DNA from: Scatophagus argus
Taxonomy: Eukaryota; Chordata; Actinopteri; Scatophagidae
Assembly (NCBI RefSeq): GCF_020382885.2
Contig: NC_058513.1
Span: forward strand, 7,969,774-8,033,773
Direction: 5' to 3'
DNA length: 64,000 nucleotides
The translations under genes were made by a program, and so were the position numbers. The stretch's first letter is position 1; every line of letters begins with the position of its first letter. Positions 1 to 64,000 of this stretch are shown one piece after another. The notes below the pieces were generated by a model. That model did not search any database and was not told where the DNA came from. It saw nothing but the letters and a program-made list of their open reading frames with translations.

Positions 1-461
1 TTCATGTATGTATAAACAATAAATAGTTTCACTGAAGTAGACTGATAACAAGAAAGACTAAATGTATGTTGCAGTAGAAGTTAGCTGCCTTTGCTGTTTA
101 CAGGCTTGTTGTGTGTTCTGTAATTTATCCTGTGTGTGAACTGAAGCAGCCAGAGCAGAATGAGTAAATGTGAGTGGTAGAAAAGTGGTGTGAAAATGGT
201 GTCCACGCCAAACCACAGCTGTTCAGAAATACTTTTTGGAAAAAATAACTGTGTCTCCACATACAAACTTCACAGAGCCACAAATAGAAAGTCATAGTGC
301 GTGCGACCTAGATATAGACAGTGGAAAAGACAATGCTATTCTGAGAAGAATTTGGTAATGTCTTTATCTAAACCAGTAATTACCACACGCTTTCTGATGT
401 CATGTCTCTGTCTCCTTTGCTTCCTTCTTTCATTTTCCCCTCTCGCTCTCTTGTCTTCCAG

Positions 462-2495
462 TTGTCAGAGAGCGGACGAGCACGTACTAAACGCCAGATT
501 ATGGTGGATGATGTTGACGATACGAGCCAGTCACAGATAGGTGACACACAGGCAGCCATCACACTGCCCACTCGTCGCAAAGGGATCTACGTGTTGGTAA
601 GAAGTGAATCTGCCTTATGAAACTCTCTCAGAAGTCTTGACATAATAATGATATTTGTTTTAAAGAAAGCTAAAGAAGCCTACTTTCAAAAAGACCATGG
701 ATATCTGCACCACATTACATCCACTGATTGTACAGACGTTTCACTCTAAATCACAAATGTCAAATGTTGCTCACAGGGTTAGAGGAAAAGTCAGGAGATC
801 ACCAACTTCAGCAGAATTCATTCTCAGGGTATGATGTACTGTGTATCGTGGTAATCATGAACACCAGCTGACCGACAGCAGCACTGCTATCCCTAGAGCC
901 ACACCGCTAGTACAGCTGGAAACCACTAGCAATGACCTACTTTCACTCAACATATACTGTAGTATACAGAGTTACCACTGAGTGCAAAAGTATTAGTGAA
1001 GACTCAATAGTATTGGAAGTCTCCCCAGACTAGACTTTAGAATTTACAGTGCTCAGGCATTAAAAGACATTTTCCAAACTGTTAAATCCTTACTGAGATT
1101 GTGAACATCCTGAAAACAGCAAAAGCTAGTAGTGTAATAGTGTAATTTTGCTCACTTGTATAATCGTCCCTCCTAATTGTGTGTTGAAGGACTGCTCCAA
1201 GGGGACAGCACGGTGCGTGACATTTACCTGTCCACTGCTCAACATGACGAAGTCAGCCAAGATTTATGTCCAGTCTCGTCTGTGGAACAGCACAATGTTA
1301 GAGGTCAGCTCAGCAGCTACACACAGAACCTTGTGCGGGTCCCAAACCACTGCTGCATTTCCTTCCTGCTGCTCACATACACACACACATACACACACGC
1401 ACACACATTATTAATACTTTAATAAAATTGTTCATGGATTCTTCATGGTTTCATTTTGGAACGACAAGCATAAGCATATTTATTGCCAAATAATGTTTAA
1501 CAGTTGTGTATTTTAGTAGGGTCAGAGGCCTGAGCAGGATATGGTTTGCTTTCTCTCCAGTTGTAGTCACACTGTTTGCTTTCCTTTCCACACATTGATG
1601 CCATTTAAAAAATAAAACCAAAAATAAGACTGTTATATATATATATGTTATAAATATCATTCTTGGATATGTGTTGCTCACTTCTTGCAAAATTTTAGTC
1701 ATGAGCAAGATGTGAATTTATCTGATGCTTAGCAATAGTATCAGTGACTTTTAAGCAGCTTAGCACAGTGAATTTATCTGATTCTACAACTGTTGGACTT
1801 CTTTTTTAAAAATGTGTTTGTGTGCTCTGTGTGTGTGTGTGTGTGTCCCTGCAGGACTATTCCAACGTTCTGAGTGTAGAAGTCAAAGGTCAAGTCACAC
1901 TGAAGCTCATTACAGATAAACCAACCATCAGGATGGACAGTCAGACCAGGAGGGTGTGTGATGACGATCATGATGACGACAGTTACTATGTTGATGATGA
2001 TGACTTTATTTACTTTCTTAATTTATTCCCTCCACTTTTCTCATAGTTCACAGTAGAAATAGAGCCAGTGGAGGGGGTGGAGGCCACCTATGAGCTCCCG
2101 CTATGGATTATCATCTCTGCCGCCGTAGCAGGAATTCTACTGCTGGGAATAATCATTCTTATACTATGGAAGGTAAGCCTACCAATCATTACTGTACTGA
2201 CTGTATTTCTGCAGACTTCAAATAGCTCTGAATCTCCACACACACCAGCACTCTTCTCTGGTTTATATGATAGCTGTTGACTCATCTGACTGATCTGTAA
2301 CCTCCATATGGGGCCATTAGTCTAACATTTGCCTTACCGCCCACATGCACCCTCCTCTTCCTCCTCCCCCCCCTCCACCCCTAGTGTGGCTTCTTCCAGA
2401 GGGCCAGCAGGAGGGAGATGTATGAGGCCAAGGCTCAAAAGGCTGAGATGAAGATCCAGCCCTCTGAGACAGAGAGGCTGACTGAAGACTACTGA
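462..2495 (+). CDS. itga3: integrin alpha-3, C-terminal part (A tail)
   Basis: This is the 3' end of a laminin-binding integrin alpha chain; the 5' exons lie left of the window. Coding exons are 462-596, 1190-1303, 1855-1953, 2047-2172 and 2385-2495, all phase 0 and all with GT/AG borders, giving 194 residues. The first exon carries a furin site RTKR|Q (483-494), where heavy and light chains are cut in alpha-3, -6 and -7. The second has the paired cysteines ([12 protein letters not shown]) and the WNST glycosylation motif of the calf-2 region. Exon 2047-2172 holds one membrane helix ([20 protein letters not shown]). The last exon encodes the GFFQR clasp and ends in [10 protein letters not shown], close to human alpha-3A (SETERLTDDY). 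That ending separates ITGA3 from ITGA6 and ITGA7. Expected role: pairs with beta-1 at the plasma membrane. Confidence 0.93.
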
Positions 2496-2915
2496 GGCCC
2501 CCATGGGTCCCCCCAACAGCACACACCAGTGGGGCTTTTGGGTAACAACATCGCTACAAATGGATTTTCTTTTGAATACTCTTAATTACAGCACTAAGCC
2601 TGGGGTGTGATTGAGCTTGCTTACCACTTAACTTTCTTTTTCTCTTTCAAGTCCACTATTTGTATGTACCTAACACTGCTTGTACTTCCCTTTCAGCCTA
2701 ATAATGTGTATTGCTCTGTTATATACTGTCTGTCTGCACTACTGTCATCCGTTTTCTTCATCTTAATCAGTGTGGGTTTATCTTTTAACTAACTTGATTT
2801 TCCTCAGCCTATGAATCCTAAATCTTCTTCGCAACGCATCATTAATCCCAGCTCTCCTGCTGTGTAAGTGTATCCTCTTTAATGTCACCTTCTTCTCTTT
2901 CTCTTTTCTCACTAG

Positions 2916-3080
2916 CTTGGATTCTTCAAGCGAGCCATCTACTACCGGATAATGCCAAAGCACCAAGGGGTGAAGATTTGCAAGGCTGAGCGCTATCAGT
3001 TCAATCTGGGATTTCAGCCTGAGGAGCCACAGAAAAAGTACTGGATCACAAACTGGACAGAGATGCAGCATTACTACTGA
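2916..3080 (+). CDS. itga3: itga3 alternative last exon (B tail)
   Basis: A second phase-0 terminal exon follows the A exon. Its acceptor is TTTTCTCACTAG at 2904-2915 and it reads 54 residues to a TGA. It starts LGFFKRAIYYRIMPKHQGVK and ends in QHYY, matching the human alpha-3B tail pattern (GFFKRARYYQIMPK ... DQYY). Skipping 2385-2495 and joining 2172 to 2916 would give the B isoform. The clasp motif is LGFFKR here but CGFFQR in the A exon. Both tails therefore remain intact, and the choice between them is an exon-inclusion event as in mammals. Confidence 0.88.
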   Translation, partial: LGFFKRAIYYRIMPKHQGVKICKAERYQFNLGFQPEEPQKKYWITNWTEMQHYY

Positions 3081-4540
3081 GGCTTTCTATTTTGGACCCT
3101 GATCCACTCACAGTCACATTGGTGTGACATGGGCCAAAAAGCAACATTGGGCTAAATCAAGGCCCCTGAACTCAGTGGCGCATGGACTAATTGTGGATAG
3201 TTCATTCAATTTTTTTATAACTTCAGTAGATTTCAACTTTTCCAGTGCAATATACTGAACATTTGTTTCAGAGATTGTAATTTTTAAGTATTTTGGATGA
3301 ATGCAGTGTTGTACATTGGAATTTGGTTTGCATTCAAGAGTTAATTGTGAATTGCTTTGATTATGTTGCAGGTTTTTATGTACTGAACTCGGTGTTTGCA
3401 TGAATTTTTTAATTATTTTTTTCTTTCTGCATCCTCTGAGAAAACGTTGATGGTTATTCAACATGTTATTTTCTACTATGTCTGTTTTCCTCTCTAATAA
3501 GAGGAATAAGTCTGTTGATTTTTTTTGCTGTGATAATGTATGTCTGTCCCTTGGCATCACTGAGGTCAGTGGTTGTAGTTTGTGTAAGGATTTTAAATCT
3601 ACAGCAGTCATTTTGGAGTTCATTTTGAAACTGCACTTAAAATATGTTGACCAGCATCCATTCTGTCATGACTAGACATGTGTCTTTAGTAAGTTATGTC
3701 AAATGCAGTTATGATTGTGGCAGTGATGTCACATGGAAAAAGTGACTATTTCTATTTTATTCACGGTACGTAGAAAAATGTCCCTGATTTTAGTGAAAAA
3801 GTACAGAGAGGTACGCAGTACTTACTGGTGAATATGACATTTTATATTCCAGCTGGGTATGTTTTAATCATCCACTTTAAATTACACAACAAGATTCATC
3901 CAGTCACTGCTGCAACAAGCTAAAAAGCAATAGCTTCTTGTCTGTATGCAGAATTAGCCAATGTGTTGATGAGATGGTGGGAGCTTACTTGATTATTATT
4001 TATTACACTGCCTTGTGTTATTATAACAAAGAACCGCTCTGGATATCTTTAAAAAACATCACATACAAGGAGTCATTTACACTGGATTAAATAATACATG
4101 ATCTTAAATATGTCTGGAGACTCTAAGCTCTAGCTTAGCTATATTATAACATTATAAAATGTACATAGTGACAAGTTGGATTGACTGAATGAATGCATAT
4201 GTCATTGGTCTTTGTTGTTTCAATGTCTCTGAGCTTTGTGCTTTTGTATGACTCAGTAAGATGACACATGGATTGTTTCCAAGTTATTGGAACATGCGGC
4301 ATTGAACTGACTGGACCAGAAGAAGACATTACTGAACGGTCTCTGATGGGACTAAGTGTTGTGACTGCAGACCTACAGAGGCTCCATTGACTCTGTGAGT
4401 AAGGGAAGGGCTAAAATAGATGCACAAACTTTGTTCTCTGTGGTGTTGTTCTTAAATGTGCAGTTTCAATGTAATTAAATTGTTTTTTTTATCAACATTT
4501 GCAATTTAATTCCTACTCTTATCATTCAGTGTGTTCCATC
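3081..4540 (+). other. itga3 3' untranslated and flanking sequence
   Basis: AT-rich, with no convincing exon on either strand. An ATTAAA at 4474-4479 is followed directly by a T-run (4481-4488) and is a plausible itga3 cleavage signal. A 169-codon open frame on the - strand (3114-3623) lies in this tract but shows no recognised motif and is treated as chance. Confidence 0.4.
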
Positions 4541-4554
4541 TTGGGAGCACCGTG

Positions 4555-4955
4555 GGATGTGTATGATACATAAATGCTATTTTTTGTGGAGGAGGTCATT
4601 CTCTGCCAAAGTTGGGTGGGTACATTTGGGTATGTGTAAGTGCATGTACTAAGCCCAGCTGCTTCCCAGCTCCTTCGAGTTTGTAGATTTCTCACGAAGC
4701 TGACAAAGTCCCTGATTCAAGATCAGGATCAGGAAATGTCTAGTCCTGTCTGTGGTTTTAGGAGCCAGCAGAAGCCAGAAAAACACATTGAAATACAAAA
4801 CAAACCGGCATTGTCATGTCAGTTTTGAGTAAGGTGAATAAAAGCACCTTATGTTCATTGAAGTATACGTATTTCATTAGAATGTGTTGAAGCTACTAGT
4901 CCTCTGTCTGTACTCAATTATCAGGTGCCCTGCTAAAAATATACCTCACATATAC
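4555..4955 (-). pseudogene. decayed duplicate of an ace C-domain exon with its introns
   Basis: This tract aligns by eye, in the same orientation, with 6605-7090 of ace, that is, the exon at 6710-6832 plus flanking intron. Matching blocks include ATACATAAATGCTATTT against ATGCATAAAGGATATTT, CTGCCAAA, GCATGTACT, GCTTCCCAG, AGAAAAACACA-type sequence, TGTGTTGAAGC, CTGTCTGT and TTATCAG. The middle of the exon is deleted, and the splice donor (GTCAGT in the live gene) reads CTTAGT. Because intron sequence is shared, this is a DNA-level duplication and not a processed copy. It lies about 350 bp beyond the ace stop codon and cannot code. Confidence 0.8.
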
Positions 4956-5004
4956 AATCTCAGTCTTGAATAGATAGGCAGAATACATACACATACTTAA
5001 TGTT

Positions 5005-5010
5005 TTTATT
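5005..5010 (-). terminator. ace: probable ace poly(A) signal
   Basis: AATAAA on the - strand (TTTATT as given) about 300 bases after the ace stop codon. It is the first canonical signal met after the stop, so the 3' untranslated region is likely about 5000-5309. Confidence 0.6.
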
Positions 5011-5309
5011 GTAGAAATACAGAGCACCAAACAAAAAAGAAACAAAATCAAATAAAGGTAATCAAAAGTCATAACTTTACAAACATTTTTTTAAACATTT
5101 CCTTCCAAACCATCAAATATTGTAAATAAATTACAAAATTGTTCTTTTGCATAGGCAAAAATTAATCGGAAGTGTATACAATAAATATTTAAGACTAAAT
5201 AAGGAGACCAAAAAGCAGAGAATTTTATCAGATGCACTGTTCACATTGAGGTTGGCACTCTGCTATTCTACAGTAAATCAGGTCTTACTGTAGCCATCAC
5301 TGTAGACTT

Positions 5310-8300
5310 TCACTTCAGCTCCATCATGGATGAGGATTTTTCATGCTTTTTTGACCTCCTGTACTTGAAGACCATTATGATGGTGGCCACCAAGAAGACA
5401 ATACCAAGGACCAACAGGACCCACTGGCCAGCTTTGGCAGCTGAGCTGTCCAGACTCATACCCAGGAAGTCCACTTTATCATTTGGAATTTCAACTGGTG
5501 GACACACACACACAAAATAACAAGTAAGTACAGTGCTGGGCTGGGCTGGTTTTCAGGATATGTGGCTGCTTTGTATTAATGACCCTGTTGTTACCGACAC
5601 TCAATGAAGACAGGGAAACTTACACCCTTCTGACACAGCAGTGTAGTCTGAAGAAACAAAATCACTTTCTTTCACCTCCTTTATATTCTTTCCACACTCT
5701 ATTGTTCATATTTGCATATAAATGCTGTATCTCTCTCTTGATCCGTGCAACAACAGCTGTCTTCTTTTTTTTTCTGCTTAGAATTTCATCAATCTAATCT
5801 GTACACATCCTTTCAGCAAGATCTCATCACTCAAACAGGAGGAGCAGGAGATTGATTTCACTGTAAGCCGCAGCAGGATAAAAACAAAATGAATGCTGCT
5901 GTGTAAAGACATTGTGCCTTTTTCTTCTTGGGGAAAAAAACATTTGACTTGGAGATTTTAAAACTTACTTAACACAAATTTACAGCATTGCACCTTGCTC
6001 ACATGCACTTTTATATATATGTTTCTCTGGATGAATCAACACATGTTGATGAATGAATGTGTTTGACCTTACCCACAGTTTCCTGTTGTACAGGTTTCCA
6101 GTCATACTCTGGCCACCCACGAACATCTTTGTTGTTATCGTTCTCTTTCTCCAGCCACTGAATAAGAGGTTGGAAATACTCCATGAGCGGCTGAGCACTC
6201 ATTTTGGGCTGGCCGGTGATCATGGTCATGGCCTCGGGCCAGGGCTTACTGAAGCCCAGCTTCATCACATCACTGCAGACATTAACACAGATCGGAGAGG
6301 AAAGGTCAGAGGACATGAGGATCAGTAGTAAGAGTGTGTTCTAGAGATAATCATGCACATGGCACGGAGCATGTTTTCACCAGCTGCCTTCCCTGACACT
6401 AAAATCTGTGTTATCAGCCATAGCACAACAGTGCTGCTATCATGACTGTTCTCTATGGAACAAAATAAACACAAAATGTGATCAAATATTTTGTTTTCCT
6501 AATATATGTGCGCATATTAAATCCAATTCTAAAGGCTGACAGAGCTGAGATTTCACTTAACTTCTAGTTACTCTGAAGTTTTTACAACTGTACCATTAGA
6601 TACAGAAATGAATGATGCATAAAGGATATTTGTGGAAGCACTATCAGTTGTCTGCCAAAATTCATTATGAGCAGGGAGCTCTGCATGTACTGATGGTGTG
6701 TGTACTGACCCCAGAAGCTTCCCAGCCTCTTTAGATTGGTAGATATCGCAGGTATGTAGAGGCCCAACATGCTTGGCAGCATCACACAGAGCCTTGTGGA
6801 ACTGAAACTGGATGATGAAGCTCACAAAGTACCTGAGTGAAGATCATCAAACATGTGCTGTCATGACTGTTGACAGAAAAACACAGCAAAGCACAAAACA
6901 ACTCGCCATTGTCACACCAGTTGCTCGTAATGATGACTAATTTTATTGAGCCATGTGAAGCAAGAATATATTATGTTCTTTGATGCATCTATCTTATCTA
7001 TCCACAGTGTGTTGAAGCACTTATCAATCTGTCTGTGCTCGGTTATCAGTTACCCTAATTGTTCTGCTGAATCATGAATATTTTTACCTCACGTAGGGCA
7101 CATTAGCAGGGATGTGGAACTTTGCACCTGGGTCGAAGTCATCCTCAGTACGGGCTACAGGAGGGCACAGTCCCTGGTACTTCATTCTGTAATGCAATAA
7201 AGTATAATCTAGTTTTTCAAAAGTTAATTTTTAACAAATGCAGTAATTTATTACACAATCAAGTTTACTGATAGCTTACCGTATATTCATTTAATAATCC
7301 TTTTTTAGATGATAATCATTGCACTTTGTAATTGTAAAAATGTCGGTGAACTTTACCTGAGGTTCCACCATTCTTTGTTGTATTCCGCTGTAGGGATGCG
7401 TCCATCAAATACCTTCCATCTCCACTGATCCATCAGGTAGCCAAATGGTAGGAAGGCGATTTTGTCAAGCGCCATGCTCATTAGGAAGTTGATATCACTC
7501 TCTGCAGGAGAGCACAGAAAAACCAAAATCATGACGTTTTGCAATAACATCACATATTTTTACAGAACTGTATAACAGACGTGGGCATGGTCACTCACCA
7601 TGGTTGCTTTCAACTTTGTCCAGGAGCCCGATGCTCTGCAGATGTTTGGGTGTGGACACAGACAAGGCTAATACATCACCGATAGCCTCGTGGAAGCCAG
7701 GATTGGCTCCATCACGGAAGGACACGGGCTGGTCTTTGTACTGCAGGAAGTACTGGACGTGGCCCATTTCATGGTGCACCGTGATCAAGTCATCCATAGT
7801 CACAACAGTACACTGTTTGATCCTGCAGACACAAACAGCAAAAAAACCATAATCATTACATTTTTCTGACCTCTATTTAATACAAATACATGGTACTTTG
7901 AACGTTAATATAGCAGCAAAGAAGTAGTCCCTGTGTAATGATATTGTGGAATAATGGTGAAGAATTAATTCACGCTCCCTCTGTGTGTGTTGTAATCTGA
8001 GCTTTTCTTTCTTCGTTAAAGTTAATGGCCACCTGTTTTTCTAACTTTACTGAGTGCATTTATTTTGTCTGAGATGCTGGTGCTGTGGTGTGATATCTAG
8101 TGGCAGTAAATGTCATATTTGCTCAGATAGCAGTTAAACTTTTATGTTAAACTCAGGCTGAATTTCTGGAACAGAAGCTCAAGATTTAAACTGGTTTCTT
8201 ATACCAAAATAAACCATTGTACAATTTACCATCATGTCTATGCTTGACTATGAAGTTATCCTGTACTCACATGCTGGTGAATCACAAAGAGCTTTAAAAC

Positions 8301-11300
8301 TCGTCTCATTGTCTGAATTTCAACATTTAGTGCTGATGGTGCTACATTTATGTTAGTTACTGACTATCTATTTGTTTTTTATCTTATTTCTTTTGTTACA
8401 CTAATATCTAATGGTTGCAAAGTTTGAGAGAAATTTCTGTATTAAATTTGGGCAAGTTGACTGTGCTGTCATAACACTTATTACTAAAAAGTTAGGTTCT
8501 TAAAAATGTATTTTACCTGAAGTCCTTTCGATTATAGAAATCCCACGCAGAGGCGTGACACACCACCCGCCGTCCGTCAGATGGCTTCTCCAGCATGGAC
8601 TTGTCCCAGAACTCTTGTGGCATTGGCAGCAGACCCAGAGAAGTGAAAAACTTGTCTGATTCCTGGAACATTCTGATGGCATTCCAGCCCTGAATGAGAA
8701 AAGTAACATTAAAATGTGAATGTATGTGTATGTGTGTTTGTATATATTAAGAGATTTGTAGGCAATGAGAAATTCAATGTTTGGAAAAAGCAACAGCTTT
8801 GTTTAAAAATAGATGAGTGCACCAAGTGTAAATAAATTACGGTTAGAAATGGACAGAGGGTAATATACTTGTTTCCCTTGAAAGTATGTATACAGTTTAG
8901 TCACGTATATTCATGTAAGCACGCTACATGTCAGTTATGAATGACTGTTGCTTTTTGCTGCTTTTATACGGTGCAGTTTAAATCATCTGTGTTTATCCTC
9001 ATTCTGCTCGACCCTCCAGTTCAGACAGAATCTGAGATTTTTCAGTGAAACAAACTCTTTCTTGACATCCAAAGCTGCAGAGCAAGTGGTGAACAAATGC
9101 ATGAGTGTGTGTTCTTTGTGTATATCCTTATTCATGTGTGCAACACCAATCATTAGGCAAGCTGGTTGATGTGTTCATTCACCTGTGCCACCATAGCTGG
9201 AGTAGCGTCAACCTGCGTGGCATCTGGGTAGGGCATGACTAAATCCATTATGCCAGACCAAGTCTGTGCCCACATGTTGCCTGAAAGGACATAAGACAGC
9301 ATTCACATATTGTATTTCTACATCTGCAAAGTTATGGTGGCAAGTTGTCTCCTGCTCTGCCAGTATTAAACCAAGTGGGATTTGTGACTGTGAGTCAGTC
9401 CAATCCCTAACCGAGTGGAACTGTCACACCCTATCTCATGCTTTATGCGTCTGAAAACAAATTAAATCCCTCCTAAATCCAAATGCATCTACAGCCCACA
9501 ACAGAATATCAATGGGGTATGCTTCCACATAAATGGAGAGTTCAGGCTAGAGTGTTAGAATCCTTTAAATTCCATAGTGAAATGATGACTAAAGTGTGGT
9601 TTTGGCCTGTGACCTTAGCCTCAACTGCTGAAAGTTTCTTCCTGCTACTTACCCAGCAAATGAGCAGGAATGGGTCCCTTCAGGTTGATGCGGTCAGGGC
9701 CATACTTTTTGTACAGAGCCCTGCGAACATAGGCGTGAACATTCAAATAGAGTGGCTCCAGCTCTTTCCACAGAGTCTCCAGGTCATCCTCAAAGGTAGG
9801 GGTTTCATATAGGGAGCGCCAGAAAGCCCCATTGTCAGAGTGATCTACAGGCAATACCGGAGATAAAACAATCATCAGCGTAAAGTTATTTCCTAGAAAA
9901 GCTGACTCTGTGTATTCCAGACAATATCAATCAGCCACTTCTCATTGTTAGCTCTAGAAAGTAAAATTCTCAAACTGCTGTCTTACACTCTCCTGGGCCC
10001 TCATTGTTGTAATTATCAAGCAAAGGAGATCAGGGAGAATCTGAAGGTGTAAAACTACTGTTAAAGGTCATACCATTTAGTCTTGCAGCTTTGTTGGCCA
10101 GTTCAACATATCTCTTGTAATCCTGACGTAGTACTTTGCCAGCAGAATCTCTCCAACCTTTCCAGGCAAATAACAATTCATCATAATCCCTGGACTCTGC
10201 CATGATCTTCTGGAGATCTGAAAACAGAGCACATTCTTTTGTTACACTAACTTAACCTCCTGTATGCTGTGCAGTGCAGAATATTCATGATGCCTTTTTT
10301 CAGAAGATTCATTTTGTTTTGTTTTGTCTTGTGAAATATTCATTATTACACCTATCACAGTTATTATTTCACTGTTTGCTCCTAGGCTAAATTTACTTCA
10401 TTATTCATTATTAGCATTAATTAATTTAATTAATTAATTTGGAGTAAAACTACTCTTCATATTAGTATTAGCATATATTCCATAGTCCTACCTGGATCCA
10501 GTGGATGGCATGTCCCATTTTTTCTGCAGACATCAGCTACACTGTACTTGGTCTCCATGTTGGACAGGAGATTGTTGTACTGAAAAGGAAAAGGCATCCA
10601 CCAAGCATTAGATACATCTGAAACCACCAGCAATTATCTGGTTTTGGTATTTGGTAAATGAATGTTGCAGCTTTACAAAGTGTCATCGGGTGAAGGGAAG
10701 AGGATATAAGCATGTAAGAGAAAAAGGTGACTCTCAAAACTAAACTTGAGAATCACTGAACTATGTTTAATTTACATTCTTCAAAAAGAGTTTGAACTAT
10801 GTTTAATTTACATTCTGAGCTACAGTCATGGTTTGTTTTAGAGTGCACCAGCCCGACAGGTTTAAAAACAAACCCAAAGTATTCCATCTTCTGCCTACAC
10901 TGTACTAGTGACTGCTAAAAACGCGACCTTACCACCACATTCATATTGGACTGACTGAGTTCCAGTTGGAAAGCACCAAGGGAACATTTTTTTAACTATC
11001 AAAGCACAGCAACATTATCATTTGATGAAGGCAGTATGGAAGTTTTGCTTGTATACACTATAGGAATATTATTAGTTCATTACTTAAGACATCTGGCATA
11101 TGTCCAGTGTCACACAGCTCATTTGTCACCTCTAAGATTTAACTTTCCTCATTCTGGGTTAGTGTCTTTAGTGCTACTAGCTATTCTCTCGTTAGCCAGA
11201 TAATGTTAGCTAGCTAAAGCTGATGGATGTCTATCAGCGTGAGCAAGTGCCTCATGCAAATTTGCCTCCAATAAGCAACTTTCTGGCTGTTCTTTCATTG

Positions 11301-14300
11301 TAGTTGTGTGTTTTCTGCATCATGCGCATTTATAACTCTGTGTACCATTTGCTGCATCTGGTTTTCTGAGGCAACTTTTAGACCTTTAAAAGAAATATTT
11401 GAGAAACTGAACGTATTTCCTCCACACCTCTTCCAGTTCTGCTGGGGGCAGAGCAGCCCTCTCAATGTCACTGAGTTTTTTGATGATGCGTTTGACCGAG
11501 TCATCCTGGAAGTCAGTGGTGTCGTACTCACGGGCCCTCTGTCCATACTTCAGGGTGTGGGCTGACATCGCCAGGTTCTTCTCAAGCTAAAGAAGAATAA
11601 TGAATACTCTTTAATTTTTCGATTTTTGCATTACTTGTCAGTGTCATCAGGCTGATTTGATGGATGAATGGGTGGATAAATGGATGGACAGGTGAAAAAA
11701 ATACACAGATACTTTAGGCGGACAGACAGAAACATGCATACATGAGTTGATTAGTGATTTACTGATGCAATTCATAGTTGATTCACTGACACATTTTGAT
11801 TAACCAATCATTTTATTGATTCCGTAACTTAATGCACAAAATCAACACAAGATGCAACAATCCTTTATGTTTTATTGATGCGAAATGACACTTGAACAAT
11901 GGTGAGGTGACCTCAGAGGCGTAGGTCACTCAGAGGGTCTCACCATCGCCTGCTTATTATCTTCGTTGATGTCAGTGTTGTACTTCCAGGAGGCCTCAGT
12001 GTAGGCATTCCACACCACCTCTGCTGTGCTGTTGTACTCATCCAGAAATTTCTGTGCATCAAGCTCATCTGTATTCTTGTCTGGGTAAACAAGGAGAAGG
12101 ACAAGTCAGCTGAAATGCAGAAAGCGTACTGTAAATAAAGATCTGTGTAATTAAGTTTGACAAATTCTGTCACATTTAACAAAATTATGATGTGTGAATC
12201 GTGATTAGAATGTACAAAAACCACAGGCTCCTCTGTTTTGTGGGAGATTGCTTTAAATGGAAAAGAAAGCTGTACTTTTCACTTTGTGTGCATGCAGAGA
12301 AATTCAGACTGTGAAATACTTTACCAAAGCAAAAGAAACAGTTTGCACCACTGCACCACATCTAATCCATCCTGCCCAGTCACAAATTATTTGCTTTAAA
12401 GTTCACAATTTATTAGAATGCAGCTAAAGCTCTTGTGTTGTATTGTTTCTTCCACATAGTGTTAAACTATGCTTTTTGTTCCTCTCTTACCAATGTCCCC
12501 AGGATAACCCTCAGGGATGGGTGGAACCCAGTTGAAGTCAGGCCATCCCAAAGTCTCATTCAGTTTTTCATTTTGGTTTTTCAGCCATTCAGTAATGGGC
12601 TCAAAGTATTTCATCAGTGAGTTGGCATCCAACTTGTTGGTGCCTATAGCCTCCTGGAGTACCTCTGGCCAAGGTTTGGAAGAGCCAGCTTGAAGAATTT
12701 TTCTGGAGGAGGTAGAATGAGAAGGTATCACACCATCACTGTTTCCACAAAGCATTATTCGTGTTCAACAGAGGCCCAATCAGTTTACTAACTTCAAAAT
12801 GGCCCCTGCTTCTGCGGAACGGTAGATGTCACATTTGTGCAAGGGACCGGTGTGATTAGCTGCCTGGCACAGTTTTTCATGAAGCTGGAACTGCAGGATG
12901 AAGCTGACAAAATACCTGCAGAGGGAAAAAATACTTTTTTAAACACTGACAGAAATCATAATGAGAATTGAGGTAAGAAAACTATAAGATGGTGAGAATG
13001 CTACATGCATGTGTTAAAGAAACCAACAGTCAAAATGTTTTTTTTAACTAAGTGACATTTCCCACATTGTTAGAGGAACCATCTGGTTTCAGATAATTTT
13101 CTTTTGGACCCTCCTGCAACAAGCTTCCTGGTATTGTAGGGTTTTTTTTATTGTTTTAAACCCCACTCAAGTGCCAATAACTGCATCGAGATTACAGCAC
13201 ACACTACCTTAATCTCCAGCTCACCATCAGTTAGTTAATTCACCATTTTACAATGCCCCTCATGTATGTACACACATACACAAACACACAATTATTGCAA
13301 TTGTGTGCTGAAACAGTGCTGACCTCAATTTGTGGAAATTAAAACTCAAAAGTTGTCCTGTCTTTAGTGTTTCGTTCTCTTCACTTTGTAACAGTAAAGG
13401 TAATGTATTTATCAGACAGCTAGGGAAAAACTAAATACACATAATGTGAATATTGAATACCCAAGGTGATTGGCTTTATCTCCTCTGTTTCTACATAAAT
13501 ATGGGGCTGGAACAAGATGCTACCTGATGTATGGTGTGTTTCCAGGGATGTGGTATTTTGCCCCTGGATCAAAGTGGTCTTCTGTACGTCTGGAGGGTGG
13601 GCAGATACCTTGATATTTTGTCCTTTAAAAAGAAATAGAGAGAAAGAGTTAGAGCACACTGGCATAAGTGAGATAACTAAGACATGTCTTCTGGGAAGTT
13701 ATTCCAGTTGTTTTAGGTTGTCCATCCATATCCAAGAGTCAGCTGGAAATGTGTGTTGTTCTTCCTGTAACACCTCACTTCTCACATTACAGTGGCTATA
13801 ACATAACAGTTTTTTTATTACATGATAACAATGGCAATGTAATGTGAAAACAGTCTGACAACATTAAAGGGGCCTCTTGCAGTAATGAACGTACAGATAA
13901 TTATCATCCAAATAGCTTTAGTAAATTGCTTAAGTTTCAGTTCACACTCTCCACTCTCATATGGTTGTTTTTGACCACAGCAGGGTCCCATTCCCAGTCA
14001 AAAAGCTTGAAAAGCCCACTCCACACTAACTGCATAGTACCAAACTGACAGGCACTGGTGAACATGACAGAGAATTTAGCAACTTTGGAGTCAGATATCA
14101 CAATCAAAATCAGAAACAGTTGGCCAGTTTTGTTGGCCAAGTTTGCTGGCACACACAAGGAATTTGTCAGGGAAGAAATAGTCTGGCACTTAACCCCCTG
14201 TAAACCTACAACTTGTTGCTTTTACACTTTAGTTTTGTGCAGATTAAACAAGATACAATGTGTTAAATAGTGAGATTTTCTGGATTTTTGGACAGAGCCA

Positions 14301-17300
14301 TTGCTGGCTGTTTCCCCATTTCCGATCCTTACATCTAAATTAAGTTAACCAGCTACAAGCAGCAGCTTCATATTCATTGTATTTACTTAGAAATACAATG
14401 AATAAACTTGTATTTACTAAGAAAGTGAATAATGATATTCCCCAAAAAACATCAAACTTTTCAAAATATATTGAACCAGGTAATAAAAACGTACCTGAGG
14501 TACCACCATTCTGAGTTGTACCGATTTTCAGGGATTTTTCCACTGAACACCCCCCATCTCCACTGGTCAATGAGGTAGCCAAAGGGAAGGAAGGCTATCT
14601 TTTCCAGAGCCATCTTTAACAGGTAGTTGATGTCAGTTTCTGGAAAAACACAATGCCATATTTATTAAGCATTTGATGCTGAATAAGATATCTGTCTTTA
14701 TCTAACTGTGTAATATTGGGAATTAATCCACATGTGTTTAGTATTTCAGTGGCTTGGATTTTATTTTTGTCCATCTTAGTGTCTTTACCATTGTCAGAGG
14801 TCACGGTTTCCAGCAGACGAATGGTTTGCAGATGTTTAGGTGTGGAAACGGAGAGAGACAAAACATCACCAATAGCCTCATGAAAACCAGGGTTGGCTCC
14901 ACGACGGAAGCCCACAGGCAGGTCCTTGTATTGCAGGTAATACTGGACGTGTCCCATCTCATGGTGTACAGTGAAGAGCTGCTCCATCGTCACAGTAGTG
15001 CACTGTTTGATCCTATAGATGATGAAACATCAATACAACTGACTAATGGCTTTGTATTATCAAGCTTTATCAACAAGAATACCAATAAGTGGATTAAGTC
15101 TTTAAGTGTTAGGACTGTCTTGTGCTTAATCTGATTCCGTTGAAACTATGCAATAAAGTTCTGACTCTCAGATTTAATTCAAGGGTGTTGACATCCTCAT
15201 ACAGTAAAGTTTTTAAACCTTCACAAGAGTAAAAAGTGAGTCCTATACAGATCAATGGAAGTGAAGCTCTAATTTTACCTGAAGTCTTTACGGTTGTAAA
15301 AATCCCAAGCAGATGCATGGCACACCACCTCTCGACCCTCTGGCTTCACCAGCATGGATCCTTCCCAGAACTCATCCGGCATCTCGTCCAAACCCAGAGA
15401 GGTGAAAAACTCCTCGGCCACACGAAACATGAGCGTGGCATTATAGCCCTGTGCAGAGGAAACAATCACACAAGACACAATTCACTTCAGTGACATCTGT
15501 CAAAAGTATATATAATATAATTTGTGCTGATTTGTGGTGGCATTTTTTCTATAGGTGACACACAATCTTTGTCCCACACTTACTTGCTTGATCATTTCAT
15601 CAGTCACATCCATGTTGGGTTTGTCAGGAAATGGGATCATCATATTATAAATATTGTTCCATGTCTGGGCCCACATATTTCCTACGGATGAGGAAGCAAA
15701 CACACTTAAGCAACGGTTCTAACTTGGTATGCTACATTCCATACAGAGGCACTGTAGGAAATGCCTCATTCATAGCAATGAGACAAGTACACAAAATGAC
15801 TTGCCATAGGGTGTCTGCATCTTAATAAGTTTGCATCGTCTCCTGCATATGTGGTCACAACTTTGATGTTTTTCCAAGCTTTTATTGAATAATGAATCTT
15901 GACTTTAGGGAGTCCTTTTCAATGTGGTTCCAATTTGATAAAATGCTGGGATTTGTTAAGCTTTGCAGCTGACAAATTCTTAAATGAATCTTTTATTCAC
16001 AATCTTTGTTAGGTAGTTTATGTGCCTTTCTGACATATATGGTGATATATACAAACACATGCTTTTTCACTCTTGAGTCAGAGGCTCAAGATTGACTGAA
16101 CATGCGGGACAGCCAAATTGTGGATGCATTTCACCAAATTCAGTATTTGCAGGAGGGTAGTCATAACAAGGGGAGACCAATAAGTGATTTGCTACACCAT
16201 AATCTGTGACCTGCAGCAGTAGAACAAATTTACGGTTGGTGAAGTGCATCACACATACACAAAAATCTGTGATTTTTATTCGATTTCTTCATAATGAAAC
16301 AGAATATTGTTACATTTGTTGTCTTTACTTTAGCTTATAATCCCCACATTTTTCCCCCATAGCAAAAGGAAAATGAGTCAGGACAGGGTTAATGAATGTT
16401 GAAGAGTAATCCTATGCCCTTTCAGCATAGTAGAATCTCTAAGACTCAAGTATATTACTTGAGCGAATAAAAACTTCATGTGCCTTTATAATGGCACTAA
16501 ATTGTTGCCTTCTGCATAAGTCAGAATGCATTCACAGTGCACACACCAGGCCTATTTCAATGTAGCTATTCGACTTTAAAGGAAATTTAAAGGAAAAGAG
16601 TGAAATAAAACCTTGCCTGCTTTAACAAAAAACAGGTTATTCTCCCTTGCAAAGCTCCAGCCAACAGATAATGTACGTTAGCAACAAAAAACTGGTTCAT
16701 ACCAAGCAGGTGAGCAGGGATGGGTCCTTTAAGGTTGATGTATTTGGAACCATACTGGTTGTAGAGCTGGCGGCGCACAAAGGCATGCAGGTTCTGGTAG
16801 AGGGGTTCAATGGTCCTGTAGAGTTGCTCAAGATCTTGCTCAAAGGTCTCAGTCTCATACCAAGAGCGCCATTCAGCTCCAGTGTCCGCAAATCCTGAAC
16901 AGGACAGCATGTTGGTATTCTTTCTCTTTGTTTCAATCATTTTCTTGATCTTTCCTTTCTTTTCTCAGTCATTTCTCCTCCTTTACTCTCCTTATTCTTT
17001 GTTCTTTGTTCTTGTTAAATTAACGATGTATTTGTAGTATTATGAACCTTGTGTCTCTCTGCCAAAGGTCAAGAAGAGGTTCTTACCATCAGCTTGGGAG
17101 GCTGCATTGCTGAGTGTCACAAATTCGGGGTAGAGCTTCTTAAGAGGAACACCTGATGCATTGTGCCACCCCTCCCAGACGTACAGCAGCCTCTTGTAGC
17201 TCCTGGATGTGGCCATGATGTCTGTGAGCTCTGAAAAATGGAAGAAAAATCGCCCACACCCTTAGTTGTGAAGGAAAACATGGAATATAAAGGTAGGCAG

Positions 17301-20300
17301 GCTTACTCTGCTGCACAAACAAAAGATAACCCAAGTTTTTCCTGAAACAATCAAGACATATTCATGTTTAGATGACTTCAAGCTCTCTCAGCAGGAAAAG
17401 GGCAGAGATTAGCTCTGAGTTATGACAATTCCTCTTCTGAGCATCATGTAAAACAACATTTGTCTTTAGAAAGTCAGAGGAAATGAAGGTGAGGAAAAGG
17501 AGACAGTTGAAGACCATAGAATAGTGTTGAGATAGTAGAAAACTAACAGTCTGTTATTATTATGACACCATTTTCTTTGTGAAAGGATGCAGCCCATATT
17601 TTGTAATAATAACCCTGTTCCACCTTTGGCAGTAAATTTGATTATTTATGTTTACAAGTAGGCCCTATTTATTTTAAGTAGAAATAACCGTTTTTGCTCT
17701 CTTGTCATACTGTGTGTGTGTGTTGGCCAGGATTTCTCATAATTGCTTCTGGCAGCAAAACACGGAGCCATTGTTCACAATACATGTCGTCAGAGTTAAA
17801 ATCTACTGACATGTTGTTTCTATAGCTTTTAACTCAACACTCATGGGCATATTCACAACACTTCCTCTGGAGACCTCTCTGAAGTAAATGGTGCATCCTG
17901 TTACTTTTCCAAGAGCGGATAAGATCTTGACCACTTAGAACAGTTTTTCTTTCTAGATATCCCCACCACATTGTTGTTCGGTTAATATTCCTCAACAGTG
18001 CTGCTCCTGTTTTTTTTTCTAGTAACTAATTTTCAAAACATCTGTCTCACATAATTCATTTATTTCAAGACACAAACAGAAATTTTATTCTACATATACT
18101 CACCAGGTTCCAGGCTCCAGCTTATGTTTGGCTCTGGATGCACCTTGGCTGTAGAATAAATCTTGTCCATTTCGCTGAGAATTTCATTATACTGGAGACA
18201 AGAAAAGACAGCTGAAGTCAGTCTCTGATGCTTAAAAGCAATCAGCACTGATACGCTGACAAATCATGATTTCCAAGTCAAAAAAAAAAAAAACAGAAGC
18301 ACACCTTCTCTCTTTTGTCCAGAGGCAGGTTGGCAGCTCCCAGTATCTTGATCTTGCCCATCAGTTTCTTGTCTTTAGGGTCGGAGAGAGCGTTGAGAAC
18401 TGCAGGAGAGAAGACTTGCTTGGCTTTTAACCCCCATGCTGATGAGAAAGCTTGCTCTTCAAGGGATGCAGTTACCTAAAGAAGAGTCAATGACAATGAC
18501 ACTCTGAATGTCTAGATTTGTGCAATTACTCATCTTCTAAAATTCAAAGGCCTTTCAGCATTTGCCTTAAAACATGCAACCAAGAAAGACAACATTTATT
18601 TACACACATTAGTTTATCCTGTTCATAATGTTTGTTTGTTTGTTGTTGGACAGGTTAACATAACATTTATGGTCCTCTGAGAATGCATCTTTCTGATTTC
18701 CTCTAACACTCCCAGCAGACTGATGGGATGAAATATCTTAACAAATTTTTCATGAAATTTGTTGCAGGGATTCATGGTCTTTGTGAACTTTTTGGATCCC
18801 CTGATGTTAATTTCCACACCATCACCAGGCCAAAGTTCAATTATCTAACACTTTGGTTTATCTACAGTTTGGTTTTCTTAACAATGACCAATATGGCCTC
18901 ATAGAGCCGCTAGCATGGCTCTACACTATTCTAATTCAACTCCTTTTGCTGCAACATGTTTTCATCTGACTTATATGTCCCTTGACAGCTGTGCCGACAC
19001 ATCTTCCCTCTGGAATCAATAAAGTGCTCTTTCTGTCTATTGGGAGCAAGGGCAGAAAAAGAATAACCCTTCCACAAGGATAACATATGGCCTCACTGAA
19101 TCTCAGGAGCCTTTCTGGGGGGTCATGGACACACTGTAGGTGTTCTCTGTACATAATGCCAATGCTGAAGAAGGGATGGAGTCAAGGCCACTGTGGAAAA
19201 TTGCACAAAAAATGATGATCTATCACTGTATTGTTACATACATACATACATATAAATATACATATACCCCTATTTTCCTTGAAATTCAAGTTAAGGTTTC
19301 CATAAAATGAAAGCTGCTCCACAAAACATCCTTATGTTTTTAAGGTTAGTTAAACTGTTGCACAAAAGACCTTAGCAACCAAAGCAAGAAAAAGAGTGTA
19401 CTGTGACAAGGTGAACCAATAAATAAATACTTCTATACAGCCATAACAGTGTAATGGTTACTTCGACTAAGCTGAGTTAAAATTAGATGTTAAGAGTTTT
19501 TATTACCAGCGTTGTTGGGTTCTAATTTTTAACCAGAACAGACAAGTTGTCGTATTCGTTTTGGACTCTTCTCTCTACAAAATTTTAATTAATTTTCATT
19601 GTAATTTCGCTCACATCTGTTGTTTGTTTACTCTGTGTGCTGTCTTTTGCAATATTCCTTCAGAAGAATAACGTTTTCTTCTTCTATCCAATTTGACCTT
19701 TTTGCCTTTTTTTTCTTCTGGCAAACAAACCGTCTCCATGGAAACTGCAAGATTTTACTGCTTCAATGCAGTAAATGACTTAATGCTTTTTCTTAACTAA
19801 GTAAATATTTTATGGGATTCTGTGCAACACATTCAAGTGAGTCCATCAGCAAAGAAGAAATGAAGCATAAGTGCCATACCCAAATAGAAAACCTGAGGTA
19901 TTTTGTGCGTCTTATTGTGTTGCAACTCTATACTCCGCGTCATGCTTAAGTTAAGCTATGCAAACCACAGTGAAAACTGAGCTAGCTGTGTCATACTTGG
20001 AAAATGGAAACTAACACTATGTAACCACAGGGCAATGAGTTAATGCTCACAGCTCAACACATCCTGATAAAACTTACAGGACAGTAGCTTCATTTCAGTA
20101 ATGTTTTCATTAAAGCCTTTCTTATCTGTCATTCTCCCAGCCTTCGCTAAAATAACAGGCAACAGGATGGAAATCTGGTGACAGTGAGTTGAAGTATTAA
20201 CTCTGACCTTTGTGCGCTTCCTCTCAATCTCTGTCTTTTTCTCAATCGCTTTTTCCAGCATGCCTCCACCCATCCATCCATCCCCCCAGATAATCATTCT

Positions 20301-22495
20301 TGACCAAAACAACACAGTAAAGATAAGGCTGAAATGCTGATTTTTCTTTACATCAAAGTCTAAAAGACTGGAGTGATGAAATTTGTAATGACACAAACTG
20401 TTCCCATAAACCTCCCATAAACGAATCCTCATAATCATTTACACTTTAAACCTGTATACATAACCTGTACGTGTGCAAAGGACTTGAATCCCGCGCTGCT
20501 GTAAGTTTCTTTCCAAAATGAGATACAACATTCGCCTTGATTGCTATATACATTAAAATTAGTGTTCAGGTAAAGAGCTGTTGGAAGATATGTGTGTCTA
20601 AAGAAATTCTAATTGGGTGACAAAATCTTTCTGAAACGAATTCATAGTGTCTCAAAAGTAAACCACCACAGTGTAGGTAACTCTCAAACCTCACAGCCAA
20701 GTCACAAGAAAAGGCTGGCAGGAGCATGCAGTGAGGTAAATGACTGAGACTCAGCTCTGATAGTGACGCTTGAAGGCAGCTTGTATAGCAATCTGGGGTT
20801 CAAAGGACATCGGTCATTGATATCCACTCTCATCTGTTTTTATTCAGCACGGCTGGTCTGATCCACATTCTGTTTGATCCTCTACATGTCTAACCTGAGC
20901 CTCATCTGCACAGAGACCAAATCACCCTAACCTGTGAAGCTGGATGGGCTCAAGAGGAAGTGTGTGTGTGTGTGTGTGTGTGTGGGTGCATGTGCTTGCA
21001 CATGTTTTACTTTGTATGCATGCCTGGAGTATACATGCTGTCATCTAATCTGCAAGTCCATTGTAATAATTTCAATGCAACGGACTTGCAATGCGGAATA
21101 AGGGGAATGCCAACATTACAAAATTTCTCTGTCAGGCTGAGTTGCCATGCACCCCCTGGCTGCCAGATCAGATGGAGCTCACAGCTCTGAACCACTTTGA
21201 TCCCATCTCAGAAAAAAAAAAAATCATGCTCATACATGGCAACTAATAAGCCTGCTCATCTTTCACCTTACATCCCAGGCACATCCTGTAGAGCAGAGCA
21301 CATTCTGCAGCCTGACCCCATTGACCCTGGCGTGGTGGGGGCCACATCTACACCTGTTCAGTGTGTGAAGAGACCAGTGTTCAAGGCCTGGATAGTGAGC
21401 TGAAATCCTGTTGTGACAGCTGTACAAGCACACAATGAAAAAAAATCCAGAGACTTTACCCCGAGTGTGTCACTTGGATAATTTGCTTTCATAAATTTTT
21501 ATTTGCGTAAGCTTATATTGTTTGCACTCATCCATGAATGTGTAGAGGGTTGTGGTCAAAGGCAAGTCATACTGCTCTTTCACACCTCTACAGTTTCATT
21601 GTCTCCTGCAACCTCCTGCTGGGCTGTACGTTTCTCATGCTTCATTGCTGGTATCCTGTCTCCCTTGTCTTCAATGTTAATGCAAATGTCTGTCAGGCAT
21701 ATGGCCAGATGAAACGGTAAAACCATTGCAAGCTGCTGTTAGTGTAATGTTTCGTATCTTGCCTCTAACGGCCCGTTTTGAAATTCCTGCAAAGGTGAAG
21801 TGTTTTATCACCTGCAAGTATTGCCACATTGGATCATAAAGACTATTAGTGTGTGCCAAACTATGTCCTGTAACAGGTCCATCTGGAGAAACTGTATTAA
21901 GCAGAAATATCATAAAAAGGAAGCAACATAATAGCATGTGAGACTAGAAATTTATTCAAGACTAGAAGACGTTCGCACCACAGGCACTCAGATCTGTTTT
22001 TTATTTCCAGTAACACACAAGCTGAGTTGGCTGCACTGGGAGGAACTGAGCATGTATTGCTGGAGAGAGATGAATAGGGGCGATCTCCAAGTCAAGCAGG
22101 GTTCAGCTCCACAGAAACTCTTGGCCATGCATACATTTTTGATGACAAGGTGCCAGTACTGGCAAGAATGGAATTTACTCGATCAATTTTATCACAGCTG
22201 TGAGAGAAAGGATTAGTTAACATGTCACCCTCTAAGATCAAGACTCCACGAGTTGTCTTACCTGAAGATTGGAGTTGTAGTCCGTTATGTTGGTGTTGTA
22301 GTTCCAGCTGGCAGAGACACTGAAAAATAACACCTCCTCAGCAGTGCTGTTGTAGTCGCTGAGGAACCTCAATGCATCATCTGTGGTGTCTGCATAGTCT
22401 CCTGGCAGCCAGCTTTCACGTAGAGCCTCAGAGAGTCCCAGGACTGGCAGGAGCAGCAGCACTGTCCACAGAAACCTGTCCACACCGGTGCCCAT
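5310..22495 (-). CDS. ace: angiotensin-converting enzyme, somatic two-domain form
   Basis: A zinc dipeptidyl-carboxypeptidase (peptidase family M2) that converts angiotensin I and degrades bradykinin at the cell surface. Coding exons in gene order are 22262-22495, 18305-18475, 18104-18191, 17087-17230, 16703-16894, 15584-15681, 15279-15448, 14789-15012, 14495-14639, 13524-13622, 12793-12915, 12491-12702, 11944-12080, 11428-11586, 10492-10579, 10074-10217, 9653-9844, 9183-9280, 8517-8689, 7599-7822, 7357-7501, 7088-7186, 6710-6832, 6073-6272 and 5310-5494. All phases agree; the product is 1288 residues (human somatic form 1306). It has a signal peptide (residues 1 to about 24, [13 protein letters not shown]), two catalytic domains with HEMGH motifs, a membrane helix at about 1252-1270 and a short basic tail. 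The start is the ATG before the signal peptide. One donor (12793|GTTAGT) is non-consensus at +3 but keeps the frame. Confidence 0.96.
6073..11586 (-). other. ace: ACE C-domain exons
   Basis: Exons 11428-11586 to 6073-6272 encode the membrane-proximal catalytic domain. The zinc site is H981-E-M-G-H985 with E1009 in FHEAIGD (exon 7599-7822). The early disulfide loop CRKNGTC is kept in exon 10492-10579. Exon lengths (88, 144, 192, 98, 173, 224, 145, 99, 123, 200) match the N-domain series. In mammals a testis promoter lies in the intron before this half; I see no open reading frame here that would be a germinal first exon. Confidence 0.93.
12491..18475 (-). other. ace: ACE N-domain exons
   Basis: The eleven exons from 18305-18475 to 12491-12702 encode the N-terminal catalytic domain. 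The zinc site is H383-E-M-G-H387 with E411 in FHEAIGD (exon 14789-15012). The disulfide partners in [11 protein letters not shown] and in KLC/KCDIY are present. The first disulfide of mammalian ACE (two cysteines around a short NG/NKT loop) is missing here: exon 18104-18191 reads [14 protein letters not shown]. Exon lengths run 88, 144, 192, 98, 170, 224, 145, 99, 123, 212, closely mirrored in the C-domain, which shows the internal duplication known for ACE. Confidence 0.93.
18476..22261. other. ace intron 1
   Basis: Longest ace intron (3.8 kb). It holds a TG microsatellite at about 20961-20983 and AT-rich unique sequence. Several open frames of 60-130 codons occur on both strands, but none has splice signals in phase with ace or a recognisable motif. 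Confidence 0.5.
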
Positions 22496-22546
22496 GGCTA
22501 TCCTCCACCAAAGAGTGGAAGAGAAAAACTGGAAAGAGTTGGAAGC

Positions 22547-22554
22547 TATAAATA
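22547..22554 (-). promoter_or_regulatory. ace: possible ace TATA-like element
   Basis: TATTTATA on the - strand, 52 bases above the ace start codon. A start site about 25-30 bases below it would leave a 5' leader of roughly 25 bases. An ATTGG (inverted CCAAT) is just upstream. Only position and sequence support this. Confidence 0.3.
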
Positions 22555-24146
22555 CGCTTGCTCCAATGAAGTGAGAGTACACCTTCCCCCTGGAGCTGTT
22601 GTCTCAACCACTCCTTCTCTGTTCCCTTCTTAGCCTACCAGCCTGGCTGGTTAAGTGCACAATTGCCAAAGCGAGCTTCTTTTTAAGTGGCAGTTTAACC
22701 CAGCCCACACTTCTCTGCAGCCTTCCCTCTTAACACTCTATAGCATTGGACATATCCCCCCCCACCCCCCTTCTTTTTCAGTGTACCAGCCTGTCAGGAT
22801 TCAGAGAGCTGGCAACGTCTTGATATTCAAGTTTCTATAACTGAGATGAGAGATAAGATATGACACACCATTGCAGTGTGTCTGCCTGCTTCCTTGCCTG
22901 TGGAGTGGTGGATACTCACTAACCTGGGAGGGACTCCACATACTTTGCTCTCAGTTCCCTCCTTCAGCTTAGTGACAACAGAGGGAGGGGGAGTTGTGAA
23001 GACAGGGGAAATGAAAGAGACAGGGAATAGGGGAATCAAACACGAGGGTGTGAGCGCTGAACATTGAGGGCTGAGCAGGCTGCGAGTGAGATAGAGTTAC
23101 AAAATAGTGAAAGGAGCTGGCTCACCTCAACTCTGTCGTTTATACAAAACCTGCACAAATAGTGCAGTTTACAGCAGTCCCAGACTGTCAGAGCATTGCA
23201 CATTCAGATTAGTGTTACAGCATTCATTTAAGTGTGTGTTTGAGGGGGATATTCCACTGAGCTATTTATTCCATTCACTTGAGGGAATAAGAAACCCATG
23301 TGCAATTCTTTTTCCTCATAATCATTGAGTAAACAAACCTAATTCAGTGAGTTCCTCACATTCTTGGGGAATCCTCTGGGAGAGAAGACTGAATGAGGTT
23401 ATATCACACAGCAAAATCCTATTCTGTATTTAACTTAATTTTATTTTACCTTCAACTGGGCAAGTCATTAGAGCAGATTCTTATTATTAGAATTTTGGAA
23501 GGCACTACAAAATATCAAAAGCTGAAAAGCAGCTGTACACATCCAAACATTTTCAGCACACACTTACATATAAGCAAAACAAACATTACAGAAATGAAAT
23601 GAAATCTAGCACACAAGCAACAGACATAAGGCTGGCAGAGAAGAGCTTCGCACAAAGGTGACTTCCAGAAAAATTGTCCAGTTTTAGTGCTTTTTGCAGA
23701 TCATTCCAGTCTTTGGGTGCAGCAGCTGAAATGGCAACAGACCAAATGCGGTATTTGTTACACGATGGACAACAATGAAGCACATTGTGCAGTGCTGAGA
23801 GCAAAGCACAAAAGATGTTTTGGGAAAAATTCATGCAAAAATTAGTCCGTTCAAAAACCTCAGTGAACTGGATACACTGAATACAAAACAGTTTTGTTTA
23901 ATAAAACTGTTTAATAAATAATTAGGAAACAAATCCCACTTTTGATATTATTTATGATCAGTGTTTCAGTATTTATCATATCTCCCTGTACAGTTGATAC
24001 TATATTAATGATTACTGGCGGAGTTCACCATCCCACCCAGGATTTAGACTGTCTAACTGCACCTGGGGCTCACAGGAATACAATACAGGCAATCTATCTA
24101 ATCTATCCATCTAATTCGTCACAGCCACAGTTCTGCTTTGATGTGT

Positions 24147-24320
24147 TTTTGATGGATTTTTGCCTTTATTTCACAAATGCCGCTTAAGAGAGACAGTAAA
24201 GGGAGAAGAGACAGACAGACAGGGGATAGCATGCAGCGTGGGGCTCTATCTGAAATCGATCAGTCTGGAATCGAACCCGTGCAGCTACAGTAAGGACTCA
24301 GCCTCCAGCCTCCTTGATTT
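24147..24320 (+). repeat. teleost interspersed repeat (SINE-like tail)
   Basis: Contains the run GGAATCGAACCCGTGCAGC followed by TACAGTAAGGACTCAGCCTCC, preceded by a purine-rich GACAGACAGACAGGGGA stretch. The AATCGAACCC core looks tRNA-derived. This combination recurs widely in fish genomes; the family name was not determined. Confidence 0.6.
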
Positions 24321-25318
24321 TATAACAGCAAAAAGACAAACCCTGCAGCTCAGTGTTGTTCTTCAAGTTTCAAGTGTGAACCGTGTTGAGTTTGAAAACA
24401 CTGACAGCTTAGCAAACTGTCAGTGTAACAAAACCAATGGATGCGTCTTTAAGCTGCTTAATGAGGCCACTCAGACTGACGCAGTGACTGAATGAGGCCA
24501 TAAAACACGATAATGTAGAAATGAGTGATCTTTTATTCCGCAAGGAAGGGATCATAAATCTTAAGGACTTAAACAGCAGCATTCTTAAAATTTTGGTTTA
24601 CGTTTTCAGAAAGGGTTTGAAACGTGGATGGATCAGATCAAAAATTAAATCTAACATGTCTGTCACAGTTTAGGCTCATATTTTGAGGGTTTGTGTCATT
24701 CTATCCGGTATGACATATGGCGACAGTAAATTAATATGCATGGCCTCATAGTTTCCAATAGAGCCTTATCATTCAACAAAGGTCTCCAAACTGAGTGCCA
24801 TATAAATCAGAATGTCTTTGACGGTAGCATAAGTAATGTTACTGCCGATAACACGTTTCTCTCTAGAACAGATAAAGATGTCATTTTAATCATGCTGACA
24901 TTTCACATTAGAGGAGAGTGAACTCTAGAGAACTTAGTCTAACTTACACAACGCTGAGCAATACCAGAGCTGAGAAATAAGTGCATCAACGCTGTCTGTC
25001 ATGTAATCTCATTAAAAACCACTGATTGAAGCTGGACTGTCAGCTTGATCAGAACTGAGATTCAGTCTGCTCACCTGAGTGCTGTTTGTCATGTCAAGGC
25101 AGAGGGAGTCATTATCACCTCACAGTGAGAGAGGGACAGCGATTATGTGAGTGGTTCAAGGTCACAGTGAGTTCAGTTGATTAAAATCCCACCACACGGG
25201 CCTGCAGACAACCCTCTGTGCTGAGATCTTCCTCAGTTGGCCTAAGAGAAGAAGAAAAGGAGGAAGAGTCAGCTTAGGTATCTATCAAGCCATGTAACAG
25301 ATGTCTTAAAAGAGATAA

Positions 25319-25445
25319 CATCCATCCATCCATTTTCTATACCGCTTATCCGTCAGGGTCGCGGGGGGGGGGGGGGGGGGGGGGGGGGCTGGAGCCTATC
25401 CCAGCTGACTACGGGCGAGAGGCGGGGTACACCCTGGACTGGTCA
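25319..25445 (+). repeat. teleost repeat with a 26-base G run
   Basis: Contains CATCCATCCATTTTCTATAC, then CGCTTATCCGTCAGGGTCGC, the G run (25363-25388), and GGAGCCTATCCCAGCTGACT. This is a very common dispersed element in fish, where the G stretch is normally under ten bases. The run here is far longer. Confidence 0.75.
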
Positions 25446-25932
25446 AAAGAGATAACAGATATGTCAAAAATATCTCCTCGGTTCTTATTCACACACACTT
25501 GCTGATGTCTTTGGAAACATGAGGCACATGTCCACCATGTGAGCCACTGGAATAGGCTGGCTACTTATTGACAGAGTACATCCTAGCTGGGCTGATAAGA
25601 AATGGAACACTGTGACAATGTGATCAGGCAGCAGTGGGCATGTGAATCAAAAATGCCAGCTTTTCTCACGCTTACACATGTGACTGACAATTAGTGTTAA
25701 GTCAGAAAATGACAATCTACATAAAGAAAAATATCCAAAATAACTTTATACATTTGATGAGAATAGAGATAACAATATTTTTATTCTGCTTTTCAAAGTC
25801 AGGGGCTTAAAAACAGATTTAAAACAGCTGAGAAAGGGCAGCAGGTGTCTGAAGACTAATTGGAATTGAGATCACAGTTTTATGTGACCACAGACAATGA
25901 AACTGCCCACAAAAAGTATTAACTGCTGTCTT

Positions 25933-25934
<2 letters not shown>

Positions 25935-25992
<58 letters not shown>
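25935..25992 (+). repeat. (TG)n microsatellite
   Basis: About 29 uninterrupted TG units in the ace-abi3 intergenic region. Confidence 0.95.
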
Positions 25993-25993
<1 letters not shown>

Positions 25994-27994
25994 ACAATGT
26001 AGTTTACCTTCAGCCTCCGGCACAATAATTGCATCTGGCTTTTCCTTTAATGGAAGTCTGTGAGGTGTGGAGAGACTGTGATGGGCCAGAACATCCAATC
26101 TTCACAAACAGGAATAGTTTGCACACCATTAGACATGGATGTTGTTGTGCAGTTTGTGCGTGTTTGTGTGTGACAAGTTAACCCTGTTTCAGCCTGCAGT
26201 TTCTTCAAATATGTTTTGAATAACTTGATCTACGTGCACAGAAGTAACACTCCAGTTTAGATTAATTCATAATCTGTCTGCATAATGAATATGTCCTGCA
26301 AAATACATCAAGGTGATCATTTGTTATGCCTCTGCAGCCAGTAGCCAGAAGCATAACAAATGCCTTTGGGCGTGGAAAAAGTCGCCACAGACTCCAGATT
26401 TGAAAACTTCTGTATTTACTAACATATTAAAACAAAAATATTTAAAATTCCAAATAGTTTTCCCCACCTGTGCACATCAGTCCCTTTACCAAAAACCTGT
26501 GAGATCATTACAGTATTTTTACGGTAAGGATATATTCTTTCACCCTTTTCACTAAATAATAACTTTATTTGAAGGTAAAATCATGTTTCACAACTATGAA
26601 TCCCAGCTGGTTTCATGCTTTGCTGCATAAACAAGATCATAACACAGCAGTGCGCTGTTCCTGCTCTCCTCACTGATATGCATGTTGGATTTGCTTTTCT
26701 GTGCAGCTCATCTTAAACAGGAAGGGGACCTAGTGATAAAACATCTGTTCAGATGCTCCACGCAAAACATACTGAATTTACTGATGAAATGAAGACTTTC
26801 CAGAGTTGTAACCTCTCCAATTCTGAGATTCCAGAGGATAAAATGTGCATCACAACAAATGAATCAGGTTACTAAGTGTGGAATTATGATAGAAGGAGTA
26901 ATTGAGGGTTACAGATCCTCAATTACACATTTGAGGCTCAGGAAGAAAATGACATAATGTCTGAAATCAGTGAGAGGGCAGAGGGTAAGTATAGAGTGCT
27001 GTCCCTCTCCTCTGTTGCAGTAGGTGTCTCTACAGTCTATTTTATCATTAGGCCATGTCTGTTTGGGTGAATCCTGTTGGTCTCTATGTGAGTATGTATT
27101 ACCCACTCGCATTAAATCATGCAGAACAACATAAGCAAGAGACGGAATTAGTAAAGTGCGGTAAAGTGCTGCACAGTACAACACACAATCTCTGTTGACA
27201 TTTATAAAAATAAGTATGAGTTGTATGATCTGATGAATGTAGCAAAAACACATAACTTTAACAGTAAGCCTAATCAGCCTTATCATAGGTAAATAATAAA
27301 TCTCAATTTGTGACCAATTCATTCTTTCCATGTATTAAAAAAACATAGCAGCTTAATTATTTAATTATATTAACATGGTATGACTCTACAATGTACTTAG
27401 CACAGAGAAAAGGCATGTTCAATTAAAAAAATCAGAAGATTTTTTAAGATAAGTCTGATAAGATAAGTCTTCCATATCACTTATCAGTAAACAAGGATCC
27501 TGATGATTACGTAAAAACTACGAAACTAAGAGATAAGAGACCATACTGTTAAACAGCAAATTCATTGTAACACCATAAATAACATCAGCTCTGACAAACG
27601 TTTGGATTACTTTGAAAGGAGGACTGAGGCTCAACAGAGCACTATCAGAGCTCTTTCAAAGAACATTAGCTAATAATTTTCTTGGCCTTCATTTCAACAT
27701 TATTGGAGTATAACCTTACTGGGATTTGGTACAAACATTTAACAGAGTAGAAACATGTTTTTCACCAAAAAAGGAAAAAAGGAGAGAGAAAATGTTTTTG
27801 AACTTTCCTCAAAATAAAACCTCATTACAAAGTGACTGTAATGTATCAGGGAGATGTCTACTGAGGTGATAAAATAGTGTGAAACACTGTTTAATATTAC
27901 TCAGTTTCTGAGTTAAGATTTAGCTTCAGATTTGGTCAGTGATAGAAGTAAAGTCAGTTTGGTTGGAGTGAGACTGACAAGAAAACAAGTCTAA

Positions 27995-28275
27995 AGCCAA
28001 GCTAGCAGTTCTGTGAGGCTGTACTTTCACTCTTTTTCTATGGCGGGGACATGCCTGCACCAAATTTCATGGCTTCGATTCATAGTTGTTGAGATATTTC
28101 AACATGCAGTATCACCACTGGGATTTTTGGGATCACAAGTCATAAGGATTCATCATATGGAGACCATAAATGTCTGTACAAAATGGATAAATCCATCCAA
28201 TGGCTGTCAAGGTATTTCAGACCAACCAATTTTCAGAATAACATTACCATCCATAGAGTGAAGCCACCAGTGTGG
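27995..28275 (+). repeat. dispersed repeat, family with copies at 43885 and 53640
   Basis: Begins GCTAGCAGTTCTGTGAGGCT and later has CACCAAATTTCATGGC, GTTGTTGAGATATTTCA and ATCCATCCAATGGCTGTCAA. The same ordered blocks occur at 43885-44330 and 53640-53980, all in + orientation. Confidence 0.65.
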
Positions 28276-29324
28276 CTGAAACATGGAATCTAACAACAAT
28301 ATCCTGGGACCATTTGTTCCCATCTATCTCCACTCATTTCCTGTCATCTCTTTACTGCACGCTATCTTATGAAGGCATAAAATGCACAAATAAAATATCT
28401 GCAAAAAAATGGAACTGTGGACAGTACCAAAGTCTGCACACAGTCAAGTGACCCTTTGTCACACATCTTATTTTATTACCTCACAGTGAAGTATCAACAC
28501 TGAATTACATTCAAATAAAATGTTATTGTGTGTGTAACATGGCTGAGCTCAAAGTGTCCTGTTGAGCTGACACATAGCCAAACACATACACCAAAAGACA
28601 AGACTCAGGATGTAAGAACAGAAGCCAAAAAAATCTTTAAAAAACATTGAACACTCACAAACACAATCAAGGATGTTGTGGAATTCAAGTTGTTTGTACA
28701 GGATATCCTGAGCAGCATTATATTTTGACGTGGCTAAATATTTTGTAATCGTATAACATTGTCCCACAGTAAAGTGAAACATCATCTAGTCTAGATGTTG
28801 AGTTAATATGAGACTGACATTTACGATTGAACTTGTCACTGTTATACTGGCTGCAACACATCAAGTTGTTAATGATGATCTTTTTTAATCATTATCCACA
28901 CTGTAGAGCATGGTAACAGACCTTGAGATGATACTTTCGCTAGACTGCACTGACCCCTAGTGGACATGATCGACAATACAAGTGACTGTCAAGGATGTAA
29001 TACACACCTGATATCAAATCATATTTTATTATTATTTATATGTTATTGTCTGTGTGAAACGATAGCTTTTAATCACACCTGTCGTCGTGAGACAGATGTG
29101 ACCTGTCCATCAGTTTCAGTGGATGTCCCCTGGAGCCTCTTGCAGCAGTAGCAGCCCTGCCCTGGAAGCGACACCTCTGATACGGTGAAATTCTTTACCC
29201 TGCGGTAATTCCGCGTTCACAGCCGACCAAACGCCTTCCTGCTTCGGCAGACTCTTGCCAAATCCCTTTACATCATCCTAAGGTAGCGTTAGGAAATCTT
29301 TAAATCGTTTGTTGGCAGCGCAGA

Positions 29325-31860
29325 ATGGGAGACATGACGGAGGAAAAGAACTTTTCTAAAGTTATTTCTCAGATATTAGAAGGCGCGCCTGCTGCCAGGA
29401 GGGGTCTTACTGATAACTACAGCAACCTCCTCCGAGTCGCAGATTACTGCGAAAACCACTATCTTCAGGTGAGTAATGCTCACTTAAAAAAAAACACACA
29501 CACACACACACACAACAGCTGTCCTCTAAAAACATAACTTACATAATATTTTCGAGATCATTTGGAAGATTTTTGCCAGTGGTGGAATGTAATTTGGCTG
29601 CTGTACTTGAGTACAATTTTGAGGTATTGCGCACCGATTTTCTATTACGTGTTGGCTGCTACTTCTCCTACGTTTTAGAGAAAAATACTTAGGAAGTACT
29701 AGTAAAAAGTTTCAGGTAGAGGTTTTACATTTAAAACATGATCAGTTTAGCTACACACCTATATATTAAGTAGGTGAGAGCTTGACAATATTAAAATGCT
29801 ACTCAGCCTTGAGTAAGAGTTATATTTTCGTACTGTGGTATTATTACTTTTACTTGAGTGAAAGAGCTTACCTTTTTCCCATCATTGGATTTTATAACAT
29901 CTATAACCTATCCTGGTTTTAAATGTAATCCTACAGGCAGAGGATCCAACCAAAGCTATGGAAGAGGCCAAGGCTTTGGCTACCCAGTCACTGGCCAGTG
30001 TGACCTACCAGATCAACAGTCTGGCTGGCACCATGCTGAGGCTACTGGACTCACAAGCCATGCAGATCAAAGACATGGAGTCTTCAGTCAACCTGCTGTC
30101 ACTGGTCAGGAAGACATCTCACCCCTGCACAGCTGGCAAAAACTAAAACTAAAAAATTGCTGTGATCCATTTGTTTTCTTGTTGTTGCATCTTTATAACA
30201 GAAGTTATTATAAAGGGAAACAGGTGATGTGAAATTAGAGTTCTTGTGTATTGTTCATGTTCACGTTCTGCTATGCTCCAGGCAACAGCTATACACTTTG
30301 AGAAGGTAGCCAGGAGAGAGATCGGTGCTTTTACTACTCCCAAAACCAAGACTCGGTCCAAGCCTTTCACCCCACCGACTTCAAGCAAGGAGCCAGAAAT
30401 AAGCTACTCAAGAGTGCCCATATCATACTCCATCTTGGACTCCATTGGGCACTGTTTTCAGGTAAATCAGAAAAAAGACTAAAGTGAGTCCACACACCTT
30501 TTATTATTACCCATTAGATTAAAGATGTGTATCATAGAGCAAGCCGCCTTTTCAGTACTGTTGTCCCAGTGTGATTCTGGAGTGATGTACAGTATGGCTG
30601 ATTGTGGTGTACACGTGTGCTGAAGCCCTTTTTTTTTTTTTTCCTTTATCTTGTACCAACAGGTCACTGAGCAGCAGCCCAGATCAACAGCAGGGACCAC
30701 AGACAGCATACAGAGCACTAAAGACATCGTTGTGTATGTAAACAAAGTCCCCTTTTTCCCTTTTAATAGCAATACTGTTACACTACAAATAATTATATAA
30801 TGAAACATTAAATATCCAACATCACGGGCATAATATCTAACGTTACACAAACACTTTATGATCATGTCTGAAACTTGCTTCTTTGATACTTTGGTTTTTT
30901 GTATGATAACAAACTCATTATGAAGCATTAACTTGTATTAAATCAATGTGCATTGGGAGACTTTTTGCTGGAAAGTGGGGAGCACCATTTTTCAGCAAAA
31001 ATTAATATCTGAATTCACAATGAAGTCTTATTACTGTTTCTTCATTTCCAGTATTTGTGCTAAGTTTAGCTAACGAGCCATTGTCTGTAGCTTCTTATTT
31101 AGGGTACAAACATGACAGTGATATTAGTCTTCTAATCCAACTCTCAGCAAGAGCAAAATGTTTCCTAAAATGTGAAACTAATCCTTTAAGATACTACAGC
31201 TGTATCATTCTCGAATATTCATTTGTAAAATAACTACAATACTTCCCCTGAAATGTTGTGGAGTAGAAGTAGAAAGTGGCCCAAAATACCCAAGTAAAGT
31301 GTAAATACTTTATACAGTACTTAAGTACAGTACTTGAGTAAATATACTCAGTTACATTCCTGCACTGCTCTGTAGCTGAAGGTCAGTTTCCTCTTTGTCT
31401 TGAATACAGATCCAATTTCGGCATCGCCGTGCCTCCACCTTCAGTCCCCACCTTGCAAACTGTCTCGAACGCCACCAACGACAGCCTACCTCCCCCGCCC
31501 CCTCCTACTGCCAGTCTAGATCCCAATATGCCTGTTGCTCCACCACCACCACCACCTCCCCCTTCCTTCATGGACACTGGCCTCCCTCCTCCTCCCTCCT
31601 TGACATCACCCACATGCTCCCCCCCACCTCCCCCTCCACTGTCAAATGGCACGTACCTGCCTCCTCCTCCTCCTCCTCCTCCTCCTCTTCTGCAATCGGG
31701 AGCTGGTCCTCTTTCACCTCCTCCTCCTCCTCCTCCTCCTCCACCACCACCACCGCCAATGTCAGGAGCTGTGCCCCCTCCTCCTCCTCCTCCACCACCA
31801 CCCCACATTGGTACCTCTGGCAGTGTGCCGCCACCTCCTCCACCCCCTCCTGTACACTAA
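29325..31860 (+). CDS. abi3: ABI family member 3-like WAVE-complex adaptor, no SH3
   Basis: Coding exons are 29325-29468, 29937-30104, 30282-30461, 30663-30733 and 31410-31860, with compatible phases, giving 337 residues. Abi proteins are subunits of the WAVE actin-regulating complex. Recognisable parts are [14 protein letters not shown] (exon 1), [16 protein letters not shown] (exon 2, residues about 68-83) and [13 protein letters not shown] (exon 3), all matching the Abi N-terminal region, and ABI3 best. The last exon is almost pure polyproline blocks (residues about 215-335) and ends PPPPVH-stop. Human ABI3 (366 residues) ends in an SH3 domain; none is encoded here or in the 1.2 kb that follows, and a poly(A) signal sits 141 bases after the stop. 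It could be abi3a or abi3b. ABI1 and ABI2 are longer and less similar. Confidence 0.87.
29578..29880 (+). repeat. dispersed repeat in abi3 intron 1
   Basis: Starts CCAGTGGTGGAATGTAA, continues GTACTTGAGTACAATTTTGA and ends with GTGGTATTATTACTTTTACT. It belongs to a well-known fish repeat rich in GTACTT/AAGTAC words. An inverted fragment is at 31250-31372 and a 3' part at 45500-45685. Confidence 0.6.
31040..31195 (+). repeat. dispersed repeat, family with a copy at 37425
   Basis: Contains GTAGCTTCTTATTTA, GACAGTGATATTAGTCTTCT, CCAACTCTCAGCAAGA, TTTCCTAAAATGT and ACTAATCCTTTAA. The same ordered words recur at 37425-37610. Confidence 0.6.
31250..31372 (-). repeat. inverted fragment of the 29578 repeat family
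   Basis: Reads GTACAGTACTTGAGTAAATA then CTCAGTTACATTCCTGCACTG. This is the reverse complement of the start of the family at 29578, so two inverted copies bracket abi3 exons 2-4. Confidence 0.55.
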
Positions 31861-32000
31861 CTCTACTTTCTTCTTCCTGGAGTAACACAGATTTCTTGGC
31901 AGTCAATACAATGAGCAGGCATGCTGGGTTTTGCCATCAGATCATTGTGGGCAGCATGGGAAGAGTTTTTGAGCTTGTTGTGAGATCAACATTAAGCATA

Positions 32001-32006
32001 AATAAA
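32001..32006 (+). terminator. abi3: abi3 poly(A) signal
   Basis: AATAAA 141 bases after the stop codon of the polyproline exon. It supports that exon as the true last exon. Confidence 0.7.
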
Positions 32007-32009
32007 AGC

Positions 32010-33117
32010 TTTAAAAAGTGTGCGTGTCATGGTTTAAACTTGAGCTGTGTAATCTGTGTTGGCAGGGTGAGTTAAAAACGTATTTGTTTTTTTGTTTTTC
32101 TTGTTTTTTTGTTTTTTTTTTCCAGGACAGAAAATTCTTGTTTTGCTGCAGTTGAGATACCTCAGCATGTTTCAACAACACCTCAACTGCATTCCTCATC
32201 AACAAGCTGCAACAGGGACTCTTGTGTTTCCCTGATCTCCTTTCCCTTTTATTTTTTTTACTGTTTTGTGATCTTTTTTTCTTATTACATCTTTGTCTTG
32301 TTTATTAGTGTCTCTTAATCAGCAACGACCACCTTAAGAGCAAGTGCATTTAGCCCATTTTACTATGTGGTGACTGATGTGTACGTCATCAGCTGTAACC
32401 TCAAACCTCAGTGAGTTCTGCTAGTTTAAACAGGTCATTCAGGCTATAGAATGGCTGTTGTAAGTCTACACTTTACATAACCTGCTTTACACGCCTTGTA
32501 CTTGGAGGTAAGCTTCATTTTATGCAAGGAGATTATAAAATTGCTCAAGGACAGCCTATCCAAGATTGTTATCAATTGTTATTTTCCTAAATGTTACACA
32601 CTTGTCCAGAATGGCCTGAAGCTGGAAGACCAGCCTCATTGTGCATCAGGGAAATGAAATCTTTTGCTGCTGTCTCTAATTGCTGTCTAGTTTTACTTTA
32701 ATCTATTAAAATTCAAGTCTGTAAACCAACATCCCATAATAGCTATACTTAGCGGTTACAGTTTTAACTTTGAACTGGAGTGTCACGCAGACAAAGATGC
32801 CATTCTGTGTAAGAACAAAATCTACTGCATTAGCTATACTTTCCAGCATTGTGTAGCTTTCTCACAGTAATTACATCTGCCTTAAAAGTGCTCTGTTTAT
32901 GCCAGTGTGAGTAAGAGATATGAAGAGATAAAGAGCTACCTTTGAACTTTCCATGTATGAATGTATTGTAAAACTAAACATAAAATTGCATGGCAAACAG
33001 TAAAATAGAGTTACAGTCTTAAGGTTTAAAACCAGATCCTCTAGAGTGACAAAGCCTCTTCATTTTTCTCTTCAGTATCCTTCGGTGTTAAACCTGATTT
33101 AAAAAAATATAACTGCC
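32010..33117. other. spacer between abi3 and the first PPxY gene
   Basis: AT-rich. A donor-like AGG|GTGAGT at about 32066 and an acceptor-like T-run plus CAG at 32113-32126 could form an intron in an extended abi3 3' untranslated region. No SH3 sequence or other domain was found in any frame. Confidence 0.35.
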
Positions 33118-33700
33118 ATGGTCTTTTTTTATCCTTCAATTGAGTAAGTACTTCCTCTGTTCTCACTGTGTTATGATTGATTTCCTTATATACATCATTG
33201 TACGCATGGTGCACATATAGTAAACTCATCTTTTATTTCAGGATTCCCTTCTTGTGTTTTTGCATCGTTCTGTGGATTTTATGTTGCCATTTTACAAAGA
33301 ACAGCAGTGAAGCCGAGGACTCTCCCCTGGGGACCACCAACTCTGTATACATCATCCCCATATATGAGGAGGAGTCGCGAGAAGAAGAAGTAATGGACGA
33401 GGTACATTTTCAACGTCCGTACAGAGACCCTATATGGGGTCGAACATGTTGCCCACATTCTTGCATTTATCATGTTACATAATGAGGATGTAATTTAGAT
33501 ATACAGTTGGTTGAATGTATTTTTTTCTAATATAGATGGTCTTTAAAAAGGTCTCCAAGAGCTTTCGTAATGAAAAACAAAATACATCAGTTCCCTTCTT
33601 TGTAATTTAAATGTCTCCTCTTTTCTAGCTTGAACCACCACCATATCCAGGCCCACCACCATCATACACAGACCCTCCTCCTTATTCAGAGCAAACCTGA
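33118..33700 (+). CDS. small single-pass membrane protein with three PPxY motifs (copy A)
   Basis: Three coding exons, 33118-33143, 33242-33401 and 33629-33700, give 85 residues. The start ACTGCCATGG fits the vertebrate initiation consensus. Exon 1 encodes MVFFYPSI and two bases of a Glu codon; a possible 5' untranslated acceptor is CTCTTCAG at 33068-33075. A membrane helix follows (IPFLCFCIVLWILCCHF, residues about 10-26), then an acidic linker (YEEESREEE). The tail is PPPYPGPPPSYTDPPPYS. PPxY motifs bind WW domains, for example of NEDD4-type ubiquitin ligases, so an adaptor role at a membrane is the likely inference. AATAAA at 33871 completes the gene. I do not recognise an orthologue. The layout recalls TMEM92 and other short WW-binding membrane proteins, but the cysteine-rich ectodomain is absent. 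Confidence 0.72.
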
Positions 33701-33870
33701 TCTTCGTTATTCCTGAGCTTACTCCTCCTCCTCTTCCTCACACCCTGCTAGCCTGAACATAATGTACTTTTTAATCACATGGCAGGTCTACGGATTTAAA
33801 CCGAGACTCAGATTTTGACACTGTGGTTATATTTCAACATTTGCAAACCTGTATGCACATTTGATGTCAA

Positions 33871-33876
33871 AATAAA
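33871..33876 (+). terminator. poly(A) signal of PPxY gene A
   Basis: AATAAA 171 bases after the TGA at 33698-33700. Confidence 0.6.
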
Positions 33877-33899
33877 ATAAGTTCACAAATTATATCAAT

Positions 33900-36670
33900 G
33901 GTGAGCAAAGAAAACACAAAATTATAAAGTTGCAGCAGCAAACTGTGAAACTCAAAGTTGCCACTGTGACTGACACTGAACAAGTTTCAGCCCCACATTT
34001 ACAGCCAAAACTAGGACCAAAATTTGCTATTTCTATGCACTGTCTGTAAATGCTCTTTCTGATGTGAACCTGGACCCAGATTTTTTAAAAACCCAAAGCT
34101 GATATTTCTCAGCAGCTCTTTTCTTGAATTTCTCATGAGGAGTTTTGGCACTAGTTTTCTGAATATTATTTCACAAGTTTTAACTCTTTTGGATCCTTAC
34201 CAAACCTTAACCTTTTAATGCATGTGATGCATGTGATTATACCTTTCACTTGAGACATATACATACAGGATTAATTTGGCTGGAAACAATCCACTATGTG
34301 GAAAGGAGAATTTTTATTTAACTTATTTTATCTTGCTTAATTTTACAAAACTCAGTAAAAACCCTACTGAACAGTATGCATGTGTGGACAATTTAAGTGG
34401 AAAAGTATTTGAGTGAAGTCACTTGGAAGTTATTATAATACTTTGTTATTTTATTCAGCTGATGTCCATTGTATGAAATTTATACTCGAATACAATAAAT
34501 TTAAAAGTGTGATCATACACTATATAGACAAAAGTATTTACTTTACTTATTTCCAGTGAAGGGAAATTTTAATGCTTCAGCATACCAAGACATTTTGGAC
34601 AATGCTTTGCTTCCAACTTTGTGGCAACAGCAATGCACAAAGCAAAGTCCATAAAGACATGGTTGGATGGGTTTGGTGTGGAAGAACCTGACAGGGCCAC
34701 TCAGAACCCTGACCTCAACCCCATCCAACACCTTTGGGGTGAACTGGAACGGAGATTGCGAGTCAGACCTTTTCATCCAACATCAGTCCCTGACCTCACA
34801 AATGCTCTACTGCATGAATGGGCAAAATCACAGAAACACTACAAAATCTTGTGGAAAGCCTTCACAGAAAAGTGGAAGCTGTTTTGGCTGCAAAGCTGTG
34901 TATGTACTTAGAGTACAATATCATTTAGGTCCCAGTTGGTGCAATGGTCACGTGTCCCAATACTTTTTTCTATATGCTGTACTTCAGATTTTCTGAAAAA
35001 AAAAAAAAAAAGTGTCTGATCCAAAAGTGTGTTTTCTTGTCCGAAAGCTAAATAGAAAAATGGGTTTCAGGCCACAAAGTGCCATGAATTCTGTAAACAT
35101 TATATTTTGTGGGTTTTTTTTTATTATTATTACAAAAAAAAAACCCACACACAAAAATTTTATATTTTTCATCATTAACCATATTGAATACCATAATTAT
35201 AAACAGAAAAGGAGAGGCCTAATAACTGACCTCTGAAGAATGTCATTGTTGATTGTTTTTTCAGATTTCTGAATGATTTTGTTAAACATATGCAAGAAAT
35301 ATACCAGACACTGAACACACCTCTAAGTCCTGTGTCTTTAAAAAAGACAATAATGCTATAAAAGCACTTCACATTCTGTACTTCCCTAAGTGACACATTA
35401 TCCTTTGATAGCAACCCACGGGACAATTTTTAATGTTTTGGATTATTAAATAAGGTAAGCACTCATCCAGCTGTAATATCATGATAAAAAATGATATTCT
35501 GTGTCATTAGTGTAAAGTATGTTGGAATTATGTGAATTAAACTGACTTTTTCCTACAGTTGTAAAGAGTGACAGATTTATAGGATGAAGGTCCACTGTCA
35601 GTTGTGAAACTCAGACTAGTATAAAGTCAAACAGTACGCTAATCACGCTACTTCTTGAGATCCTAACAACTTTCTAGTTGTACACTATTTGGATGCTTTC
35701 AAAGTTTTTAAAACGGCATTAATGGTAGTGAAACACTGCAGTGTCACTGTGGTTTTCAGGGGGATACTGTAAACTAAGATAAAGTAAAATCTGACACAGT
35801 ATCATATCCTGCAATGTCAGCTCACCCCCACTCATTGATTTTTGCCAACTGCATGTCCAAAAACTCAGAAAAGACTGCTTACTGTTTTATATTATTCTCT
35901 TCCCGTATGTTGTATAAAAATTCTGATCTAAATAGGCTGTTCTCTTGTGTATATGTCTTAAGAATAAGTGAAAAAAGTTTTTGTTTGGTTGTTATTTTTT
36001 GTGCAAACAGATGGAAAAAGGTTTTGCAAGAATAATCTAGGTTTCTTATTTTTTTTCCATCTTATTTTTAGTTATTTATTTATTTTTTATTGTTGTAATA
36101 CTCATTTTGGCCACAAGGGGATGAAGTGCCCCGATACCACATGTTCTGTTAATATAGATAGTCCTGCTATTCTTAGCCAGACCAGCCTGACTCTGCCTCT
36201 GATTGGTTGCCATCGTTGGTTGGACTGCTTAGTTTTTGCAGGAGCTGTGAGACTTGTTGGAGTTATGGTACAAAATATCAAACCACAGGCAGAGTAGGAC
36301 AGTTCTTGCAGAGAAAAGCAGTGGGATCAATAACACAAAGGGTATAAGCGCATCTAACCCTCTTATGGCAGAAACCAGTATTACAACAACAAACACTTGG
36401 AAAAATGATCCTGACAAAATAAAGAAGTAAATAATCATTATGCCATATCTATAAATCTGTGGTAAATTTTCCACCCTTTTCACCTGTTGACACAAAAGAG
36501 TTTGAGATCACATTATTTTTTCTAACTTGTCTGTCTGAGCTTCCATAGAATTACTACATTCAGTATTTGGTCCAACTCTCATTTCAAAGACTTGGCATGA
36601 CAGAAGACCAGATCACTTAACTGTATTGTTGTATCTGCTGTACTATATGTCCTTTTTCTTCCCCTCACAG
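33900..36670. other. spacer between the two PPxY genes
   Basis: 2.8 kb of AT-rich sequence whose only recognised content is the Tc1-like remnant (34516-34982) and homopolymer runs near 34997 and 35116-35143. No third gene copy was found. Confidence 0.45.
34516..34982 (+). mobile_element. deleted Tc1-like transposon
   Basis: Bounded by inverted repeats: TACACTATATAGACAAAAGT at the left, and at the right (as reverse complement) TACAGCATATAGAAAAAAGT, 3 mismatches in the first 23 bases. Inside, frame 34621-34911 keeps the C-terminal part of a Tc1 transposase (TWLDGFGVEEPD, NPDLNPIQHLWGELERRLR). The N-terminal half is gone. The motif normally written DLNPIE, which carries the third acidic catalytic residue, reads DLNPIQ. 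It is therefore non-autonomous. It lies between the two PPxY genes. Confidence 0.85.
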
Positions 36671-36700
36671 TAATGTCAGCAGGCTGACACTATTCAAGTT

Positions 36701-37173
36701 ATGACTGCGATACTCAATATTTTTATGTAAGTAGCCAAATCAAATCAAGACTGAATGTCAGCATACAGGAAGGGAAGTTTTGACTTGCAAATAATAAAAT
36801 CCTGAAATTATGGAAATGTGTTCCTAGATTCCCAATCTTGATGATGGTGATAGCTGTAGTACTCCTCTGCTTCTACCTGCACATCAGAAAGAAAAGAGCA
36901 GTGAGTGACGTCACCATACCAACAACCCAAGATGGCAACACATCTTCAGTACATACAATTTCTTTGCCTGAAGATCAGGCAGGAGAAGACAGACATTACG
37001 ACAGATTCCCTCCACGGTACAGCACTGTGGATCTTCCACCACCATATTCACTGGTGTGTGAGCCCTCGCAACAGTCAGTCACTGACACTGGATCCCTGCA
37101 CACAGATCTTAACAGAGATTTAAACTATTTGTCTAATATTTGTAAATATTCATACATATATATACATATATAG
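36701..37173 (+). CDS. small single-pass membrane protein with PPxY motifs (copy B, short form)
   Basis: Coding exons 36701-36726 and 36828-37173 give 123 residues. Exon 1 encodes MTAILNIF plus two bases, exactly the geometry of copy A (8 codons + 2 bases, then GTAAGT), and the upstream acceptor (CCCCTCACAG, to 36670) lies 30 bases before the ATG. The helix (residues about 7-25, FIFPILMMVIAVVLLCFYL) is followed by HIRKKR, so the tail should face the cytosol. The tail has PPRY and PPPY. The short form runs on to a TAG after an AT-rich stretch (YIYIHI) and has an AATAAA at 37247. A long form may instead splice at 37053. Orthologue not recognised; similarity to copy A rests on gene structure, helix position and PPxY content. 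Confidence 0.62.
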
Positions 37174-37246
37174 GAGAATCTTTTACCAAAACCACTTATG
37201 GTATTTTGACTGAATTTCGAGAGATAAAAGTGGTTGACAATTCTCA

Positions 37247-37252
37247 AATAAA
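37247..37252 (+). terminator. proximal poly(A) signal of PPxY gene B
   Basis: AATAAA 74 bases after the TAG of the short form. Confidence 0.45.
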
Positions 37253-37424
37253 TATTTTTAAACCCTAATTTAATATCAGTGAAAAATCAACACAAATCAA
37301 CACAAATCAATGGCTTAGTTTGACATTTTGATAAAATAAGTTTTAGTTATACAAAATACACTGATTCCTCCTGTGGTTGTTTTACACTGAACTGTGTGAC
37401 AGACTATTACTTCACATAGTGACT

Positions 37425-37610
37425 TCCTGGAGTCCTGTCATTGAGATGACCTAAGCTAGCTGATTCTGGGCTAAGTTAAGGAAAGTAGCTGTTAGTGGTA
37501 GCTTTATATTTACCATAAAGACAGGAGGATGTATCAGTCTTTTCAACTAACTCTCAGTAAGAAAGCCAATAAGTAAATTTCCTAAAATGTCAAGCTATTC
37601 CCTGAAACAC
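37425..37610 (+). repeat. second copy of the 31040 repeat family
   Basis: Contains GTAGCTTTATATTTACC, GTATCAGTCTTTTCAACTAA, CTCTCAGTAAGAAAGCCAAT and TTTCCTAAAATGTC in the same order as at 31040-31195. It lies inside the putative long-form intron of PPxY gene B. Confidence 0.6.
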
Positions 37611-37718
37611 TGAAACTCCTTTGTACTTTACATGATTTGAAATATGAATTATAAAAATCTGTAATATTTTTAAAATACACTGTTGTACAATTTTACTCTG
37701 AACTTCACTTTGATGCAG

Positions 37719-37904
37719 TTTGACCCCAAGCTGACACACGCATGGCCGGGGGGCCCGCCACCTGCCTACGAGATGTATCCAATAACATTGCCTCTGGCAC
37801 CTCATCACTGGATGACGCCCTCAGAACCTCCAACCCCACCTTCCTCACTCAGCACCCATAACAACCCATGGCCACAGAGGTTACGCCAACCACCCGCCAT
37901 CTAA
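37719..37904 (+). CDS. likely last exon of PPxY gene B, long form
   Basis: Phase-0 exon after the acceptor TTTGATGCAG (37709-37718). It encodes 61 residues to a TAA, starting FDPKLTHAWPGGPPPAYEMY and otherwise rich in proline. The preceding exon has an in-phase donor CTG|GTGTGT at 37053/37054, right after PPPYSL. Joining them gives a 145-residue protein with PPRY, PPPY and PPAY motifs. An AATAAA at 38200-38205 would end this form. The donor is not strong, so use of this join is an inference. Confidence 0.5.
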   Translation, partial: FDPKLTHAWPGGPPPAYEMYPITLPLAPHHWMTPSEPPTPPSSLSTHNNPWPQRLRQPPAI

Positions 37905-38199
37905 AACGCTGAAGACTCACCTTGTGTTGTTTTTGTGTCATTTGAAAAATAGTATTGTCATTTATTTTATTCAATATTGTGATTTTAACTTAAAAATAAT
38001 TATCATTTATATTAACTGTAGACAGTGAAGCAATATTCTCAACATTTTAAATTTTAATATATTTTGTATGAACATCAAAACTACAGTGTAGTTGTCCAAC
38101 TGCATCTACACACCAGCAGAATCATCAAAGCACCGAGTGTTTCTCTATGTTATACTATATATTCTTTATTACAATACAGTACTTACAAGTTTGAGGGAA

Positions 38200-38205
38200 A
38201 ATAAA
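38200..38205 (+). terminator. distal poly(A) signal of PPxY gene B
   Basis: AATAAA 296 bases after the TAA at 37902-37904, about 260 bases from the likely mpp2 signal on the opposite strand. The two genes end tail to tail. Confidence 0.4.
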
Positions 38206-38462
38206 ATGAATAGTAAATAAGTTGCCAGTATTATTTTTTTCTATTTTCTAATAAGGAACAGTGATAGAGTGATTCCTTGGCTTTCGAACCATGTTAAGGC
38301 AAAAGTAAGTATGATTTTGAAGCCACTGATAAATATTTTACTGTTTGTACATCAAAATAACAAAAATAGGACAACTTTCTATCAATTGTCAAAACTGTGA
38401 TAGTGAGTAATATGTTGGCCTTCGTTATACAGTCAGTGCATACTGTAGGCTACTACTTCAAT

Positions 38463-38468
38463 TTTATT
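38463..38468 (-). terminator. mpp2: likely mpp2 poly(A) signal
   Basis: AATAAA on the - strand about 880 bases below the mpp2 stop. A further candidate is at 38165-38170. The signal overlaps the stop codon of the open frame 38464-38658. Confidence 0.4.
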
Positions 38469-38658
38469 CTTTTTTTTTTCTCTTTGAGGATTTAAGTGTT
38501 CTCAGCGCTACAAATACAACTCCAACAGAATCAAGCAGGTAGCAGAGGGACACTGTGATCCATTCGATGGGTCCTCTTACTGTCACACAAGCCAGATGCT
38601 TCACCAGCATAAGACAAATGCACAATGTCATCAACATTAAAACAAAAACAAACTGAGA
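38464..38658 (-). other. unassigned two-helix reading frame, possible terminal exon
   Basis: A good acceptor (CAATCTTGCAG on the - strand, ending at 38659) opens a phase-0 frame of 64 codons. It starts SQFVFVLMLMTLCICLMLV, contains a second hydrophobic segment (ITVSLCYLLDSVGVVFVAL) and ends in KRKKKE, a KKxx-type tail seen on ER-retrieved membrane proteins. It lies in the probable 3' untranslated region of mpp2. mpp2 exon 39961-40089 ends in phase 0, so an alternative splice into it is formally possible. No upstream exon of another gene was found. It may be a chance open frame. Confidence 0.25.
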
Positions 38659-39350
38659 CTGCAAGATTGATGTAAAATGTGTCAACAGAAGAGTTTTCCT
38701 CTGCTCTCACTGTGGTTATGTTAATGTTTTTGTTTAAAATTATCTATTGCTATTCATTTTTCAAATGGAGACGCACGAGATAAAGCACATTTTTGAACAC
38801 ATACAATCATACTGTGTGATCAAATGGTAAAATATAGAGAATTTAAATATGACTTTTGGCATCTAACTTCCCTTAACCAGTCTGTCCTACCAATCCAATG
38901 TAAACATTACACTACATAAAGTAGGAAAGGCTAAAAAGTTTAATATCCTTCAACGAAAACCTTCAGTAGAGCACTGTTATCTTCAGCATCTTTACTCTAA
39001 GTCTATTTCCACGTTTATGATAACACACACACACACACTCACTCACACTATTGCACTAAACCTCAGAGTCAACTCTAGATCCTTCTGAACAAATATCAAT
39101 AAAATTATTCCGATCTTGACAAGTAAAATACAGCTTGACATTAGGCTCAACAGAGGAACACCAAGTTTGTACAAAAAAGCTCTACATGAGGCTGGTCATT
39201 TGCACTGAATCATTCTACTAGGCCCTTGACTACAGACCTCCACCACCCATGTATTCGTGGCGACAGACCATCTGGAGCTACCAATGTTAAATCGTCCTCT
39301 GCCCTTCAACCCAAAGCCCTGGCACCTTTCCTGTGAGCCCCTGGTGACTC

Positions 39351-42300
39351 TCAGAAGACCCAGCTGACAGGGACCCACTGCTGCTCCGTTGTCAGTTTCT
39401 CCAATGCCGACCGTAGGCTTCGGAACGCCGCTTCCAGGCCGTCGTTTACGATGCAGAGGTCAAAGTAATGTCCATAGGCCCGTTTAATGCGCTCGCTCTC
39501 ATCCACCGTCCTCTTTAGTTCAGAGTCCTGTAGGGAGTGACGTGGGACAGTGAGACAATTAGGTGAAAATACATGCAATGAGCAGGCAAATATTTGGATG
39601 AAAGAACAGAGTCAAGAGTGAAATTGGCAACTGATATCAAACTAGATTACATAATTTAAATGGTAGAAAGCAACTTCAGCTTACCTCTATGCTGAGTAAA
39701 TCAAACAATTACTAATACAATGAGCTATTCAATATGTAACCTGTATGTAAACCAAAGTAAGTAAAGCAAGTAATTTTATCAAAAGTGGCCTGCACCAAAG
39801 TACATGACATTGCCTTTTACCAACAAAGTCCTGACAACACTGAAACAGTGCGTTCCAACTTTGACAGAGAAGTGTGTGTTTATGTAGGAGTCTATATGTC
39901 ACAGATAAAGGTGAATGAGAGAATGGGTTTTCAGGACCTTTAAGAGAACATAAAACTTACCGTTAACTGTTTTGTGACCACTCCTGACTCAATTGCTGAC
40001 CTGTTCATAGCTTTGAGAACCTCAAAATCTGGGGCTTCGATGAACACAACGTAGGGCAGGAACTCTGACGTCCGCAAGACTTTGAGCGCCTTCAGAGAAA
40101 AACAAATGGATGTGAGACAATTTAAAATCACTGCATCGATGCACTGCAAGCAATGGGAATAGATAAACATTAACACACAATTAAAAACTGAGAAGGTGAT
40201 TAAAAACCAACCACGACATCTACAACTAACCAATTACTCAAGTTAATGTGTGCAAAAAAGGATTAGCTGAGTGTTGCCAGCAAGTAATGCTGCTCATTAA
40301 GAGATCCTTTTTCATAAATAATGATAATGTGCTCAGCCTACAAATACTTCAGTAGCAACAAGCTGTACATCACTGTTTTAAATGTATGATTTTAAACTCA
40401 AAGCTGTACTGGAAAACGTGACAAACAATGTATAGAAATTTCACAGTGACAGAGGAACAGAAGCAAGGAATAAACGCAGAGAGAAAAAGCAAACATGTAA
40501 GTGTACATATATGAACTTCCTCTACCTGTGGGTTGACATCCAGGATGCAGATCTTTCCTGTTTCTATCACCTCATGTATAGAGTTGATCTTAGTGCCATA
40601 CAGGTTTCCATCGTACTCTCCATGCTCCAGGAAACGGCCATTTTTGATGTCACACTCCATTTCACTACGGGTCATGAAGGAGTACATCTGGCCATCCCTC
40701 TCATCCACCTTTGGTTTTCTGGAAGTGACTGAAGGATAAAGAGAGGCAGAAAGAGATCACTTACACAGACATTAGCTAGTAAAATTCAGGGACAAAAAAG
40801 GGGCAAAATGTAACAACTTTTAAACCAAGACGTAGCCTATAAGGTACAACAACACTGCAATGTATGAGATGACAGATGACTTTCATGTCGTGTATCACGT
40901 GGATTTAGTGTGATGATGAATGGCAGCACTCACAGGGGATGGTGGTGCCATACCGCTGGGGATCCGATACCAGCAGCTTGTTTTTCAGACTCCGACGGCC
41001 AACCCCCTGGGCACCAATCAGAACCAGTGTCTTCCTCCTGAAGGGCGGGACCTTGGCAACTTCTTCATATATCCGCAACTCATGCCGATCAAATTCTAGT
41101 CAGAAACCAGTCAGGAGATGAATCAGATAAATCACAACAAACGTGTGTCAAAAGCAGAGACTGTGATGTTGTGTGGTGTGTTTTAAGTACCTGCATTTTT
41201 CGTAGTCAAATACATCATCTTTTTTTTCTTCTTACCACCCATTCCTGCACACAGAGGACCTGAAACAGAGAGTGACACACAAAACACAATAAAACCTCCA
41301 ACCCTGACGCTTGCGTCGGTCAGCCACTTCAACAATGTCCCTGTTACAATGATGAACTATCAAGGTGAAATGTCTTTGAAAGCATTGCTGGGTCATAAAT
41401 CCAAAGTCTTACAGGGGTATAGGGAGACAAAACCACTAGGTGGCACTGTGCACTAATACTGATTAGCCTGTGCAGCCAGTCTGCTGCCAGAGAACACCTG
41501 TGACTGGGAATCTGCTGAGCGTCTGTTCAACATGGCAGATTATGTAGCTGCTGGGGGAAAATGTCTTCTGAACAGAAACGTAGCTGGAAGCAAACACTGC
41601 TGTTCATTTTCGTGTCAGAACTCATCAAGGTGTGACAACAACTACTGCATGCCCGTTCCAGTCCGAATGCTGCACATGTAGTGTCTTTCTTAATTTATGA
41701 ATTGGATCAACAATTTCAAACCTCACCATCCTGTTCAATATTTCTGCTCAAATCATGCCCTTGGTTTGGATAATATGTGGAAAGCGTGCTAGCAGACAGA
41801 TGTGCCCTTCCGAGGTTCCAAGGGCAGTACAGTTTGGCTGTCATCTTCTTCTCCTCCACAAGTGAAGGGCATGCGGCTGGCTGTGACTCACCACCTGTTC
41901 TGTGGCTGTAGAGTCCTCCGCACAAAGCAGATAAGCTAAAGGAACACAGACACTTTTCACCCCACATCTCGTAAGAGAACAGATGATTATTGATCAGGTT
42001 TGTATTTACAGGGGTCTTATCACCACACCTCAATCGAGGCTCCTTCTCGTAGAGAGCTCTTTGTGAATGTCAGACCCTGCAGCTTAATAACCAGCAGATT
42101 GAATCAGGCCGACTGAGTCACGACGATGCTCATTACCAGTTCTCTAGTGTTCGCTGACAGAATAACAGACTGAAGAGGTGAGAGGGGGATGAGCAGCCCG
42201 GCACCACATGAAATGCTTGTATGATATGGAGAGGAACAGATGTTGTCTTTGTTGCCAGTGTGTTTGTGCAGTGAGGAGTCTGTGTCGAATCTGCATAATG

Positions 42301-43203
42301 AGAAGTGCTTCTCTGCTCTGCTGCGTGCTGTTAAGAGGCGTACCTGCGGTAGCGAGCTCCAGATCTCTCTTTACAAACGCTTTCCGCTTCTCCTCAAGTA
42401 GCTGGCTTGGAATTAGACCTGCACTGCCTCCCTCTATGTGACAGGCCTGTGAGTGAAACACATGTGCACACATAAAGAATTAGCAAATAAGCTAACTGGC
42501 ACAGGAGTAAAAATTACTCGGACATAGCTCAAAAAATTAAATATGCCCTGAAATATTCTGGGAACATTACAGACCTGCCACCAGTTGAGGTCCTCCTGAT
42601 TGAAAATCTGCAGAATATCCCCGCTGTTGAAGCTCAGCCCTGCTTCCTTACAGGGAATCAGGTTATCGTGGGATGGGTCGTAGTCAAAGTGACACTTTAC
42701 AAAGGCCTAAATGGGGAAAAAGATAGCACGTCAGTAAAGTTGCCATAATGGATGCCAAATCAGACAGGTTAGGTTTGACATGTTAAAAAATATGCATTTA
42801 ATTGATGCTGCAGCCACAATATACACCCAGGCTGCCTCTGGTGTGGTATGAGCATAATCTGTTGTAGATGGACTGGGTGAGTTGATGTCATTCGCTAGTC
42901 TTGCACACTTAAAGCCTACTCCATCTCTCAGCTCACTTTCCCGACATCCCAAGGCTACAGCATTCAGCTCGTGAACCAAACCCTGTATCCCAACCCCCAC
43001 TGACAGGACAAGGAATCAGAAACAGACAGATACACAGAGAGAGGAAGAGAGGGACGGAGACACAGAAAATAAAGAGAGAGAGAGAGAGAGAGAGAGAGAC
43101 AAAATCTGTAGCCATGGCAACAACCCCCCCCCAATCCCAACCCCCTGCACTTTCTCATACTGAACTGATGGATGAAAAAAAAAGGCTGCCTGCCCTTACT
43201 ATA

Positions 43204-43252
<49 letters not shown>

Positions 43253-46200
43253 ATTCCCTTATAAGGAAACCATGTACACACACACTGAAAACACACACTC
43301 AAAGTCTCAACTGGCCAAAGGGAGCTGTCAGTTGAGTTTAGTTACCATGAGATGACCAAGCTTGAGGCATTAAACACAGACAGCTGGATTACATTCACAG
43401 AGAACCTTTGGGAACAACTCTAATCATTGCACAGTACAGCATCCACCTCCACAGCCAAATCACTCTGTAATATCTGTGACAGACAGACACAATTACGTGT
43501 TTGAGTAGGCACTTTGATATAGCTGAGACCACACAAAAGGAGAACTGAACATTTGTACACTCCTGTCTTAAGATGACATACTGTCGAAAGAGCACAGCGC
43601 AGAACACACATTTTCTTTGAACAGCCTTAAGAAAGGGGAGGATATTGAGTTTTCTTATATGAGAGCGATTTTGGAGCATTCTGCCAGATAGAGCAGGGGG
43701 AAAGCAGCTGAAAACGTGAAAACACCGTAGAGCTGCTGTCTTATGTAAATCTGCCAAATTCAGTTTGGGTAATTTGAATGTTTTTATTTAATTTAAAATA
43801 TTCCTTCACAGTTCCTCCACAGGCTGAGGTATATCTCTGATCTCATGGGCTAATTTAAAGCTTAAAGAATAACGTAACCAGAATAAGAGATAACAGCCAT
43901 GCTAGCAGCTCTATGAGGTTATACTCACAACGACGATGCTCCATCATACCTGCTTAACATCAGCATGTTAGCTTACCATGCTCACTATTTTAATATAGCA
44001 TCTTAACATTGTCTTATTATGAATTAATACAAAGCCCTGCTAAAGCTGGTGGAATGTCACTAGTTTTGCAGGTGTTTGGTTATAAGTTGAAGTTCAAATT
44101 TCGAATGTGTCAGTACCAAATTTCATAGCAACTGATCTAATAGTTGTCTAGATGTTTTCATTCAAACTCACAAATGTCAACCTATTCAGCTAAAGATAGT
44201 AGAAGACATCTTCAGAGCCCTATGAACATCTGCACAAAATGACATGGTAATCCATGCTACAGTTGGAGATATTTCAGTGTGAACAAAGTGGTGGACTGAA
44301 CGACTGATTGATACGGTGAGGCTTGAAATGAATTCTCAATTCTCAGATCACTAATTCTTCACTTCCTGAAATTTTAGAAATGTATTTTTTTCAACAAACA
44401 ACAACAAACGTGTCAAATACACGCATGTCTATACTAATAATCCGAACATATAATTCCTCGCCACATCATTTCCTTGTAGATTATGTTCTAGTAAATTTGA
44501 GATTAGCTGAAGGAATTAATTTGGCATGGCCTCTGCAAGCTCTAGTTTTTCTCCTCTGTACTGCTGAGAGAGGTGTCACAGTCACAGAGATACGTACCTC
44601 ACACAACACTAGTTGTATACTGCATCGTCTGATGTGCTCCATACTCCCATCATCACAGTACGTCACCAGACAAGATAAACCTTCTATTTCCTCTCACTGA
44701 AAACTGGGTCACATTTTCCGTGTGTCACTAGTCTCCTCCAGCTCTTAGAAAGCTTGTGTTCATTAGCTAGCCAAGAAGAATAGTTCCCTCTACCAGTGGT
44801 TATAAAACAATGTCTTGATTCATTTCCAAATATTTTATATCAAAAAACCTAAACCTAAACCTAAAACCTACACAGCCTTTCGTATGTAAACTTTATCGCC
44901 ATGGAAGGAAAGGACAAAATCAAAAAGACGAAGACTCCTGTGTCATAAGCCCTCTGTAAAACTCTCTCTGACTTTCTGTCTTGATCGTGAGCACCTCAAT
45001 CATTGATCCATTATGTATGAGCAGAAAATTACTCTACATTTGGATAAGTGACAAAGCTGTAATGCAGGTATCATAGCCAAATGTCGTCTACAAAGTCCTG
45101 CTGGGTAGGACTAGAAATGTGATTCTTGGCACAGCAAATGTGCTTACAGGGGGCAGGGAGGATGCCAGGGAGGACAGTGAGTGGCGCTTGATTGATGAAA
45201 ATGACAGTATCCTTTCAAACTATTCAGAACTTTTTATACAATACTGATTTTGGGAAGGGTGATGAAAAATGTATTCTGCTTTTCCATGTGAGATTCAATG
45301 AGGAAGACACAAGGAATTGTTCTAAAACCTCCTGGACAAGCATATCCATTGTTGTGAACAGATTGACATATTTATATATTTTGGGTTTTGGTGATAATAA
45401 TGTGATAATAATATAATATATCAATTATATGCAACTTTATACTTCCTCTCTGCTACATCTGTCATGTCTGGCAGCTTTAGTTACTGGTCACTTTCTAGAT
45501 TACAATTTTACATTCCTTTTAAATCTGTGCAGGGAAAATCCCATATTGTCAAATTTACATACTTTTACTTAGGTAACATTTTGAATGCAGCACTTCATTT
45601 TGATTTTCCGGTGGAGCATTTTCACCATGTAGTATTAGTACTCTGACTTAAGTAAAGGATCTGAATACTTTTTCCCCAGCTGGAATCTACTCACTAAACC
45701 ACGTATAAACAGTATTAAAAATCCTTTCTTGTTGTTTCGATCTGCTGGGTGGTTGGTTAGAGTCAGAGCACTGTGTCAAATGTGAAGCCTGACACAGCTG
45801 ACCTGTCTCGCTGTGTGTGGCTCCTGGTAGCTGGGCAGGATCTTCAGTACCACACTGCCGCTCGCCTCCTTCAGCATCTCCTGGAGCACTTTGGGGTCAT
45901 TGCCCACCTCCTTTCCATTCACCTCCTTGATGATGTCTCCCACATGGAGCAGACCTTGCTGGTCAATCATGCCACCATGAAGGATCCTGGCAATCACCAG
46001 CTCGCCGCTCTCCACTCGAAACGTCACTCCCTACACACACAGACACGGTCAAAATATAAAGATCATTTCTTAAGTGAGCTCCTCAGAACAATTACAGTGT
46101 AATATTTATTATGAATGGTCTTGCAACATGCTCCGTTACACAGAAGTTCAAACAGAAAGCAGGTGAGGGTGAGGTCGAGTATTTTGAACAAGCTGCAAAT

Positions 46201-49200
46201 GCCATGGCTGAGTGGAGAAGATAATGCAGAAATGTCTTAAGCTGCAATTACTGTAATGGCCACAAGATGCTGGCTGCAAAAACATCCAACTGTTTAATTC
46301 AGAGAATATTTAGACCAAAACACAGTCTATCAGTGTTGCTATTTGTCCCATTTAGGCTCCATTTAAGCTTATTCACCTTTGGGAAAACTTTTTGTGGCAC
46401 TTGTTAACTTCCTTCATGTTGGCAGCAAGCCTAAAGCTCAGTGCCAAATGACCCTTCAGAAACCTATGAATGACTCCACAGACAATCGGCAGTTTGTGAG
46501 ACCTCCTGAATTATTACTGAGTCTTTAGTATTACTCAACAGCACGTCAGCTTACAGCAAATGCATCACCTCTATTTTGTGCTACAAAGGGGTATAAATCT
46601 GACTTCTTTCTCTTTTAACAGTGTTGCATAAAGAGCTCATTACGCTGAGTGCATGCGCTGTTTTCCAAACACAAATCATACCTTTTATTGAGGAACTTTA
46701 TCTCTTAACAATTTACAGGAGGGCTCTATCCTGCCTCACTGATTATAATAGCTTGCTCCTTAACTGAGCAGACTTACCAGATGCTCGCCAGACACCTTAC
46801 GGATGCCCACCATCCTGACTGCGTCTGGGGGAACAGGCTGGTTGTTGAGAGCTGCGTCCATGAAGGAACAGGGGCTGGGGGGAGGAGTCTCGTAGTTTTT
46901 GGACGCTACAGAATCATGAGTCTCCAGGAGGGACTGTGAGAAGAATAGCAAACATTGATGGGAATGACAAATAAACACTTTCCTCATCAGTAGCTTGTAA
47001 AGTGGTAGAATCTGTGCTGTGCTGCAAAAATCAGGTGTTCTTGCTAAGTTCTGTGCTGAGCTGTTGTCAGACATAAACTATTATGGCTCCAAATCAATTT
47101 AATCCATGTTAGCAATCCATGTTAGCACAACATGCATCATTAAGCCTGAACATCACTCTGAAAAGTAATCATAGGTTCAGCCCGCGTGCCTGTTAATCAA
47201 AGCCACAGCCTGCTGTGAGACCCAAGCCCTGTTCTCTCAGACCTGGAAATGAGGCTCCTTCAGGATGCGGACCAGCTCGTCGGCTGCCTGGCTCCTGTGC
47301 GCGATCGGAGTCAGCTCCTTGAGGATATCCTGGACCAGCTCCACGTTGTTCTCCCTCACAGCCTCGAGCTTGGGTTCCTCAAACTGCTCGTGAGCCTGGG
47401 ATTTAATGAATATCAAACTAGTGGAGTCTCCAAGAAGGAATTTATAACATTTAGTTACATTAGCTCTCCTTCTCAGTGAGCAGCTAATGCATCTTGCTGA
47501 CTTATAATGAAATGTTCCATGACTTCTGCGGGACTATTTGTTTTGATTCATTAATACAATAAAGGGTACAATAACAAAGAACCGTAAATGCAACCAGAAC
47601 ACAATCCCTGCTGAGAACAACACACAGCCTTTTGTTATATTTTTGTTACGAAATTAGGGCTAAAACATCGTACTGTTTTTTGAGATTTCTATACTAACAT
47701 AACATGAAAACTGAATTAAGTAAAAATAAAACAACAAAAACATGGATATGTATAAAGCCTTCAAGTTTTTGCATGCATCAAAGATGCATTTTAAATCATT
47801 TTCAGTTCTTGGTGCAACCATACACCAAGCACTTGAGTATTTGAAGATTCACATTGTCAGGCGATCCCACAGAGGGTTTCTCTGGTGGGACTGCCGACGA
47901 GTCTGCCAGCAACATTGTTTGTTTGCAGAGGAAGAGAGGAAGAATCCCTGCAGAGAGACGGGACATGGTTGCACATATAGGCACAAACAGATACACAGAT
48001 ATTCACAAATGCCTGCGTGTACACAGTCCTGCACACAGATCATCATGTACATACACAGTGCACATAGAGAGATACAAGTACAGCACAGCACACACACCCA
48101 TACACCCACACACAGGGAGCTCTTCACTCCTGTGCAGTGATTGGGCAGCAGGACTTTTCTCCTTTGGTGTTTTGGCAGAATTCTTTGTAACCTGATGGAG
48201 CAAGCTGTCCGTGTCTGAGGCTTGGAAAATATGCCACCGTGGACTCTATGCTATATTACTCTGTTTTGAGAGCTATGGACATGACAGACAGGAATACCTT
48301 CTGAATATCTTCATGTGTCTGTTTTGACACAGCGTGATGATGATTAATGCTAGCTAATGTTTTTTGTAAGTTTCAGTAAATGCTGCTGTGCAACCGACAT
48401 CACTGAGTCAGATCACTAACTGTATGAGTGTATGTTATACTATTTTTTTTATCATGAATCATTATTATCCTGTGGTTGTCACACAAAGGCTTGCTTTAAT
48501 GCCACTTTAAATAATTCAACAGGTTTGGTTCTGGTATAACTTTATCCATGCCAATGCAACAGATCCAATATAAAACAACAGATATTATCATACCGTGTTT
48601 TGAATACATTAGGACTCTCTTTTAAATCAGCACTAAGTGCTACATTAGAATTGGTGCACTAGAGCTCGTGAAGACAAGCTTTTATGCATGATTTTGTGTT
48701 TCAGTATTTCAGTTAAATGTCAATAGCTGATAGGAAATTGATTAATAAATCGCAGGATTTGACCACTGTCATGTAATGACTAAATTGTTTTGCACACACT
48801 GTTTTTGTAGAGCACCAAAATGTATTATTTTGGAGGCCACATCACACTATAAGACCTTGGAGTTTCTTTTGCAGCCTGAACAGGGAAAATGTGATGGCTC
48901 CCAAGTTAGGTTAAAAAGCACAAGGTATAAAACTAAATGCCTAAAAGGAAGTATGTGCTCATTTGGCTGTCCTAAATGCCTCAATGGTCCTGATTGCTCA
49001 GTTAGATAGGGAGCCAAGCAGTGAGTCAGTGCCACAGTCAGAGCCGATAATAACTAAGCACTGCGAACTCTTTTTGCATGATGATAGCTCCTGTTGTCAA
49101 TATCTGCTCTTTGTGGACCTAATCATCATTCAGACTCATTACAGAATTGCAGGTTGTGCTGACTGCGTCATTCTGTAGTGATTGTGGTGCAATCAGCACA

Positions 49201-52200
49201 ATTCACTGAAGTCACCAGGCCATATGTGCATGAGCAGGGACCCTCGCTGCGTCCTTCTGTTAGCGGGTTTTCTCTCTGCTCTATGCATGTTAACTGATAG
49301 TTTGTTAAAGGTTTAAAGCTCCATCATGGAGACAAGAGAAACTATCACCTTGGAAAACCTTTTCACATCCTTCAGCAAGCAGCCTTTACTCATAGCTTGC
49401 ATCAGCAGATTAACAGTTTATGAGAAATCATCAATAGATCAGTACTGTCAAGAATATACAGACACATACACAGACACACACACACACACACACACACACA
49501 TGATGAGGATGGAGTAGAAAAGGGTATGTTTTGAGAAATACGAGAGGCTTTTGATGCACTGCTCCCTGCTGCTCCCTGTGGATAGTCCATCTCCAAATTT
49601 CCTGAACAGAACTGCCTCTGAATCACTGAATGAGACTGAACAGCGTTTTACCTCTGGCTCTGTCAGAGTCTGAGAAGTGGCTCGAAATTGCATCCCCCTA
49701 GACAGAGGTACCTCATGGCCACAAACAGTTTCTACCTCAGTGCAAATCAGCTGACACTGACTGTGCAATGCTACAGGATAAATGTGGTAATCCATACGAA
49801 TGACTGTTGAAAGCCCAAAGGCAAAGGCAAAGAACGAATTTCAGAACATGACATGAATCTGCATCTGTACTTTATTCCTTGCATGCTTTTTCGTGATGCA
49901 CAGCAGTGTACTTTTTCCCTCTCTTCCACACTTCTAAAAGGTTTGTGAGGCTGAGCTCCCAGCGAGAAGCTGAAGAGGAAGACGCTGATGGGAGAGAAAG
50001 AACATTAGATTCTGAAAAGACTGTCTGCCAATGCAAAGTTCTTTCACTCTTCCATTGTGTCACAAAGCAGCTGGAACAGCAGTATCACTCTCCTTCCTGT
50101 ATAAATGAAGAATTAGCTAAGAATGGTTTCAGAAGAGAGATTTTGCACAAGGAAATGAAGCTAAAATACCTGCGTATACGGAGAAAGTGCGTGGGGTGAT
50201 TTGCCATCAGTTATGAAACTACAAACTCTGTTTTGAGATCAGATCACTACCAAGCTATTCATTTAAGTGCAGAGGGTTTAGTGTAATGCAGCAAAGTCAT
50301 ATGATGCACAAGCGAGTTTAAATTAAATTGTTAATAATAGAAATTCTATGAGAAAAAAAACAGCTGACTACTGACTAAAATCAGCTCTGTAGGAGAATAA
50401 TGAATTGAACAGAGATAACTGCACATATTATATAAGCTTCTGCTTTGTCTTACACGGCAGCGTTGCATGCAGGACAGCTTTAATTATTCACAAACATCTA
50501 AAGCTTTTAGAATCAAAGACAGACAGAGGGTGAAGAGAGTATGCAAGTTCAGAGTAGTGTGAGGATATATTTTTAAATCATATTTAGGTTTGCTGTTTCC
50601 CTGTGTTTATTATCTTAAGGGAAAAAGTTTTTGAGACCATTCAAAACATCAAAAGACATTTGCCAGCCATGACTGAGTTTTCTGGGATAAAGGCAGAGTG
50701 TCCTTGGAGTAACTTCACTGATTTACTTCCATCCAGGACAAGCTTTAATCCAATATCTGGGCAACTGACCAAGAGAAATCTGTACAACAACACCCAACAG
50801 GAATTTGAACCTATATCTTGTTCATTCTTACAAATATACAGACTGCAGACAAGAAAGAAGAAGGCATGTATGTCAAGTAAGTCTAAGTAGTATGTCCAAG
50901 TAGTATAACAACCCTTTTAATCCTTCTTGAGCGCTCTAGTGGTGTGTGTTTGAGTTTCACTGTGGTGAACTATAAAGTGCAGCTGGTTCTATATATTCTC
51001 TGTTTCTATACAGGATTATAGATACTACTACTAGTAGGAGATTGTCTCCATATAGGCTTCGATTAAAATCAGAGGGCTTTTCAACTTGAGCTTTATTTGT
51101 TAAAACAAGGAGCATGCCTAGACCGCCTGATAGTTTGCAAGCGAGTGGGTATTACAGACCAAATAAAATCATCAACTAAGACATTCAAAAAGGTTTGGGG
51201 AATAAATAACTACGTATCCTGGATTCTCCGCTGATCACAGGAGCTGCTGCTCCACCTGCACTTATCAACTTGTCAAACATCTCAAAGATAACTGTGCCTC
51301 TGCCTGACTATTCAGTCTATGGCTAAGGCCTGGCTGTTTCAATCTTCAGCTCTCATTGGCAATAGAAATGTTATATTATAAAACATTTTATGCCTTGTTA
51401 AAATGACAGACAGGTGGTAAAACAGTGGAAATGTTAACAGTTCCTTTAATGTCTTTTCAGTGATGTTCAGCTAAATATTGGATTCAAGTATTAGTAAATC
51501 CAAATGGAAACCCTATCAAATGTTTTCACTGACCCAGTCTCTACAGCATATTCAATGTACCATCACCACCAATATCAGCAGCTCTCTCAGCTGTCCCTGT
51601 TATTAAAACTGTTATTCTCATAAATCTTCTCATAATGAATGCAAATTTCTGTGAGAACATAATCATAATACTATGCATTACAAGTAAATGTTAATTCAGG
51701 AAGTGGCACATGCAAATGACAAATCAAATGTTAATTTCAATGCAAGTCTGCAAAACACAGTACAAAGACTTTAATACAATTTAACAAAATGCATTAAAGT
51801 TGTAAATTTGCATGCATAAAACATTCTGCATTCTACTGTGAATCAACTAACTGGCATCCAACTTAATTTAACTAGTTTTTGCTGAGGGGTTGTAATTGTG
51901 ATGTTATTACATTCAAGTTTAACTCCTTTTCCACCAGTTTATCTTAACTTGTATTGGTCTGCTCCATTCCTGGAATCTTTGAATGTCCTGTACACACACA
52001 AAACACTTCATAGAATATATTTAATGGTATACAACGTAAAGTTGTTCTCACCACTGGACTCTCCATGATGCCTTTGAGGAAGATGAGGTCCAGGTCATTG
52101 GCAGTTGTGGAGCTTGTGCTGTCACTCAGTGTGTCCAAGGCCTGATGCATGGCTACAAACACACACACAGATAAAGAAGGAGGTTTATTTCACTCCCTTT

Positions 52201-55200
52201 CATACAGTTACCCATGGGAAATAGACTGGAGCGAGAGAGAGAGTGAGAGAGAGACAGAGAGAGAGAGAGGGAGAAGTTCACCCTACATGGTTGAACAAGA
52301 GGAGGCCGGCGGGAAAAGTGAGTGGGAGGGAGGGGGGAGCTGCCTCACATCCTTTCCCAAGCAATTTCACCTCTGTCATTCACTCCCCTCCTCAGCCTGT
52401 CAGAAGCGACAGTATCTTTCTCCCACAACTCCCAACTTCCTCCCTCTCCTTCTTACGCACATGTTCATGCACACATGTATACACACATACACGCACACAC
52501 AGCAGCTTACTAGTTATTATTTTGTATACCTACCCCAAACTACAGTACATTGCCTCAGAAGCTGGATAAGAATTTGATAAATTCAAAGTGCATCTTTGAA
52601 CACACGTAGCCTTATATCTATATAAGTAAATTCGAACTGATAAAACACACAAATGTCGCTTGTAAGTTGACCATTCAACCAGCAGATACAGTCTGAAGCC
52701 AATTCGATGAAGGTCGAGGAAGGATTGGTTTAGCTTTAAAGCTTCTCCACTGAGTGTGACGCATTAAGGTACCAAACAAACTGACATCACCTCCCAGCAG
52801 GCATTAATCACAGCAGACATCACTGTCAGAAGAGTGGGTATTTTTATTTTTTTCTGCTGTAATTCACTCAGACACTGAGGCCTTTGTTTTCCAATGCTAA
52901 AAATACAACATAGCTTTAAATTTTCACAAAGCAGATACATTGGTGGTCCATCACAGATCCTGCATGTCGCACTTCATGGGTCTCATGTCCTAATAAGGGC
53001 AAAATAGAGGAAGTGATTGGTCCAATTAGAGGGCTGCTAATTAGTTTTTGGCTTGAAGATGCTGCCCCAGTTGCTTACTGTGATCTAATTCACTGCATGT
53101 TATAAACATTTAGAACCTTCCCACAGTAAAATAACAGGATCAGGAATATTTAGGATGCTTAGGATGCACAATAAATTAATACTGTCCCTCATGAAATGAT
53201 GGAGGAGCAATTTCCAGCTGTAAAAAAAAAAAAAAATAGAAAAAAACAGATACACATCAGTTCAGACTGACCAATGAAAAAAAAACATCTTGACCTTCTT
53301 GTTTCCTTTTAGTGGCGTAATGTACTTTTATTTCTTCGCCTGTATACTAGTGGCCAAAACATTACAATCTGCGCATACTTTAAAATATTATTTAACAGCA
53401 TGGCTAAAAGACTCACCATATCACAAAACTCTCATACTACACTATATACAACTTATACAGTAACTCTGGGGAACAATGTATATTCCAATATGAAATGCAT
53501 TTCTGTGTTCTTCTTACCAAGTTAGACTCCAATGAGTCTAATAATTACAGGAAAAAAATAAATTGATGGTTGAGTCTGGATACAGTAATTCAGATAGCCA
53601 TGAATTTAAAGTGACCAAAGGCACAGAATGCAATACATAATAAGTTTACAGCCATTACAGGGAGCTCTGTGAGGCTATTCATAGGCACAACACCAGCATG
53701 ACAGCACACCCACTTTGAGAATGCTACCACGTGTTTGGCAGGTATAATGTTAACCACTTTACCTATGTTAATTTAGCATGTTAGCATGCTAATTGTTAGG
53801 CTAAGTCCATTTGAAGAAGATGTTGAATACAAACCAAAGTAATTGGAAAATCCAAATTTTGACCCTAAAATGATGCTACAGAAAAACAAGAATCACCAAA
53901 GTGATAACAATTAATCCTGAGCATGAATGTCTGAACCAAATGTAATTAAATCCACCCAACAGCTGTTGAGATATTTTCAGATTTGAGACACTGTCTTCCA
54001 TTCATGCCACTAGCTTAGCAATAAACCAATGAACTAACATCAAACAGTAAATAAAGTTTTCAATAATCCACAGAAAATAACTTAATTGAAGAATTAACAT
54101 TTTTCTTGTGGAAAAGGAGACTATTTGGGATCATTAAAAAGTCCCCCCAACCCCGAGCATTATTACTCTATTCATTGGTTTCATTGATGTTAGGCCTGAA
54201 GCTGCTCTATTGACAATAAACAACAAAATTACTTCCTGTACTCAAAAACCATCAACTCCAACAGAAAATGTTCTCTAATACCCTGACAATTACTCCTTCA
54301 ATTACCAAAACACACATTGCTTCAAGTTAATATTCTATAGAAATGAGTGAAAACATAGGTCAGGGAAGAGAAACTGAGTTGTCACGGTTAACACACAACA
54401 CAAGAGGTGTGTGTTTTTGTGTGCAGTTCCAGTCTGTCAAGAAGCTGGCAGATGATTTATGTTTCTATTGCTTAGCAGAGCGGAGTGGGAGGATTTTTTT
54501 TTGCTGCTGTTTAAAGCTGCTTAAAGAGGTGTGAGATAGTAGATATTTTGAGAATGAACAGAAAACTGTTTTGTTCTTCTTCTGTAGTGAAGTATTTTGA
54601 CGTACACACTTCAGTGTACTGTACTGTAAAAGCAAGAAACTATCCTCATATCGCTCAGAAGAGTAGATTAAAAGAAAAAAAAGGCAAAAGGACCAGAGGA
54701 GGATGACCTTGATGATCACACTGTCCATCCGTCCCCTATCTGAATAATTTGATCAGCAAATTAAATAAATAAACATGAGTCTTCGACAGCAAAATCTTGT
54801 TTTTCTTCTATTTTCCTTTGAGCAGCGGCTCTGCTCCAGCAGGAGTGTTGCCAGATTCACGCCTGGCACAGAATATCATACCAGCAGGCTCGGCTTTACA
54901 GGTCCTGCATAATTCTCTTTAATCACAGCAACTGTACGTCGGTGTTGCTGCCACATCGGCACTTTTCCCGATGTTAGTTTGTTTCTGCATCGCCAAGACA
55001 TGTAGTTTTCTTTTTCTCAGTGCCCATTCCATCGTAAGATATTTACAAACACTCACCAGCCACTTTATTAGATACACCATGCTAGTACCGGGTTGGACCC
55101 CCTTTTTCCTTCAGAACGGCCTTAATTCTTTGTGGCATAGATTCAACAAGGTGCTGGAAACATTCCTCAGAGATTTTGCCCCATATTGACGTGTTAGCAT

Positions 55201-58200
55201 CCTGCAGTTGCTGCAGATTTGTTGGCGGCACATCCATGATGTGAGTCTCCTGTTTCACCATATCCCAAAAAACATCAGATCACACAAGGATTTTCCAATC
55301 TTCTATTGTCCAATTTTGGTGAGCCCAAATGAATTGTAGCCTCAGTTTCCTGTTCTTACAGCAGTGGTCTTCTGATGCTGACATGTTGTGTATTCAGAGA
55401 TGGTCTTCTGCATACCTTGGTTGTAACAAGTGGTTACTTGAGTAACTGCTGTCTTTCTATCATCTGGAAGGAGTCTGACCATCCACCTGTGACCTCAGGC
55501 ATCAACAAGGCATTTTTACCCAGAGAACTACTGTTCATTGGATATTTTTCTCTTTTTCTGACCCTTCTCTGTAAACCCAGCCCATCTGGCACCAACAACC
55601 ACAGTACATTCAAAGACACTTAAATCATCTTTCCTCCATATTCTGATGCTCGGTTTGAATTTCAGCAGTTCATCTTGACCATGTCTACATGCCTAAATGA
55701 ACTGAGCTGCTGCCATGTTGCCATTGGCTGATAAGATATTTGCAATGACAACCAGTTGAACAGATGTACCTAATAAAATGGGGGTGAATGTATGTCCCTA
55801 CTAATTTTCTCTTGTCCCCTTTCATTCCAGCCCCAATCTCCACAGTGCTTCAGTCACTAATGGTTCTGGCATGTGTTTAGATATTCTGTGATATTTTCAT
55901 TGCTTTGAAGTCACATAGGAATTAAAGAAGGCGTGAAAGGGACTGAAGAATAATAGTCATTTTCCCAGTGCTGGGTTTGTCTGGGGTTCTATTATTCATA
56001 GAGATTATTAAAAATCCAATTTGCCCTCTTTCTTGGGACTTGCTGCCCTTCTTCTCTCTACATAAATAATAGGGTTGCTTCACTGACAAACATCAAAACA
56101 AAGACAACAGAGGACTGGCAGTACAGGGCAAAAGTTCACACAAGAAAAGGTCTGAATGACAGATTAGGCCACAGCATTTAAATTTCTGTAACTGCAACTT
56201 TGAAAAACAACTTTGCTCTTTAGCGCTGAGATGTATTTTATCTTGTATAGCGCTCTGTCAAAGCCATCCTCTCCTGCATAAACCTGAATAAACTTCATAA
56301 AACTACACAGCAAGGACCAAACTGCATTTTTTTTTTAGCATTAACAGTTCTAATCTTTCTTCTGCTCATGTCTCATATCAGCTTCAAAAATTGCATATAA
56401 ACATTTGCATAACAATATACTCAGGTTTCTTCATTCTCTGAACCTTTACAGGTGAGAACCCAGGCGAAAGTCATTTTCTGCTTCACTGAATCTAAATTCC
56501 CTATACTGCATACTGTAACTTGATACCATTAAAGAACTCCATTTAACAGATGAGGGCTTAAAAGGACAAAAAGGGGACTCAGGTGTGCAGACAGACTGAA
56601 CCAGCTGCCAACTTTTCCAGGGAAGCATAAAATTTATGGTTGTTTTCAAGTTTGAGTAGGTCTTGTTTTTACAGTATTTCACTTCCGTGCATCTACTGCA
56701 TTTAAGGAGGGAAATTCAGTAGAGCACAGCAGATAAGTGATAATGGCAAAATTACAGACTGAGATGGTTCATACAAAAGTTAACACTTAGAGGAAAAAAA
56801 GAAAAGGTAAAATGCCACTTCAGCAATGTGTCATTCAGCTAATACAAATGGACAATAATAATAAACTGCAGTGGCCTTTGCATCACCTCTTGACAAAGAT
56901 TGCCCTTGTAGCAGCTTCCTTGTCATGGTGGTAGAGAGAGCAGACGACATGTAATCATCACAGGGAAGTAGAATCAAAGGTAAAGGCTTTTAAGGCTAAG
57001 TCTCATCTGAGTGCAACTTCACCTCTAAGAAAAGTTACAATTAAACCCAATGTCATAAAGGCAGACAAACAAACAATCTGGGGTATTATTGTTTGTGGTT
57101 AAAGCACAACGGGGGAACATGAACCTCTTAGCCAGCACTTAGTGAAGGTTGTTCTGTTGCTATGGAGCAGCGGTTAGGGAAACAGAGAGAGGATGGAGAG
57201 GGAAGCTGAGGGAGGGTGGACCACAAAGGAGGAGATGTGGGACATGTGTTTGTGTTGGTGTTTCTCCGCGCTGAATCGTCAAGTGGCCTTAAACACAGAG
57301 GAGTATAGTGTGCAGCTGACTCTTTCTATTTCCAGAGCCTGGCAATAAAAACACTGTGTAGCTTGCTGAAATTTATAGCATAACATTTATAAATTGAGAT
57401 AAACAAGCTGACTTAAACCGCAAATACAGCAAATGTTCTATGGAGAAGGATCATATTGAATGACAAAAGCACAGTTACATATCAGGGAGTAACGAACAGC
57501 CCTTACTCTAGCACAGTAGGTCCTGCTTGTTTTTTGGTTTCCACCAACTCTTTATTGTTATTTCCACCTGCTCTTTAGTTCTCAACTGTGTCAATCAGTT
57601 GTTCTGAGGAGCAGGAAGTCTTTAGTTGGATTTTAGAGCGTTTTCACTGCAAAATGATGCCATAAGAATGTAAGAGTGAACTGAAACAATGAAGTTGAGG
57701 TCTGGAAATCAAAACAACTAGCTGTAAAGCTAGGTGTACAACTTCTGAAAATATTTTAAATTGGTGTATGCAATTCATACAATGTGTGGATTTTTTTGTT
57801 TATGCTATTTTTGTATCAAGCATCTTCATTGTTAAGGAAGTGGACAACAACAGAATTTTCATCCTGGAAATTAAACAAATAATAAATTCTTTTAAGCCAG
57901 GACTGAATCCTTAACCTATTAGTTTGATACCTAAACCTCAGTCAGTGTTTGACTAATGGATCTTATCTTACCAGATATCACTCTAACCTCAACCCTTACC
58001 GTTAATATCAGAGATATAAATTAACTGACTGATAAGCAGACTGAGACAGACAAGTTTACGCTGAAAGACAACGAGACAAATGTAAAAAGAGCTGAAGAAA
58101 TATGAGACTAGCAAAAAACCAAAGCAGCATGTGTTTCATTCATTGATAACAATATAAACAAAAGACACAATTAGCTCAAACCACCGTCTTAATTTACACT

Positions 58201-60760
58201 ATTTTGTCTGTTTTACAGGCTGTGGAACATTATATTCACAAGTTCTTAACCTGAACTACAATACATGCTTCATTCTGAAAAACTGCTTTGAAAATTCATT
58301 TTATAGTTAGAATTACACTGAAAAGGACATTGAAAGTCAGTTGCAGCAAAAATCTGGTGGTGACTAATCAGGGTACTTTCAATGGATAAGGTCAATGTTA
58401 AGTTTTTCAGTGTGCAGCGTGACTCTGCAGAAATAATAACACCTGTTTTGTCCTGTGAAAACACCGACAGGTTTCTGAGCAGTCTTCTCCTCAAAAACTC
58501 ATTAATATTCTCAATGTTTCTCCAAGACACTGTTGGAAGTTACTGCAGCCTTATTTCTTTGTAAAAATGACAAAACAGACCGTGTTGTGGATGGCACCTA
58601 AACTATGTCAGATTGCCAAAGTCACCTCTATATAGAAAAATGCTCTTGGGTATCGACTGACATTAATAAATAGTTAAAGGTTGCCCTTAGATTTGATTCT
58701 GCTCCCTCTCCAGCTCTCCAGCAAAACATAATCACTATCAGTCCCTCAGGTAATGAAAAATGAATATCTAAGACAGTGGTGGAGAGTTATATTGGATTAG
58801 AGTATATTCCATTGTGTATACCAACACAGATTAATCAGCTATAACTGAAGCACATGATGAATCTGTCCTTATGGTATGTGCTTGATTCTTTCCATCTTGA
58901 TGGCATTTGCAGGGCGCAATCAGTCTGAAGTATTTTCTTCTCCAGTTCAGACAGTGTGCAGAATACAGCTATTACAGCTAAATAATACCGCATGTGTGCT
59001 CAGCTCAGGATAATTAAGTCAACATCCTCCTCATGGAGCGTCACTGACAAGCTGGCTCATCATGACAAATTCACAGAACGTTGTGTGGGCACATCCACTG
59101 TGTAATGTACTTACTGTAACTTCATCAAATAAATAGCTCCCCTCATCTGGCTAGTATAATCAGAACATAAACAGCAGAAAATTGCATTATCTGAATTATC
59201 TGTTGTATAAATGCAGTTGCAGACAATATGTAGTTCCTCAGGTTGGACTTGAGGGTCTTGATGTTAACTATCAGAATTGAGTAACCTCATTATGAAGTCC
59301 TGCACACCCGCCACAGATGTTTTCACTGGTGGTGGAGGGTGGAGGTGAGGTGGAGTTCTGCTGGGCATTATGTGACGTCTATCGACTGATTATGACGCAC
59401 TCAAGCATGTGTGCAGAACAGAAAACTTTATTCAAACTGTTAATCTCAACTGTCAATCAATGAGGACAAAAGGAAAAAAAAAGGACAAAAAAGCAGGAAT
59501 TATACAGAGGGCAGAGGATGACACTGCACTTACGGTATTTTGCAGGCACTGTAAATGGGCTGTCCACCATATTAGAGTATGTAAAACTTTAAGTAGCATT
59601 AGTTAGCTGGCAGCTAATTTAGTTCATCCCACTTGATGGAGTCAACTGTTCACTGACATTTACCAACCCCATGACGCTTTAGACGCAGAAAAATATGTGG
59701 TTGCATCTAAACTATCTTACATAAGCTATCTTTGTGGAGTTAATTGCAAGCACAGCAAATGGTCACAAACACATATACTGACTTTATTCCTAAAAATACA
59801 CCAAACAACAGGCTGCTAATTCTACTGCAAACCCTACTTACCAGCAGTTCTCCTTCTTTATGCTGTTATTTTCCCAGTTTTAAAATCAAAAGGCTGTGCC
59901 CAAGGTGAACATCCTTGTGGATACTTGGAAAGGAAAAAAATATTCACAAGCTTCCCCCCTATAGCTTCACCCCCACCCAAAAAACCCACATGCTTCATAT
60001 GGGTCTCACGAACATGAAATTCCCATTACGTCCTACTTGCCTTTGCAAAAGAGCAGCCATCTTAGCTATTGGCTAAAGTGTCCCCGATTGTCTCAAGAAA
60101 GCTAACATTTACAGAGGAAACAGTGTAACCCTGACTTCCTCTCTCTGGTAGCCGACCACCAGGAACGAGGCACTTACAAGCCGCCATTCAAGCCACCACA
60201 TCGCCATGGTGATGCTCGTTCGAAGCTGGCATGTTATGGGTGCGGGTTGGATCGCCTTATTAGCTGGCTGAAGGTCACCACTGGAGACAACACTTGTGAT
60301 ATTTGTTGACATTTTGCAAATGGACAGCACACCCATTACACCTCAGCCAGATGGCCACAGACAGCCTGGGTGGGGGATAATTTCAGAGAAGTTTTTTGGG
60401 GAAATACTATCAAGTTTATTGACTGAACTCGCCAGTAGAAGGCAAACATTTCGACTTTGAGTGCACATCTATTTTCCCCACGGCAGTTAATGAAAGAGCA
60501 AACAGAGATCATCAGGGTGTGATAGGGATGAAATAATTGCCAGTGTCACCACATTATCGAATACCCTCAGCCAGAACAGAATTAAATTGTCCCATTCACT
60601 TGAAACCCTGCGATTATCTTGGACAGCCTAATCCTACCAACACAAGGTACTCAATGATCCATCATCTATGTTTGAATACCGCTTCATTACACCAGTAGGC
60701 ACACAGAATATTCCTCCGATAGTGTGAGGGCTCGGTGGGAAGACAGTCTTGTGTGTTATA

Positions 60761-60799
<39 letters not shown>

Positions 60800-60977
60800 T
60801 GTGTGGAGAGTGGGTGAAAGTGACAGAGCCACCAAGTTGTTTGAAGGTTGCGAGTCTGACACTTTCAGGCGTGCTGTCTCTGATCAAAACACTGTTGCAT
60901 ATGAATGACCCCCTACCTACTCACCATGAATGTACAATGCACTAGAGGTCTTTCTCTTTCTCTGTAATACACGCGTG

Positions 60978-61051
<74 letters not shown>

Positions 61052-63874
61052 GTGAACTGATAGACAAGAGGCAAATGCTTTGACAGAAAATGTGATTCAT
61101 TATGGCTGTCACTGCAGCCTTGTCATGCTCCATTACATGGTAGAGGATATCTTGCAACACGGTATACTGTGTGACATGCAATAGTCTCAGCAATGATGTA
61201 CCGATACTTTTAATCTTAACTGATGTAACATGACAACATCAAATAGATGTAAGCAAGTGACAGGTCATATGGACACACGCGCTCAGAGCATACAACTGTG
61301 TAGTATGCAATCACATGTGATATTAATGAACTCCATCAATTATGAATAGGATGTATGGAACTTCCCACTCCGTGCCGCGTGAGCAAATATTAGTCTATTA
61401 GTCTTTCTTTACTAATGTCAGAGTTCATTCCTCCGCCTCTCACTCAGTTTACAAGAAGGCTTCTCACTGTAAATGAAAAAAGGCATGTTTTTACTGCACC
61501 TTGCTACCTTATTCCCCCCTCTTCCTGTCTCTGGAGCTTGCTGCCTCAGATTCCTGTACATCACATGCTGCCCTGGGTCCTAATCTGTCTCCGCTCATCT
61601 TCGTCACACTCTGGAGGTTTGAACCAGCTCAGGTGCAATATGGATTCAAAACACCAACCAGCCCTCAACTGCCAGCGCATACATGAGGTTATTGTCATCT
61701 GTTTAGTTGAATTTCACCAGTGGTTCAACATCAGATCTCGGATGCCCCACAGTTTCTGTCCAGTAGCCTGTATCTTCCCGAACACACAATCAAATAACAG
61801 GTCTGCTTTGTAAACCGCCCTGCTCCCCTCACAAAGCCAGCAGGTAGGGACTGCACGCTTACCTTCTCCCCCAAGCTTGATTTCCAGGCCCTCCAGGGAG
61901 TTGGCTGAGTCCCCCTCCTCCAGGGAGAGCCTTCCAAACACGGTGCCAGCCATGGTGAACAACACCTCTCTACAGTGCACACACTCACAGTAACACACCC
62001 AATACTGTATCTGAGGCAGACTAAGATCTCCCTCCCTCTCTCTCTCTCTCTCTCTTTATCTCTCTCTCTCTCGGATTGCCTCCTCTTTCTGCCAAAACAG
62101 CTCTACGCTCTTTCCTCCCTCTTCACCTGCTCTTGACGTGAATGTGTACGAGCTACGCCTGGCTGAGCGCCTTCTCCTTCGCATGAATGAATGGAAACGA
62201 GAGAGGGTTGTGTGCATGAGCAAAGGAAGGGGTGGAGGGAGTGGGGAAGAAAGAGGGAGGGAAGTATGATGCTTTCTCTGGGAGGATGGAGAAAAGGAGG
62301 CAGGACCATTCTCTCTCCAGGCTTCCCTGTGGGGGTTAACTGGGGGGAAAGAGCAGCAGAAGGTTGGCTTGTAGGAAGGAGGATCGGCAAAGGAGGCGGC
62401 GTACAGGGAGCTGACACATATATGAGAGATGACCCTCCATTACTACCATCACAAACACAGGTACAAACTGAACCAGCCTTGCACTGTAAGTGGTGGATGC
62501 TTACTGAGAAATGTATACTTGTGCTTACTGCTCATAATCCCAGAAAACACATATCTCAGTTCCTTTGCTGAGAGCAGTTGAAAAGTATCTGAATATCTGT
62601 AAAACTGACCCTTCACTCACCTGTCTCCAAGTCTGTGCAAAAAATAGCTTTCCTGAAAATACTGCTTTAAAAATATAAAAAAAAGACACGAATTGCTCTG
62701 GAGAAACAATTTACTGTGTGTTACTAAAAATGCCAGTCATCCAGACTCAGCCCTCGGCTAGTGTACAAATCAAGACTGACTGACAGCCCATTACAAAAAA
62801 GAAACTTCACACATATTTTAGCTCCCTGTAGAACCGCTTTTTTTCCTTTCATCCGCAAGCTGACTGTTGCAATTTATTACCACACGATAAAATACTTTAA
62901 AGCTTTGGGCTCTAGATTTGGTCCTCTGTTAACCAATCTACTGAAACTCTTAATTTCCCAGACATCTGGCCGTGGCTTTTCAATCTTTTATGTGTCTGGA
63001 TCAAGTGCCCTCAGCGCTGAGCAAAGAGGAAATGCATGGAAGCATGGAAGTGTAGAGTTTAATATGGGCATGTTTTTTGGCATACAAGCTAGGAAATATA
63101 ATTCTAATTCTGTCATAGCACTATCAGCTCCGATATCAATGCCAAAGTACACGTCTAAAAATTCACTGAGCTCCGAAGCCAACAAAAGGGACAATTAATG
63201 TGACACCAGATTTAACTTGCATTCCAGCAACTTCTGCGGAAACTTTTGCATTAAGGTGTAACATATTTCCATTATTTTATGCAAAAAATCATGTCAGAAA
63301 ATCATTATTATTACGATTATTATTATTATTATTACATTATTTAAAAGACCAACCTTCTTCCAATAAGCAGACATTTGTGCCAAAAAAATGATTTTGGTAA
63401 AAAATATGATGATACATAAGACACTGAAAAGCCATAATCCATAATTTAAAAACTCACTTTATGCCTCCAGTGACAAATTGGAAAGTATATTTTTGTGCAA
63501 CCATGAGCACATTTATACATGCACTCGTGGCTTTGCACTACTGGCCTCTAATGCCAGATTTGACGTGCATGTGAGCATGACTGGAAGGCTGCGAAGGATA
63601 CGCAAGAAAATCCTTCTTGCCATGACGAATCTAAGACTGGAGTTTTAGCGCTCCATTAGCCAGCTCATTAAGTCACATTAGAACTCGAGAGATGAGATAC
63701 ATGTCCTGAGTGCTCGAATAATCTTGAATCGTTCAGTATCTCCTCCATACACCCCCCCTTGCTCTCAGTATCTCTCTCTCTCAATGACACACACACACAC
63801 ACACACACAGACGCCCTAGCCATAGCGAGACCAAGCCACTTACCAGAGTCAGAGCTTGATGTTGCCACGGGCAT
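39351..63874 (-). CDS. mpp2: membrane palmitoylated protein 2 (MAGUK p55 subfamily)
   Basis: Coding exons in gene order are 63844-63874, 52052-52152, 47243-47395, 46778-46933, 45803-46030, 42575-42706, 42344-42446, 41191-41259, 40934-41095, 40526-40728, 39961-40089 and 39351-39527, 547 residues with all phases consistent (human MPP2, 552). MAGUK scaffolds cluster receptors and adhesion proteins under the plasma membrane. Domains: L27 region ([34 protein letters not shown]), PDZ (GVTFRVE loop at 148-154), SH3 (residues about 224-300, ALYDY-type FDYDP and NWWQ), basic hook ([13 protein letters not shown], 309-321) and a guanylate-kinase-like domain with the degenerate P-loop GAQGVGRRS (352-360), ending [13 protein letters not shown] [10 protein letters not shown]. 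The PPPSP linker and [12 protein letters not shown] favour MPP2 over MPP6. About six residues (VRSLAK in mammals) between exons 2 and 3 were not located. Confidence 0.94.
43207..43251 (+). repeat. (TG)n microsatellite
   Basis: About 22 TG units in an mpp2 intron; a (GA)n run of about 27 bases lies just upstream at 43073-43099. Confidence 0.95.
43885..44330 (+). repeat. copy of the 27995 repeat family
   Basis: Has CATGCTAGCAGCTCTATGAGG, AGCATGTTAGCTTACCATGC, TACCAAATTTCATAGCAAC and TGTGAACAAAGTGGTGGAC. The most complete of the three copies. Confidence 0.65.
45500..45685 (+). repeat. 3' fragment of the 29578 repeat family
   Basis: Has ACTTTTACTTAGGTAACATT, TTGAATGCAGCACTTCA and GTAGTATTAGTACTCTGACT, then TAAGTAAAGGATCTGAATAC. 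Confidence 0.6.
47396..52051. other. mpp2 intron expected to hold a micro-exon
   Basis: 4.7 kb. It contains a CA microsatellite (49473-49501) and several unrelated short open frames. I searched the - strand for a 15-18 base exon encoding (V)RSLAK between AG and GT and did not find one. Confidence 0.5.
49473..49501 (+). repeat. (CA)n microsatellite
   Basis: About 14 CA units inside the 47396-52051 mpp2 intron. Confidence 0.95.
53640..53980 (+). repeat. copy of the 27995 repeat family
   Basis: Has AGGGAGCTCTGTGAGGCTAT, TTTAGCATGTTAGCATGCTA, CTGAACCAAATGTAATTAAA and CCACCCAACAGCTGTTGAGA in the family order. Confidence 0.6.
55050..55793 (-). mobile_element. non-autonomous DNA-transposon-like element with terminal inverted repeats
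   Basis: The left end reads ACTCACCAGCCACTTTATTA; the reverse complement of the right end reads ATTCACCCCCATTTTATTAG, followed on both sides by GTACA/ATACA-type sequence. Internal blocks (GTACCGGGTTGGACCCCCTT, TCTTCTATTGTCCAATTTTG, CTTCTGCATACCTTGGTTGT) are typical of a high-copy fish element. It is about 740 bp and internally deleted relative to the longer form I remember, with frames broken. The superfamily was not assigned. Confidence 0.75.
60763..60798 (+). repeat. (GT)n microsatellite
   Basis: About 18 GT units in the mpp2 5' intron. Confidence 0.95.
60981..61051 (+). repeat. (CA)n microsatellite
   Basis: About 35 CA units with one interruption (CAAAC) near 61037. It is only 180 bases from the inverse GT run at 60763, so the two could pair. 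Confidence 0.95.
61863..61953 (-). CDS. mpp2: mpp2 alternative first coding exon
   Basis: ATG at 61953 opens 30 codons plus one base ([20 protein letters not shown] ... GLEIKLGGE) and ends at a consensus donor AAG|GTAAGC. The standard first exon (63844-63874) also ends one base into a codon, so both splice in frame to 52152 and create the same Ala codon. The protein would differ only at its N-terminus, before the L27 region. A pyrimidine tract (62027-62072) and a purine-rich tract lie upstream and may belong to a separate promoter. Use as a first exon is inferred from phase and signal quality. Confidence 0.65.
62027..62072 (+). repeat. (TC)n tract upstream of the alternative mpp2 exon
   Basis: CT-rich run (GA on the mpp2 sense strand) about 75-120 bases above the alternative ATG. 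GA tracts of this kind occur in promoter regions, but no function is shown. Confidence 0.6.
63787..63809 (+). repeat. (CA)n microsatellite
   Basis: About 11 CA units in the intron just after mpp2 coding exon 1. Confidence 0.9.
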
Positions 63875-63924
63875 TTTGAAAATTGGTTCCTCTCAGTATC
63901 CTCCCGCAAAACTTGTTAGGTCAA
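63875..63924 (-). other. mpp2: mpp2 5' untranslated part of the first coding exon
   Basis: A consensus acceptor (TTTCATTGCAG on the - strand) ends at 63925, 50 bases above the ATG. At least one non-coding exon and the promoter of this form therefore lie beyond the right edge. Confidence 0.5.
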
Positions 63925-64000
63925 CTGCAATGAAAGACAGAATGAACAACAAAGAAGGGAGAGGCAATGCAAACATTAATGAAGTATTGATTGTGAATAA

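Follow-up and report, generated by a model that had tools for sequence, protein, structure and literature searches.

Two neighboring genes of Scatophagus argus, here termed A and B and located in a 64,000-nucleotide stretch of contig NC_058513.1 (the window), appear from their sequences to be genuine and of a functional type already known, but they match none of the tested families. Both combine a membrane helix with several PPxY motifs in one tail, the feature of that functional class. The best explanation, which we hold to be reasonably probable as a whole, is that they form an old tandem duplicate pair encoding membrane-held adaptors that would activate NEDD4-family ligases.

Predicted structure and kinship of genes A and B

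The two gene models and their associated signals are as follows:

33076-33143, plus strand: gene A start-codon exon, predicted from an acceptor score of 6.1, a GTAAGT donor and an in-frame TAA
33242-33401, plus strand: gene A exon 2, predicted from GT-AG borders, frame and hydropathy
33629-33700, plus strand: gene A exon 3, LEPPPYPGPPPSYTDPPPYSEQT followed by TGA
33871-33876, plus strand: gene A poly(A) signal AATAAA, 3' of the stop
36671-36726, plus strand: gene B start-codon exon, predicted from an acceptor score of 8.0, a GTAAGT donor and an in-frame TAA
36828-37053, plus strand: gene B exon 2, with transmembrane helix, RKKR stop-transfer sequence and tail
37247-37252, plus strand: AATAAA that could serve an intron-2-retaining gene B transcript (stop at 37171-37173)
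37719-37904, plus strand: gene B exon 3, with PPAY at 37758-37769, proline-rich C-terminus and TAA
38200-38205, plus strand: gene B poly(A) signal AATAAA, 3' of the stop

Gene A (coding exon lengths 26/160/72) is predicted to encode a protein of 85 aa. Its start-codon exon comprises a putative 5' UTR (33076-33117), directly 3' of an acceptor-like site, and a coding piece (33118-33143) for MVFFYPSI plus 2 nt, with an in-frame TAA located 18 nt 5' of the ATG. Exon 2 encodes a transmembrane helix (hydropathy peak at residues 8-26), followed by CC at the membrane border and an acidic juxtamembrane tail with IPIYEEES, and exon 3 provides PPxY motifs at 33635-33646, 33656-33667 and 33674-33685 (residues 65, 72 and 78).

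The predicted gene B protein has 145 aa (coding exon lengths 26/226/186). Here, the putative 5' UTR (36671-36700) also lies directly 3' of an acceptor-like site, whose strength is reached by only 0.09 sites per kb per strand, the in-frame TAA is the first codon of the exon, and the coding piece (36701-36726) specifies MTAILNIF plus 2 nt. The acceptor of exon 2 is weak (score -4.9, with about 29 equally strong sites per kb per strand) and the donor of intron 2 is GTGTGT. Together with PPRY (37009-37020) and PPPY (37036-37047) in the exon 2 tail, the exon 3 motif places PPxY at residues 70, 79 and 98.

The initial annotation had described a matching exon geometry, namely a first coding exon of eight codons plus two bases ended by GTAAGT and an exon 2 whose first base finishes the codon preceding the helix, along with repeated PPxY motifs in the tails and poly(A) signals. 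All of this was recovered in both genes: coordinates, exon lengths, GT-AG borders and frames were exact, each tail carried three PPxY motifs, and AATAAA followed the stop at 33871 (A) and 38200 (B). In both, the first intron is of phase 2 and the second of phase 0, splicing is in frame, no stop or frameshift interrupts the model, and hydropathy indicates one N-terminal hydrophobic helix. Since an acceptor, an ATG and a 26-nt run to GTAAGT occur in both genes, the presumed first exons likely follow a 5'-UTR intron, and the 26-nt coding pieces probably belong to longer exons starting at 33076 and 36671. As the in-frame TAA shuts both N-termini, no space is left for an ectodomain joined through the start-codon exons.

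Within the window, 9 of 2179 stop-to-stop ORFs of at least 20 aa contained PPxY, and only exon 3 of A (three motifs) and exon 2 of B (two) contained more than one. ATG-N23-GTAAGT strings occurred four times on the two window strands, with only those of A and B being free of stops. A strict scan of both strands (acceptor score of at least 6, a threshold chosen after A's 6.1 was known; ATG within 60 nt; open run to GTAAGT) returned two matches, A and B, each with a 26-nt run. Under looser settings, A and B represented two of 4 to two of 13 matches with GTAAGT and two of 5 to two of 23 with GTRAGT, and the loosest scan (GTRAG) gave up to 70 matches, three of them of 26 nt. When 40 Markov resamples were scanned at the strict setting, a mean of 0.525 matches (maximum 4) was obtained, and two runs of equal length appeared in none of them.

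The proposal that A and B are a pair of related small membrane genes also held: their similarity score was 69, compared to 33.5 ± 5.8 in shuffles, and was reached by none of 2000. For the juxtamembrane part alone, excluding helix and motifs, the score was 40 vs. 18.6 (reached by 1 of 2000 shuffles), and the similarity of the tails was modest once PPxY was kept in the shuffles (24 of 2000). In the window tblastn, proline runs roughly equaled or outscored the A-B match. Among the 36 frame pairs of exon 2 of A and exon 2 of B, the coding frames were the best. To judge from the shuffle and frame comparisons, A and B are distantly related.

That A and B are not functional, being decayed or chance open frames (B above all), is scarcely probable. 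The codon-bias test ranked the true frame first of six in exon 2 of both genes and not first in exon 3 of either, so neither exon 3 is backed by codon bias, and the exon 2 acceptor of B adds to this doubt; however, the uninterrupted models, the in-frame A-B similarity and the repeated mini-exon anatomy speak for genuine genes.

Comparison with known families

The STMC6/Shisa-like proteins (CYYR1, WBP1, WBP1L, VOPP1, TMEM92) resemble A and B in having a single helix, several PPxY motifs in the cytosolic tail, membrane-border cysteines (as in A) and an intron directly before the transmembrane exon. They differ in that the A and B models, in which only eight codons stand before the helix exon, appear to lack a signal peptide and are devoid of a C*C*CC*CC ectodomain; further, no profile match exceeded the cut-off and the phase of the second intron is not that of CYYR1. 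PMC5578492 gives C*C*CC*CC as the ectodomain pattern, and a signal peptide is typical of these proteins, zebrafish Shisa-9b being an exception (PMC10531659).

The initial annotation could not name a family, and the Pfam scan agreed, with no match for A and one sub-threshold match (PF10873) for B. Distant kinship with TMEM92, which the initial annotation had suggested, and with VOPP1 and WBP1, which it had named for a test of a shared profile, was not borne out: PF11669 (WBP-1 family; cut-off 28.1 bits) matched neither A nor B at E up to 10. As controls, a TMEM92 sequence scored 30.3 bits, above the cut-off, and a VOPP1 sequence only 17.0 bits, the profile itself thus missing VOPP1. Similarity of the tails to TMEM92, VOPP1 and CYYR1 sequences was reached by 255 to 1596 of 2000 motif-preserving shuffles. 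Kinship with TMEM92 or VOPP1 was rejected on the missing PF11669 match and on tails not clearly above such shuffles.

The CYYR1 profile PF10873 (cut-off 31 bits) matched B with 16.1 bits, none of eight shuffles of B, and not A. B was rejected as a CYYR1 because this score is background, 20 sub-threshold places of the genome, taken by score alone, lying at 15.7-22.5 bits. The genome's CYYR1, on contig C24, has three exons above the cut-off, a phase-2 intron directly before the transmembrane exon, after a GTAAGT donor, and a second intron of phase 1; at the WBP1-type loci, the intron directly before the helix is of phase 1. An intron in this position, of phase 2 in A and B, is a common layout and weak evidence, the criterion being drawn from the loci read here and not from a publication.

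These data bear on an origin of A and B from a CYYR1/WBP1/Shisa-like gene that kept its transmembrane exon and PPxY tail, lost its signal peptide and cysteine-rich exon, and still encodes WW adaptors. The phase-2 intron after GTAAGT shared with CYYR1, the similarly placed WBP1-type intron (though phase 1), the common layout of helix, membrane-border cysteines (A) and PPxY tail, and the preference of PF10873 for B over its shuffles would fit such an origin. We nevertheless consider it unlikely, given a score below the cut-off and inside the genome background, a second intron of phase 0 vs. phase 1 in CYYR1, tails not clearly above motif-kept shuffles, and no cysteine pattern among the 68 plus-strand ORFs scanned upstream. 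An extended version, in which the STMC6-like ancestor lost its ectodomain but retained helix and tail, and its two copies then diverged into A, palmitoylated and with an acidic tail, and B, endocytic and with PPxY/YxxF signals, a lineage-restricted pair of HECT-ligase recruiters that tetrapods lack, is unlikely to the same degree.

In the search for an ectodomain, none of 68 upstream plus-strand ORFs of at least 20 aa contained a complete C*C*CC*CC with spacers of at most 25 residues, a scan that would miss exons below 20 codons or a motif split over exons; Pfam, run on 16 of the 20 upstream cysteine-containing ORFs, gave nothing above the cut-off. With such gaps in the scan, and a phase-2 intron that would permit the splicing, one or both genes could possess a missed ectodomain exon joined straight to exon 2, the mini-exon being skipped, and encode type I proteins, perhaps true STMC6 members. 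We regard this as quite unlikely in view of both negative searches, the duplicated ATG mini-exon, which argues for its use, and the in-frame TAA that closes it upstream.

PMEPA1 and LDLRAD4 have a short lumenal part, a helix and a PPxY tail, all shared by A and B; the Smad-binding motif of PMEPA1 and LDLRAD4 was not apparent on visual inspection of A and B, the comparison otherwise being limited to the Pfam scan. NDFIPs have several helices, and neither A nor B matched them in that scan. NDFIP1 and NDFIP2 share with A and B a membrane-held triple PY array, which in NDFIPs activates NEDD4 ligases, whereas their motifs are located in the N-terminal cytosolic part according to PMC5892558. Drosophila Commissureless (Comm) and PRRG, compared by description and Pfam only, are likewise short, cross the membrane once and carry L/PPxY motifs, and Comm links its client to Nedd4. 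However, Comm needs an extended GLPSYDEAL motif, as PMC5578492 states, in place of which A has only IPIYEEES and B nothing. PRRG proteins, unlike A and B, carry Gla domains.

Genomic neighborhood and further copies

The genes flanking A and B encode an Abl interactor and a MAGUK of the MPP2 type; ITGA3 had been read nearby by eye, and the follow-up search gave no confirmation. No further copies were recognized in the 570-Mb genome, in searches that did not link A and B to each other and would hence miss equally distant paralogues. A, searched at E up to 10, retrieved itself and seven other places (L005-L011); B retrieved itself only. These seven were rejected as paralogues since tblastn and inspection of both strands for PPxY revealed no multi-PPxY ORF in any, and the single PPxY in three of them (L005, L010 and L011; at L005 it lies some 120 nt beyond the matching segment) was judged to be chance. 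A copy next to other MPP2-type loci was likewise rejected: the 90 kb searched, nine pieces from a single flank of each locus on contigs C17, C16 and C9, contained no multi-PPxY ORF. PDB, Rfam, bacterial and viral contigs and DNA repeats yielded nothing useful for A or B, and literature searches found no description of them, which is no proof that the genes are undescribed.

Proposed function

Both genes are presumably transcribed. Their products would be single-pass proteins with a lumenal or extracellular N-terminus of about eight residues, without signal peptide or ectodomain, and with a triple-PPxY tail placed in the cytosol because positive residues follow the helix. The helix would concentrate the PPxY motifs in the membrane, where they could engage the WW domains of HECT ligases of the NEDD4 family and lift the autoinhibition of these enzymes; the ligases would thereby be brought to membrane clients, whose ubiquitination would send them to endosomes and lysosomes. 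From the triple PPxY tails, we naturally infer such a WW-ligase role.

Because PPxY is a general WW ligand, to which YAP, WWOX and further proteins with WW domains bind as well, the partner of A and B is not fixed by sequence. The tails might therefore tether non-ligase WW proteins (YAP/TAZ, WWOX, dystrophin-type) at membranes rather than serve ubiquitination, and no sequence feature of A or B singles out HECT ligases. This reading is very unlikely in our judgment, the three close motifs fitting the membrane-tethered dense PY arrays that activate Nedd4 ligases in PMC5892558. For the adaptor role that we favor, PMC12101832 describes Commissureless, a short membrane protein whose PY motifs act with Nedd4 in Robo1 degradation, and WBP1L is a reported adaptor of WWP1, WWP2, ITCH and NEDD4L for CXCR4 (as cited in PMC11399591).

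Membrane-held PPxY arrays help to choose the membrane proteins that NEDD4-family ligases ubiquitinate. If the adaptor role is correct, this pair, lacking ectodomains and differing in its tails, would offer a compact natural test of the motif number, flanks and sorting signals that suffice, and would show that family libraries miss fast-evolving small adaptors. The tail of A adds the LPxY-like IPIYEEES, an acidic stretch and two membrane-border cysteines that may be palmitoylated; B has, instead, PPxY motifs overlapping YxxF-type signals (PPRYSTV, PPPYSLF). These differing extras suggest a division of labor between the two proteins.

Gene structure and mutual kinship of the tandem pair

Genes A and B, a tandem pair encoding small predicted PPxY membrane proteins, are two real-looking genes, related to each other and of a known functional kind. 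Their models are as follows.

33118-33143, 33242-33401 and 33629-33700, plus strand: gene A, predicted protein MVFFYPSIEIPFLCFCIVLWILCCHFTKNSSEAEDSPLGTTNSVYIIPIYEEESREEEVMDELEPPPYPGPPPSYTDPPPYSEQT
36701-36726, 36828-37053 and 37719-37904, plus strand: gene B, predicted protein of 145 aa

All four introns start with GT and end with AG, the intron phases are 2 and then 0 in both models, and the first introns measure 98 nt (A) and 101 nt (B). The matching exon geometry proposed in the initial annotation, with a first coding stretch of 26 nt ending at GTAAGT, was confirmed. Each protein showed a single strong 19-residue hydropathy peak, from residue 8 in A (2.25) and from residue 4 in B (2.97), and no comparable peak was detected past residue 25 along either sequence. 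The PPxY sets are PPPY, PPSY and PPPY in A, and PPRY, PPPY and PPAY in B. Among the 2179 window ORFs (six frames, stop-to-stop, at least 20 aa), nine carried any PPxY, and only exon 3 of A and exon 2 of B carried more than one.

Alignment of A with B scored 69, a value reached by none of 2000 shuffles (33.5 ± 5.8). The tail alone scored 62 vs. 37.0 in shuffles (5 of 2000 as high; 24 of 2000 once the PPxY motifs were kept in place), and the juxtamembrane part, which is devoid of any PPxY, scored 40 vs. 18.6 (1 of 2000). When the second exons were compared, the coding pair ranked top of 36 frame pairs (47; runner-up, 34). In a window tblastn run without composition correction, query A returned exon 2 of B (E = 4.6e-4) and query B returned exon 2 of A (E = 0.049); since proline runs elsewhere in the window scored similarly or better (5.9e-4 with A, 1.6e-5 with B), these E-values alone are little proof of kinship.

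The string ATG-N23-GTAAGT occurs four times on both window strands, and only the copies in A and B are stop-free. Good acceptors lie 42 nt 5′ of the gene A ATG (CCTCTTCATTTTTCTCTTCAG directly before 33076) and 30 nt 5′ of the gene B ATG (TCCTTTTTCTTCCCCTCACAG directly before 36671), and each ATG exon is therefore probably the second of its gene, downstream of a 5′-UTR intron. A strict search for this anatomy (acceptor score of at least 6, a threshold chosen post hoc once the gene A score was known; ATG at most 60 nt on; stop-free run of at most 90 nt to GTAAGT) returned exactly two matches on both window strands, A and B, each of 26 nt. Relaxed settings gave totals of up to 13 (GTAAGT), 23 (GTRAGT) and 70 (GTRAG; three of 26 nt), with A and B in every one. 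In 40 Markov resamples, the strict setting yielded a mean of 0.525 matches (maximum, 4) and never a pair of equal length. The pair count by itself is unremarkable; equal length before two related helix exons is remarkable.

Splice sites were scored with approximate consensus tables. Acceptors scored 6.5 and 6.2 in A, and -4.9 (exon 2) and 2.3 (exon 3) in B, where sites as good as the exon-2 acceptor occur about 29 times per kb per strand. Donors scored 1.1 and 0.9 (A) and 2.5 and 3.8 (B), the second of B being GTGTGT. A test of codon bias (984 training codons) placed the true frame top of six for both second exons, and for neither third exon. With intron 2 of gene B retained, the reading frame closes at 37171-37173, ahead of an AATAAA at 37247 (within 37054-37252); this could possibly represent a short form.

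Relation to the STMC6/Shisa-like adaptors

STMC6/Shisa-like proteins are described as having a signal peptide, an ectodomain of the C*C*CC*CC pattern, a single helix and PY motifs (PMC5578492, PMC11399591, PMC10531659), with zebrafish Shisa-9b described as an exception to the signal peptide rule (PMC10531659). Both models lack such a Cys-rich head, and just eight codons of each lie before the helix exon. An in-frame TAA lies 5′ of the ATG inside the ATG exon of both genes, and therefore no ectodomain can be joined via these exons. Further, none of 68 upstream plus-strand ORFs contained C*C*CC*CC within one ORF, and no Pfam match above cut-off was found in the 16 scanned of 20 upstream ORFs with at least three Cys.

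The WBP-1 family profile, PF11669, matched neither A nor B. Of the initial annotation, a tandem pair of small PPxY membrane genes without a nameable family, the helix and PPxY tails were upheld, but the distant kinship to TMEM92 that it raised found no support in this profile check. The CYYR1 profile, PF10873, gave 16.1 bits against B (cut-off, 31) and matched none of eight B shuffles in which helix and PPxY were left intact. Genome-wide, it recovered CYYR1 on C24 (89, 50 and 48 bits), and another 20 places scored below threshold, at 15.7-22.5 bits; because the match of B falls inside this range, it was taken as background. A and B fall outside the families testable here.

What remains after the failed profile tests is gene layout. 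In CYYR1 of this genome (L031-L033, C24:10.093-10.097 Mb), the TM exon is immediately preceded by a phase-2 intron, and the PPxY exon by one of phase 1; in WBP1-type loci, the intron before the TM exon is of phase 1 (five TM exons, two read on both intron sides and three on the acceptor side only). On this layout, a "headless STMC6" origin of A and B is possible but unproven.

Putative role as ligase adaptors

The helix of A ends in CC and one Lys before the tail, that of B is directly followed by RKKR, and both N-termini are short and uncharged or acidic, which predicts an N-out, C-in orientation. For Shisa proteins, palmitoylation has been proposed at cysteines in this border position (PMC10531659). 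Efficient activation of Nedd4 ligases needs PY arrays that are membrane-held or polymerised; Ndfips have three PY motifs (PMC5892558). Commissureless, which recruits Nedd4 via PY motifs, sends Robo1 to lysosomes (PMC12101832); CYYR1 brings WWP1 to late endosomes, and CXCR4 is cited as a reported target of WBP1L action (PMC11399591). The minimum for a membrane-held PPxY adaptor of Nedd4-type ligases would be present in both A and B. IPIYEEES of A resembles LPxY-acidic motifs, such as LPSYEEVA of a WBP1-type gene of the same genome. PPRYSTV and PPPYSLF of B join PPxY to YxxF-type signals, a combination also present in ENaC. These differences between A and B may point to divided roles.

Further copies and genomic surroundings

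In the whole genome (570.7 Mb, 48 contigs; window, C21:7969774-8033773), at E up to 10, gene B returned only itself, and gene A itself plus seven weak places, three with a single PPxY and none with an ORF carrying more than one on either strand. Neither search recovered the other gene of the pair, and thus relatives at the A-B distance would escape. Nine 10-kb pieces adjoining three other MPP2-type loci also contained no multi-PPxY ORF. A homeobox exon, of DLX type by eye, lies close to the second of the MPP2-type loci, at 6575-6907 of L017 (C17:13078001-13088000).

Downstream of the pair, on the minus strand, lies an MPP2-type MAGUK, with a PDZ best matching MAGUK p55 member 2 (E = 3e-30) and SH3 and L27 above cut-off. 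Upstream lies an Abl-interactor gene, of which the window's exon has one copy in the genome and four more distant relatives elsewhere. Its long proline-rich ORF (31342-31857 and downstream) terminates in a stop, and an ABI1 SH3 query found no ABI-type SH3 exon in the window (best match, the MAGUK SH3); this ABI3-like gene may thus be without the usual C-terminal SH3. An ITGA3-like end near 2047-2277 was read by eye and not confirmed by domain search. Between A and B, 34573-34908 is a possible DDE-type transposase remnant (PF13358, E = 0.029, below cut-off). An angiotensin-converting enzyme gene also lies upstream (5313-22603, minus strand), with one exon confirmed; its ORFs, by eye, suggest two catalytic domains.
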